From Quercus robur (lineage: Eukaryota; Streptophyta; Magnoliopsida; Fagales; Fagaceae): 64,000 bases of DNA. Position 1 is the first letter of the stretch; the number at the start of each line of letters is the position of its first letter. The position numbers were made by a program, and so were the translations under genes. The stretch spans positions 30,271,210-30,335,209 of the forward strand of contig NC_065544.1 in the NCBI RefSeq assembly GCF_932294415.1, written 5' to 3'. The notes below the pieces were generated by a model that was given only the letters and a program-made list of their open reading frames with translations, did no database searches and had not been told where the DNA came from. Below are positions 1 to 64,000 of this stretch, piece after piece.

Positions 1-228
1 TCTCCCATTCCTCCCAATTTCCGAGGGAATGAAAATTTGAGGTTTTAAGGAAATACAGAGGAATAAGTGTTCCCTCCTACCCATTCCATTCTCTCTCACT
101 TAAACTCCCAAATAAGGGAATGGACTTTCCATTCCCTTCATTAAAACTCCCAAACAGAGGAAGGGAAGAATATTTTAAAATTATTCTTTTCATTTCATTT
201 CATTCCCTCCTCCCAAACGAGGCCTGAA
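1..228. mobile_element. Right end of a MITE-like element, cut by the window edge
   Basis: Low-complexity sequence with inverted repeats of words such as TTCCCTCCT and AGGGAATG, ending in CCTCCCAAACGAGGCC. A CAAACGAGGCC-type end resembles termini of plant Tourist- or CACTA-like MITEs. The left part is outside the window, so no TSD can be checked. Confidence 0.35.
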
Positions 229-3099
229 AGAGGTCTACTCCCATTATCCAAAATCCAAATAAAATGTCCATTTTGATATATATTGAGAAGATAAAGGAAT
301 AATGTGTATTTGTGTGTGCATGTCTGTAATTGTACAATAAAGGGTCTTTATATGTAGACATGAGAGAGCTAGTTTTGTACAAGTAATAAGAGCACACAGT
401 AGGTAAAGTAAACTAGGCTTGAGCCCAATGGGCTACGCGTGTGTGTATAATAATATACATTAACAATAGATACTCTAGAATATGGACAAAAAGTAATACT
501 ATAGACACAAACTATTTTACAACATTTTTATAAACTATTGATGTGACCAACTTTTTATTAGTTTTCATTGAGAGCCACCATTAATATCACTTTTTTATTT
601 ATCAGTAATCACTCACCACATCAACAGTTTGTAAATTTTTTTATAAAAGAGTTTGTATCTCTAATATTACTCTTGGACTAATAGCATCAATTTCATGATA
701 ATTACTCTTTATGATCAAATTAAGATATCAATTAATTTTTGTATAAACAAGATTTGAATGCACATCCTCAATTCGACAATAAGAGACTGTTGAGGGGAAA
801 ATTTTGATGTTCCTAAATAGAATATGGGTTAGCTAAACCGAAACTCGATAATGGGCCCTTGAAATAAAGCCCAAAGGCTTTTGGTGTTGTGTAAGTCTGC
901 CCAAGCAAGAGATAGAGGCTACACCCTAACAAGAAGACAACAATAAAGCACAAATAAACATGTTACTGTTGTTAGTTTGTTATATTATTAATCCTTTTAC
1001 AACATCATAGTTTAAATCAGTCTTTTAGCGGTACGGTATTATCTCCAGTGATAGGGTAATTCCAGATTAATAAGTATGTTTACATGGTAAAAATCATATG
1101 TTTTCTTTATTATTTTTAAGTCAACATAAGGGAAAACTTTCATAGTATCCAAAACATTATGGCCTTCATCATAATAATAATAAATAAGGATTAAAGGCTC
1201 CATAGTTACAAATAAAAGAGGAAAAATAGGATGGAATGAAGGGAGAGAAAGATCCCCAGCTCAGTGTAGCAAGTATTAGGCTAAGATTTTGGTGAGTGTG
1301 TATTTATAAGGTATGAATGAGATGGATGTGAGCTTTTTTGGAGTGAGATGGGATTAATGCTAAGATTAAGGCTTTTTGTGAGTGATGGGTTGTTTATGAC
1401 TAGTCAAGAGACATTTATGGGCTGTGATTGTGTGAAGGGGGGAAAAGAGTATCTGAGATTAGATGAGTGTGGGCTAAAGATGATGAGTGGTGAGCTTGAG
1501 GGAAGCTAAACCATGAGCAAAATAGCAAATAAACCCAGAGTTTCAAAGAGGGTAGCTGTCCTTCTGTGGGTTGAGATGTGTATGTTTTTATAATGGAGTT
1601 TTAGAGAAGTATTAATTAACAAGAATCCAAAAAACGTATGACTAATCAGAGATAGTGAATCAAGGTTAATCTTCCTGGGATTTTTGGTCAAAAGTAGAAA
1701 ATTTACTTTAGGGACTGCCTTGCTTCTTTGGGTAATGATGGGATTTTAGAGTACTTTGCATTAAATGCTAGGATTTCTGGGACTGAGTGTAATCAATGGG
1801 ATTAATGCATGTATTAGGAACTAATCCTAATGCTGCAATTGAAATTTGGTCCCCCAAGAAGTGAGATTTAACACCCCAAGTTAGGTGTTAAACTCTAAGT
1901 CCACTTCAGGGGGTTCCGTTGGAGATCCCTTTATGCCCTTCAAACCACATATTCCCAAATTTTGCCCTTTAGGATTCATGACCTTGGCACATAAATCATG
2001 TCTTGAATGTTTTTAACATTTATAGCATCAATTTGTTGAAGTTTGGATAACTTGGTTTCAGCTCTCCTTTTGCTGGAGGTACAGACTTGAGGAAAATGAT
2101 GGAGTTCCATCATCCTTCAAACTTCAGCTGATATGACAGCCCTCGGGTACTGTTCACGTCAAGTAGAGGGTGGCAGAAAACTGATGGGATAGCCCCTAGT
2201 TCATCCTCAAATGCTTGGTTCTCTTGTAGGGGTCTCTAGTTGTTTTTTAGTTAGGATGAACAAGGGCTGGTTGCCCACTTTCAAGCCTCTTGTTAGGGAC
2301 CTTTTTGGGCTGGAACTTTGCTCCATTTCAGCACTTTTAGTTGGGCTACATGACCCTTTCTTTGCTTGAGCTTGTTCCTTACTTCATGAGATTCTTAGGC
2401 CTACAAAATGGGCATTAAAGACATTCTTTGCCATGGGTTTTTTACTCCTCATGGGCTTTAGTTGTTAGTAGAAATAAAATGAATTCATGAGTTTTAATAA
2501 ATATTTATGATAGATTTTGGGTATTGATTCCATGGGAACAACTTGTTTAGTTTCTCATAATTTTTACTATGGATTACTTTGTAAATGATATTTTCTTTGG
2601 GGCTTTTTTTAAATAATAACCTCCAATATTGTTCTTGAGAATAATACTTACCATGGGTTTTAAATAAATATGGTAACAACCACTATAATGGAATAATGTT
2701 ATGTTCTCATGAGTTTCTCTATAGATAATCATAATGGACATGTAGGATGAATAATTACCATGAGTTTTGGTAATAAATATTATGAATGTTGTGATGTAAG
2801 ATAGATAGTGAACATGAGTTTATAATATGAAATAAATAAATGTCATGGGTCTAATAATCATAACTTTCCATGGGCTTTTATAAGATGATTGCCATGGGTT
2901 TTGAGAATAGATAATTCATAAATTTCACGAGCTTGTAATATTACAGTAATATGTTTAAGAATCTAAAGTATTGTTCATTAAGTGAAATAATTATGATATA
3001 GTATTTTGCCAAGTATTAATAACCTTGGGCTTTTGATAGAATAGTACCAAGTGGTTAGCTTGGGATTTTAATAGTGCCAATGTAAGTTAGGTTTTTGAT
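229..3099. other. Gene-free intergenic DNA, repeat-derived
   Basis: No open frame with recognisable protein similarity. From about 2,400 onward the words CATGGGTTTTA and CCATGAGTTTT recur at irregular spacing with AT-rich spacers, and grade into the minisatellite that follows. The text at 800-2,400 reads like non-coding retroelement sequence (G/T-rich, no frames), but no LTR pair was found. Confidence 0.5.
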
Positions 3100-3445
3100 A
3101 TTATCAATAAGAATTGGTATTTGATGTTGCCAATGAAAATTAGGCTTTAAATATTGCCAGTGAGAACTGGGTTTTGATATTGCCAGTGAGAACTGGGTTT
3201 TGATATTGCCAATGAGAATTGGGTTTTAAATATTGCCAATGAGATATTGCCAATGAGAATTGGGTTTTAATGTTGTCAATAAAAATTTGCTTTTAATATT
3301 GCTAACGAGAACTGAACTTTGATATTGCTAATGAGAATTGGGCATTGATGTTGCCAATGAAAATTGGGTTTTAAATATTACTAGCGAGAACCGGGCTTTA
3401 ATATTGCCAATGAGAATTAGGCTTTGATATTGTTAATGTGAATTG
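3100..3445 (+). repeat. Degenerate minisatellite, unit about 26-27 bp
   Basis: About a dozen head-to-tail units built on ATATTGCCAATGAGAA followed by a TGGGTTTTG-like tail. Two adjacent units near 3,157-3,210 are almost identical; the others have diverged by substitutions and small indels. The array has no coding potential. Confidence 0.7.
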
Positions 3446-3689
3446 GGTTTTGGATAAATAAATTGCCATGGATTTGAATTCCATTGTTTTGTCATGGATT
3501 TGAATCATGAGTTTTTCAAATATTGCCAAACATAAGTATTCTTGGACTTTAAATAGAATATAATGTGTGTATTTGGTTCATAGGGCTAGTTTTGGGCTTA
3601 GCTAAATAATGATAATAAAATTAGATAAAATATGAGTCTTTGGGCTTTTTGTGATAGTTTATATTATGACCCAATTTAGATAATGCAAA

Positions 3690-4500
3690 ATGTGCCATCA
3701 CCTACTGCCCTTTCCTCTGCTAGGGACTTCCACGATATGAAAACAAGCGGCATCGTCGTATGCTCGACATTTGTTGCCCTGGTTTATATCCCAGATTAGT
3801 CCTATAGCCGATCTGTTACCCAACCTACTTAAACAACCTAAAGGCTTGGCCCCGTCCTGTTTGGAGGATGAGTCTTATGGCATGGCTTAGTCAGTTATTC
3901 TCGCAGTTCAGATAAGATTCGGACCGCCACTTTTCTGAAAGCATGGTTCTTGCCTTCCTCTCTCCTCCCTCTTTGGAGCTCGTCCATTCATTGGGTGATC
4001 CCTTGCTCTCATGTTCGAGTGTTTGCTCATCGTTTAGGCCGGTGAGTGAAATTTCTGCTCATTGCAGTCACCTTCGGGGTTCTTTGCACCTGGATAGTAC
4101 TAGGACCCTTGTGCCCCGACCCTTGATCAGATAAAGCTGCCCACTCGAAGCCAACCCTATGACCCACAACTCAAAATGAGCCTTGCGACGAGATGCGAAC
4201 ATTCCCCATGCTGCGGTTCCCTCCAGTCCGTTCCCGGGTTGGGTTAGGGGAACATCCGAGCGATTGCCTTCGCGGATCCAAACGCGCTCACAAGGCGCAC
4301 AATAATAATAAGACCAATAGAGACTTCATAAGAGACCATTTGAGCTGCAGATCGTAATGCTCCTAGAAAAGCAGATTTCGAATATAGAGGAGTGAAAGTT
4401 CCCAAAATCAATGAGTTGATCATACCCTTCTTTGAACCGTACGAGCACATCCTCTGTCACCCCCGCCCTTTGCAATGCCATGGATTGGTTTCGAGATATG
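3690..4500 (-). other. NUMT: nuclear copy of mitochondrial DNA around nad1 exon 2
   Basis: A block with base composition unlike its AT-rich surroundings (GC-richer, few homopolymers). On the minus strand it reads, in order: a group II intron 3' end with a domain-V-like CTCGTACGGTTC stem, an exon encoding the nad1 segment around [13 protein letters not shown], then a group II 5' end starting GTGCG. The intron flanks are still present, so the copy came from mitochondrial DNA and not from spliced, edited mRNA. The outer boundaries are estimates based on composition. Confidence 0.75.
4301..4383 (-). pseudogene. nad1: nad1 exon 2 (NADH dehydrogenase subunit 1), nuclear mitochondrial copy
   Basis: The minus strand encodes a peptide of about 27 residues, [20 protein letters not shown] and then SIGLIII. 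I recognise it as the second exon of plant mitochondrial nad1, a proton-pumping subunit of complex I. In plant mitochondria this exon is about 82 nt, trans-spliced at its 5' side and cis-spliced at its 3' side. The flanks agree: a group II 3' end precedes it, and at 4,300 downward GTGCGCC starts the next group II intron. In the nucleus a lone exon with group II flanks cannot give a product. A serine stands at the third residue where plant nad1 usually has tyrosine, which looks like decay after transfer. Confidence 0.8.
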
Positions 4501-5316
4501 AAATACTTGTAATTAACATAATAATAGAGCAAAAAATATTTGGGAAAACTCAATAATAACTTATTAGTGGTATAAATAGGTGGTACTCAAATAAAATTAG
4601 GGATAAAAAAAAAAAAAAAAAGTACCCTAACAGAGACTTAGCATTATTTTTAATGGAACTCCGAGATAACTTTCACTAAAAGATCGAAAAAAAAAAACAG
4701 TAAACAACAATAGAAATTAAAATAAAGAGTAGGTTTCACCATATTGGAGTAGTCTCTTAAGCACCTTAGGTTCTTCTTCGATCCAAGTCTTCAAAGTTTC
4801 TTCGTATGTTTGGCCAACAAACAAGCAACCCGATTGGCCTTTCAACATACATGGTTAAAAGCCAATTCCGTGAACAACCTAGCTTGCACATTGAGTTTAT
4901 CGCAATTCCTTTACGTTGTAACGAGTGGGTGGGAAGAATCCCATTATAGGTTCACCAGACAAATACCTTGATTTTGTTTGGCAAGTTCAAATGCCATATT
5001 TTCTTCCTCAGTTAAGGCACATACCTTGGAGCATGGTAGTCTGTAATGTATCGGCCTCGTATGGGAAGAATATATAGTTCAAAACTTCATATTTATTTTT
5101 CATTTTTATCATCTCTTCATATTTTTAATTTATCCCTGCACTGCACTACGTCACGTGAGTCTTTTTTTTTTTTTTTTTTTCTCAATCGATAGTCGAGACA
5201 GGCATGGACATTTTAGAGGATATTGTTATACGTTTTAATTTTTTTTAATAATAATCGCTAACCCATGCTATGCATGGGAATCTACCTATTTATGAGGTAG
5301 ACTAAAATAATTTTAT
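4501..5316. other. Intergenic; one short coding-like stretch, unrecognised
   Basis: Contains A- and T-homopolymers near 4,605 and 5,162. Minus-strand positions about 4,850 to 4,722 are open for some 43 codons with plausible amino-acid composition (GQTYEETLKTWIEEEPKV), and another open piece lies near 5,040-4,960. These may be exons of a dead gene, but I do not recognise the family and no start or splice structure is convincing. Confidence 0.3.
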
Positions 5317-5754
5317 AAAATTTTAGGAGAAAATGGGCTTTTGTTCTTTTTTTTAAAAAAAAAATCCAGCATTTTGTCCCGTTTCCCAAATTAATTAGGG
5401 AAATGCCCCTCTTTTGAAACTCAATTTTCTCAAAATCGAGTTTTAACAAAAAATAAATAAAAATTTTTGAGCCCTATAGTGGCGTTTTAAGGAGCCTATA
5501 GTGACGTTTTAAAGAGCTCAATGAACTCGAGTTCCATGCAAGATATTTTTTTTTTCACCTATAACTCGAGTTCGGGGAGCTTGAGTTCCAAAACACCACT
5601 ATAGGCTCCTTAAAATGCCACTATAGGGCATAACTCGATTTTGAGAAAATCGAGTTTCAAAAGAGGAACATTTCCCTAATTAATTTGGGAAATGGGGCAA
5701 AATGCTGAATTTTTTTATAGAAAGGGGCAAAGGCCAATTTTGTCCAAAATTTTA
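5317..5754. mobile_element. Fold-back (long inverted repeat) element
   Basis: Two arms of roughly 200 bp are reverse complements of each other around a T-rich loop near 5,535-5,562. Matching words in both arms include CCAAATTAATTAGGGAAATG, TTTTCTCAAAATCGAGTT, CCTATAGTG and AACTCGAGTT. There is no coding capacity. A transcript would fold into one long hairpin, so it is a plausible small-RNA source. The TSD could not be fixed because the ends lie in AAAATTTT-rich DNA. Confidence 0.75.
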
Positions 5755-6298
5755 AATTGATTAAGAAACTACATCATTACATCATTTGCTCTTATATGAC
5801 TTCAATTTATGTTACAATTTGATGAAGAAGCCATTGCTTGAACATGTAATGGCTTACAAAAAATTTGTCAGACAATTTCAGATACTGCAAAAAAATAACT
5901 CAAAAATTCAAATATTAAAACTTCTGTAGGACCAAAAAATATTAAAAAATAAAATGTTCACTGTTTAGAAATTATTGAAAAAAATAAATATATATATATA
6001 TACACACATGACTAAACAATAGAAAAATATAAAAGAAAGATGAGTTATATTCAAAAAAATAATTTCAATTATTGCAAGTTTTTTTATCTTGTAAAAAATA
6101 GCTAAAGAGAGTTTTGGTGGTTCATGCACGAAAATTAATTTTTAAAAAATACATAAAAAACCATAAAATAATAAAATTTTTTTTTAAACAAAGTAAAGGA
6201 GAAGAAAATAACATAAGAAGAGCTCATACCTCTACTTGGCTTTCAAAAAAAATATTGGGGTTTGAATTACTTTTATAGTGTTTATGATTAACCTCACA
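5755..6298. other. AT-rich intergenic DNA
   Basis: A/T-rich sequence with a short TA microsatellite near 5,987. I see no gene, RNA or element end in it. Confidence 0.5.
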
Positions 6299-6960
6299 AA
6301 GTTTAAGTTTAAGTTGGACTTGTTGGAGAGATAGAATTTCACTTATTGTTAAGTTTGGACTAAAAAAAAAAATTGTTTAAAAAAAAATGATAATGATGCC
6401 TACCAAGCATCTTAATTACTACATTGTTGTATAAGAAGTTGCAGTAAAATTCTTCTATTATCCAAAGAAGTTGAACTTTATCAATAGTTGATGACTTTTA
6501 TATTTATCCATATAAAGTCACATTTAGGATAATCTTAATATAGGATTTATTCAAGTTTTTTTTTTTTTTTTTTAAATCAACGTTTAAGTTTGAGTTTAAA
6601 TTAGACTTGTTACAGAGATATAGTTTCACTCCTTGTTAAGTTTGGACTAAAAAATAATAATTTTGTTTTTAAAAAAATGATAATGATGAGTTTGGGTTTG
6701 ACTTTAAGTTGGACACTTGTTAGAGAGGTAGAGTTTCACTTCTTGTTAAGTTTAGAATAAAACAAAAATAATTTTATTTAAAAAAAAAATATAAAAAAAA
6801 TGATGAGTTTGAGTTTAAGTTGGACTTGTTAGAGAGATTAGAGTCTCACTCCTTGTTAAGTTTGGACCTAAAAAAAATAATTTTATTTAAATAAAATGAT
6901 AATTTTATTTAAATATTATGCTAACATGGAAAATTGTGAGAATTTCAGGAGTTTCGGTTT
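6299..6960 (+). repeat. Degenerate tandem repeat, unit about 105-130 bp
   Basis: Successive copies carry the same order of words: AAGTTGGACTTGTTAGAGAG, then TTTCACTTCTTGTTAAGTTT, then AATAATTTTATTTAAA. They begin near 6,305, 6,585, 6,690 and 6,805. A further diverged copy lies at 19,372-19,480, on the other side of the Tat element, so the element probably inserted near an older repeat of this family. Confidence 0.6.
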
Positions 6961-8605
6961 TATATATATACTGGTATCATGCCCGTGCGATGCACAACTT
7001 AATAAAAGAATTATATATAAATTTTAAAAAAATATATTTTTTTTGATAATATAATTAAATTTAATAACAAATAAAATAGTAAAAATATTTTAAAGATTAT
7101 GGCAAGTTTTAAATTTCTAAAATCTTTTAGTAGTAAAGGGGCCAGGCTTTGCACGGTTTTGGTCATAAACTTATAACATGAATAATTTTATTGAAAAACA
7201 CTAATTAATGATTGAAGAGAAATGCTATACCTGGTCTGACTAAGACATAACTTTTACTTATTCAAATAACAATTAAGGTGAAGTAGGGTGAGGAATAGTA
7301 GATAATATTAATTATAACATACCGGCATAATAATATTTATATTTAATTATAATGAAGTGCTTGCATCTCAAAGCGTCAAATTAATATCAACACTAAACAT
7401 GCTAAGATGTTTATGTTAATTAATGTAAATAAGCATAAAATTAATATCAACATCTAACACCTTACTATTGCATGAATTATGATTAAAATTGATATAATAT
7501 TTTTACTTTAACCCCAAGCAATTATCCCGAATTTACAAATTAAATCTACCCAAATTTATAAAATTAAAAAAAAAAATCGAAAGCAAAATTCACAATAACA
7601 CACACATAAATATATAGACACAAAGAAACTCTTAATTCAATAATTACAAACAATATTAATTTCTAAACATTAAAAAAAATTTGGAATTAGAGGTAAAGTA
7701 AAGATACTCATATGAAAATTGAATTAACTTTGACAGCAAGGGGGAGGCGGGGAAGTCATGGAGATTTCACATCATCTTAAATATCCATTTTTTTTACATC
7801 ACCCTTTTTATATTTAATCAATTTTCTGTCTCCATTCTTTGTGGAGTGATGTTCATTATCATGGTTTTGGATGCTCAAATCTTGGTCTCATGGCTACCTG
7901 TGGGATCTACACATATTGGAAAATAGATTTTTCAAAAAGTGAATCAGATTTTTGTTAAAATTAATCTGTTAGTTTTCATGGAAGATATAAAATTGATTCT
8001 GAAGACCATAATAAGCATATAAATTAGATCAAAATTAACAAAAATAACTTAAACAAAAGGCAGCCTGCACACAAAACATATTCAATTTGATTTTTAAAAA
8101 AATAAAGAAGGGAATTTTATGAAAAAAACAAAAAGAAGAAGGCAAATACATACATGCAAGTTTCATAGGTAAGGTAAGTATGAGAAGGAAATAATACATC
8201 AAGAAACCGTATGGTAGGAGAAGGGAAAAATATACCAAACTATATATATGTCCCCACTTTTATATTAGATAATTTTAAGTTGTGAAGAAGTTGATAACTT
8301 GATATGAACAGAAAGAAAAAGGAGTTTAGCATAATTAAGAAGTTTATGTTAATTACATATTAGTTTTTTTTTTTTTTACTTTATCCCAAAAAAATAGTTA
8401 ATGTTATTAGATTGTTATTAGTATACTTTTTTAGTTTATGTTAAAGTTAATAAATATTAGCTATTTTTTTGTTATTTATACCAAAAAAAAAAAATTTTGA
8501 GAAGAAAAAAAATACTTTTAAATTTGTTACTTTATTATTAGGAAATAGATAATGTAGGATAAATGTTTATCCAAAAAAGAAAAAAAAATTATTAGAACAC
8601 TTATT
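6961..8605. other. AT-rich intergenic DNA with short GTGCGATGCAC motifs
   Basis: Mostly A/T-rich with no credible coding frame. Short motifs GCCCGTGCGATGCAC (about 6,980) and CTTTGCACGG (about 7,148) resemble the hairpin near one end of some plant Helitron-like or ACTAG-ended elements, but no complete element could be delimited. Confidence 0.4.
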
Positions 8606-8610
8606 GTTAC

Positions 8611-9296
8611 TGTGGGGCCCGGCCCAAAAATGATGGGCTATTCCAAGCTCAGGCCCGTCCGAGGAGCGTCCTGTCCAAAGAAAAGCCTCATATGAAGCGC
8701 TATTCAACCCCAATAGCGCCAAGGAAACCTGTCCGAGGAGTAACTACTCCTCGGACATCACGAAGCCCAGACGAGGAACTTGCCCCAGCCATTTCAGCTC
8801 GTCTTCCCAACATATAAAACGAATTAAATTCAAAATATCTCGCGGAAGGCTACCACCACATTAATTGCGCCCCAACCACCCTCTTGGCCGCATTAATGAG
8901 GAAAAGACTCCTGAACAGTACCGCCTTGGCCTCTGCAACTCACAAAGGGTCTGATGAGGGCGTCTGATGGGACAGGTGCTCAAGTGGATGCTTGGATGAT
9001 TAACAGGTGTAAGGCTAAGATGAAAAGAAGAAGAATATATAATGTAGTGGAGTCCCTCAAAGAAGGGGACGGTAGAACGGTATCAGGAACAAAAAAGAAA
9101 TAAAATCAGACTTGAGAAAGATCCATTCTGGTGTTTTCTATTTTCTTTTTGCAAACCATACTGTCCATGCATTAGACCGAACAAGTTCACTGAGGCCAAG
9201 TTCTTTGACCCATCCTCTACAAATAATTATTGTGGGTTGCGCTTTGGGCCAGGGCCTAATCAATATAAGTTGGGCCAGGAAAATCGTGTAACCACA
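8611..9296 (+). repeat. 5' LTR of Tat copy 1
   Basis: Starts TGTGGGGCCCGGCC and ends GTAACCACA. It contains a palindrome at 8,730-8,757 with 13-bp arms TGTCCGAGGAGTA around two bases, and an ATATATAAT candidate TATA box near 9,033. It differs from the 3' LTR at seven sites, all transitions. Confidence 0.95.
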
Positions 9297-9298
9297 AT

Positions 9299-9316
9299 TG
9301 GCGCCGTCTGTGGGGA
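9299..9316 (+). other. Primer binding site (tRNA-Asp-like)
   Basis: TGGCGCCGTCTGTGGGGA lies two bases after the 5' LTR. The first nine bases and the last five match the reverse complement of the 3' end of plant tRNA-Asp as I recall it; the four between do not match. Confidence 0.75.
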
Positions 9317-9349
9317 GAGCTAAGGCATCAGCTAGTGCAACGGTCAAGC

Positions 9350-11389
9350 ATGGAAGAACTAGATCCACACCAGGAAGATCCTCACCAAGCTACCTCCCAA
9401 CGGACACGACCCGCCGAGTCCCAGAGGCAAAATAACCCAACCAACCCAGGCGGCAGGGGGAATCGTGAGGGAAGTGTGCGTACTATCCAGACGAGCCAGA
9501 GTCACACTCAGACAGGAAGTCACGTGTCTCAGAGGCGAAATAGTCACCAGGCCATGCAGCGAGAGATAGATGACTTAAAAAGGAAGTTACTACGTGTACA
9601 ACGAAGACGATCTCCCTCTGACTCAGGCGAGTCTTCTAATGCGGAGGACATGAGTTACAGACGAAGGTCAAGGACCCCCCCAAGCGAGACCTTTTCTTAC
9701 GTAAAGGAACCACGCCTAGTACGGAAGTATGAGAGCCCATCCAGCAAAGGTTCGGGGAGCGACGCCATGAAGAAGGCGTTGGATCAAGTCTCAAGGTCAC
9801 CCTTCACGAGTAAAATCGAAGGGGCTAAGCTGCCAAGACGCTTCAACCAACCGGTATTCGCCATCTATACCGGCAGAACAGATCCGGTAGAGCACGTGAG
9901 TCAGTTCAACCAGAAAATAGCGATCTATTCGCAAAACGAAGCCCTAATGTGCAAGATCTTCCCATCCAGCTTGGGATCGATGGCAATGAGGTGGTTCAAC
10001 AGCCTGAGGACAAACTCCGTAGGCTCCTACAAGCAGCTCACTCAAGCTTTTTGCTCCCGTTTTATTACAAACACCAGAGTCCCTCGACCTCTCAGTTCGC
10101 TACTGTCCTTGTCCATGCATGAAGGAGAAACTCTGAAAGCATACTCGGATAGGTATTGGGAGGTGTATAACGATTTAGACGACAACCATGATAATGTTGC
10201 TATCAGCACGTTCAAAAGCGGCCTCCCTACCTGGCATGGCTTGAGGAAATCCCTCACCGGAAAACCAGTTACTGACGTCCAACAGCTAATGGATAGGATC
10301 GACAAGTACAAAAGGGTAGAGGAGGATCAGCTGCAAGGGAAGGGGAAGGAGAAGGTTGTCCCCCTTAAAGCAAATGATTTCAGGACGGAACGTCACAATC
10401 CTGGTCAGCCGAGGAGAGATTTTCCGCGACAGGCTGGGCAGAGCAACCCGCAAACAGTGAATGCCGTATTCAGAGAGCCGGTACAACAAGTACTGGAGAA
10501 AGTAAGGGATGAACCCTATTTCAGATGGCCGGGAAAGATGGCTGGAAACCCTGCCAATCGTAATCAGAACTTGTATTGCCAATATCATCAGGACCACGGG
10601 CATACTACTGAGGACTGCAGGAATTTGTGGAATCACCTGGATCAATTGGTCCGAGAAGGAAAGCTACGTCACCTGCTGCACCCATCGAGCGGCCATCCCG
10701 GCCAAGCGACACAAGAACCTCGAAGGGACGTGTCTTTAAGACCCCCCATCGGGACGATACATGTCATCCTCGCTGCACCAGGAAGAACTGGGCCACCCAT
10801 CCCCAGGGTATAAGCCGTGAACCACCTTCCCTCCGAGGGCAGGCAAAGGGAGCCCAAAAGGATAAAAAAGGGAAACTCTTTGATACTGGGATTCTCGGAT
10901 GAGGATAAGAAAGGAACAATTCAACCTCACGATGACGCCTTGGTGGTCACCTTGCGGATTGGGGGTTTCGATGTGAAAAGGGTATTAGTAGACTCTAGAA
11001 GTGCGGTGGAGATAATGTACCCCGACCTATACAAGGGGCTGAATTTGAAGCCGGAAGATTTGACAACTTATGACTCCCCCCTCCTCAGCTTCGAGGGGAA
11101 GCTCGTTACACCAAAGGGGCAAATCCGACTGCCCGTACAGACTGGGGCGGAAGTGGTGGAGGTGAATTTCATCGTGGTCGACGCTTATTCACCCTACACC
11201 GCGATAGTTGCAAGGCCATGGATCCACAGCCTAGAGGCCGTGACCTCCACACTTCACCAGAAAGTGAAATACTCATCCAGAGGACGAGTGGAAGAGATCC
11301 GAGGAGATCAGGCCGTGGCCAGGAAGTGTGTGGTGGCCGCCATTTTACATCGGCCCTTGGTCGAGACCTCGGCCCCAAAGAGCTTATAG
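9350..11389 (+). pseudogene. gag-protease of Tat copy 1, one premature stop
   Basis: The ATG at 9,350 aligns with the start of the same gene in copy 2, and the frame is 680 codons in both copies. The N-terminal third is charged and disordered. The middle carries a retrotransposon gag domain (around EHVSQFNQKIAIYSQNEALM and MAMRWFNSL), which forms the particle. A CX2CX3HX4C-like knuckle follows in YCQYHQDHGHTTEDC. An aspartic protease domain comes after it. The protease motif reads DSRS here but DSGS in copy 2, so the active-site glycine is mutated. A TAA at 10,811-10,813 replaces the TTA of copy 2 and cuts gag from protease. The final TAG at 11,387 is shared by both copies and appears to be functional rather than decay. 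Confidence 0.9.
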
Positions 11390-11395
11390 CAACCA
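11387..11395 (+). promoter_or_regulatory. Candidate stop-codon readthrough site UAG CAA CCA between protease and pol
   Basis: The gag-pro frame ends in TAG, and the next six bases CAACCA fit the CARYYA context known from tobamovirus-type leaky stops. The same frame stays open for the following 39 codons and leads into reverse transcriptase with no ATG near its beginning (the codon at 11,507 is TTG). Copy 2 has the same arrangement with CAGCCA. None of the private nonsense codons in either copy has a CARYYA context. Function is inferred. Confidence 0.7.
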
Positions 11396-14300
11396 GCCTC
11401 CTCGGCAAAGCAAGACGAGGGGCTGGCCGAGGAGATAAGGTGTGAAGGTTTAGATAAGGTTGCTGTCAGCAACGACCCGGAGAAGTTCTTTCAGGTCGGC
11501 TCTGAATTGCCCTCTCAGGAAAAGGAGGAACTGGTCAGATTTCTCAGAGAAAATGTCGATGTATTCGCTTGGGACGCCTACGATGCCCCTGGAGTTGATC
11601 CCAGCCTCATCTGCCACCACCTGAACGTCAACCCCTCTTCCACTCCGAGGAAGCAACCACCCCGGTGCCCTTCAAAAGAACACGTTAGTGCCGTAAGAGA
11701 CGAGGTGGTCAAGTTGAAAAGAGCAGGGGCTATCAAAGAGGTCTTTTATCCTGAATGGTTGGCGAACACAGTGGTGGTAAGGAAGAAGACGGGGAAGTGG
11801 AGGGTCTGCGTGGACTTCACGGACCTGAACAAGGCGTGCCCCAAGGACCCATTCCCTCTACCCAAAATCGATCGGTTGGTGGATGCAACCGTGGGACACC
11901 CTCGAATGAGCTTCCTGGACGCCTTCCAGGGCTATCATCAGATACCCCTTGCGCTAGAGGACCAAGAGAAAACGGCTTTCATGACGCCCATCGGAAATTA
12001 CCATTATAAGGTGATGCCATTCGGGCTAAAGAACGCGAGCTCAACCTACCAAAGGATGATGACTCGGATGTTCGAGCCACAACTGGGCAAGATCATTGAG
12101 GTGTATATAGACGATATGGTTGTGAAAGTAAAAGGGTGTCCGAGCACGTGCAGGACCTTGGAACAGTCTTCGCTATCTTAAGGGAGCACCGGTTGCGGCT
12201 GAATGCCTCCAAATGTTCATTCGGGGTCGGGTCTGGGAAATTCCTAGGGTACATGGTCACCCATAGAGGAATAGAAGTAAGTCCTGACCAAATCAAAGCC
12301 ATTAACAGTCTACAAACTCCTCGGAACCCGAAGGAGGTGCAGAAGCTCACTGGCATGATTGCGGCATTAAGCCGGTTCATATCACGATCGGCAGATCGAT
12401 GTCGGTCTTTTTACCTCCTGATAAACAAGTGGAAAGAGTTTAAGTGGTTGGAGGATTGCGTTCAGGCTTTCCAACAGCTTAAAGACTACCTATCACGACC
12501 AACCATCATGTCCAGTCCGGAGGCAGACGAGGTGCTGTTTGCCTACATCGCCGTAGCTCCCCACGCCGTAAGCCTGGTACTGATACGGGATGATAATGGG
12601 GTGCAGCGACCGGTGTACTATGTGAGCAAGTCACTACATGAGGCTGAGGTGCGATACCTACCCTTAGAGAAGGCAATTTTGGCGATAGTGCATGCAACCC
12701 GGAAGCTTCCTCATTACTTTCAGGCGCACACGGTCATCGTCCTGACTCAGCTTCCACTTCGAGCCGTGCTTCGAAGCGCTGACTACACAGGAAGGATCGC
12801 AATGTGGAGTGCTCTTCTGGGGGTTTTTGATATTAAATATATGCCCAGACCCTCCGTCAAAGGACAGGTCCTCGCGGACTTGGTAGCAGAGTTTGCCGAG
12901 CCCTCTATAGAAACGATGACCGAGAAGAAAGACCTGGGCGGAAAACTGGTTGGCACAGTTTCAGCCGGGGAGACCATGCATTGGAAGGTCTACGTGGATG
13001 GCGCGGCCAACCAGAGAGGATCAGGAGTTGGGATAGTATTAATATCGCCGGACGGCGCTGTCGTTGAAAAATCATTAAGACTCGGTTTCTCGGCTACGAA
13101 CAATGAAGCCGAATACGAAGCCTTACTTCAAGGAATGGCAATGGTTCAAAAATTGGGTGGAAGAGTAATAGAAGCCTTCTCGGACTCCAGATTAGTGGTC
13201 GGACAAGTGATGGGAGAGCTAGAAGCTCGAGATACTAGGATGCAAGAGTATCTGGGACAAGTCAAACGGCTACAGGCGAGCTTTGAATCCTTCAGTTTGA
13301 CGCACGTCTCCAGGAGCATAAACACTCATGCAGACTCGCTGGCCACTCTTGCCACGTCCTCGGCACGTAATTTGCCACGAACGATCCTAGTCGAAGATCT
13401 AGTCAAGGCCAGTCCCATCAGCAGAAACCCGACCCAGGTCCATCAGATTAGACAGAGTCCTAGTTGGATGGACCCCATAAGGAATTTCCTCCAAGACGAT
13501 ATCTTACCGGAAGAAAAACTAGAAGCCGAGAAGATACGTAGAAATGCTCCTCGTTTTTGGCTATCAGAGGATCGCAAACTTTATCGACGCTCCTACTCTG
13601 GACCTTACTTACTCTGCGTACATCCAGAAGAGTCCGAGTCTCTTCTTGAGGAGTTGCATGAGGGAGTATGTGGAAGTCACACCGGAGGAAGATCGCTGGC
13701 GCACAGGGCACTTACCCAAGGATACTGGTGGCCGAACATGCAGAGACAGGCCCAGGAATACGCTAAGAAGTGCGATCAGTGTCAAAGATTCGCCCCAAAT
13801 ATCCACCAACCCGGAGGGGTTCTCAACCCACTCTCCAGTCCATGGCCTTTCGCGCAATAGGGTCTTGATATTGTCGGGCCTTTCCCCAAGGCTGCGGGGA
13901 ACAAGCGATACATAATAGTCGGAACCGATTACTTCACTAAATGGGTGGAGGCTGAACCTTTGGCCAACATCAGGGACGTGGACGCCCAGAAATTCATCTG
14001 GAAGAACATTATCACCCGCTTCGGAACTCCGAGAACCCTCATTTCCGACAATGGTCTTCAGTTTGACAGCAAGAATTTTAGGGAGTATTGCCGTGAGTTT
14101 GGGATCATTAATCGATATTCCACCCCCGCATACCCCCAAGGAAATGGGCAAGTCGAGGCCGTGAACAAGGTCATAGTGAACGGGTTGAAGAAAAGATTGG
14201 ATGAGTCAAAGGGGAGATGGGTAGAAGAACTACCGCACGTCTTATGGACCTATCGGACAACGCCGCGGCGTTCAACCGGTGAAACTCCCTTCTCAATGAC

Positions 14301-14703
14301 TTACGGGGCTGAGGCTGTGCTTCCGATCGAGAACAATTTCCCCACGTTGAGGTCTAGCTCGTTTACCCCAAGCGATAACGATGAGTTGCTAGGAAGAAGT
14401 CTGGACCTAACCGAGGAAAGAAGGGAAAAGGCCACGATTCACATGGCCTATTATCACCAGAAGCTAAGACAATGGTATGATGCTAACGTCAGATTGCGGC
14501 CTTTGGGTCCAGGTGATCTCGTGATGAGGAAGATTCTCGGCAGCGCATAGAACCCCTCTTGGGGCAAGTTGGGGCCCAATTGGGAGGGACCATACCGTGT
14601 CACATCCGTGGCCGGAATAGGCGCCTATTACCTAGAAGATTTGGATGAAAAAGCTGTACCTCGACCATGGAATGTAAATAACCTCAGGAGGTATTATTAT
14701 TAA
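11390..14703 (+). pseudogene. pol of Tat copy 1 (RT, two RNase H domains, integrase), frameshifted and interrupted
   Basis: The order is reverse transcriptase (KDPFPLPKIDRLVD, MPFGLKNA, catalytic YIDDM near 12,105), native RNase H/connection (VYYVSKSLHEAEVRYLPLEK), a second archaeal-type RNase H (YVDGAAN, NNEAEYEALLQGM, SDSRLVVGQ, HADSLA), integrase zinc finger (H...H...CDQC) and DDE core (first D just after 13,860, ISDNGLQF, then E in GNGQVEAVNK). Lesions compared with copy 2: a 1-nt deletion near 12,127-12,140 just after YIDDM, TGG to TAG at 13,858-13,860, and a TAG at 14,548-14,550 where copy 2 has AAG. The length is 3,314 nt against 3,315 in copy 2, which agrees with one lost base. The gene enters from gag-pro by the UAG described separately. 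Confidence 0.92.
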
Positions 14704-14764
14704 TAAGAATGGCTTAGCATACGTTTTCTTTTATGACTATTTGCCGCTTGCCAGTCTACATTAC

Positions 14765-15175
14765 AATTATTTATAAGTTTTAAACAAAACCTAAGTCCTG
14801 CATGGCTCCTCAGACCACAGACTTGGGGGAAATTAATACTTAAGCCGATTGTTTATAAGTTTTAAACAAAACCCAAGTCCTGCATGGCTCCTCGGACCAC
14901 AGACTTGGGGGAAATTATTATTTAAGCCAACTATTTATAAGTTTTAAACAAAACCAAAGTCCTGCATGGCTCCTCGGACCACAGACTTTTGGGGAAGCTA
15001 TTACCCATGACAGCTCATAGTTTTAAACAGAACCTAAGTCCTGCATGGCTCCTCGGACCACAGACTTTGGGGAAATTATTACTCATGACACTTCATAGTT
15101 TTAAGCAGAACCTAAGTCCTGCCTGGCTCCTCGGACCACAGACTTTTGGGGAGATTATTACTTGTGATAGATTGG
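14765..15175 (+). repeat. Tandem array, five units of 78-82 bp, between pol and the antisense gene
   Basis: Each unit contains AGTTTTAAAC, AAGTCCTGCATGGCTCCTCG and CCACAGACTT. Starts fall near 14,771, 14,853, 14,935, 15,014 and 15,092. It lies exactly between the 3' ends of the convergent pol and antisense genes. The same place in copy 2 holds an enlarged array of related units. Confidence 0.9.
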
Positions 15176-15513
15176 GAGATTATTGCTTAAAGGAAATCAC
15201 TTTTAATACATGCGCACAGTCTAGCACCATCGCAAATCATCAAACGCGCAGCGCCAAGAACCCATTTCCGTTTTGACTAATAACCTGTGTCTACATTGTT
15301 GCAAATGCTTGAAATAAAAAAGAGCAATACTAGCGCACAGCCGTAGTAAGCAAAACGAACATTTTATATTAATATTCCGAGTACATTAGAAAGAGAGGTC
15401 CGTACAAAAAAGGGAAAAGTAGGATAACTCTCATTTAAAAAATATATATATAAAATAAAATAAAATAAAACAAAAAAATAAAAACTATTTACAGAGATTG
15501 AAAGCCTGAAAGG

Positions 15514-17953
15514 CTAGGCTTGAGCAGGAGGATCTTCTTTCTGCTCGGGCTGAGGAGGAGGAACCTCGATGGTAGAGTCTGCAGCAGGATCCTTCACCAT
15601 ATCAGGCACAAGGACGGCATCAGGCACCGCTAGGTCCTGCTCTGGAGCCACTTGGGCGTCTTCAGGATTCGCACGGATCTCCCTAGGATAGAAGATGCTC
15701 TCGGGCAGTCTTAGTGCCGAATCTGCAGGAACTCCTGCAGCATCAAGAGCATGAGCCCATGAAATGCCGCAGTACTCCCTGCATACCTCGGGAATCTCCT
15801 CAGACAGCCTGGCCTTCGTCTCTTCAGCCCCGAGCTGGCGAGCAGCATTCTTCTCGGCCTCTGTAGCCTCTCGGATCAGTTGGGCCTCCTCCTTTACCCG
15901 CCTCAGCTCATCCTCTACCTTTTGCAGGGCAATCTTGAGATCCTGCGCTGCCTGTCTCTCAGTGACAAGGTTAAGCTGCGTCGTGTACAGCTCTTTGCGC
16001 TGGTCCTCCGCCTGGGTCTCGGCGTTCTTTAAACCAGACTCTGCACTTTTGCGCCGGTTCTCCGACACCTTGAACTCGTCCGTGAGTTGAAGGTGCTCGT
16101 GCTTGAGGGACCCCAAGGCTTTCTCCATTTCCACCCGAGCCTGGGTCTCAGCCTCAACCCGACTACGGCTGTCGCGGCAAAACTCATTAGCCACGAACAC
16201 CTGCTGAGTAATCTGCAAACGAAACAAGGTTGCATTGAAAAAGAAATCTAGCGGGGGTAAATAAATTGATAAAACAGTAAAAGGACTACTTACCAACGCA
16301 AGATCCCTTTTTAGGGATAGAAAGAGCTCAGGCTGAGAGAATCGCCTATAGGCCTCCATGTCCCGAGGAAGGAGTAGGGGCTGCTCTAAGGCATCCGCCA
16401 CGTACCCTGCCCGGCCTCGGTTATACTCTCGGACCGAAGCATTGTAGGAGATGGGAACCCCATCCAGCTCCAACTTGGGGTTCCATGCACGAGGGGAGGC
16501 GCGCACGTCAGTAAGGTTCTCCTCATCTCGGCTCTCCGAGGAGTTACCCCTTCTGCTCCTCGGCGCCCGCGTAGTCTTTTGCTGCTTGGTCGGCTGGGCA
16601 GCCATCTCACCCTCCTCAGGGGTGTCAACCGGCCTCTTCTTCTTCAGGTCCGGATTAACCTTAAAGCCAGGGTCCGAGACGCCCTGAGGGACCACAGGGG
16701 GAAGGGTTTTGACCTTTGATGGACTTGGTCCCTTCGATGGCTGAACCTTTGATGACTGACCTTTCCCCCGAGAGGACATCAGCTCCTTTAGAGACTTTCC
16801 CTTTCCTGCCATGGGCTCTACCTCTTCGTCTGAAGTATCGTCCGAGCAGATAACGATTGAGGGAACACCAACCGCGGAATGTTGGTCCTGCTCTGCTTCG
16901 GGGTTAGAAAGCTCCACCAAGGGGTTTTGCTGAATTTCCTCCTCGAAGTAAAACTTGTCTATTTCTTCCTCAAGGGAAAGACGAGATGATTCAGCTCCTT
17001 CTTCAACCAAAACAGCAGCACCAGGCTCATTTACCGGAGGTAGCTGCTCTGCCAAGTAAGGATTTCTGACACCTGACAACACCACTGGTGGCAAATCGTG
17101 GTCAGCTAGGAATCCGTCCTGGGACATGTTAATTCTAGCCAGCCTCGGACTGCCAGCCCTTATAGCGTGACCGACTGCCTGGAAAGCGCTGCTCAGAGGT
17201 TGATAGCCCAAAACCAGATGGGCCGCACGCAACTGTCCGTCCTCGGTAGTGTAAATCTCCGACCTGAGAAGATAGTTTAGCGTTGACACGTTCACGAGGC
17301 TTAGCCGAGGAGCAACGTGAATTTTGTCTACAAACAAACCAAGAAAAGTGAGGTTAAACCATGAAAATTTTCAATTACAAAGAAAGCAAGAAAAGTAACC
17401 CCTCAACACTAAATCCTTTCCCAAAAAGGACCAATCCTAAAAGCGCCGCACCTGGGTTTCCTGCCCGAGTTGGACAATGAATACCGTCGAACCACTCCCC
17501 AGAAGCAATGAGGAAGTCATTCTTCAAGGTCTTATTGGAAACTGGAAGACAAGAGATCAACCTAACATCCTCGTTCCGGGATTTAAGATAATACCCATCA
17601 TCCCCGAGGCGGTGACATTCGTACAGATAAGCCACATCGTGCCAAGTAAGGCCTAGATTCATCCGCTCGTCTAAGACATCTACACAGCCTAGTATCTTGA
17701 ACATATTCGGGGCACACTGATACGGCGTCAACCTATGGTTGAACAGGTATTCCCTTGTGATCCTACGCATGGGAAGTGTCATCCCTCCCTCTATGAAAGC
17801 AATCATGGGGATAACGACTTCTCCCTCAACTCTATCTGTCAATATTCCTTCAAGAGGACAGTGCCGCAGCCCAACCCCCGGGGGAATGTGGTATTTCGCC
17901 CTAAAGGCTTCCATAGCGGCAGGAGTTTTTACTAATTTTTCGAATCTACCCAT
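15514..17953 (-). CDS. Antisense additional gene of Tat copy 1 (Transposase_28-like plus coiled coil), three coding exons
   Basis: Coding exons 17,953-17,452, 17,327-16,294 and 16,212-15,514 (502, 1,034 and 699 nt) give 744 codons plus stop. Introns are 124 bp (17,451-17,328) and 81 bp (16,293-16,213), both GT-AG; the second is in frame and stop-free. The first ~170 residues resemble the putative gypsy-type transposon domain (Transposase_28) seen in plant Tat elements (recalled, not searched). The middle is acidic and proline/serine-rich with basic clusters. Roughly residues 520-660 are a long heptad-rich coiled coil (around LKHEHLQLTDEFKVSENRRK). The C-terminus is acidic and proline-rich. 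It is transcribed against gag-pol from its own promoter beside the 3' LTR. Its role is unknown. The ATG is chosen because it follows the leader-intron acceptor directly and is the same in copy 2. Confidence 0.8.
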
Positions 17954-18049
17954 CTGAACTGAACTGGGGAAATGAAAGTAAAGACTGAAAAGAAAAGTAG
18001 AGTCCGAGGAGGGAATTGAAACGGGGAGAAAAGCGAAATGTACAGGTAC
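17954..18049 (-). other. Leader (5' UTR) intron of the antisense gene, copy 1
   Basis: A donor AAG|GTACC at 18,049 and an acceptor CAG directly before the ATG at 17,953 bound a 96-bp intron. Copy 2 has the same donor word GTACC, the same acceptor and the same 96-bp length, which supports real splicing. Confidence 0.65.
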
Positions 18050-18231
18050 CTTCACAAAACGCTCAAGGGGACGCCTGGAAATCTCTCTTGGACGAAACGC
18101 TTCACAAAAACGGCTACGGTGGCGTAACGGACGCAAGTGTTCGTATATCTCTGGGATTCGATGGAGCTCTCTGGAGTCTTTTGAGGTTTGTGAAATGCAG
18201 ATGAAAGAAGGAACTGAACCCCTCTGACGTC

Positions 18232-18238
18232 TTATATA
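18232..18238 (-). promoter_or_regulatory. TATA box of the antisense gene, copy 1
   Basis: TATATAA on the minus strand, inside the conserved context GGCTATATAAGACGTCAG. It lies 183 bp upstream of the leader-intron donor and outside the LTR. The same box is at 43,908-43,914 in copy 2. It suggests transcription independent of the LTR promoter. Confidence 0.6.
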
Positions 18239-18484
18239 GCCAGGAGGAGAGAGAAAAGATCATCCCTGCCTAAAAATACAGGAAAAAACGATGGCCATTC
18301 GATCCACGCTAAGCCGTTGGATGAAGGGAACATAACGCCTCCAGAAGTTAATGGCCACGCCTCGTAAATTGTAGCGCGTCAAAAGTAACGGTCCGCACGC
18401 GCGCCCCACGATCTCCTTATTTCCCTCCACTCACAAACATCAAAACCCCGCCTTTCCCCTCGGAGGGAGGTAAAAACCGGAGTT

Positions 18485-18496
18485 TTGAGGGGCTAT
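18485..18496 (+). other. Polypurine tract region of Tat copy 1
   Basis: TTGAGGGGCTAT abuts the 3' LTR. It is purine-rich at GAGGGG and matches the equivalent site of copy 2 (43,651 onward, other strand). Confidence 0.55.
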
Positions 18497-19182
18497 TGTG
18501 GGGCCCGGCCCAAAAATGATGGGCTATTCCAAGCTCAGGCCCGTCCGAGGAGCGTCCTGTCCAAAGAAAAGCCTCATATGAAGCGCTATTCAACCCCAAT
18601 AGCGCCAAGGAAACCTGTCCGAGGAGTAACTACTCCTCGGACATCACGAAGCCCAGACGAGGAACTTGCCCCAGCCATTTCAGCTCATCTTCCCAACATA
18701 TAAAACGAATTAAATTCAAAATATCTCGCGGAAGGCTACCACCACATTAATTGCGCCCCAACCACCCTTTTGGCCGCATTAATGAGGAAAAGACTCCTGA
18801 ACAATACCGCCTTGGCCTCTGCAACTCACAAAGGGTCTGATGAGGGCGTCTGATGGGACAGGTGCTCAAGTGGATGCTTGGATGATTAACAGGTGTAAGG
18901 CTAAGATAAAAAGAAGAAGAATATATAATGTAGTGGAGTCCCTCAAAGAAGGGGACGGTAGAACGGTATCAGGAACAAAAAAGAAATAAAATCAGACTTG
19001 AGAAAGATCCATTTTGGTGTTTTCTATTTTCTTTTTGCAAACCATACTGTCCATGCATTAGACCGAACAAGTTCACTGAGGCCAAGTTCTTTGACCCATC
19101 CTCTACAAATAATTATTGTGGGTTGCGCTTTGGGCCAGGGCCTAATCAACATAAGTTGGGCTAGGAAAATCGTGTAACCACA
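18497..19182 (+). repeat. 3' LTR of Tat copy 1
   Basis: 686 bp, the same length as the 5' LTR, with the same TGTGGGG start and ACCACA end. It repeats the 13-bp-arm palindrome at 18,616-18,643. The target duplication GTTAC follows at 19,183-19,187. Confidence 0.95.
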
Positions 19183-19187
19183 GTTAC

Positions 19188-19688
19188 TTTATCCAAAGAA
19201 GTTGATAAAGATAAAAAAAAAAATTTTTAAAAAATAAAAAATAAAAACTTTTTGTTTTTATCTAAAAACTTAAGTGAATGAATTTGTTGAAAAATCTAAA
19301 AAATAATTTGCAATTTGGTGAAGTCACTTGGTGCAACCATGGCTTCTAAGCTCAACTTTGATTATATAGTATAGAGTTTCACTTCTTATTAAGTTTGGAT
19401 TAAATAAAAATAATTTTATTTAAATATTGTGCTAACGTGGAAAATTGTGAGAGTTTTAGAGGTTTCAGTTATATAAATATATATATATATATATATAAGA
19501 TATAAATTTTACTCTAGTCTAATTTAAGTGTATATGTGTATGAAGTTCTCTCCTTATAACTTGAATCTCGACCCTTACCCTCTAATACCCCCACAAACAT
19601 GTATATTTGTGGAGTGACTATCGTGCCAATAAATCATGAGAATAAATAGTAAATACTTTGTCATACATGAGAAAAATATGTTACACAT
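19188..19688. other. AT-rich intergenic DNA with one copy of the 6.3-kb repeat
   Basis: Positions 19,372-19,480 repeat the words TTTCACTTCTTATTAAGTTT and GTGGAAAATTGTGAGAG of the 6,299-6,960 repeat. A TA microsatellite sits at about 19,480-19,497. I see no gene. Confidence 0.5.
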
Positions 19689-19850
19689 GGGTTTCAATTA
19701 GTTCAACTAGTAAAATCTCTTATAGTTAAATAAAAGATTTCAAATTCAATCTCTACCTACACCAAAAACTAATTGGTGTTTTGGTCTAATGATAAAGAGT
19801 TATCATTAAGTGCGAACGCCATATGTTGAAACTCTCAAAACAAAAATGTT
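19689..19850 (+). mobile_element. SINE-like element, copy A
   Basis: Begins GGTTTCAATTAGTTCAACTAG. It contains an A-box-like TAGTTCAACTAGTAAAA, a degenerate B-box-like region TTTCAAATTCAATCTC, then CTACACCAAAAACTAATTGG, and ends in an A-rich tail. The same order of blocks occurs at 32,011, 54,358 (minus) and 63,232 (minus). No TSD was resolved. Confidence 0.55.
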
Positions 19851-19917
19851 ACACACAATGTGTACGTGCAAATACAACTATCCAAAACAATTTCACAAAT
19901 GTGTTTAATTAAATAAA

Positions 19918-20292
19918 GGGTTATTGTTAACAAGTGCCCTTAGGGTAGGAAAATTATTGAATACTTCAGACTACTATAAATGCGTACCTTTTCTCTCACA
20001 TAAATTGTAGGTCCCACCATAAATTTAATTAATGGGAGTAATTATAGAGTACTCTTAGAGTATCATAAATGCATACTTTCCCTTCTCACATAACTGTGGA
20101 TCCTACTAATTAAATTTATAGTGGGACCTACAATTCATGTAAAATGAAGGAATACGCATTTATAGTACTCTCAGAGTATTTAATAATTTTCTATTAGTGG
20201 GACCCACAGTTATGTGAGAGGAGGAAGCACACATTTATAGTACTCCGGGAGTACCAAAAAATTACCACTTAAGGTAATGGTTAATAATCCAT
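19918..20292. mobile_element. Fold-back MITE with long inverted repeats
   Basis: The left arm starts GGGTTATTGTTAACAAGTGC; the right arm, reverse-complemented, starts GGATTATTAACCATTACC. Both continue through TACTATAAATG and TCTCACATAA to a GTAGGTCCCAC or GTGGGTCCCAC block. It is non-coding and its terminal sequence resembles MuDR-type plant MITEs. Confidence 0.6.
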
Positions 20293-20427
20293 TTTAAGAA
20301 AATTTTAACACCACTTTTAGGGCAAATAGAAAAAACTATCAAAATATTAATTTTTTTTTCCACATGAAAAATTTCTTAAAATAGTTTGTTAACAATTGTC
20401 TTGGGTCATTTATTAACATTTCCCTTA
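20293..20427. other. Short AT-rich spacer
   Basis: Sequence between the MITE and the Pack-MULE, with poly-T near 20,350. I see nothing functional. Confidence 0.4.
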
Positions 20428-20436
20428 AATAAATAA

Positions 20437-22058
20437 GGGATAATTACAGTAAACCCACCTGAGGTTTGGCCCGTTTACACGTTACCTACCCGTGGTTCAA
20501 AACTTATCACTTTGCCCACCTGAACTTCAATTCGTTACCCATCCGTTACCCACCTTTGGCTTTTCCATTAGAAAACAACTTTTACAACCAAAACACAACA
20601 TAACATGAATCAAAGAGTTAGGGTTTGAATTTTTTCTAAAGAGCTTGGAATATGGGGTTTTGTGTCTCTATGCAACAACAACCGTGTCATCTGTCTCTCT
20701 CATCTCTCAACCTCCGTGGACCTCCAACTACTCAAAGTTACATGCCTCGGCTTATGTACCTTGAGTCCAGCACAACTCGAGCCAAACCGTTCAACCCAGC
20801 GTTCTTCAAATCCCTGTTCCCCAACTAGTCCACAAAGGTCAACCACATTCCCAACTTTCAAATCATAATCATCCAACAGTTTCTCCACATCACTCTCAAC
20901 CCCAACTCTAACAAAAGTGAAATCCTCGTCGCTGAGAAACTCGATGAGCGAGTTGGGGAAATGAGTGGTGTAGATGAGTTGGAAGATGAGGCAGCGTCGA
21001 CCCACGCAAAGTTGGAGAGTGGCAACTGGGTTTTCGATGTTATGGTTGAAACTGGGTCGCCACTCGACGTCGAGGCCGACGATGAGGCGGTGGAGACGGT
21101 GGCGATGGATGCAGTAGATGTCGGAGAGCCAGGAGTCGACCATTTGGGGAGTATGGGTGACGAGGGTCTAGATATGGTTGGACTCGAGAGTGACTTTAAA
21201 GAGGTCATGGGTGTCTTGGTTCACTTCATCTCCAGTGATTGCATCTCCAGCGACTGCATCGGCTCAGACGGTTCCATCTCCAGCGACTGTGACTTCGATC
21301 CACCTCTCTCTCTCTGCTATCTTATTTTCTTTGCTGTGGGTGTAGTGGGTCTGGGTTTTGAAGAGGGGTTTGCTTTGGTTTTGGTTTGAGATTTGAGAGA
21401 GAACGAAGTTGTGTATGATTTTTGTGAATGACTGAAAGGATTTTTGTGAAATTAGGGTACAACACTTTCAAGTGTAGGATTTTTGTAAATACTTTTTAAG
21501 ATTTGTGCGAATATGAAAATTTTATTCGGATTGATTGGCTCAAGACTGTTCATACCAAGAGCAAGTGTGTTCTTGAACCCAAGCTACAAAACCCCCTCTT
21601 TGATCTTGTTTGTTTGAGTTTTCTCTGTTATTTTTTGTTTTTAGAGGAGAGATGAACAATGGTGCTGTTTTTCTCTCTTTGGTTTGTTTCTATTTTCTGT
21701 TTAATCTATGATTGGGTTCTAAAACTTTTTTTATTACAGTTTGGGTTTGAAAAATGTGAGGGATTTTGGTATGGATTTAGAGGATTTAATTGGTTTTGGA
21801 TGTGTGTAACTGAAAATTTTGAACTATATTTACAAATGTTGTGTTCTTGTGTTTGTGAGGAAAAGATTTGATGGTTCGTGTTTGATCCGTGTTATGTTCT
21901 ATTTTTAATAAAAGGGTGTTTTTCTAACGGCAAATGGAGAGGTGGGTTACGGAAGGCTAACAGAACTAACTTCAGGTTAATAAAGTGATAAGTTTTGAAC
22001 CACGGATAGGTAACATGTAAACAGGCCAAACCTCAGGTGGGTTTACTGTAATTATCCC
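20437..22058. mobile_element. Pack-MULE-like element (1,622 bp), 9-bp TSD AATAAATAA
   Basis: Terminal inverted repeats of about 140 bp start GGGATAATTACAGTAAACCC at both ends and share CACCTGAGGTTTGGCC and GTGGTTCAAAACTTATCAC. The 9-bp flanks AATAAATAA are identical at 20,428-20,436 and 22,059-22,067, the TSD length typical of Mutator-like elements. No transposase is present. The interior carries a captured fragment of a host 3'-5' exonuclease gene on the minus strand. The rest of the interior (21,210-21,917) has no recognisable frame. Confidence 0.88.
20700..21143 (-). pseudogene. Captured 3'-5' exonuclease domain fragment (WRN-exonuclease-like)
   Basis: The 147-codon frame begins MVDSWLSDI and carries an Exo I motif GLDVEW (D25, E27), a conserved NPVATLQLCVG strand, an Exo II-like VGVESDVEKL and a late KPRHVTLSSW. 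These features match small plant DEDD-type 3'-5' exonuclease-domain proteins, which remove nucleotides from 3' ends of nucleic acid. The Exo III segment with its catalytic Y/D is missing, so the domain is C-terminally truncated. Just upstream the same reading frame continues with family-like sequence beyond a TAG nine codons before the ATG, so the captured piece was originally longer at its N-terminus. It is probably inactive as an exonuclease. An expressed truncated protein or antisense RNA remains possible. Confidence 0.7.
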
Positions 22059-22067
22059 AATAAATAA

Positions 22068-22800
22068 AGTCGCATTTTCAGTTATTTTAAGGCATGTGTG
22101 TTTGCACTTTGCAATTTGCACATGCATACAACACTGCACTGTGCAGTTTAAGCACGATTGCCTGCCCATTTGGGACCACATTGAGATTTGAGATGATAAA
22201 ATCTGATTATCTTTTCCGTACATCTCAACTTTCACGTATCGAATATGCCTCAAATTCCTTTCCTCCGCCCTATGCAAATCTTGTCAATAAAACATACGAC
22301 TTTTACCACAAAACTCATTGTTATAATAAAAGTGTTATAACAAGTTGCAAAAATAATTGTGTATTTTACTCTGTCACTAGCACTTTTGTTATAACGATTT
22401 GCGGTAAAAATTGTGTATTTTGTTGTGTTGTTAGTTTCTCAAACTACCATTTAAAAAAAAAAAAAAAAAAAAACTGCTAATTTTAAGTATTTATTTGACC
22501 TCAGATTATAAGCTCAATTTTTAATTTTTAACTTTTATATTTAAATTTTTTAAACTTTATTTTTTCTTATATTTTCACTTTTTTTAAGTAAAAAATTTTT
22601 AGCAAAAAATTAAATAAATTGTTTAACACTCGCATAAACTGTACTTGAAAAAGTCAAAAAACTGTAGGAAAGTGACAGCACGACACTATTATAAATTTAT
22701 GACACAAACAAACACCAAGAACCGGACACAAATAAAAGCCAACAACCTGGGAACGCTAGTTGACCGTTAAATTAGGAAAGCTGCTACTACAAGTACTTTT
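22068..22800. other. Intergenic DNA upstream of the pyruvate kinase gene
   Basis: A/T-rich with a long A-run near 22,450 and no credible gene. The proximal part may hold promoter elements of the pyruvate kinase gene, but I cannot assign any. Confidence 0.4.
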
Positions 22801-22802
22801 AT

Positions 22803-22808
22803 TATAAA
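22803..22808 (+). promoter_or_regulatory. Candidate TATA box of the pyruvate kinase gene
   Basis: TATAAA at 394 bp before the ATG. It is followed at 22,913-22,940 by a CT-rich stretch (TTTCTCTCTTTC) typical of plant 5' leaders. The spacing implies a leader of about 350 nt if this box is used. Confidence 0.4.
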
Positions 22809-23201
22809 CTATTACCGCCCTTTTCATTTGCCCTCCATTTTTCAAATTAATTTAATGCACAAAACTTAAACATACGGCGCTAGTTGTAACAAAACCCACC
22901 GAACTTACTAGGGTTTCTCTCTTTCTTTTTTTCTTTGTTTTGTTTCTGTTTCTTCATTGAATATTTTTCTCACTAAAACCCAACTACCTTTTACTTCACT
23001 TTGTAAACTCCGCCATCCAAAACCCTTCTGAGTATTCGATCCAAAAATGCTTAAAACTGATCAGTAACTCTGTTTTTGTTTTGTTTGTTTGTCTAAGCTT
23101 TGTTCAATAAGTTATAGTCTTTGACCTTGATCTTTTTCGCCAACAAATCTAAATTGTCACCAAGAGGGTCATATTGAGAGCAAGATTGGTTTTTTGAGTT
23201 C

Positions 23202-26200
23202 ATGGCGGTTGTGAGGGATTCAAGTCTTATTAGTGGTGGAATTATTGGAAAAAACCACCCGTGTTTAGATTTGAAGAATCGGGTTTTAGGCAGGCCGGTT
23301 TTTGCTCGTGGGATTTGTTTTAATGGAGGGAAGGTGAAGGGAAAGATTGGGGTTGGAGTAAGAGCTGCAGTGCAAGTGAATGTGGAGGAATCAAAGGGTT
23401 TGCAGCGTGAGTTGAAGGGTTTAAGGGGGGTTTTGGGGTTTGATGTGGTTTCGGAGGGGGAGTTGAGGGAGAAGGGGTTTTTGGGGATGAGGAAGACGAA
23501 GCTCGTGTGCACAATTGGGCCGGCGTGTTGCTCGTTGGAGGATTTGGAGAAGTTGGCATTGGGAGGAATGAATGTGGCTAGGCTTAATATGTGCCATAAT
23601 GGGAGGGAGTGGCACCGGGATGTGATTCGGAAGATTAAGAGATTGAATGAGGAAAAGGGGTTTTGTGTTTCAGTCATGATTGATACTGAAGGTAGTCAGA
23701 TTCATGTGGTGGATCATGGGGCTCCTTCTTCTGTCAAAGTAGAGGTAAGTATGTGTAGAACTCACTAATTGGTGTCTGGCTTTATGTCTAGCTAAATTAG
23801 ATGTAGGTATTAATGAGGGAAAAATATGTTAGATTGGTGAGCACCCCTTTTTTTTTTTTGTTTGCACTTCACAATGATAATCTGTTATGAGCAAGATGCA
23901 ATTTTGATGGATTTGTCTTCTACTTGTATCATTAGTACTTAAAAAAAAAAAAACTTGGATCATTAGAACTAATTGGTTTCTGGCTTTATGTCCAGCTAAA
24001 TTAGATGTAGGTATTAATTAGGGAAAAGGATGTTAGATGGGTGAGCCGTGAGCAGTCTTTTTATGTTTTGTTCACACCTCATGATGATAATGTGTTGTGA
24101 GAAAGATGCAATTTTGATGGATTTTTCTTCTACTTGGATCATCAGGATGGTTCAATCTGGTTGTTTACTGCAGAAAAGTTTGCAGGTTCTCGTCCATTCA
24201 CAGTTCAAGCTAACTATGAGGGTTTTTCTGAAGGTAGTGAGATTACTGCTAATTGTGTAAAATATCAGCCTCACCTGGCCCCCTGCATTTTTTTTTCCCT
24301 TTTCAATTCACTTTAGTGATCTGAATTTGCTTGTGATGTTCACTACTTGGCAGGTATTGAGGTAGGAGATGAACTTGTGATTGATGGTGGAATGGCAGGG
24401 TTTGAAGTCATAGAAAAGATTGGGAGTGATTTGCATTGTAAGTGTACAGACCCTGGTTTATTCCTACCTCGAGCCAAATTGAGCTTTTGGAGAGATGGGA
24501 AGCTTGTGGGGAGAAATTATGAGCTTCCTACTCTATCAGCGAAGGTTGATTTCATACGCATTTGTTCTTGATTTTTTTCCCCCAGACTCTCTGGCTTTTA
24601 CATTCTCTATTTTTGCTTATCAAACTTAGTTTGACATCACCCTTTTTTAAAACAAAATAGCACCCATTGATTTCCTGGAGTTAGTGAATGTGAACTTTAT
24701 TTTCATTTCAGCAACATTGACTCTACAACAGCTACCTGATTAAAAGAACACCATTGCTGTACTAGTTTTCTTTTCCTCTTGCAAACTTGTTTATCAAAAT
24801 TGTTCAGAAAATTACTTAAAACTGTTTGAGCATGAAAGATGCTTGAAAACCAATTTTATTTTTTATATATTCAGAAGCTCCTAAACTTACATACTTGTGC
24901 CTTATTTGTGTTTGTGATATTAATGATTTCTTAAGTATCTTACATGATGTTCTCTATCAAAACTGAATAAATCTCCTGAGTTCTGACAATAAGACAAACG
25001 AATTTCAAACTCTATTTTGAGTTCTTGCTATAATTGTTGGGTGTTGACTGAAAAAAGCTTTTCATTTGGTAGAGGTCAGTTTTCAGAGATGGTAGAGCTC
25101 ACTTGTTAATATACAGTAGCACTGCTCTTTGGGAGAGAGAGAGAGAGAGAGAAATTTGGTCCTAGTACCAATCCTCATTGATAACCAAAATTTCTGCTCT
25201 TAAAGTTTTATTTATTTTTCCTCTTATTTGGGTATTTATGTATGTTTCTGTGTGTGTGTGGAGGGAATTCTTTCAGTCCGTAGAAATTGTGAATTGATGA
25301 TGTTTCAAGTATTAGCGTATTACTCCCTGTGATCCCCCCAGTGTTTGTGGGACGGGATCACACACACCCAAGAGATTAGTTAAGTGCTCTAACACCCAAA
25401 TAAAATAAATAAATAAAGTATGGCTGAATATATGCCTCTTCAATATTCAGATGATACTGTAAAACCCATAATTTTAGCAAATTCTTTGCATGCTTATTAG
25501 TTCGTTATTGATACTGTCTGAACTACAGGATTGGGCTGACATTGAATTTGGAGTATCTGAAGGTATCGATTTCATTGCCATGTCATTTGTAAATGATTCT
25601 GATTCTGTCAAGCATCTTAAGAATTACCTCTCCTCCAAATCATCCAAGTAAGGCACTGTCATAATGGTTAACACTTGCATGATTTTACTCTCTTTTTTTT
25701 TTTGGTTTTAAATCTGAGGCTTACATCCTTGGATTTTTTCCCCCTCTTGAACAATGTGATTATCCTTGTTAAATGCTACTACATATGATCACTTCATAGT
25801 GTTTCAGAGCAGTAGCTCATGAAACATCTCAATCTGTTTTCTCATGCAATAGACAACTTAAACTTTCATAAATGGTAGCTTCTTCTTTAAAAAAAATTGA
25901 TGTGAGACTGTAACCTTCCATGCCTAGATGTGAATTGATTGATCTTGGTGCTACTTGGCCACAATGTAGTAATGATCACCAGTGGTAATAGGATTCAGAT
26001 GTTGCTCTTATTTTTCTCCAATACTCGGTATATTGAGCTATTATTATTTCTGTTAATACTCTAAAATTAAATGGTCAAATTCTGTAGAGCATTCAGTGCC
26101 CTCATTTAGGCACTGTGATTAACAGTTCACATGCAGATTGAAACTGTTAGCTTCATTATCTCACTCCATGATATGTGGTTGGTGTGTTGACTTTCTCTTT

Positions 26201-28616
26201 CTGTTGATATTCCTTAGTTGCATTTAGAACTGATTGTAACTGTATATTGTTTTTGATGAAAGCATATATGGCTTCGTACTCTGCTCTATAGAACCTCATA
26301 GGAACCTTTAGTAAGGAAGTCTCCTTTCCTCTCAGTTTCTAGATGATGAGTGGATATATGAGAAGTCTTTGTCACCATCTACATTTGCAAATGAGTTCTA
26401 ACTCAAATGGCACATTCTCCTCTTGTAAGAGCAAGATGGAGGGCAAGGTTGTGGATTTAATATCCACCAGATGTGTGTGTTACTTAACAATAAAAAAAAT
26501 TGCCAATGAGATCTAGCTCAAATGGATTTTCTCCTCTCATAAGAACACATGAAGGGTGAGGTTGTAGATTTGGAGTTTAGAGTAGACAGACCGTGGAAAA
26601 CTGAACTGAAAGTAACATTCTGGTGGTCTATTGGAGAGCTTTATTTTATAGCAAATATTACTAGAAAAGATATTGTGACCTACTTTTGAGCTTCTTTTCT
26701 TTTGGTTCAATTACAAATAGAAATGTGCATGTGTAGTAGATGCTGCATGCATTGTACGTACCTACACATTTTGCAACTTTCATCTTATTTCCAAGACTCA
26801 GCCCAGACATTGAATTGCATGCATTGCTAACAAGAACTACTAGAAAAGAGACTATCTGATTTAGCTTTGACCATACCAATTATGGTACTTGCTCATATTA
26901 TGCCTCAACTCCTCTTTCACATTGAGTCTCCTTTAGTTGTTTTCCTTCTAAGTTATTCCTAATGCTGCCCCAGTAGATGTACCAGTTGCCCTGTTTATGA
27001 TAGTTTGTCATGTGTCAAAAGATTATCATGAGTTGCATTTTTTTGTCTTATTTAACACTTGCACTAGGATATTTGGCTTCCCCAGATCACCTTTTTTTCT
27101 TTTTCTTTTTTAAAATATAATTCTGCAAAAAGTAAGAATGCAGATTCTATTCATGTTTTCATGTTTTTTCTTTGAATCAATGTGCTTGCTATCTCTTTTC
27201 TGTTTTCTCTTTTTATTTTCTTCCAGTTCTTATGGAAGTCCTGAATTGTTCTAATTTACAGATCCATAAGAGTATTGGCAAAGATCGAGAGCTTGGAGTC
27301 TCTACAGAAATTGAGAGATATTGTAGAGGCTTCAGATGGAATCATGGTAGCTCGGGGTGACCTTGGAGTTGAAATCCCACTTGAACAGATTCCTTCTGTG
27401 CAAGAAGAAATAATTAATGTCTGCAGGCAACTAAACAAACCAGTTATTGTAGCATCTCAACTTCTTGAGTCCATGGTTGAATATCCAACCCCCACACGTG
27501 CTGAGGTACTATACCACAAGTGTCATTACTATAACCACCACTACTACTTCTATTATTTTGGTTGTGGGGAACTAAAGGAGTAATGCATCTAAGAGCACAG
27601 ACTTGTTGAACATTGCATCAGTGACAATATCCTTTGATATCATCAGGTTGCAGATGTTTCTGAAGCAGTTCGGCAGTATGCTGATGCTTTGATGCTTTCT
27701 GGTGAGTCAGCTATTGGTTTAAATGGACAGAAGGCTCTTTCTGTCTTGCGGATGACCAGCAGTCGAATGGAAACATGGGGTCGTGAAGAAAGCCAACAAA
27801 CTCTTCTCCCTCAGCATCAACTAGGAGTATCATTGCCGGATCGTATTGCTGAACAGATATGCAATTGTGCTGCAGAAATGGGTAATTTCACTTTTCCCAT
27901 CTAAATTCTGTTGTTCAGAATTCCAATACCTTATAAATAACAGCTTTCATATCAACTCATCAAATAATTCCATGAGTTCAAACACAATTATTTTCCTGAC
28001 TCAATCTATTTGACAAATGGAGAATTAGTATCTATGATTCTATGACAGCATAGCACATTATGTGTATGAGCCTATGAAAGTATAGATCCATATGCATATG
28101 TATGCTCTCAGTGGCTAATCTCTACTTCACTGAAGTTGATTCAGGCTGTCTATGAGTAAATACCATTTTGAGAATAACATTTCTCTCTTATGTGCACACA
28201 CGTTACACCAATGACTTGGTATGTGATGCTTAAGTGTGTATTTTAGTGCTTACATTTCAAAACTACAACTGTATTCTCTGTCTGCAGCTAACAAACTTGG
28301 CGTGGATGCCATCTTTGTCTACACAAAACATGGACACATGGCCTCACTGCTATCACGTAACCGTCCAAACCCTCCCATTTTTGCATTCACCAACAATGAT
28401 AATACCCGCAAGGCTCTAAATTTGCAGTGGGGAGTAACTTCCCTCCTTGTTGATTTATCGGATGACATGGAAGCTAACATCTCAAAAACCATTAATCTAA
28501 TAAAAAGAACAGGGATGTTGGAACAAGGAGATGCTGTTTTGGTGGTCTCAGATGTCACTCCAACTCTTGCAACCCCAATGGCTTTCCAATCAATCCAGGT
28601 CAAGACCATTGCTTAG
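23202..28616 (+). CDS. PKP4: Plastid-type pyruvate kinase family protein (PKP4-like), seven coding exons
   Basis: Pyruvate kinase converts phosphoenolpyruvate and ADP to pyruvate and ATP; plastid isoforms feed fatty-acid synthesis. Coding exons: 23,202-23,744, 24,146-24,233, 24,354-24,544, 25,529-25,647, 27,262-27,505, 27,647-27,881 and 28,288-28,616. All introns are GT-AG and the phases close to 583 codons including TAG. The first ~60 residues are basic and Gly/Val-rich, like a transit peptide. The barrel starts at [14 protein letters not shown]. Retained: R127, N129, D161, T162, K321, E323, D347 in ARGDLGVE, and PTRAE at 391-395. Changed from the usual enzyme: S to C131 in NMCHN, DTKG to DTEG (E163), an SQIHVV segment replacing PEIRTG, T to S379, and GET to GES. 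These changes point to the divergent PKP4-type branch; subfamily and activity are uncertain. An A-run after the stop (28,759) follows the 3' UTR. Confidence 0.9.
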
Positions 28617-31600
28617 CAAGGCCTTTTTACTTCAATATGCTGTTTAGCCATCAATGATAAGGTGAAAGACAATGTGGGTTCTTTGAGTCCACCGGAGGAA
28701 TATGTGTGTCAGCGTTTTTCCCACCATTTTAATGTAACTTTAGATTTTATGTGTGTATCAAAAAAAAAAAAAAAAGATTTTATATGTGATTCTTGCTCAT
28801 CTCCATGATAGCAGATTCTTGCTCAATTCATCTATCTAAATCCATTATTATCATTCACTTCACAACCCCCAAAAATGTAAAAGCAAAATGAAATTATAGA
28901 AAGAAAATAAAAAATATTTACATCAAATTCATAATTCATAATAAGTTGAGCATTAAATCCCTTATTGACTACAAGAAAATATTATCATTTGCTGGACTGA
29001 TTACTTTGCTTGTAAATTATCTACTACAAATGAAATTTAAGACCAAATATATTAGAATTCAGTTGAATTTTGTGTCTTTTGAGTGATTATGTGATGAAAA
29101 TTCAGTTGGGTTGTGTATTTGAGTGGCTATGATAAAAATTAGAGTTTTATGGTTCAGTTTTTGACCGAAGTAGATGTGTTTGGTGTCCTGTTGCCATTGT
29201 GGGTATTAAATCCTATACAATCTTCTTCACATGTCTTTTCTCTTACTAATAGTACTGGAAAAAAAATTTAATAATAAAAAAAAAAAATCATCTTTTTCAT
29301 ATAATCCTAGTCCTGACACATCAACCAATCAATTGGTTTAATCTCTTTGTTTGATTCAGGATAACAGAACACTGCGAAAGAATGTAAATTGATCATTCAA
29401 TTAATTATTATTGGTTAATCATGATAAACCGGTAAACATTGTGGAATTGTAGCCTACAACTAAGTTTGTAATTGTAGTCAAACTTTGTCTGGAGGTTTAA
29501 AATAATTTGATAATTACCATAATAGGGAATTGAGGATTTGAAATTTAATTCTTCTCATAAAGGAAAGCATGCAGTTTCACTAAGGTACAAAGCTCTTAGC
29601 CACAAAATATGTTATGCACGTTGTGAGTTGTACTAAGATTTTGCTATATTGGGAATAGCCATAGATTATTATTATTATTATTATTATTTTATAAGAGCAA
29701 TAGATTATTGATAATAGGTGATAGAGAAAGTTTGGAGACACAACAAAATCTCACAACATTTTCAGAACACCCTCATTTTGAGTTATGGGTTCCAAAATAA
29801 TTTTGTTTCATTACTTTCATTTTATTTTTACAACACATTTGTTGTGAAAATATTGTTAAATTTGTTCCAGTGGCCGAGAGTTTCTGCATCTTATATTTAC
29901 CAAAGAAGTTTATTTATTTATTTTTGCCTTAATTTTTTGCTAAGAGGCTTCCCTCCGCCCCCACTCCAACCTAAATGGACTCATGAAAAATTCCGGGATG
30001 GGGCTGCCCATCACTGTAATGGCCTGGGAAACACACAAAGGCAAATCAAGTATGAAAACTGGTCCATTTAACAAAAGCAGCCTGTTGGGCTAGCAAATGA
30101 AGAGGAACATTGATTTTCTTAGCTAAAATTAACTTCTACAAAAGTATTCGAAATTATATTAATATAATAATACTCATATTGGAATCTGTTTTATATTACA
30201 GTAAACATTTAGGCATTATCTTATAAATTATTTTAGTACATAAGGATTTTTCCCATCACATTAATATAGTGGAGCATATGGCAATGGCCTGAACTCTGAA
30301 GCTTAAATTACTATCTTAGTTTTTCAATTATTAGGCAAAGTTTCAGTTAGTCTTTCAACTTCTTATTTTTTGGGGAGATAGGTAGTAATGGGGAGGTGGA
30401 GTTCCAACCACACATAAATGAGGTACTACAAAAAAAATGTCATTATTATTGAGTTATCACTTGAATCCTGTCTCTCAACTATTAATTGTGTTAATTTTGT
30501 CTCTCAAGTTTCAAAATCAAGTTTAATTTCATTCTTAGATCCCTCAATTTCTAATCTTAATAGAGAGGAAATCAATGATGAAATTGACTTGATCTTAAAA
30601 GTTAATGCATGAAATTGACACAACTAATAATTGAGGGACTAAATTGAACTTTGTCCAATTATCATAAGCCAAATTAATAATTTAACCTTACAATTTTGTT
30701 GCATTAATCTTTAGGAGTTTTACCATCTATTTTCCCGTGGATAGCTATTTTCTATTTTCCAACTAGTGGATTTTGAAAAGTTACTTGAAAATTAGGTATA
30801 GGTAGATAGTGGTAGAGGGGAGAGTTAAGGTTTGAACCAGAGACATGGGACACTACAATTGAATGCAAAGTCAAGGTTACAAGTCAATGAGGAAACTTAC
30901 TTTAGACATAACATCATATTTCCTAATGCTTTTATATTCTTTTTAAATAATTTAAATGTTACAACAATTTTTTTTGGGTTGGGGGGGGGGGGGGGGGGGG
31001 GGATGGTTCTCCTTAAAAATGAAAAAAAAAAAACAATACCATTGAACTATGCGGCTCTTGACTTTTGATGCCTTGTTTAGAGAGTTGCTACTTGCAACCA
31101 AAATATGTTATGTTGAAATTGACAATATGTGACAATTTTAATGACTATCCATGTATTAAAAAGATAGAAGAAACTAATTTTTTTTTTTTTTCTAAAATAA
31201 TTTTTAATATTAACATCTTTGACAGTGTCCCCCTAGACCCAAGCTTCACCGGTTCACCCCTAACTTGTGGGTTGTGGCCGCCAAGGCACCAAGTCACTCT
31301 TCTTACTCTCTATCTCTTTTTTCCCTCTTTAGTTTTAGTGCTGACATGCATCCATCCATTTAGATACAGTTTTTGATTCAAAGTTCATTTGCTTATATGT
31401 TAAAAATTAGTTAAAATATAATATACTATGAAAAAGTAAGGTTTTCAAAAATTATACAAAAACAAATAAGCGCAAAAAGTTTTTTTTTTTTTTTTTTTTA
31501 AAAAAAAACAACTAACTTTGCATATAATAATTTGCGTAGGAAATTAATTATAAGTACCCATAATTCAGTTTTACAAAGTGAGAAAGTTGGATTAAACTAG

Positions 31601-32010
31601 AGTAATTTTTTCTTCAAATATGAGTCCTTTATTTATTTATATGTTTAGAGGCGTAGTGCAAGAAAGTATATATGTGAATCTTGAACGTGTCGTAGATGAC
31701 TTGCAAAAGTTTGCTGGAACGATATATCTACTTCAAGTGTGATTATTGTAATTACTTGCTCTACGCAGCAAAATTAGTCTTAGTTTTCGTCCAACTGTAT
31801 ATTCAAAAAATGACAAATTTCTAGTTATGGACTATAATGGTGGTAGGTCCTGGTTGAGATTTTGAGATGGAAAGTTCGTATACGCAAGTCTATATAACCC
31901 ACCAGAATATACGTTCTGTTCATAAACTTTAATTGTTGTATGCTAGTTGCTACCATGGCTTATTTAGATAAATAGCAATAATCAAATGGGTCTAATTATC
32001 AATCAGATAA
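28617..32010. other. Intergenic DNA downstream of pyruvate kinase
   Basis: Contains the likely 3' UTR (to about 28,760), an ATT microsatellite (29,668-29,689), a G-homopolymer of more than 20 bases (about 30,979-31,002) and poly-T runs near 31,180 and 31,480. Short open frames here lack similarity to anything I know. Confidence 0.5.
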
Positions 32011-32160
32011 TCATGGTTTTAGTTAATTCAACTAGTAAAATCTTTTGTCGTGGAATAATATATCTAGGGATCAATTTCCGTTTACACCAAAAACCTAGTG
32101 TCATGAATAATGATAAAGAATAATTATCACTTGGTGTTATAAATCAGTATGATTCATTGG
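32011..32160 (+). mobile_element. SINE-like element, copy B (diverged)
   Basis: Begins GGTTTTAGTTAATTCAACTAG and continues GTAAAATCTTTTGTCG, then TTTACACCAAAAACCTAGTG and a TAATGATAAAG block like copy A. It is more diverged in the B-box region. Confidence 0.5.
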
Positions 32161-32691
32161 CTTTTGGCATCAAAATTACGTATGTACTAATCTTGTAGTT
32201 GCCGTGTGTACAACAATTTCTATTAACATCCAAAACTACTTTCTAATAGAATAGAATAGAATATTTGTTTTCAGCAAAAATGGTTCATAATTGATTGATT
32301 GTTGGAAATTTTTTCAGCATTGACAGTGTTATGGGTCGCTACGTAATACAATTATATAGCCATCTCTAGCAACTCTATCAAAATAAAAGCAACTCTGTTT
32401 AAATATTATGGGTATTGCTTATTGGATAAACTTGAAGTATTCTGTTAAAATGTCTAAATATAGATCAAAATAAAATAATATACAGGAACAAACATTGGTA
32501 TATCTCTTGTCTCATGAAACATCAGTGAATTTTTAAGATTATATAACTATATGCATGGAATTAATAACAAAATCTATCACCATATTTCAGGTAACTAGGA
32601 GTGTAAGCCCAGGGAAATGTAATAGGACAGAAGCGCCTCAGTGAGCTTCTCATCACCTCTGGTTTGGATTTTCAAGCTTTTGAGCATGTAG
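32161..32691. other. AT-rich intergenic DNA
   Basis: I see no gene, RNA gene or element end here. Confidence 0.4.
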
Positions 32692-32935
32692 CAGATGCAC
32701 TAGATGATCAACTTAACCATCTTAAAACAACATAGTGGGAAACTATTAAGTCAAAATCCTATAAAATATGATGCACTAGATGATCAACTTAACCATCTTA
32801 AAAAACATAGCGGGAAACTATAAGATTAAAACAACTTAACCATCTATATGATGCACTAGATTATCAGCTTAACCATCTTAAAACAACATAGTGGGAAACC
32901 ATTAGATCAAAATCCTATAAAATGTGACAACAAAC
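32692..32935 (+). repeat. Tandem repeat, three units of about 78-85 bp
   Basis: Units start with GATGCACTAGATGATCAACT and run through TTAACCATCTTAAAA, CATAGTGGGAAAC and AAAATCCTATAAAAT. The second unit has a small deletion and a partial internal repeat. Non-coding. Confidence 0.8.
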
Positions 32936-35900
32936 TCCCAGGTTTGAGTGCCAGTTGTGGGTTTGAGGCCAGAAGAACTCTAACTAATTAGAGCCCCTGA
33001 TCAGTTAAAAGTAGGAAATCAATCCTAGTTGTTATCTTGACACAACACATGATTTAGTTTCCTCTGCTTGACTCAGGAATCTAATCTATGAAAGGACATC
33101 TAGGGCTAAAGACCTTTGCTTACTAACCTTGCAGTGACATTACCAATATCCACGATTCTTATTAGCAAGTCAACTAATCTGAAACAACAAAAATTCGTTA
33201 GGGTTGCAAATCTTAGTCACAAAACATCTCAAAATTGAGTTAGCATTATTGAAATTGTGTTAAGGTTGAGTTTGGTTTAGAAACTGTTGAAAGAGGATAT
33301 GATCTCAATAATTCAAACATGAAGAGTTGATAATTTTTTGGCCATATCTCTTTAACCATAATAAATTTCTAAGTGAAACTTGTTTAATTGGAAAGTAAAT
33401 ATCATGAAACTGTTTCTGGTAGGTTTTTCTCCTACTTTATGAATTTTATAAATCACATATTGCAAGACTTTTAAAGGCAAGAAAGGCAATTATTCTAGGT
33501 CTAAACATTTCAAACTTTGTTCCTTTCTTCCAGTTCCTGAGCCTAGATAGAAAAGTTATTCTTTTGCTTTTTTTTTTGTTTCAAAAACAAGAAAAACTAT
33601 TGTGTGTTCTAATATGCCTTGAGCTTTAAACATTTCCTGAAATCACAAAGATCTTTTCTGCTGTGTTTGCTAACCTCCTTAAAGTACCATAGGTTTGGGT
33701 TCATGCGAATGAGGAGTTTGAGGAGGCAATTTACATTAGGTAGATACCACCTCTAGAACTACCGAGGTAGAAAGGCATACATAATATTTGCAGAAGTTAC
33801 AATTAGTCTAACTATACAAGAATCTTGTAAGTAGATCGTTATAACTACTTTTCCTATAGTGAAATTTCTAACAACTGTGTCCTTGAAGTTGTTTTTCCAT
33901 TGAAAGGGTTCTTTGATTTTCCATCTCATTATCAAATTGTGTGTTATATTGACCTTTATATTGCTTGCTTTGAGAGTTGGTATATACTAACGGGTTGTTA
34001 TTGTATACAGAGGGATGGACCCACCCCTCTATGAGAGAGAGAGAGCATACTCCCAAAGTACATAATAATTTTCCTATACTAACACTAATGGTAAAATATT
34101 ATTATATTTGTGTCTACATGAGGGGAAGATTATAACATCTTCCATTGTAAATCCCTACCTACCCTCTCAAGGTTAGGAACTAAAATGTCATATCCTCCTA
34201 CTAGTAGGAGGAGATATATCATGTATCGTATACATGAGTCCTCCCCCTCACATGAGGGTGGACCGCACAAATAGGGTGCATTTTTCCCAATTAGTAGGGG
34301 CCTAAGGGGTCAGTTAATTACTATTTTCACTGATGGTAAGGCTGGATTGCTAGAGAGAGGGGGAAAAAAGAGCAACCTAGAAAGGTAGACTTCTTGTCCA
34401 TATTCTTTTGCACTGTCCAAGCATCCAGAGATGTATACTTGACATGATCTAAAGTGATCCCAACTTTTTTTGTTTTTTCGATTTACCATATAACTTTGTA
34501 AGTTGTTGAGAAAATCCAGTCTCCTACTACAATACATAGAAGAGTTAGTTTACCAAAAAAGAAAGAAAAAATCAATGAACTACAACTAACCAACAAAGTA
34601 ACTTGTCTTTTTTTCTAAAATTTTGAACGATGATGTGTTGCACTAGCTGAGAAACATACACAGCATGAGGGACAATGAAGTCTAAACCCTAAATAAAGAT
34701 CCAAATTAGGATTTTTTTTTTTTTTTCTTTTGGCTCCAATGAAAAGAAAAAAATTATGGATATAATATAACAATATTACAAAACTTCAAACACCTATGAA
34801 CTGATAAAACTTTACACTAGACTACAGAAACTGGTTTTTGGGTCTTCAACCCAAACAAATTCTCAAATAATTTAGGAGCCATAGGAGGACAATCCATAGG
34901 CTGAGCAGCCATGAAATTGACAATCTTTTCATGAACATTATACCATCAGCATATGCCCTTTAACCAAAGTTATATAAATAAGATTTTATGCTTACAGAAA
35001 GATAAGGTTGACAATGTTATCCAATAGGAATCATGTCTCTCTGAGTTTACAAACACATTTTTCATTTATTTAGCGTTTCACATGTAAACAAATTATCTAT
35101 TTACAAAATTTAGTCGCATTATATCTCATGACAACATGATTGCCAGCAGATTAAACAGAACCAGTGAGGTGTTTCAAACACAAATATGATGGATTCTATT
35201 TACATAGCAGCTGAGGGAACAAATGGTATCTGACAGAAGGCCATGGGAGTAAAGTTGAAGCCTAATCAATAAAATAAATAGAAGCTATTACCTTTCTTCT
35301 ATAAGTAAGAATAATTTTATTAAAAAAAGACTACTTCATGCAGAGAGAGAGCAGGAAGTAGCTAAAAAATAAAGAAAATACAACAGGTTATGTACAAAAG
35401 GACAAAGACTCTAAGAAAAGCGGAATGGAATCCCTAGAAATGAAACTTGAAGCCACACACACAGAGAATGCAAAATGTGTGAATTTGCAAGTCGCCTAGC
35501 AGATCTGATCATATTGAATTGAGTTTTGGCCATGGAGGAAAGTTGAAGCCTAATCAATAAAATAAATGAAATTTATTGCTTATTGCTCATTAAAAAATAT
35601 ATTAATTACTAAAAAATTTTGAAGCCTAGCAGATCCTTTGTGTGCATGCGTGTCACACACAAAGCAAAATGTGTGAATTTGCAAGTCACCTAGCTGAATT
35701 CATCAGAGCTAGAAATTCAATTTCCATCAACCTTCAAAATTCACCTTTACTATATCTTATGGTTCTTTTCCTAAAATTTATAAGTTATACCAAGTGTTTG
35801 TTTTGATGAGTGGTGGATTAATATTAAATTGATTTTTCAGCTTATTTTGTTCATGTACAATTTTTAAGTACAACTATACTTTTACCCGGCTTAGCTTCTA

Positions 35901-37582
35901 AGCCAATAAACCAATGACAATAAGTCCTCCTAAACAAACGCTTAGATTTAGCTCCCATGCAAAGCCAACTTTTTGCCCAAAAAAAACCATTGGAAACCAT
36001 TTCCATTTGAATTGTTGAGTTATCTGTTTTTTTTTTTTTCCATGACAAAATGCCTAAGAAGTGTTTTGGTATTCTAAAGGCATGTTTGAAGGAGATTGGA
36101 ATATCCAATGTGCTTAGCATAAGAAAGCACAAATCCACCTAGAAAGTGGACTATTGAAAAGATTGAATCAACACCATGAGTGAAAAAAGATTGGAGGTTG
36201 TCTTAGAGTATCCCTTAAATAACTTCAATGGAAATGGTTCCGATTTCCATGATGGACATACAAGCACAGGTAGGAGAAAAATTGTATTTTTAGATTATTT
36301 CGTAATTAAACAAACTCCCATGGTTTCGCTTTCAGGCTGGATACTGGGATCAAAATGACCATTGTATAATCAACTCAAATAGACACACAAATGTAGGATT
36401 ACCTCTCGCTTAGCGCTATCCTCTCCATCAGGATCCTGCCATCAACAAGCCAGGTATCAGAATACAAATGTCAAATAGGCTAGTTTTTATGGTATTTTCT
36501 TGTCCATGTGTTCTTTATCTGAGTGTAAACATTCATTCTCTCTGAGGTCAAAAAAATAAATAAATAAAAAGAAAGAGAGATTATCTTACAGTCCCTAAAT
36601 ATGCTTACTGTTACTAAAAATATATCTAATATTGCTTCAAAATATATATACACACACTAGTTGCACGCTAGTTGCAAACCCATGCACAGTAAAACTATTA
36701 AAAATGAGATCTAGAGAAACTTTTGTTTCTTTTTCTTCTTATGTTAAATATTTCTTTTCTTTTTCTTTGTAATTCGAGGTATTTTTGTAAGTTGAAAATT
36801 GCTTTTTCAAACTAATGTCACAGGCCTCACGGCTAGTTGCTCTATGTTAATGCAGTTGAGGAGCTGAAGTTATGGTTCTTGAGTGCATCAATGGACTCAC
36901 TTGGTATGGAATTTTAGGCAGGGTTTATCAATTCGTCCAATAGACATGTAAATAGGCATTGGTCATCATAAATTGCATCTCATTCATAAAACCCACAATA
37001 TCAATCTTTTTATACCAAACAATAAACACCAAAAGAATACTAAAGATCAAATTAAGTTTACCATTCATCTGATTGTAATCCATTAAAAAATCAAGATGAT
37101 AATAACTCTACTCTATATGTCCCATTCTAGATATAGGAGAATGATTATAGTGAGTTCTGGTTATGAAAAGTTTGGTTCGAGCATTTCATCAAACACTTTG
37201 AGAGGAATTAAGTGAACAATAAAAGAGGAGAATTTCAAGGATACTCGTCTCCAATGGCAACATCTTCCTCTCTAATTATCGATATTTGAAAGAAATAAAA
37301 TTACCATAAGCGAAAATGAACAAAATTTTGAAGCAAGTTTAGGGTTTTAGAGCGAAACCCTATCCCTCTGCTTTTCTCTGTCTCTTTTTCCCTCCGAATT
37401 GAACTTTTAAACGGCTATCTGATATAATGGGCTCGGATAGGTAATCATCGGAAGAAGAAAAAAAAGAATTGTACTGTAGTAATTTTGGGCTGGGCTTGAT
37501 CCTATATAGGGCTATTGTGGGCTCAGGCTCGGTATTACATAGCCCATTAGATGAATTTTTTTTAACTATTTATTTACCATAA
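32936..37582. other. Gene-poor intergenic DNA with weak traces of a decayed gene
   Basis: No long frame with recognisable similarity. On the minus strand, 36,435-36,403 is a 33-nt exon-like stretch (DPDGEDSAKRE) between AG and GT. About 900 bp upstream lies a CT-rich, AGGGTTT-containing stretch (37,330-37,400) resembling a plant 5' leader. They may be remains of one gene. Two near-identical patches near 35,230-35,290 and 35,530-35,580 share GTTGAAGCCTAATCAATAAA. Confidence 0.35.
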
Positions 37583-38191
37583 ACTAGCCTTTACCCGTGC
37601 AATTTTGAGTTTAATGTAATTTTTCAATTTGAAATTATCTATTGTTAGTGAGGTTACATAGAAATGGATTTTTAAGAAACTAAAATTTAGGATTTAAAAT
37701 AGATCTGGGTTTAGTGGGTGCTAGTTTTTAGAAAAAATACATATCAAATGTGCGTGAGATATATTTAAATAGGGAGTGCGCTAATTTTTAAGAAAAAAGT
37801 TTCACTATTAGTTTTTATAAAAAAATTTGTTGAATTACAATTTTAACCTTTTTTTTTTAGAATAAGGATTATCTAATTAGCTTATTTGACATTTTCTGAA
37901 AATATAACTAACTTTCTAAATCCTCTTAATATATAGAAATAAATAATAATAAATAAATAAATAAAAACAACAAGCAACAAAAATGCTAGAACAACAACTA
38001 AACCCACAACTTTTGCTATCATTTGTCCACGTAGCAAGTTGTGAATGATGGAGCAAAAGTGGTGGATCCACAACTCTATCACTCATAACTCATCTCATGA
38101 ACAAGTTGTGACAAAGTCAAGTAATGATGAATGAAAGGTATTAATATTTAGAAAAAAAATAAATTAAATGAGCGCATGCTCAAAGGCTAGT
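37583..38191. mobile_element. Small non-autonomous element with ACTAGCCTTT inverted ends
   Basis: The left end reads ACTAGCCTTTACCCGTGCAA and the right end reads AAAGGCTAGT, an exact 10-bp inverted match. Next to the right end the short palindrome GAGCGCATGCTC lies a few bases before CTAGT, as in Helitron 3' ends. The left side has a similar GCACGGGT half. There is no coding frame and no clear TSD. Either a Helitron-like or a TIR-type element is possible. Confidence 0.5.
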
Positions 38192-38345
38192 ATTATTGAA
38201 CAAGCAATATATTTTGAAATTTGATGGTTATAAGAGCATCCATAATAGTGGAACTAAAAATTTAGCTTTTTAGCTCCACCAAAAGTTACTTTATCTATTT
38301 TACCTACATACATGCTGCAGCAGTGGATCTATTTTAGCTTTTAAT

Positions 38346-38445
38346 ACAATAAAATAATATAAACATCACAATAAAATAATATATCCATTACAATAAAATA
38401 ATATATCCACTAAAATAAAATAATATATCCTATACAATAAACAAC
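38346..38445 (+). repeat. AT-rich tandem repeat inside the Harbinger element
   Basis: Four head-to-tail copies of a ~21-bp unit containing CAATAAAATAATATATCC. A GCCGCC triplet run follows at about 38,469-38,486. Confidence 0.75.
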
Positions 38446-38815
38446 AATCACAACCACCTTCAACCGCAATCGCCGCCGCCGCCGCCACATGATAGCAAAT
38501 AATCGTCTAGTGTTAACAAGTGATTTTTTTAATCCCAAATTATACTCATACATTTTTTTTTTACTAAAACAATTTCTCAATTATCATGATAGCCTATTAT
38601 CGTCTCAATTGTCCGGAAGCAACCTTGGAACAATGTGAACTATGAAATAGAGGAACTTTATAAGAAAACATATAAAATAGAACACATATTATAGCAATAA
38701 CAATGTAGTTCATAGATTTGCTTACATACATAACTCAAACCAAATTACAATAAAACTCACACACTTGCACAAGTTCCTATGACTCATGCTTCTCAACATA
38801 CAAAAAAGAAAGTTC

Positions 38816-40080
38816 CTACGACTCGCCTTGCAATTGCCATAAATGTTCAATAAGGTCCGATTGGAGTTGAAAATGAATTTCTCGGTCTCTAATGCATCTG
38901 TGCCTCTCAATGTATGACAAAAATTCATCACTTTGTTCACGTAACATTTGCAGAGGAGGATTATCCACTCCATCATTTTGTTCATAATCCAAGTCTACCA
39001 CTTCATTATCTTCGCACTCATCTTCAACAATCATGTTATGGAGAATTATGCACACTTTCATGATCTTTTTGAGTGTTTCAAGATGAAAAAATCGTTCAGG
39101 TCCACGAACAATTGCGAAACGTGCTTGAAGCACTCCAAATGCACGCTCAACATCCTTCCTATACGCCTCTTGGGCTGCGGCAAATAATTTATACTTCTGT
39201 CTTTGTGGAGCTGAGATTGTTTTTACAAATGTTGCCCACTTTGGATATATGCCATCAGCAAGGTAATATCTTATAGTGTAGTTATGACCATTAATTGAGT
39301 AATGTATTATAGGAGCACGTCCTTCAGCAAATTCATTAAATACATGAGATCGCTCTAACACATTAATATCATTATTTGACCCAGGTAACCCAAAAAATGC
39401 ATACCATATCCAAAGATCATATAATGTTACTGCCTCCAAAATAATAGTAGGCTCACGAATATGACCACAATATTGACCTTTCCATGCAGATGGACAATTT
39501 TTCCACTTCCAATGCATGCAATCAATTAAACCTAACATACCTGGAAAACCTCGGCGTTCGCCGTGAGCTAACAATCTAGCAATGTCTTCATTATTTGGCT
39601 TTCTCAAGTATTCTTCAGAGAAAACATCAATTACCGCAGTAACAAAATTTTCAAACTTTCTAATGCAGTAATTTCTCCAATCCGCACATATTCATCTATC
39701 AAATCACCCGATACTCCATATGCAAGCATTCTAAGTGCAGCAGTTATCTTTTATAATAAATATAAACCAAGTCTGTTGGCACTATTTCTTTTTTGGACAA
39801 AGTAAAAGTCATGAGCTTTTACCTGAGATTGAATACAAAGAAAAAGAGAACGCTTCATCCGAAATCTCCTACGAAATAAAGCGAGTGGATATATTGGTGT
39901 GGGAGCAAAATAATCAAGAAAAAACCTCTCATGGCTTACCAAATGATTACGTTGGATAGAACGACGATGAATTTTAGGTTGTGATGTTTCCATAACAAGT
40001 TCTTCGATTATCTCATCTTCATCTGAGTCATCAAGAAGGAACTTGCAAAACAAATAGTGATTCATGGATGCAACCTTCAA
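38816..40080 (-). pseudogene. PIF/Harbinger DDE transposase, one nonsense codon and one frameshift
   Basis: The 5' part (40,080-39,751) reads through FFLDYFAPTPIYPLALFRRR, the typical N-terminal region. The 3' part (39,607-38,816) carries the DDE_Tnp_4 core: first D in LGLIDCMHW, second D in LPGSNNDINVL, and E in VERAFGVLQARF, with HNMIVEDE following. A TAA at 39,753-39,751 interrupts the frame, most simply CAA to TAA. A 1-nt deletion near 39,650 shifts it again. Allowing for one lost base, the span is 422 codons including stop, the usual size. In intact relatives this protein cuts at the TIRs together with the Myb-like partner encoded next door. It cannot be made here as it stands. Confidence 0.88.
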
Positions 40081-40627
40081 GACAATTGAAAATCAATTAT
40101 AACTATAGATGCAAGATTAAAATTAAGTGACATAAGTCACAACAAAATGAATATAACCAATTCACGCACAAGTCACAGCACAAACACATACATCTAAAAA
40201 AAAAACTTGGAAATACTATGAATGCTCATTGTTCATAGATTTATTCTAAGACCTGTCATCTCAAAACCAAGCATATGATACTAGGAATGTTCAATGAATA
40301 GAAATAATTGGATGAAAGACACTCATAGTGGCTGTAACAGCAATATATATAATAGCAAGATATATAATAGGCACTCATAGTGGCTGTAACACTCATAGTG
40401 GATCAAATAATAATTTCATTGGATCAAAGAATTATATCAATGCCTATCACAAGACCAAATGGAACTTAACAAAAGATAAAAAAGATTGCACTTCAAAGTC
40501 TTTGTTAGATTGCACTTCAAGTCACAACACAAATACATACATCTAGTTTAAGATAATTCATCAAGTGACATAAGCCACTACAAAATACATTAAAGTCTAA
40601 GCTACATCCAAAATACAATTAAACCCA

Positions 40628-41734
40628 TTAATTACATGAACTTCGTCTTGTCATGATTTCCTCTTGGAGTTGTTCATAAAAAGCTTTTTGTGTTCCGGTT
40701 AAGCCACTTGTATCTATTATCATGATTCTCTCTTCCTCTAACCTTTCTTCCCGCTCAAATTTTTTCTTCTCAATCATAATTCTTTCCTTCTCAATCTTAA
40801 GTTTTTCTTCCCTACTTTCCTTCTCAATCACAAGTTTTTCCCTCTCAAAAGACATTTTTTCCTCTTCCAACCGAGTTACATCCTCAATCAATTTCAATTT
40901 CTTGTTCAAATATTCTCCTACATCTTTTCCAATAGCTTTTTTCTTTCGGATGGCCTTTTCGGCCTTCCTACCAATAGGTCTCTCAAAATTGGAAGTGTCA
41001 CCAAGTCTAGACCCACAATCCCCTTCACTAATAGATATTGACTCCGAAGTTGGAGGCACGGATGATCTCGATCTAGCATTGTTAGGATCGGCAAACTTTA
41101 GTTGGTCCTTTAACATGAGCCAACAATGGTCAAGAAGAAAGGGTTTCTTGTGCTTCTCTAAATACAAAGCCTTCACATTGGTAATCTAAAAAAAATTAAA
41201 ACAAATATAACATGATTAATATCTTCAAACTATTGGTGAATGGACATGTTAACACTATTGCAATATAATTTATACCTTATCTTCTTCAGTTATACCATTT
41301 TGATGAAGTGCGTTAACTTGAGCCATACAACCAGCAAACTTATTTGTCTTTTCACTAATTGTTCCCCAACGACTTAGCAAGGAGATAACAATACGTGTGG
41401 TACCAGATGTATTGTACTGCATGAAATATTCCTAAACTTTCTGACGAAAGGTATTTTGTGTTTGTTCATTACTGTTTATGGCATCAACACTAGTATTGAG
41501 TCATGCTACCACTAAGAGTTTATCTTCCTTTACACTAAAGTTAGAGCCCCGTTTTCCTTTTGTAGAAGAAGCATTTTCAACTTGTGGTGGAGGTGGAGGT
41601 GGAGAATCAGAAACTGACACAGGAGTATTTTGAGACGTTCCCAAAAATTGTGAGTCAATTTCTATATCCCCGTTCATGATACCCATGATAAATGTTAGGT
41701 CTCTACGTAACTCTGTGTCCCTATGTGACTCCAT
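40628..41734 (-). pseudogene. Harbinger ORF1: Myb/SANT-like DNA-binding partner, two nonsense codons
   Basis: Exon 1 (41,734-41,276, 459 nt) and exon 2 (41,185-40,628, 558 nt) are separated by a 90-bp GT-AG intron; together they give 338 codons plus stop. Exon 1 has a proline run and a SANT-like start ([13 protein letters not shown]). Exon 2 has the NAM-associated-type C-terminal region with a long charged helix rich in E, K and R. Two codons aligned with expected tryptophans read TGA (41,503-41,501) and TAG (41,434-41,432), both explained by G-to-A changes. In intact elements this protein binds the ends and brings in the transposase. Confidence 0.75.
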
Positions 41735-41779
41735 AAAATTAGAAAAAATATATATAAACTTCCCTGCACACAGAAAATT

Positions 41780-42010
41780 CTCAAACTAACATTTATATCA
41801 ACACAACAAATTACAGAGACATTTATAGACATTTACAAAGACAAATTACAAAACAAACTTACATTTATATTACAGAGACATTTATATTATAGTTATAGAC
41901 ATTTATATTACATTTATAGACAAATTATAAAGACATTTATAGACATTACAAAGACAAATTACACAACAAACTTACATTTACAGAGACATTTATATCAACA
42001 TAACAAATGT
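41780..42010. repeat. AT-rich degenerate tandem repeats
   Basis: Repeated words ACATTTATA, CAAATTACA and AAAGACAAATTAC. The block is bracketed by two copies of ACTTCCCTGCACACAGAAAA (41,758 and 42,011), so the interior looks like a local duplication. Confidence 0.6.
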
Positions 42011-42364
42011 AAACTTCCCTGCACACAGAAAATTCCCAAATGTAACTCTGTGGTTTTGTGTAACACAACAAATTACAGAGACAACAAAACATGTAAACTT
42101 CCCTGCACAAATTACAGAGACCACAAAAACCACACAACAAATTCCTGCAAACAGAAAATTCCCAATACATTCCTCCATTCAGATGTTATACCCAGCAAAA
42201 ACAGCAAAAAAATAACACCATTTGCCCAAAACAACTTAGCGACAACACCATTTTTCACCACAAAATAACACCACAAAATAACACTAAACCCAGAAAAATT
42301 AAGCCAAAACAACAAACACCTAGATGAAAAAATTCACTACAAAAGAAGAGAGAGCATTGACATG

Positions 42365-42650
42365 AAGTGGATCGACTGGGATGGCGTGGGTTGAGGCGTG
42401 GATTGGGACGGCGTGGGCTGGGATGGCGTGGGTTGGGACGGCGTGGGCTGGGATGGTGTAGGACGGCGACGGCGTGGGCTGGGACGGCTGGGACGGCAAC
42501 GGCGTGGGCTGGGAGATGAGAGAGATGAGAGCTTGACAAACGGCGTGGGCTGGGATGGTGTGGGACGGCGATGGCGTAGGCTGGGACGGCTGGGACGGCG
42601 ACGGCGTGGGTTGGGAGATGAGAGAGATGAGAGCTTGATAGATGAGAGAG
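42365..42650 (+). repeat. GC-rich minisatellite (GGGATGGCGTGGGCT type)
   Basis: 17-18-bp units such as GGGACGGCGTGGGCTG are repeated, with a higher-order duplication of about 100 bp ending GAGAGATGAGAGCTTGA. The open frames through it on both strands (Pro/Ser/Arg- or Gly/Trp-rich) are by-products of the repeat. Confidence 0.8.
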
Positions 42651-42971
42651 ATGAGAGAGCTTGAGAAAACTGATGAGAGCTTGAGAGTGATGATGAGAGA
42701 GCACGGTGAGACAAAATAAAAGAAATGAAAAAAAATAAAGTAAGTTGCATTATTTTAATCGGAGTTGAAATAAATTTTTTATTTTTTTTTAGATGTCTGC
42801 TACAGTGCACATTTATAGATAGATGTGCACTGTAGCAAATCAGCTAAAATTTATAATTTTGCCTCCACTGCTGCAAGGCTTTTTTGGTATATTGGTGGAG
42901 CTAAAATAGCATTACAGCTTTTTAGCTCCACTGCTGCAAATGCTCTAAAACTACTTATCTATAATCTATAC

Positions 42972-43650
42972 TGTAGTTGCACGTTTTTCCTGGCCCAACT
43001 TCAGTTGATCAGGCCTTGGCCCAAAGTGCAACCCACAATAAATATTTGTAGAGGATGGGTCAAAGAACTTAGCCTCAGTGAACCTATTTGGTCTAATGCA
43101 TGGACAGTATTGTTTGCAGAAAGAGATAAAAACGCAAGAATGGATCTTTCTCCTCTGATTTTATTTCTTTTGTTCCTTGTACAGTTTTTTCGTCCCTCCT
43201 TTGAGGGACTCCACTACATTATATAGTTCTCTTCCTCTCATCTAAACCTTACACCTGTTGATCATCTAAGCATCTACTTGAGCACCTGTCCCATCAGACG
43301 CCCTCATCAGTCCCTTTGTGAGTTGCAGAGGCCAAGGCGGTACTGTTCAGGTGTCTTTTCCTCATTAATGCGGTCAAGGGGGTGGTTGTGGCGCAATTAA
43401 TGTGGTGGTAGCTTTCCATGAGATATTTTGGATTTTATTCATTTTATATGTTGGGAGGATGGACTGAAATAGCTGGAGAGAGTTCCTCGTCTGGGATTCG
43501 TGATGTCCGAGGAGGAGTTACTCCTCGGACAGGTTTCCCTAGCGTTATTGGGATTGAGTAGGGCTTCATATGTGGTTTTCCTTCGAACAGGGTGCTCCTC
43601 GGACGGGCCTGAATTTGGAATAGCCCATTATTTTTGGGCCGGGCCCCACA
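42972..43650 (-). repeat. 3' LTR of Tat copy 2
   Basis: 679 bp; on the + strand it starts TGTAGTTGCACG and ends GGGCCCCACA. It carries the TCCGAGGA palindrome at 43,504-43,531. The polypurine-type sequence lies immediately at 43,651. Confidence 0.95.
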
Positions 43651-43907
43651 ATAGCCCCTCAAAACTCCGGTTTTATCTCCTTCCGAGGAGAAAAGCAGGG
43701 TTTTGGAGTTGATGAGAGGATGGAAGTAAGGAGATCGTGTGGCGCGCGTGCGGACGGTTACTTTTGACGCGCTGCAATTTACGAGGCGCGGCCATTAACT
43801 TCTGGAGACATTATGTTCCCTTCATCCAACGGCGTGGCGGGGATCGAACGGCCCTCGTTTTTTCTCGTATTTTTAGGCAGGAGCGATCTTTTCTCTCTCC
43901 TCCTGGC

Positions 43908-43914
43908 TATATAA
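43908..43914 (+). promoter_or_regulatory. TATA box of the antisense gene, copy 2
   Basis: TATATAA in the context CTGGCTATATAAGACGTCAG, as in copy 1. It lies 258 bp inside the LTR boundary and 287 bp before the ATG. Confidence 0.6.
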
Positions 43915-44098
43915 GACGTCAGAGGGGTTCAGTTCCTTATTCTTATCTGTATTTCGTAAACCTCAAAGGACTCCAGAGAACTCCATCGAATCCCAGAGAT
44001 ATACGAACACTTGCGTCCGTTGCGCCACCGTAGCCGTTCTTTGTGAAGCGTTTCGTCCAAGAGAGATTTCCAGGCGTCCCATTGAGCGTTCTATGCAG

Positions 44099-44194
44099 GT
44101 ACCAGTACATTTCGTTCTTTTCCCCGTTTCAATTCCCTAATCGGAATTTACTTTTCTTCTTGGTCTCTACTTTCATTTCCCCATTTCAGTTCAG
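44099..44194 (+). other. Leader intron of the antisense gene, copy 2
   Basis: The donor GCAG|GTACC and the acceptor TTCAG directly before the ATG at 44,195 delimit 96 bp, exactly the length in copy 1. Here an ATG also sits just before the donor and would be in frame after splicing; copy 1 lacks it. Confidence 0.65.
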
Positions 44195-46649
44195 ATGGGT
44201 AGATTCGAAAAATTAGTAAAAACTCCAGCCGCTATGGAAGCCTTTAGGGCTAAATACCACATTCCCCCTGGGGTTGGGCTGCGGTACTGTCCTCTGGAAG
44301 GAGTATTGACAGATAGAGTTGAGGGAGAAGTCGTTATCCCCATGATTGCTTTCATAGAGGGAGGGATGACACTTCCCATGCGTAGGATCACAAGGGAATA
44401 CCTGTTCAACCATAGGTTGACGCCATACCAGTGTGCTCCGAATATGTTCAAGATACTAGGCTGTGTAGATGTCTTAGACGAGCGGATGAATCTAGGCCTT
44501 ACTTGGCACGATGTGGCTTATCTGTACGAATGTCACCGCCTCGGGGATGATGGGTATTATCTTAAATCCCGGAACGAGGACGTTAGATTGATCTCTTGTC
44601 TTCCAGTATCCAATAAGACCGTGAAGAATGACTTCCTCATTGCTTCTGGGGAGTGGTTCGACGGTATTCATTGTCCAACTCGGGCAGGAAACCCAGGTGC
44701 GGCGCTTTTAGGATTGGCGCTTTTAGGATTGGTCCTTTTTGGGAAAGGATTTAGTGTTGAGGGGTTATTTTTCTTGCTTTCTTTGTAATTGGAAAATTTC
44801 ATGGTCTAACCTCACTTTTCTTGGTTTGTTTGCAAACAAAATTCACGTTGCTCCTCGGATAAACTTTGTGAACGTGCCAGCGTTGAACTATCTCCTTAGG
44901 TCGGAGATTTACGTCGCCGAGGACAGACAGTTGCGTGCGGCCCATCTGGTTCTGGGCTATCAACCTCTGAGCAGCGCTTTTCAGGCGGTTGGTCACGCTA
45001 TAAGGGCAGGCAGTCCGAGGCTGGCTAGAATTGACGTGTCCAAGGACGGGTTCCTAGCTGACCACGATCTGCCACCAGTTGTGTTGCCTGGTGTCAGAAA
45101 TCCCTACTTAGCAGAGCGGCTACCCCCAGTAAACGAGCCTGGCGCTGCCGTTTTGGTTGAAGAAGGGGCTGAATCGTCTCGTCTTTCCCTTGAGGAAGAG
45201 ATAGATAAGTTTTACTTCGAGGAGGAAATTCAACAAAACCCCTTGGTGGAGCTTTCTAATCCCGAGGCAGAACAGGACCAACATTCCGCAGTTGGTATTC
45301 CCTTAATCGTTATCTACTCGGACGATACTTCAGACGAAGAGGTAGAGCCCATGGCAGGAAAAGGAAAGTCTCTAAAGGAGCTGATGTCCTCCCGAGGGAA
45401 AGGTCAGTCATCGAAGGGTCAGTCATCGAAGGGACCAATTCCATCACAGGTCAAAACCCTTCCCCCTGTGGTCCCTCAGGGAGTCTCGGACCCTGGTCTT
45501 AAGGTTAATCCGGACCTGAAGAAGAAGAGGCCGGTTGACACTCCTGAGGAAGGTGAGGTGATTGCCCAGCCGACCAAGCAGCAAAAGACCACACGGGCGC
45601 CAAGGAGCAGAAGGGGTAACTCCTCGGAGAGCCGGGATGAGGAGAATGTTGCTGAAGTGCGCGCTTCCCCTCGTGCATGGAACCCCAAGTTGGAACTGGA
45701 TGGGGTTGCCATCCTTTCCAATGCTTCGGCCCGAGAGTATAACCGAGGCCGGGCAGGGTACGTGGCTGATGCCTTAGAGCAACCCCTACTCCTTCCTCGG
45801 GACATGGAGGCCTATAGGCGGTTCTTTCAGCCCGAACTCTTCCTATCCCTAAAAAGGGATCTCGCGCTGGTAAGTAATCCTTTTACTGTTTTATTAATTT
45901 GTTTACCCCTGTTAGATTTCTTTTTCAAAACAATCTTGTTTCGTTCGTAGATTACTCAGCAGGTGTTCGTGGCTGATGAGTTTTGCCGTGATAGCCGTAG
46001 TCGGGTTGAGGCTGAGACCCAGGCTCGGGCGGAGATGGAGAAAGCCTTGGGGTCCCTCAAGCACGAGCACCTTAAACTTACGGACGAGTTCAAGGTGTCG
46101 GAGAACCGGCGCAAAAGTGCAGAGGTTGGTTTAAAGAGTGCCGAGACCCAGGCGGAGGACCAGTGCAAAGAGCTGTACTTGGCACAGATTAACCTCGCCA
46201 CTGAGAGGCGGGCAGTGCAGGATCTCAAGACTGCCCTGCAAAAAGTTGAGGATGAGCTGAGGCAGGCCAAAGAGGAGGCCCAGCTGATCCGAGAGGCTAC
46301 TGAGGCCGAGAAGAATGTTGCTCGCCAGCTCGGGGCTGAAGAGACGGAAGCCAGGCTATCCGAGGAGATCCCCGAGGTGTGCAGGGATTACTGCAGTATT
46401 TCATGGGCTCATGCTCTCGATGCTGCAGGAGTTCCTGTGGATTCGGCACTAAGACTGCCCGAGAGCATCTTCTATCCTCAAGAGATTCGAGCTAATCCTG
46501 ATGAAGCCCAAGTCGCTTCGGAGCAAGACCTGGCGGTGCCTGATGCCGTCCTCGTGCCTGATATGGCGAAGGATCCTGCCACAGACTCTACCATTGAGGT
46601 TCCTCCTCCTCAGCCCGAGCAGAAAGAAGATCCTCCCGCTAAGGCTTAG
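44195..46649 (+). CDS. Antisense additional gene of Tat copy 2 (Transposase_28-like plus coiled coil)
   Basis: Exons equivalent to copy 1 are 44,195-44,696, 44,836-45,869 and 45,951-46,649, with the same lengths (502, 1,034, 699 nt). No stop codon occurs in the 744 codons. Domain order is as in copy 1: Transposase_28-like N-terminus, acidic and basic low-complexity middle, long coiled coil, proline-rich acidic C-terminus. Intron 2 keeps GTAAGT and TCGTAG. Intron 1 keeps its donor, but the acceptor TGTAG of copy 1 reads TGCAA here, so normal splicing of intron 1 is probably lost. Intron 1 also has a 15-bp tandem duplication (GCGCTTTTAGGATTG). Reading direction is opposite to gag-pol. The function is unknown. 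Confidence 0.75.
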
Positions 46650-46976
46650 CCTTTTAGGCTTTTGATCTTTGTAATCTTTTCTCTTTTTTTTTTTTTTTAA
46701 ATGAGAGTCGTCCTATTTTTTCATTCTTTTGTAAGGACCTCTCTTTCTAATGTACTCGGAATATTAATATAAAAGGTTCGTTTTGCTTACTATGGATGTG
46801 CGTCAGTAGTGCTTTAAACATTTGCAACAATGTAGATATAGGTAAATGGTCAAAAATAAAAATGGGTTTTTAGGCTGCGCATTTGAGGGTTGCGAGGGTG
46901 CTAGACTGTGTGCATGCATTAAAATGATTTCCTTCAAGTAATAATCTCCCAATCCATCATAAGTAATAATTTTCCC

Positions 46977-47850
46977 TAAGTCTGTGGTCCGAGGGACCAT
47001 GCAGGGTTTAGGTTCTGTTTAAAACTTATGAATAGTTGCCTTAAGTATTAATTTCCCCTAAGTCTGTGGTCCGAGGAGCCATGCAGGACTTAGGTTCTGT
47101 TTAAAACTTATGAACAGTTGCCTTAAGTATTAATTTCCCCTAAGTCTGTAGTCCGAGGAGCCATGCAGGACTTAGGTTCTGTTTAAAACTTATGGTTGTT
47201 CTCGTGTACTTGGTTTCCCCATAGGCTTGAGTTCGAGGACCATGCAAGGCCTTGGTTCTGTCCAAAACTTGTGGTTCTTCTTTCGCGCATTTGGTTTCCC
47301 CATAGGCTTGAGTCCGAGGACCATGCAAGGCCTTGGTTCTGTCCAAAACTTATGGTTTTTCTTTCGCGCATTTGGTTTCCCCATAGGCTTGAGTCCGAGG
47401 ACCATGCAAGGCCTTGGTTCTGTCCAAAACTTATGGTTTTTCTTTCGCGCATTTGGTTTCCCTATAGGCTTGAGTCCGAGGACCATGCAAGGCCTTGGTT
47501 TTGTCCAAAACTTATGGTTTTTCTTTCGTGCATTTGGTTTCCCCATAGGCTTGAGTCCGAGGACCATGCAAGGCCTTGGTTCTGTCCAAAACTTATGGTT
47601 TTTCTTTCGTGCATTTGGTTTCCCCATAGGCTTGAGTCCGAGAACCATGCAAGGCCTTGGTTCTGTCCAAAACTTATGGTTCTTCTTTCGCGCAATTGGT
47701 TTCCCCATAGGCTTGAGTCCGAGGACCATGCAAGGCCTTGGTTCTGTCCAAAACTTGTGATTAGTTGCCTTAAGTATTAATTTCCCCTAAGTCTGTGGTC
47801 CGAGGAGCCATGCAGGACTTAGGTTCTGTTTAAAACTTATAAATAGTTGT
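46977..47850. repeat. Enlarged tandem array between the convergent genes of Tat copy 2
   Basis: About eleven units. Three A-type units (TAAGTCTGTGGTCCGAGGAG, period about 82) start near 46,977, 47,059 and 47,141. Seven B-type units (CCCATAGGCTTGAGTCCGAG) follow at exactly 81-bp steps from about 47,211, and one A-type unit closes the array near 47,788. B units differ from A units by many substitutions but are almost identical to each other. The 81-bp period equals 27 codons and leaves several long but meaningless open frames on both strands. Confidence 0.9.
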
Positions 47851-47909
47851 CAGTGGAACAGCAAGCAGCGGACAATCATGAAAGAAAAACGTATGCTAAG
47901 CCATTCTCA

Positions 47910-50900
47910 TTAATAACAATATCTTCTGAGATTATTTACATTCCATGGTCGAGGTACAGCTTTTTCATCCAAATCTTCTAGGTAGTAGGCGCCTATTCCG
48001 GCCACGGATGTGACACGGTATGGTCCCTCCCAATTGGGCCCTAACTTGCCCCAAGAGGGGTTCTTTGCGCTGCCAAGAATCTTTCTCATCATGAGATCAC
48101 CTGGACCCAGAGGCCGCAGTTTGACATTAGCATCATACCCCTGTCTCAGCTTCTGGTGATAATAGGCCATATGAATCATCGCTTTTTCCCTTCTTTCTTC
48201 AGCTAGGTCCAGACTCCGTTCCAATAACTCGTCGTTATCGTTTGGGGTAAACAATTTAGACCTTAGCGTGGGAAAGTTATTCTCGATCGGGAGCACGGCC
48301 TCAGCCCCATAAGTCATCGAGAAGGGGGTCTCACCGGTCGATCATCGCGGCGTCGTCCGATAAGTCCATAAGACGTGGGGGAGTTCTTCTACCCATCTCC
48401 CCTTTGGCTCGTCCAGTCTCTTCTTCAGTCCGTTCACTATGACCTTGTTCACGGCCTCGACTTGCCCATTTCCTTGAGGGTAGGCGGGGGTGGAATATCG
48501 GTTAATGATTCCAAACTCGCGGCAATACTCCCTAAAGTTCTTACTGTCGAACTGTAGACCATTGTCGGAAATAAGTGTACGCGGAGTCCCGAAGCGGGTG
48601 ATGATGTTCTTCCAGATGAATTTTTGGGCGTCCACGTCCCTAATGTTGGCCAAGGGTTCAACTTCCACCCATTTAGTGAAGTAATCAGTTCCGACTATTA
48701 TGTATCGCTTGTTCCCCGCAGCTTTGGGGAAAGGTCCGACTATATCAAGGCCCCATTGTGCGAACGGCCATGGGCTAGAGAGGGGGTTGAGAACCCCTCC
48801 GGGTTGGTGGATATTCGGGGCGAATTTTTGGCACTGGTCACACTTCTTAGCGTATTCTTGGGCCTCTCTTTGCATGTTCGGCCACCAGTACCCTTGGGTG
48901 AGTGCCCTGTGCGCCAGCGATCTTCCTCCGGTGTGGCTTCCGCAAATCCCCTCGTGTAACTCCTCAAGTAAAGACTCAGACTCTTCTGGATGTATGCAGA
49001 GTAGGTACGGCCCAGAGTAAGAGCGTCGATATAGTTTGTGGTCTTCTGATAGCCAGAAACGAGGAGCATTCCTACGTATCTTTTCGGCTTCCAGTTTTTC
49101 CTCCGGTAAGATGTCGTTTTGGAGGAAACTCTTTATGGGGTCCATCCAGCTAGGACTTTTTCGGATCTGATGGACTTGAGCCGGGTTTCTGCAGATGGAA
49201 CTTGCCTGCGATAGATCTTCAACAAGGATCATTCGCGGCAGATTATGCGCCGAGGACGTGGCGAGAGTGGCCAGCGAGTCTGCATGGGTGTTTACGCTCC
49301 TGGAAATGTGCGCCAGACTGAAAGATTCAAAACTCCTCTGTAGCCGTTTGACTTGTCCCAGATACTCTTGCATCCTAGTGTCTCCAGCTTTAAGCTCGCC
49401 CATCACTTGTCCCACCACCAATCTGGAGTCCGAGAATGCTTCTATTATTCTTCCACCCAATTTTTGAACCATCGCCATCCCTTGAAGTAAGGCTTCGTAC
49501 TCGGCTTCATTGTTCGTAGCCGAGAATCCGAGTCTTAACGATTTTTCAATGGCAGCACCGTCCGGCGATATTAATACTATCCCAACTCCTGATCCTCTCT
49601 GGTTTGCCGCGCCATCCACGTAGACCTTCCAATGCATGGTCCCCCCTGCTGAAATTGCTCCAACCAATCTTCCACCCAGGTCTTTCTTCTCGGTCATTGT
49701 TTCTATAAAGGGCTCAGCAAACTCCGCTACCAAGTCTGCGAGGACCTGTCCTTTGACAGAGGGTCAGGGCATATATTTAATATCGAAGGCCCCCAAAAGA
49801 GCACTCCACATGGCGATCCTTCCTGTGTAGTTAGCGCTTAGAAGAACGGCTCGAAGGGGAAGCTGAGTCAGAACGATGACCGTATGCGCCTGAAAGTAAT
49901 GAGGAAGCTTACGGGTTGCATGCACTATCGCCAGAATTACCTTTTCTAAAGGTAGGTATCGCACCTCGGCCTCATGTAGTGATTTGCTCACATAGTACAC
50001 CGGTCGCTGCACCCCATTATCATCCCGTATAAGTACCAGGCTTACAGCGTGGGGAGCTACGGCGATGTACGCAAACAGCACCTCATCTGCCTCAGGACTG
50101 AACATGATGGGTGGTCGGGACAGGTAGTCCTTAAGCTGCTGGAAAGCCTGAGCGCAATCCTCCGACCATTCAAACTCTTTCCACTTGTTTATCAGGAGGT
50201 AAAAAGGCCGACACCGATCCGCCGATCGCGATATGAACCGGTTTAATGCCGCAATCATGCCAGTGAGCTTCTGTACCTCCTTCGGGTTCCTAGGAGTCTG
50301 TAGGCTGTTAATGGCTTTGATTTGGTCGGGACTTACTTCTATTCCCCTGTGGGTGACCATATATCCTAGGAATTTCCCAGACCCGACCCCGAATGAGCAT
50401 TTGGAGGCATTCAGCCGCAACCGGTGCTCCCTTAAGATAGCGAAGACTGTTCCGAGGTCTTTCACGTGCTCGGACACCTTTTTACTCTTCACAACCATAT
50501 CGTCTATATAAACCTCAATGATCTTGCCCAGCTGTGGCTCGAACATCCGAGTCATCATCCTTTGGTAGGTTAAGCCCGCGTTCTTTAGCCCGAACGGCAT
50601 CACCTTATAATGATAATTTCCGATGGGCGTCATGAAAGCCGTTTTCTCTTGGTCCTCTAGCGCAAGGGGTATCTGATGATAGCCTTGGAAGGCGTCCAGG
50701 AAACTCATTCGAGGGTGCCCTACGGTTGCATCCACCAATCGATCGATTTTGGGTAGGGGGAATGGGTCCTTGGGGCACGCCTTGTTCAGGTCCGTGAAGT
50801 CCACGCAGAACCTCCACTTCCCCGTCTTCTTCCTTACCACCACTGTGTTCGCCAACCATTCAGGATAAAAGACTTCTTTGATAGCCCCTGCTCTTTTCAA

Positions 50901-51224
50901 TTTTGCCACTTCGTCCCTTACGGCACTAGCGTGTTCCTTTAAAGGGCGTCGGGGTGGCTGCTTCCTCGGAATGGAAGAGGGGTTGACGTTCAGGTGGTGA
51001 CAGATGAGGCTAGGATCAACTCCCGGGGCATCGTAGGCGTCCCATGCGAATACGTCGACATTTTCTCTGAGAAATCTGACCAGTTCCTCCTTTTCTTGAG
51101 AGGGCAATTCAGAGCCGACCTGAAAGAACTTCTCCGGGTCATCTTTGACAGCAATCTTATCTAAACCTTCACACCTTATCTCCTCGGCCAGCCCACCGTC
51201 TTGTCTTGCCGAGGAGGCTGGCTG
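47910..51224 (-). pseudogene. pol of Tat copy 2, two nonsense codons
   Basis: 3,315 nt from just after the UAG to TAA. Domain order is as in copy 1: RT with YIDDMVVKSK, native RNase H, archaeal-type RNase H (YVDGAAN, EYEALLQGM, SDSRLVVGQ, HADSLA), integrase zinc finger and DDE core, then a C-terminal GPYRVTSVAG region. Private lesions: TGA at 49,766-49,764 (copy 1 has AGA) at the end of the native RNase H, and TGA at 48,344-48,342 in the integrase C-terminal half. There is no frameshift. No ATG begins the frame; translation would have to pass the UAG at 51,227-51,225. Confidence 0.92.
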
Positions 51225-51227
51225 CTA
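51219..51227 (-). promoter_or_regulatory. Candidate stop-codon readthrough site UAG CAG CCA, copy 2
   Basis: The gag-pro frame ends in TAG followed by CAGCCA, which fits CARYYA. It differs from copy 1 (CAACCA) only at the purine position allowed by the consensus. The frame is open on both sides, so a single readthrough event joins protease to pol. Confidence 0.7.
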
Positions 51228-53264
51228 TAAGCTCTCTAGGGCCGAGGACTCGACTAAGGGCCGATGTAAGATGGCGGCCACCATACACTTCCTGGCCACG
51301 GCCTGATCTCCTCGGATCTCTTCCACTTGACCTCTGGATGGGTATTTTACTTTCTGATGAAGTGTGGAGGTCACAGCCCCTAGGGAGTGGATCCATGGCC
51401 TTGCAACTATCGCGGTGTAGGGTGAATAAGCGTCGACCACGATAAAATTCACCTCCACCACTTCCGCCCCAGTCTGTACGGGCAGTCGGATTTGCCCCTT
51501 TGGTGTGACAATCCTTCCCTCGAAGCTGAGGAGGGGGGAGTCATAAGCTGTCAAATCTTCCGGCTTCAAGTTCAGCCCCTTGTATAGGTCAGGGTACATT
51601 ATCTCCACCGCACTTCCCGAGTCTACTAACACCCTTTTCACATCGAAGCCCCCAATCCGCAATGTGACCACCAAGGCATCATCGTGAGGTTGAACAGTTC
51701 CTCTCTTATCCTCATCCGAGAATCCCAGTATCAAGGAGCTTCCCTTTTTTGGCCTTTTGGGCTCCCTTTGCCTGCCCTCGGAGGAGAGCCGATCAACAGC
51801 TAATACCCTGGGGATGGGTGGCCCTGTTCTTCCTGGTGCAGCGAGGATGACATGTATCGTCCCAGTGAGGGGTCTTAAAGACACGTCCCTTCGAGGTTCT
51901 TGTGATGTTTGGCCGGGATGGCCGCTCGATGGGTGCAGCAGGTGACGTAACTTTCCTTCTCGGACCAATTGGTCTAGGTGATTCCACAGATTCCTGCAGT
52001 CCTCAGTAGTATGCCCATGGTCCTGATGATAGTGGCAGTACAGGTTCTGGTTACACTTGGAAGGATCTCCAGCCATCTTTCCCGGCCACCTAAAATAGGG
52101 TTCATCCCTTACTTTCTCCAGTACCTGCTATACTGGCTCTCTGAACACGGCGTTCACTGTTTGCGGGTTGCTCTGCCCAGCCTGTCGCGGAAAATCTCTC
52201 CTCGGCTGACCATGATTGTGACGTTCCGACCTGACATCATTTGCTTTGGGGTGGATAACCTTCTCCTTTCCCCTCCCTTGCAGCTGATCTTCCTCTACTC
52301 TTTTGTACTTGTCGATCCTATCCATTAACTGTTGGACGTCAGTAACTGGTTTTCCGGTGAGGGATTTTCTTAAGCCATGCTCGGTGGGGAGACCGCTTTT
52401 GAACGTGCTGATAGCAACATTATCATGGTTGTCATCTAAATCATTATACACCTCCCAATACCTATCCGAGTATGCTTTCAGGGTTTCTCCTTCATGCATG
52501 GATAAGGATAGTAGCGAATTAAGAGGTCGAGGGATTCTGGTGTTTGTAATAAAACGGGAGCAAAAAGCTTGAGTGAGCTGCTTGTAGGAGACTACGGAGT
52601 TTGTCTTCAGGCTGTTGAACCACCTCATTGCCATCGATCCCAAGCTGGATGGGAAGATCTTGCACATTAGGGCTTCGTTTTGCGAATAGATCGCCATTTT
52701 TTTGTTAAACTGACTCACGTGCTCTACCGGGTCTGTTCTGCCGGTATAGATGGCGAACACCGGTTGGTTGAAGCGTCTGGGAAGCTTAGCCCCTTCGATT
52801 CTATTCGTGAAGGGTGACCTCGAGACCTGATCCAGCGCCTTCTTCATGGCGTCGTTCCCCGAACCTTTGCTGGATGGGCTCTCATACTTCCGTACTGGGC
52901 GTGGTTCCTTTTCGTAAGAAAAGGTCTCGCTTGGGGGGGTCCTTGACCTTTGTCTGTAACTCATGTCCTCCGCATTAGAAGACTCGCCTGAGTCAGAGGG
53001 AGATCGTCTTCGCTGTACACGTCGTAACTTCCTTTTTAGGTCATCTATCTCTCGTTGCATGGCCTGGTGACTATTTCGCCTCTGAGACACGTGACTTCCT
53101 GTCTGAGTGTGACTCTGGCTCGTCCGGATAGTATGCACACTTCCCTCACGATTCCCCTTGCCGCCAGGGTTGATTGTGTTATTTTGCCTTTGGGACTCGG
53201 CGGGTTGTGTTCGTTGGGAGTCAGCTTGGTGAGGATCCTCCTGGTGCGGGCCTAGCTCTGCCAT
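51225..53264 (-). pseudogene. gag-protease of Tat copy 2, one premature stop
   Basis: 680 codons from ATG (MAELGPHQ) to the shared TAG. It carries the gag domain (AIYSQNEALMCKIFPSSLGS), the knuckle YCHYHQDHGHTTEDC and the protease active site DSGS, intact here. A TAG at 52,130-52,128 replaces the glutamine codon CAA of copy 1, just before the knuckle. Its following bases CAGGTA do not fit CARYYA, so it looks like ordinary decay. The ATG lies 34 bases downstream of the primer binding site. Confidence 0.92.
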
Positions 53265-53297
53265 GCTCGACCGTTGTACTAGCTGATGCCTTAGTTC

Positions 53298-53315
53298 TTC
53301 CCACAGACGGCGCCA
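53298..53315 (-). other. Primer binding site of Tat copy 2
   Basis: TGGCGCCGTCTGTGGGAA on the minus strand, two bases inside the 5' LTR. It is the same tRNA-Asp-like site as in copy 1. Confidence 0.75.
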
Positions 53316-53317
53316 AT

Positions 53318-53996
53318 TGTAGTTGCACGATTTTCCTGGCCCAACTTCAGTTGATCAGGCCTTGGCCCAAAGTGCAACCCACAATAAATATTTGTAGAGG
53401 ATGGGTCAAAGAACTTAGCCTTAGTGAACCTATTTGGTCTAATGCATGGACAGTATTGTTTGCAGAAAGAGATAAAAACGCAAGAATGGATCTTTCTCCT
53501 CTGATTTTATTTCTTTTGTTCCTTGTACAGTTTTTCCGTCCCTCCTTTGAGGGACTCCACTACATTATATAGTTCTCTTCCTCTCATCTCAACCTTACAC
53601 CTGTTGATCATCTAAGCATCTACTTGAGCACCTGTCCCATCAGACGCCCTCATCAGTCCCTTTGTGAATTGCAGAGGCCAAAGCGGTACTGTTCAGGTGT
53701 CTTTTCCTCATTAATGCAGCCAAGGGGGTGGTTGGGGCACAATTAATGTGGTGGTAGCTTTCCATGAGATATCTTGGATTTTATTCATTTTATATGTTGG
53801 GAGGATGGACTGAAATAGCTGGAGAGAGTTCCTCGTCTGGGATTCGTGATGTCCGAGGAGGAGTTACTCCTCGGACAGGTTTCCCTAGCGTTATTGGGAT
53901 TGAGTAGGGCTTCATATGTGGTTTTCCTTCGAACAGGGCGCTCCTCGGACGGGCCTGAATTTGGAATAGCCCATTATTTTTGGGCCGGGCCCCACA
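53318..53996 (-). repeat. 5' LTR of Tat copy 2
   Basis: 679 bp, 12 differences from its partner. It carries the palindrome at 53,850-53,877. The target duplication TATAC follows at 53,997-54,001. Confidence 0.95.
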
Positions 53997-54357
53997 TATA
54001 CTTTATATAAAAACAAACAAGCTTGACTATTAGTTGGCTTCAAAATATGTTGACACCAACGTTTTGAGGGTTCATAATTTTACATGTCATTAATTTAATA
54101 TAAACTTTTTAATTGAATTTAAATTCAATATTATATTTAAACCATTTATTAGAATATTTTTAGTTCATTTTTTAAATGATAGAATAGACAGTTCCATATA
54201 AATACAATCATAATAAATGCATATAAATAACTATCATAATTAATTATCAATTTCATATTTAAGACCCCAAAAAAATTATAGTTTGCTAAAATTTTCTTTA
54301 CATTGCACAAGTTGTCAACTAGAATATATGTGTTTGTGTATCTAAATATGTTTGACT

Positions 54358-54502
54358 TTTTTTTTTTTTGATCTCATAATATTTTTCCACATAAGCTTTT
54401 AAGCGAAGCCACCAAATTGGTTTTTGTGTAGACAGGGTTCAAACTCCATATTTACTATTCTAAAATAAATGACTTTACTAGTTGAGCTTACTAAAACCCA
54501 CA
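54358..54502 (-). mobile_element. SINE-like element, copy C
   Basis: On the minus strand: GGGTTTTAGTAAGCTCAACT, AGTAAAGTC, a B-box-like GAGTTTGAACCCTG, CTACACAAAAACCAATTTGG, and an A-rich tail at the low-coordinate end. Same block order as copies A, B and D. Confidence 0.55.
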
Positions 54503-54622
54503 ACATATAAGCATTTAAGGCTTTTTTTTTCTTTAGAGAAATAATAATAAGGCTTTATAATTTTACATGTCATTATTATATTATATTTTTAATTGATTTT
54601 AATTTCTATTCTATATTAACCC

Positions 54623-55409
54623 TGTGGGGGCCAGTTAATTAGGAAGTACTGTTAAGGCAGTATTAACTGCGCCTATGGCCTTATCCGAGGACGTTAGACT
54701 ATCCGAGGAGGTCCAGACAAGATTATAAGGAGAACGGAGTGAAGAGAGGAGTAAAGGCAATATGAGATAAGTCCAACAAGCGTCCGAGGATAAAAGCCAT
54801 TTCAGCAACATGTGTCTGAGGTTAGTTCGAGTGCCATATCATTATGGACTTACTTCAGAGTTACATCATCACTAAGAGTTAGACGTCGGACAAGGGATAA
54901 GAAAGGAAAAAAGCAACAAATATCTTCAAAAAGCTGCTACCTCCGCATTAAATGACTCCCAACCAACTCTCTGGCCGCATTAATGTGGAAGTGACGCCTG
55001 AACAGTGATCAAGCAGCCTTACAACTACTAGTTGATGGTTCTGGGAAGTGTTGGATGGGACAGGAAGGAGTTCCCTGAATCTAACCTACACGTGTGTGGT
55101 AGGGGCAACACCAAGATTGGAATATATAACATGGAAAGATGTACTAAAAGAAAATTAAGATGATCCTAGACTGTGACTCTTGTATAATCTTATTGTTCAA
55201 CAAGACAACATAATACAAACTTCTTGGGCTATTCTGAGGACAGATTTTCTGATATTACTTGTGTCTAATAGTCTTAAACTACCAAATTTAATCGTTTTTC
55301 TCCTGGAATAAATCTAGTTCTTCCATCCACACTCTACAAATTTATTGTTTGGGCCGCTTGGATTTGAGCTCAATCTTGTTTTGGGACCAATCCAATTTAA
55401 GTCCTTACA
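54623..55409. mobile_element. Solo LTR (787 bp), TSD AACCC
   Basis: Starts TGTGGGGGCCAGTTAATTAG and ends TTTAAGTCCTTACA. The 5-bp flanks AACCC are identical at 54,618-54,622 and 55,410-55,414. No internal region or second LTR is nearby, so it is the product of LTR-LTR recombination. It contains the words TCCGAGGACG, TCCGAGGAGG and TCCGAGGATA, also frequent in the two Tat elements, but overall it is a different family. Confidence 0.88.
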
Positions 55410-55414
55410 AACCC

Positions 55415-56529
55415 TTTATTAAAATTTTAACAAATCATATTTTCTTTTCTTCAAATAGTAGATTATATAATTCCATATAAAAATACAGTCATAATTATTA
55501 AATTTTATATTTAGACAAAAATAAAAGGTGTAAAGAATATTTTGTTAAACTTTTTCGTGTAGCATAGATTACTGAGAATTCTATAATCTATAATCTATAA
55601 TCAATATAAAATCGATAAAAATGTTTGGTTTTTTGTTGACCTTATAATATTGTGTTATATATATAAGCTTTTGAGACCTCACAAATTTACATGTCATAGT
55701 TTAATAATTTTTTTAAGGAAAAGTTTAATACATTTTTATTTGAATTTAAATTTTATTCCATATTTAAACCCTTTATTAGAATCTTAGTAAACCATATTTT
55801 CTTTAAATAGTACTATATATAATTCCATAGATATACACAATCATATTTTTAAGTGAAAATTTTTCTTATCATTGTCGTTAATGTAACAAAATTTGGTGAA
55901 TTCAAAGGTACAACTACCTAGAAAGAGCTGAAAAGTAAGCAAGCTAAAGTCCCTTAGGTGGAAATTGATGGATATGGTTTATCCTAAACATCCCAAAACA
56001 CTTCTTTTAGGCTGGCTATTGGTGTATTATGTTATGCAGGAACTGAATTGAGCAATTGTCTAGTCTCCTATGTAAAATTTCATTGGGATGTGAGGATTTG
56101 TTGGCTTTGGGCCTGCAAGAACCTCAATGAAAAGGATATTAGAGCAACTTTGTGTAAGTTAACTTGGTGAATTACTATAAACCATATTTTTTTTTTTATT
56201 AAAACTATAAACCATATTTGGATCCAAAGAAATGCTAAGATTGAAGTGGGTGGTATTGGAACTTAGAGTTGAGGAAGATATAGTAAAGTATATAAAAAAA
56301 AAGGCCCTATCTTTGTACTGGAGCTTGTCATATGAAGGGTCTATTTGGATGTGATTTGAGAACCTAAAAGTGCATTTTTAAAACCCAAGACATTGTTTCG
56401 CAACAACTCTTTATAGTTCTTTTACAAATGTTCATTTTAAACCCAAAATGTTTTTGCAGCAACTTATACAAATGCACTTGAAGTACTATTCTTTTTTTCT
56501 TTTTTTTGAGATAACACCCGAAGTACTTA
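55415..56529. other. AT-rich intergenic DNA
   Basis: No credible frame. Words such as ATAATTCCATATAAA recur here and at 54,190 and 55,815, which suggests an old local duplication of the surrounding DNA. Confidence 0.45.
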
Positions 56530-56537
56530 AGTGTAAC

Positions 56538-57086
56538 CAGTGCCGGCTCAAGGCCTAGGCCTAAGGCCCCACAACAAATAAAAAATTTCCCTACTAAAAA
56601 AGGCCCCATCTCCCTTAGTAAAAGACCCAAAATTTTATAAAAATATAACATTTTTTTTACAGTTGTATTTATGCTACTTTAAAAAATCCAATTGAAACCC
56701 TAAGATGTTTCAAATAAAATGCTACAAATGTGATAAATCACCAATGATGACTAATCTCCTACTAAGCCACACACTAAATAATTTCTATCTATCTCTTTCT
56801 CTTAAAAAGAATATATAAAATTAAAATTTAGATTACAACTGTACTTAACTATGCATGGTCATATATCCAAGTTAAAGTAAGTTCCTTTTGATTCAACTAT
56901 AATATTCAATCTTCTATTTGAAATTAACCTTAGTTTAGCTAGTATTATTCATCAATTTATGTATTTACATCAAATTAATCTTAATTTAATTAGTATTATA
57001 TAATTTTATTTAATTAATGTTTACATATAAAAAGGTCCCATATAAAATTTTTGCCTTAGGCCCCAAATTTTGTTGGGCCTGCCCTA
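56538..57086. mobile_element. hAT-like MITE (549 bp), TSD AGTGTAAC
   Basis: The left end CAGTGCCGGCTC and the right end (reverse complement TAGGGCAGGCCC) match at 9 of 12 positions. Subterminal CCTAAGGCCCC and GGGGCCTAAGGC are inverted. The 8-bp flanks AGTGTAAC are identical at 56,530-56,537 and 57,087-57,094, as expected for hAT elements. It has no coding capacity. Confidence 0.75.
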
Positions 57087-57094
57087 AGTGTAAC

Positions 57095-57949
57095 TCTACT
57101 AAAATAAGAGAATAGGTCAAAATGATGTTGCATACATGTGTAATTGTGTGCTCTGTTTTGTAGTTTTCCAATTTGTGATGAGTTTTCTTTGTTTTGTTAG
57201 GAGAAGTTGTTGTAGTGTGTGTTCAACAATTAACCCGTCCTTTGCTTGAAGGGTCGTAAATAATTTAATAATTAACGTGAATGTGACCAAAATAGATAAT
57301 GTATAGTTATATGAATCTCACGTAATGGGATAGCATTAGAACAAAATATGTTTGTATACATTTGATTTTTATTACATATCGTTTAAAATCCAAATAGAAT
57401 TCACTATTTAATTACAATAAACAACTTTAACACTAAAATAAATTATATTTAGAATTAGTTTAGGTATTTCCTAATGAATTATAATTGAATTAGAGTTCTG
57501 CCTAAGGACACACTTAAGGGTTTTTTTTTTTTTTTTTTTTTAACAAAAAAGTCTTTTATTTTTTATTTTTTTTTTTTTTTAACAAACAAACACACACAAA
57601 AGAAAGAAAAAATGAGATTCTAACATAAAAGCGCACTACAAATTTCACTCAAAAGTCATGGCAACTTTTAAGGAATAGTGGGATAAGGTATATAATATAC
57701 AACATACTTTTTTTTAGCAATGTGGGACAATTTAAATATTGATTAATGAGACATAATGCACATCTTTCAAAAATAAAAACACACTTAGAAGTTTTTTATT
57801 TTATTTTTTATTTGTACTTACAAATTCATTATTTGTTGTGTGTTTTTCTTTATATTTATGCATAATTTTATTTTATTTTTATGAAATATATAAAGACTTA
57901 ATTTGAAAGAGTATAAATGTATTAACATTATTATTGCATAACAAGTAGG
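57095..57949. other. AT-rich intergenic DNA with poly-T tracts
   Basis: Two long T-runs (about 57,519-57,541 and 57,567-57,580). I see no gene. Confidence 0.45.
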
Positions 57950-59380
57950 GGGAAAAGGATAGAAATAAAAAGTTAATGATTTGTTCATCTACGAGTCGGA
58001 ATCATAATATTAATTGAAAATTAGTGAAAATCACAAACAACTAGAATATATGTGATTTGTAGTTAATTGATCGTAACAGGGAGAACAAGAAGGAAAGAAA
58101 AAAAAAATATGTTAGTGGTTTATTCAAACACTGGTCAGAATTACAATATTGACCAAAATTTAATTGAATAGACCAAAATGGATAAAAATCAATTGAAATT
58201 TAGGTTAGAGATGGAATTTTGGTGATTCGTAGTTAATAAATTGGAACAACAAGAACATGAAGGGAAAAAAAAGTTACCCCAGTGGTGGTACAGTGATTTA
58301 TTCACATACCAATCAGAATCACAACATTTACCAGAATCTAATAAAATATGCCAAAATGGATACAATGAATTGAAATTTAGGTTGAGGTGGAATATGGGTG
58401 ATTTGTAGCTAATTGATCGGAATAGGGAGAACAAGAAGGAAAGAAAAAATATGTTAGTGTTTATTCATATACTAGTCGGAATCACAATATTGATTGAAAT
58501 TTAATGGAATAGACCGAAATTGATAAAATAGATCAAAATTTAGGTCAACAATGGAATATTGGTGATTCGTAGTTAATAAACCAAAACAACAAGAACATGT
58601 AGGAAAGAAAAAATAAGTTAGTTTTTTATTCACAAACTAATTGGAATCACAATATCTATTGAAATTTAATAGAATAGACCAAAATAGATCCAAATTTAAG
58701 TTAGAGATGGAATATTGATGATTCATAGTTGATAATCAAAACAACAAGAACAAGAGGGAAAGAAAAAAAATAAGTTAGTGATTTATACACATACCTATTA
58801 GAATCACAACACCGATTGGAATCTAATAAAACATACCAAAATGGATAGATTGGATCAAAATTTAGGTTGAGATGAAATATGAGTGATTCGTAGTTAATTG
58901 ACTAGAATAGGGAGCCTGAGAAAGAAAGAAAAAAAAAGTTAGTGATTTATTCACATACTAGTTGGAATCACAACATCTACCAAAATTTAATGGAATAGAC
59001 TGAAATGGATAAAATAGATCAAAATTTAAGACAAAGATGAAATATAAGTGATTTGTAGTTAATAAATCGGAACAACAAGAACAAGAAGGAGAGAAAAAAA
59101 AGTTAGTGATTTATTCACATACCGGTCAAAATCACAATATTAGCCAAAATTTAATGGAATAGACCAAAATTGATAAAATAGATAGAAACTTAGGTCAATG
59201 ATGAAATATCAATGATTCATAGTTAATAAACCAAAACAACAAGAACATTATGGAAATAATAAATAAGTTAGTGATTTATTGACATACCGACTAGAATCTA
59301 ATAGAACATACCAAAATGGATAGAATTGATCAAAATTTAGGTCATGATGGAATATATGTGGTTTGTAGTTAATTACCAAA
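57950..59380 (+). repeat. Array of ~165-bp units, block 1 (about nine units)
   Basis: Each unit reads GTTAGTGATTTATTCACATA, then GGAATCACAATATTGA, AATTTAATGGAATAGACC, GGAATATTGGTGATTCGTAG and AACAACAAGAACA with an A-rich GGAAAGAAAAAA spacer. Adjacent GTTAGTGATTTATT starts are about 157-168 bp apart (58,453, 58,618, 58,775, 58,938, 59,103, 59,268). Units differ by many substitutions, so the array is old. It is the size class of a satellite, but short. Confidence 0.85.
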
Positions 59381-59384
59381 AGAG

Positions 59385-59905
59385 CGAGAGCGAGACAGAT
59401 ATGATCACTTTGCCCCTTGTACAACGTCACCAACATCCTAAACACACACTCTTAAATAAACTCTAACTTCAACTTGTAGCTACAAATGAATCTCCATGTG
59501 CATGTTAGCCAATAACAATACTCCGACACTAACATATGGCAACTACGCGTTTCTCGTTATTTCTTGCTTCTTCTTCTTCTTTACTCTCCTTCATAATAAA
59601 AATGATATATATATATATATATATATATATATGGAGACACATTTGCTTTGCTATGCTTTTCTTTTCCTCTCAAACTCATTTCCATTTTATAATACTATTT
59701 CACACATATAAATGAAATCTCTTTTAATGTCTCTATTACTTTCACTGTCTCTGCCAAAATTTTCCAAATGGCCTTTCTACAGCTTTTGAAACTCACTTTC
59801 ATTTCGATTTCCACTTCTCATCCTAGAAAATTTAGTTGGATTTTCTGGGAATCGGATTCCAAGAAAAGGGTTCTGAGGTTTTCTTCTTCAACTTCTAGGA
59901 ATTCA
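59385..59905 (+). pseudogene. Truncated duplicate of the promoter and first exon of the 62.7-kb gene
   Basis: It aligns with 62,340-62,850: the same upstream words (AAACACACACTCTT, CTTTACTCTC, TTTCACTGTCTCTGCC), an ATG at 59,768 and a related start MAFLQLLKLTFISISTSH. It stops matching at GGAATTCA near 59,905, where array sequence (TTAGTGATTTATTTATAT) takes over. A TA microsatellite at 59,604-59,632 is inserted in its leader relative to the other copy. It is truncated within the first exon and so a dead duplicate. Confidence 0.8.
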
Positions 59906-60397
59906 AGAAAACATAATTTAGTGATTTATTTATATATTGGTCGATCACAATATGGACCGAAATTTAATGGAATACACGGAAATGGATTGGAATAGATTGA
60001 AATTTAGGTTAGAGATGGAATATTGGTGATTTGTAGTTAATAAATTGAAACAATGAAAACATGAAAGAAATACAAAAATAAGTTAGTGATTAATTCGCAT
60101 ACCGACCACTCACCAACACCAACCAGAATATAATAAAACATACCAAATTAGATAGAATGAATTGAAATTTAGATCGAGATGGAATATGGGTGATTCATGG
60201 TTAATTGATTGGAACAAGGGGAATAAGAAGGAAAGGAAAAAAAAAGTTAGTGACTTATTCACATATTGGTTGGAATCATAATATTGATCGAAATTTAATG
60301 GAATAGACTGAAATGGATAAAATAAATCAAAATTTAGGTTAAAGATGGACTATCAGTGATTCATAATTAATAAACCAGAACAAGAAGGAAGGAAAAA
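59906..60397 (+). repeat. Array of ~165-bp units, block 2
   Basis: Three diverged units (TTTAGTGATTTATTTATATA near 59,917; GTTAGTGATTAATTCGCATA near 60,082; GTTAGTGACTTATTCACATA near 60,246) directly joined to the truncated exon and interrupted by the MULE at 60,398. Confidence 0.8.
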
Positions 60398-62028
60398 GGG
60401 TAAATTACAATTTACCTACTTGTGGTTTGACTAAAATTTAAGTTGCCTACCTGTGGTTTAGAATTTGACACTTTATCCACCTGAGGTTTGCTCCATTAGG
60501 AGTCCGTTACCCACCTATGGACTTTCTCTGTTACAAACTTAAAAAACATAACAAAATTTTAAAAAATAAGATCAAAAGGTGGCTTTTTAAAAATTTAGAA
60601 ACTTGCTCAAGAACTTTGGAACACAAAAATTATCCAACTGAGCTCTTGCTAAGACTCTCCACAAACGATTATACATATCTAAAACCCACTAATCTTGCAT
60701 ACAAATTAGAATAACAACACAACAAAATTAGCCAAACACAAAGAATAATCACTAACGAGAGATAATAAATGGAAAATTGGATGAAATTAGTGAAGAACAA
60801 TGAAACCTAAAACATGAAACCCCAACCCACCTCTCTGTTCCTTCCTCCTTCAATCTTTCTATCAACAAAACAACAAATCCACTTCAAAATTCCCAGTACT
60901 GTCCATTTTATCTGTCAACAAACCCACTTGAAAAATCCAAGCTTTTTACATCGTCTAGTCAAACGAAAAGAAAAAGAAAAAGTGAAAGTGAGTTCTAAAG
61001 TTACTTAGCAGACAGAAGTAGCATTGTGAACTGAACAGCATTTATGGATTTGACTTGGCTTTTGGCTGGTTAATGGGTTCTTCACAGCTAGTGAATGTGA
61101 AGAATATTGAACTATATATTTCTGGTTTGGTGGTGGGTGAGGGGTCTTGTGAGTTGTAAATGTGATGGGTATCCGTATATCTTTGAACTCTCTATGTTTC
61201 TCTTTCCCAAAAACAGATGAAAGAAAGATGAAATATTTTTGAAGATTTGAGCTAAAATGTTGTGAATAGAACAACATCAGAATTTTTTTATTTTATTTTT
61301 TTATTTATTTATGTCTGTGTTTTGTACCATAAATTATTATCCAAAATTAGAACACCCAAATAGAACCCAAAATATTCCAACTCGATCTTCACATAGCACA
61401 TCTTCAACAACTAAAGCCTTCATGCGCAACCATTAAACCTTCAAATGCCAGATCAATGAAACAGAAATCATAGATAGAGAGGGAAAGCTTGAGGTCATGG
61501 GCTTTGTTTAGATTAGAGAATACAAAAGTGCCTCAAAGTGAAATTGACAAGGAAGAACTGCCTATGGTGGTGGGTCCAGTGACAAACGGCAAGATAGAAA
61601 TGTCCTATTGGTACAAATTGATATGAATATATGATAGAGAGAGAATAAAACATCATCTTACAAGTCTAAAATGCCAATTTATGTGCAGTGGGTCCAGTGA
61701 CAAACGGCAAGATAGAAATGTCCTATTGGTACAAATTGATATGAATATATGATAGAGAGAGAATAAAACATCATCTTACAAGTCTAAAATGCCAATTTAT
61801 GTGTTCCATTGAAATTCTTGAGCAAGCTTCTAAATTTCAAAAGGCCAGCTTTTGATCTTATTTTTTAAAATTTTGTTATGTTTTTTATGTTTGTAATGGA
61901 GAAAGTCATAGGTGGGTAACAGACCTTTAACAGAACAAATCTCAGGTGGGCAAAGTGCCAAATTTTAAACCACAAGTAGATAACTTAAATTTTGGTCAAA
62001 CCACAGATAAGTAACTTGTAATTTGTTC
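60398..62028. mobile_element. Mutator-like element 2 (1,631 bp), 9-bp TSD AAGGAAAAA
   Basis: Inverted repeats of about 230 bp: left GGGTAAATTACAATTTACCT; right (reverse complement) GAACAAATTACAAGTTACTT; both continue through GTGGTTTGAC, AAAATTTAAGTT and GATCAAAAG. The 9-bp flanks AAGGAAAAA match at 60,389-60,397 and 62,029-62,037, inside the ~165-bp array. No transposase is present. The interior has short frames (60,814-61,008 on the plus strand, 61,277-61,005 on the minus strand) without recognisable similarity. Confidence 0.85.
61570..61805 (+). repeat. Tandem duplication of 118 bp inside MULE 2
   Basis: The segment starting GTGGGTCCAGTGACAAACGG and ending AAAATGCCAATTTATGTG occurs twice in direct succession, almost without differences, so the duplication is much younger than the element's diverged TIRs. 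Confidence 0.9.
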
Positions 62029-62037
62029 AAGGAAAAA

Positions 62038-62335
62038 AGAAGAAGAATTTAGTGATTTATTTACATACAAGTCAAAATCTCAATATCGTCCGAAATTTAA
62101 TGAATAGACCGAAATGGATAAATTAGATCAAAATTTAGATCAGAGATGAAATATCGATGATTCATAGTTAATAAACTCAAACAACAAGAACATTAAAGAA
62201 TATAATAATAATAAGTTAATGATTTATTCACATACCAAACGGAATCTAATATAACATATCAAAATAGACAGAATGAATCAAAATTTAAGTCAATATGGAA
62301 TATAGATGCTTCGTAGATAATTAACCCGAAGAGGG
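62038..62335 (+). repeat. Array of ~165-bp units, block 3
   Basis: About two units (TTTAGTGATTTATTTACATA near 62,048 and GTTAATGATTTATTCACATA near 62,214), directly upstream of the promoter region of the next gene. Confidence 0.75.
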
Positions 62336-62714
62336 AGAACGGGACGGAATTGATAACTTTGCGTCTTGCTCGACGTCACCGCTAATTCTAAACACACACT
62401 CTTTAAGTAAACTCCAACCGCAACTTATCTCCACTACACGTGCACGTTAGCCACGAACACAACCCCGACACTAAAATAAGCCAACTCCGCGCTTCTTTCT
62501 CTCTATGTTTCTTGCATCTTCTTCTCCTTCTTTACTCTCTATCTATAGAGACATATTTGCTTTGCTCTGCTTTTCCTCTCGAACCCATTTCCATTTTTTA
62601 ATAATATTATTTCACAAATATCACACACACTCTCTCTCAATGAAATTTCGCTTATAAATTTCTCTCTCACTTTCACTGTCTCTGCCACAATTTTTTTATT
62701 TTTATTTTTTCCAA

Positions 62715-62981
62715 ATGGCCTCTCTACAGCTTCTGAAACCCACTTTCACTTCGATTTCCACTTCCCATCCTGGAAAATCCAGCTGGGTTTTCCGGGAATC
62801 GGATTCCAGGAAAAGGGTCCTGAGGTTTGCTTCTTCTATTTCTAGGAATTCAGGATACTACTACACCAACAGAAGCTTTAGGGTCTGTTGTGAAGGTCGA
62901 GATACCGACAACCAGAGCAATAATGGCAAGCTTCTTTATACTTACTCTTCTTCCTTTTCCTGCTTTTTACGTTTTCTCTGA
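62715..62981 (+). CDS. First exon of an unidentified, probably plastid-targeted protein (partial gene)
   Basis: The ATG at 62,715 follows a CT-rich leader (TTTCTCTCTCACTTTCACTG) and opens a frame rich in Ser, Thr and Arg with few acidic residues (MASLQLLKPTFTSISTSHPG), typical of a chloroplast transit peptide. The frame continues through SFRVCCEGRDTDNQSNNG and ends at TGA near 62,980, so a splice donor probably lies before that. Candidates are GAAG|GTCGAG near 62,895 or a GC-type donor at ATG|GCAAGC near 62,925; I cannot decide. The frame +1 relative to it encodes a hydrophobic stretch (MASFFILTLLPFPAFYVF, 62,923 onward) that could be a membrane segment if a splice or small indel joined it. 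The rest lies outside the window or in later exons I cannot place. A truncated duplicate is at 59,768. I do not recognise the family. Confidence 0.55.
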   Translation: MASLQLLKPTFTSISTSHPGKSSWVFRESDSRKRVLRFASSISRNSGYYYTNRSFRVCCEGRDTDNQSNNGKLLYTYSSSFSCFLRFL

Positions 62982-63231
62982 TATGGGTATTTTCTCTTTC
63001 TCTTTTTCTTTTTCTTTTTTTATTAGAGAGGAAAGTTCTAAGTCTCTGTTTGGCTATGAAAAAACTGAAGAAAGAGAACATAAAAGGAAATTGAGTTTGC
63101 GTTTCCAAACTCATGTTTTCCGTTATGTTGGTTAAACTAATATGGAAAAGTTAGTTGGAAGTGAAGTTTGTAAAGGCTTTAATTTCCTTGTGTTTTGTCA
63201 ACGATTTTGGAAATTAATTGAAGTGCTGTTT
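62982..63231. other. Probable intron 1 sequence of the 62.7-kb gene
   Basis: T-rich (TTTCTCTTTCTCTTTTTC) with no convincing coding frame, consistent with intronic DNA. Confidence 0.4.
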
Positions 63232-63386
63232 TTTGATAGATAGTAGGATTTGAACCTACGACATTCATTCCATGATGATTGTTATCAGCCCAAGTCACCA
63301 ATTGGTTTTTGATGTAGATGGGATTTGAATCCAAGTCCCTTATGCAAGGACAAGAGACTTTACTAGTTCAACTAACTTGAATCCAC
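63232..63386 (-). mobile_element. SINE-like element, copy D (best preserved)
   Basis: On the minus strand: GGATTCAAGTTAGTTGAACT, AGTAAAGTCTCTTGTCC, a clear B-box-like GGATTCAAATCCC, CATCTACATCAAAAACCAAT, a second tRNA-like GTAGGTTCAAATCCTAC, and an A-rich tail. tRNA-type promoter boxes and the tail point to a pol III SINE, here in a probable intron. Confidence 0.6.
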
Positions 63387-64000
63387 AATTGTAACACTGT
63401 TTGGTTGTGTTGAAGTTCTTTAATTTTACTTTGGTTGTTGAAAATAACGTGAAAGGAACCAAAAAAAAAAAAAAAAAAATGGGGGGAGGGGGGTAATTTT
63501 CAAAGCAGAAATTAGAAAGAAATAGTGTGAGAAAAGGAAAGAATTTTAGGTGAATTCGTAACACAATGGTTAGACACCTTGGACCTATTATCGTATTCTA
63601 ATTTGATCCATAGCAATTTGAAATGGTGGCATGTTCTTTACCAAGTTAAGAAATTTTGATTTTTCTTAGTGGTGAAAACTATATCTATATGTGGAATTCG
63701 AGTCTTCTGTTGGGAATTTTTTAATATTTTGTAACTGCTTGCGACATCTAATGTGGACCGGAATGCTTCCCGCAGTAAAAGCTTTTCATCACAGCTCTCT
63801 GTTTGTCTCTGTTTATCCCAAATGGTTTTTTATTTTTATTTTTGTAAGTATTCATAACTAACCATTGTTATATACACAACTACCATGACAGTGACAGAGA
63901 TCAATTTTATCATCTCAAATGAAAACATTGGGTTTGATATATATATATATAACGATTTTGGAATTTTGCTTTGTTGCTTTTTAAGAAACAAATGAAGCAG
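63387..64000. other. Probable intronic or flanking DNA to the window edge
   Basis: Contains an A-run plus G-run (63,459-63,492) and TA microsatellites (63,939-63,951). I see no exon I can support. Confidence 0.4.

What the first reader, a model, noticed from the sequence alone, without database searches (positions are those of the whole stretch)
11387..11395. UAG-CARYYA readthrough signal joins gag-protease to pol in a plant Tat retrotransposon
In both Tat copies the gag-pro frame ends in a UAG, the same frame continues open into reverse transcriptase, and pol has no AUG at its start. The six bases after the UAG are CAACCA here and CAGCCA in copy 2 (51,219-51,227). Both fit CARYYA, the context of tobamovirus-type leaky stops, which random sequence would match about once in 512. 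The six private nonsense codons in the two copies (10,811, 13,858, 14,548, 52,128, 49,764, 48,342) do not fit it. This suggests programmed readthrough sets the Gag:Pol ratio. Plant Ty3/gypsy elements are usually described as using one frame, a frameshift or, in Ogre, an intron at this junction.
Basis: partly seen in the sequence, partly recalled or inferred. Interest (0 to 1): 0.87.

Follow-up and report, generated by a model that had tools for sequence, protein, structure and literature searches.

The report
Leaky stop codon in oak retrotransposons
Many jumping elements in the oak genome seem to make their enzymes by letting a few ribosomes read past one special stop signal, of the kind tobacco mosaic virus uses, which would explain how they make much shell protein and little enzyme.

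Summary
In both Tat copies an in-frame UAG ends gag-protease, pol continues in the same frame, and the next six bases fit CARYYA. The window's genome matches Quercus robur. Of 170 sampled junctions from it, 167 have UAG, 165 fit CARYYA and 162 have both. All four YY types occur, including UAG-CAAUUA as in tobacco mosaic virus. On a tree of 112 copies the UAG codon changed once, inside a fast-evolving linker. Of 23 other in-frame stops in those windows none fits CARYYA. The first in-frame AUG of pol lies inside reverse transcriptase. Another Tat group in the same genome has a fused gag-pol frame without the motif. Gag-PR proteins named from Q. suber, Q. lobata, Castanea sativa and C. dentata end at the same place. 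Programmed UAG readthrough is the best explanation. No RNA or translation data were available, so a spliced bypass is not excluded. It is not wholly new: RIRE2, a rice element of the same lineage, was cited in 2009 as a readthrough candidate, and SIRE1 is reported to use stop suppression for its env-like gene.

The parts
11387..11389 (+). UAG ending the gag-protease frame, copy 1
11390..11395 (+). CAACCA hexamer (fits CARYYA), copy 1
51225..51227 (-). UAG ending the gag-protease frame, copy 2
51219..51224 (-). CAGCCA hexamer (fits CARYYA), copy 2
9350..11386 (+). gag-protease frame of copy 1 from its first AUG; private TAA at 10811
   Evidence: Pfam Retrotrans_gag; stops and AUG
11390..12181 (+). 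start of the pol frame of copy 1, RVT_1 from codon 130; private frameshift near 12127
12136..13857 (+). continuation of pol in the shifted frame: RNase H, additional RNase H (RVT_3), integrase zinc-binding domain
13861..14547 (+). integrase core
11906..11908 (+). first in-frame AUG of pol, inside the RT domain
   Evidence: codon 173 after the UAG
51228..53264 (-). gag-protease frame of copy 2 from its first AUG; private TAG at 52128-52130
49767..51224 (-). start of the pol frame of copy 2 (486 codons: RT and RNase H) up to a private TGA
8611..19182 (+). element 1; LTRs 8611-9296 and 18497-19182 (TG..CA), target duplication GTTAC
   Evidence: LTRs differ at 9 of 692 aligned positions; ends and duplication read
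42972..53996 (-). element 2; LTRs 53318-53996 and 42972-43650, target duplication GTATA
   Evidence: LTRs differ at 12 of 679; ends and duplication read
15517..18136 (-). two antisense ORFs between pol and the 3' LTR of element 1 (Retand trait)
   Evidence: weak, sub-threshold Transposase_28 match in 17378-18136

Best explanation
The UAG at the protease/RT junction is a programmed leaky stop of the tobamovirus type. Most ribosomes end at UAG and release Gag-protease. A minority decode UAG with a near-cognate tRNA, helped by the 3' hexamer CARYYA, and go on in the same frame to make Gag-PR-RT-RH-aRH-INT. This sets an excess of Gag-PR over the RT and integrase part from one mRNA. Shown: the sequence layout, its conservation in the sampled oak copies, and in-frame continuity. 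Inferred: that readthrough happens, its level, the tRNA used, and the effect on particle make-up.
For: UAG in 167 of 170 and CARYYA in 165 of 170 sampled junctions. All 74 scored matches of a PR-RT query contain a TAG; I inspected the junction of each, and 73 of 74 have UAG there (61; 13). Of 23 other in-frame stops near the junction, 0 fit CARYYA. On a tree built from the flanks of 112 copies the UAG codon takes 1 step over 3 sites, against a flank mean of 4.35 steps per site, and the four codons around it are the most conserved of 50 windows. The linker on both sides evolves fast (dN/dS about 0.64 and 0.80) while the pol N-terminus is constrained (0.19). The second hexamer codon encodes Pro, Ser or Leu in different families yet is YYA in 168 of 170 (from the counts; families). 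In 5 of 38 held loci the frame has no stop over 1,059-1,132 codons except the UAG. The first in-frame AUG of pol is inside RT. Gag-PR proteins named from other Quercus species and Castanea end at the same place. The TMV context gives 6-10% readthrough in stable Arabidopsis lines and 32% in transient assays (PMC2754532, passages).
Against: No translation or RNA data. The 170 junctions come from one genome and are high-scoring copies among 11,621-15,175 or 17,022 first-look candidates per protein search; many are close relatives (102 of 170 in one group at 50% flank identity). One sampled copy has UUG at the junction with a 1,776-aa open frame, and 11 metagenome proteins cross the site with Gln (9), Leu (1) or Trp (1), so a sense codon is tolerated at least in some copies. 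A GT 60 nt upstream is conserved in 94% and an AG 58 nt downstream in 89% of 18 representatives, so a 120-nt in-frame intron cannot be ruled out from sequence.
Confidence: 0.84

Rival explanations
1. Ogre-like intron: a partly spliced intron removes the UAG, so spliced mRNA gives Gag-Pol and unspliced mRNA gives Gag-PR.
For: Ogre, another Tat lineage, does this at the same junction (PMC6317226, section 13). Conserved GT at -60 and AG at +58 among 18 representatives, 120 nt apart and in frame. Several NCBI gene models of oak and chestnut skip the junction, though such models may be forced by the stop.
Against: The frame is continuous across the UAG and the length changes next to it in the 112-copy alignment are whole codons; Ogre has on average a 274-bp inter-ORF region. 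An intron does not explain UAG in 167 of 170, never UGA, nor CARYYA in 165 of 170. The GT lies in the codon of a residue that is Val in 110 of 112 copies, so protein constraint explains it.
Confidence: 0.08
2. The UAG is a true stop: pol is translated by reinitiation or internal initiation.
For: In one family an AUG follows in frame right after the hexamer (for example UAG-CAA-UUA-AUG in L072 and L117).
Against: In both window copies the first in-frame AUG is codon 173 of pol, inside RT, and four and five out-of-frame AUGs lie in the first 420 nt. Reinitiation needs neither UAG nor CARYYA.
Confidence: 0.04
3. The sampled copies are dead or non-autonomous; pol comes from a master with a sense codon.
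For: 33 of 38 held loci have at least one further in-frame stop; one sampled copy has UUG at the junction and an open frame of 1,776 aa.
Against: Otherwise open copies carry the UAG: 5 of 5; seven matches with a single TAG and a reported open frame of 1,764-1,814 aa; seven fetched copies of a family with a reported 1,831-aa frame all have UAG-CAACCA. Three non-UAG junctions in 170 is about what neutral decay gives for copies with 1.3-1.8% LTR divergence (my arithmetic).
Confidence: 0.03
4. Chance or shared descent: a nonsense codon fixed by drift in one burst.
For: Large closely related burst.
Against: The motif persists across families whose flanking proteins are less than 60% or 50% identical, with all four YY variants and different upstream codons (TTA, CCA, CTA, TCG, TCA, GCA).
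Confidence: 0.01

Closest known systems
Tobamovirus replicase readthrough signal (UAG-CARYYA, type I)
   Same: UAG followed by CARYYA, with an in-frame extension that adds a polymerase; 25 flanking nucleotides suffice in TMV (PMC2754532) and no consistent fold was found here. 16 of 20 copies of the family L175-L194 share the 14-nt string TAGCAATTACAGAT with the TMV reporter primer printed in PMC2754532, which may be chance beyond the hexamer.
   Different: Here in a Ty3/gypsy retrotransposon, between protease and RT; CCA, TCA and CTA as well as TTA; readthrough not measured.
RIRE2 and other two-ORF Retand elements
   Same: Same Retand lineage by REXdb; RIRE2 cited for readthrough candidates among rice gypsy elements (PMC2754532); 41% of Retand clusters have gag and pol in more than one ORF (59% in one, PMC11963269).
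   Different: I could not read the RIRE2 paper, so its stop, context and position are unknown to me. The main text of PMC11963269 has neither readthrough nor recoding.
SIRE1 stop codon suppression
   Same: Plant LTR element with a leaky stop (cited in PMC2194720 and PMC2829016).
   Different: Ty1/copia element; the stop separates pol from the env-like ORF, not gag-PR from pol.
Ogre gag-pro/pol intron
   Same: Tat clade; same junction between PROT and RT.
   Different: Spliced intron in an inter-ORF region of on average 274 bp; here one UAG in an otherwise continuous frame.
Moloney MLV gag-pol readthrough
   Same: UAG between gag and pol in one frame (PMC2194720).
   Different: MLV uses a purine-rich spacer and a pseudoknot and its protease is made by suppression of the stop; here protease is upstream of the stop and the hexamer is CARYYA.

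Membership tests
Tobamovirus-type (UAG-CARYYA) readthrough signal | UAG stop with 3' CARYYA | tested here: met
   162 of 170 junctions have both
Tobamovirus-type (UAG-CARYYA) readthrough signal | long in-frame coding extension under selection | tested here: met
   RVT_1 and RNase H after the stop; pol N-terminus dN/dS 0.19 among 18 representatives
Tobamovirus-type (UAG-CARYYA) readthrough signal | measured readthrough above background | not testable with these tools
   no translation data
Tat/Retand lineage | additional RNase H between RH and INT | tested here: met
   RVT_3 between RT_RNaseH and Integrase_H2C2 in copy 1
Tat/Retand lineage | antisense ORF between pol and 3' LTR | tested here: met
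   15514-17337 and 17375-18136 (-); copy 2 equivalents 44195-46649 (+)
Tat/Retand lineage | TRP28 (Transposase_28) domain in the antisense ORF | tested here: inconclusive
   both copies match at E 0.06-0.07, below the cut-off
Tat/Retand lineage | RT phylogeny with reference Retand elements | not tested
   no reference set was at hand
Ogre intron elements | two ORFs separated by a non-coding region | tested here: not met
   single UAG in a continuous frame
Ogre intron elements | spliced transcripts | not testable with these tools
   no RNA reads
MLV-type readthrough | downstream pseudoknot | tested here: inconclusive
   no consistent fold in 110 nt of 14 copies, z from -3.4 to +1.4; pseudoknots not modelled

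The most novel reading that the evidence does not exclude
UAG-CARYYA readthrough is an old, clade-wide expression mode of a large group of angiosperm Tat/Retand elements, kept since before oak and chestnut parted, while another Tat group in the same genome uses a fused frame and Ogre an intron. The oak genome would then hold thousands of natural UAG-CARYYA readthrough loci (first-look candidates number 11,621-17,022 per protein search, not confirmed), and plant RNA viruses and retrotransposons would have settled on the same signal.
Probability: 0.5. Interest if true: 0.75.

Novelty: new variant of a known kind. Interest (0 to 1): 0.66.

Why it matters
How plant LTR elements make more Gag than Pol is an open question. 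A December 2025 review names frameshifting and separate transcripts as the two main strategies, not readthrough (PMC12786077, passages). Here the same junction is handled in two ways inside one genome: a fused frame in one Tat group and UAG-CARYYA in the other groups sampled. The signal is short, so it can be tested with a standard dual reporter. It also bears on annotation: several oak and chestnut gene models appear to skip this codon.

Tried and rejected
Chance and decay were rejected by the sample from the genome. The TTA codon before UAG looked like part of the signal in the first families (109 of 112) but is not: CCA, CTA, TCG, TCA and GCA occur in others. A shared downstream RNA structure was looked for and not found. 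A first conservation figure rested on a regex that favoured the motif; I redid it with a protein-anchored alignment and use only that. The scan of viral contigs gave no relative. The protein ends show where proteins end, not how often: the length limits of the three protein searches (at most about 850, 1,040 and 987 aa) left out full-length gag-pol, and only the best 120 hits of each were listed. Of 97 aligned proteins among the 291 held, 57 end within -1 to +2 codons of the UAG site, 15 end 11-21 codons earlier and 25 run on. Eleven metagenome proteins cross the site, with Gln in 9, Leu in 1 and Trp in 1; they may be mutated copies or have been translated with another code, and I could not tell. 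A count by pattern over the whole genome was tried and not answered.

Prior-art searches (listings seen, passages of nine papers read) showed no paper describing UAG-CARYYA at the gag/pol junction of a plant Ty3/gypsy element. The most relevant originals were not held: Gao 2003, Harrell 2002, Ohtsubo 1999 on RIRE2, Havecker 2003 on SIRE1. Novelty is therefore provisional.

Full report
WHAT IS THERE. The window holds two Ty3/gypsy elements with both LTRs, in opposite orientation. Element 1 spans 8611-19182 (+), with LTRs of about 690 bp that differ at 9 of 692 aligned positions and a 5-bp target duplication. Element 2 spans 42972-53996 (-), with LTRs differing at 12 of 679. Pfam shows gag, RT, RNase H, an additional RNase H (RVT_3) between RNase H and integrase, and integrase in copy 1. 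That domain order marks the Ogre/Retand part of the Tat clade (PMC6317226, section 13 read). Antisense ORFs between pol and the 3' LTR, a weak Transposase_28 match in both copies and an 81-nt tandem array in element 2 point to Retand (PMC11963269, passages). No RT phylogeny with reference elements was made.

THE JUNCTION. In copy 1 the gag-protease frame ends in UAG at 11387-11389, followed by CAACCA. In copy 2 it ends at 51227-51225, followed by CAGCCA. The frame stays open on the other side. The first in-frame AUG of pol is codon 173, within RT (RVT_1 starts at codon 130); four and five out-of-frame AUGs lie in the first 420 nt. Copy 1 also has a private frameshift near 12127.

THE GENOME. 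The window's assembly has 785.7 Mb in 42 contigs. At least seven of its contigs (C2, C4, C5, C6, C37, C38, C39) have exactly the lengths listed for contigs of Quercus robur proteins (lengths; proteins), so I take the host to be Q. robur. The tool holds no relatives for it, so the nucleotide evidence comes from this genome alone.

HOW THE COPIES WERE CHOSEN. Junctions came from six searches: DNA similarity to each window copy and protein searches with P0050, P0123, P0228 and P0159. The protein searches scored 74 of 13,933, 45 of 17,022, 66 of 11,621 and 63 of 15,175 first-look candidates. All 74 scored copies of the P0050 search were inspected. From the others I fetched part, chosen by hand for spread: 22 of 40 hits, 30 of 40, 17 of 45, 20 of 66, 20 of 63. 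One of these (L165) I fetched because its frame was reported open through the junction. Eight loci that repeat the window copies or one another were dropped (L001, L029, L009-L014), leaving 170 distinct junctions, the two window copies included.

RESULT. 167 of 170 have UAG; the others are UAU (L106), UUG (L165) and UAA (L169). 165 of 170 fit CARYYA: CAACCA 88, CAATTA 48, CAGCCA 12, CAATCA 12, CAACTA 5. The five misfits are TAGCCA, AAACCA, TAATTG, CAACCT and TAACTA. 162 of 170 have both. The misses are about what neutral decay would give for copies of this LTR divergence (my arithmetic). For 112 of the 170 the site was found as the alignment column with most stops, without using the hexamer; 23 other in-frame stops occur in those windows and none fits CARYYA. 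For the other 58 I read translated stretches; in 22 of these (L146, L171, L175-L194) I found the place by searching for the motif or its core and then checked by translation that it lies at the same place in the protein, so these are less independent.

CONSERVATION. On a tree built from flanking codons only, the UAG codon needs 1 change over its three sites; flank sites need 4.35 on average. The four codons around the UAG are the most conserved of 50 windows, although their R and Y positions vary. The hexamer took 19 steps: 14 at the R and Y positions and 5 at the fixed ones. Among 18 representatives the linker evolves fast on both sides (dN/dS about 0.64 and 0.80) and the pol N-terminus slowly (0.19); at the protease end pN is 0.19 and pS 0.75, too saturated for a ratio. 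So a fixed nucleotide island sits in the least constrained stretch. The second hexamer codon encodes Pro, Ser or Leu, yet is YYA in 168 of 170. Clustering all 170 by flank identity gives 10 groups at 50%, 16 at 60% and 21 at 70%; some single-member groups come from frameshifted copies (L038, L146, L153, L170), and 102 of 170 fall in one group at 50%.

OTHERWISE OPEN COPIES. In 5 of 38 held loci of 3.2-3.4 kb the frame has no stop over 1,059-1,132 codons other than the UAG. One search lists seven matches with a single TAG and a reported open frame of 1,764-1,814 aa; I infer that the tool reads through stops inside the match, because for copy 2 its 787 equals 300 + 1 + 486. Seven fetched copies of a family with a reported 1,831-aa frame all have UAG-CAACCA. 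The UAG is thus a standing part of the element rather than a lesion.

CONTRAST. A second Tat group in the same genome (query P0131) shows no stop in 45 of 48 scored copies, with single frames of up to 1,844 aa. In 15 of 15 fetched junction stretches there is neither stop nor in-frame CARYYA. Of three members fetched further downstream, the two scanned carry the additional RNase H and integrase. So fused-frame and UAG elements coexist.

OTHER SPECIES. Only proteins could be reached. Of 97 whose protease end aligns (291 proteins held), 57 end within -1 to +2 codons of the UAG site, among them proteins named Q. suber, Q. lobata, Castanea sativa and C. dentata; 15 end earlier and 25 run on. The length limits of the searches left out full-length gag-pol, so this says where such proteins end, not how common the stop is. 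Eleven metagenome proteins cross the site with Gln (9), Leu (1) or Trp (1). Several NCBI models from oak and chestnut skip the junction, probably by predicted introns (inference).

MECHANISM. The best reading is programmed readthrough of the tobamovirus type. For TMV in plants, CAR YYA after UAG is described as essential, 25 flanking nucleotides suffice, tyrosine is inserted, and efficiency is 6-10% in stable lines (PMC2754532, passages). The protease lies before the stop, so Gag-PR would be the major product and RT-RH-aRH-INT the minor one. This differs from MLV and matches the position of the Ogre intron. No consistent fold was found in 110 nt downstream (14 copies).

RIVALS. A spliced intron is the main one. 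A GT at -60 and an AG at +58 are conserved, the GT in a constrained Val codon, and splicing does not predict the UAG or the hexamer. Reinitiation is unlikely from the AUG positions; one family has an AUG right after the hexamer and could add it. A sense-codon master is unlikely, since otherwise open copies carry UAG; one copy with UUG and an open frame exists.

NOVELTY. Leaky stops in retroelements are known or proposed: MLV, Tca2, SIRE1 (PMC2194720 and PMC2829016, passages). A 2009 paper cites RIRE2 for readthrough candidates among rice gypsy elements (PMC2754532, passage), and RIRE2 belongs to Retand. The main texts of REXdb and of the 2025 Retand survey do not use the word readthrough. I therefore call this a new variant of a known kind: a tobamovirus hexamer fixed at the protease/RT junction of many oak Tat families. 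The originals most likely to anticipate it could not be read.

Noticed in passing
window 47121-47849: Tandem array with 81-nt period in element 2, between pol and 3' LTR; no such array was listed for element 1 at this setting.
   Followed up: no
window 58385-60442: Four copies of a 264-nt repeat, 60-80% identical to the reference copy, of unknown nature.
   Followed up: no
window 20437-22058: Inverted repeat with 178-nt arms 80% complementary, 1,266 nt apart.
   Followed up: no
window 15517-18136 (-) and 44195-46646 (+): Large antisense ORFs in both elements; only sub-threshold matches (Transposase_28 among them).
   Followed up: partly
L072, L117, L156, L159-L162, L164: In this family an in-frame ATG comes right after, or in L156, L160 and L164 as the codon after, the hexamer (for example UAG-CAA-UUA-AUG), which could allow reinitiation as well.
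   Followed up: no
proteins P0050, P0122, P0124-P0126, P0129, P0132, P0145, P0166: Metagenome-derived relatives carry Gln exactly at the UAG site; either CAG copies or translation with UAG read as Gln.
   Followed up: no
proteins P0151, P0154, P0155, P0156: Named oak gene models skip the junction, probably by introns predicted to avoid the UAG.
   Followed up: no
L175-L194: 16 of 20 copies of this family share 14 nt (TAGCAATTACAGAT) with the TMV reporter primer printed in PMC2754532; beyond the hexamer this may be chance.
   Followed up: no
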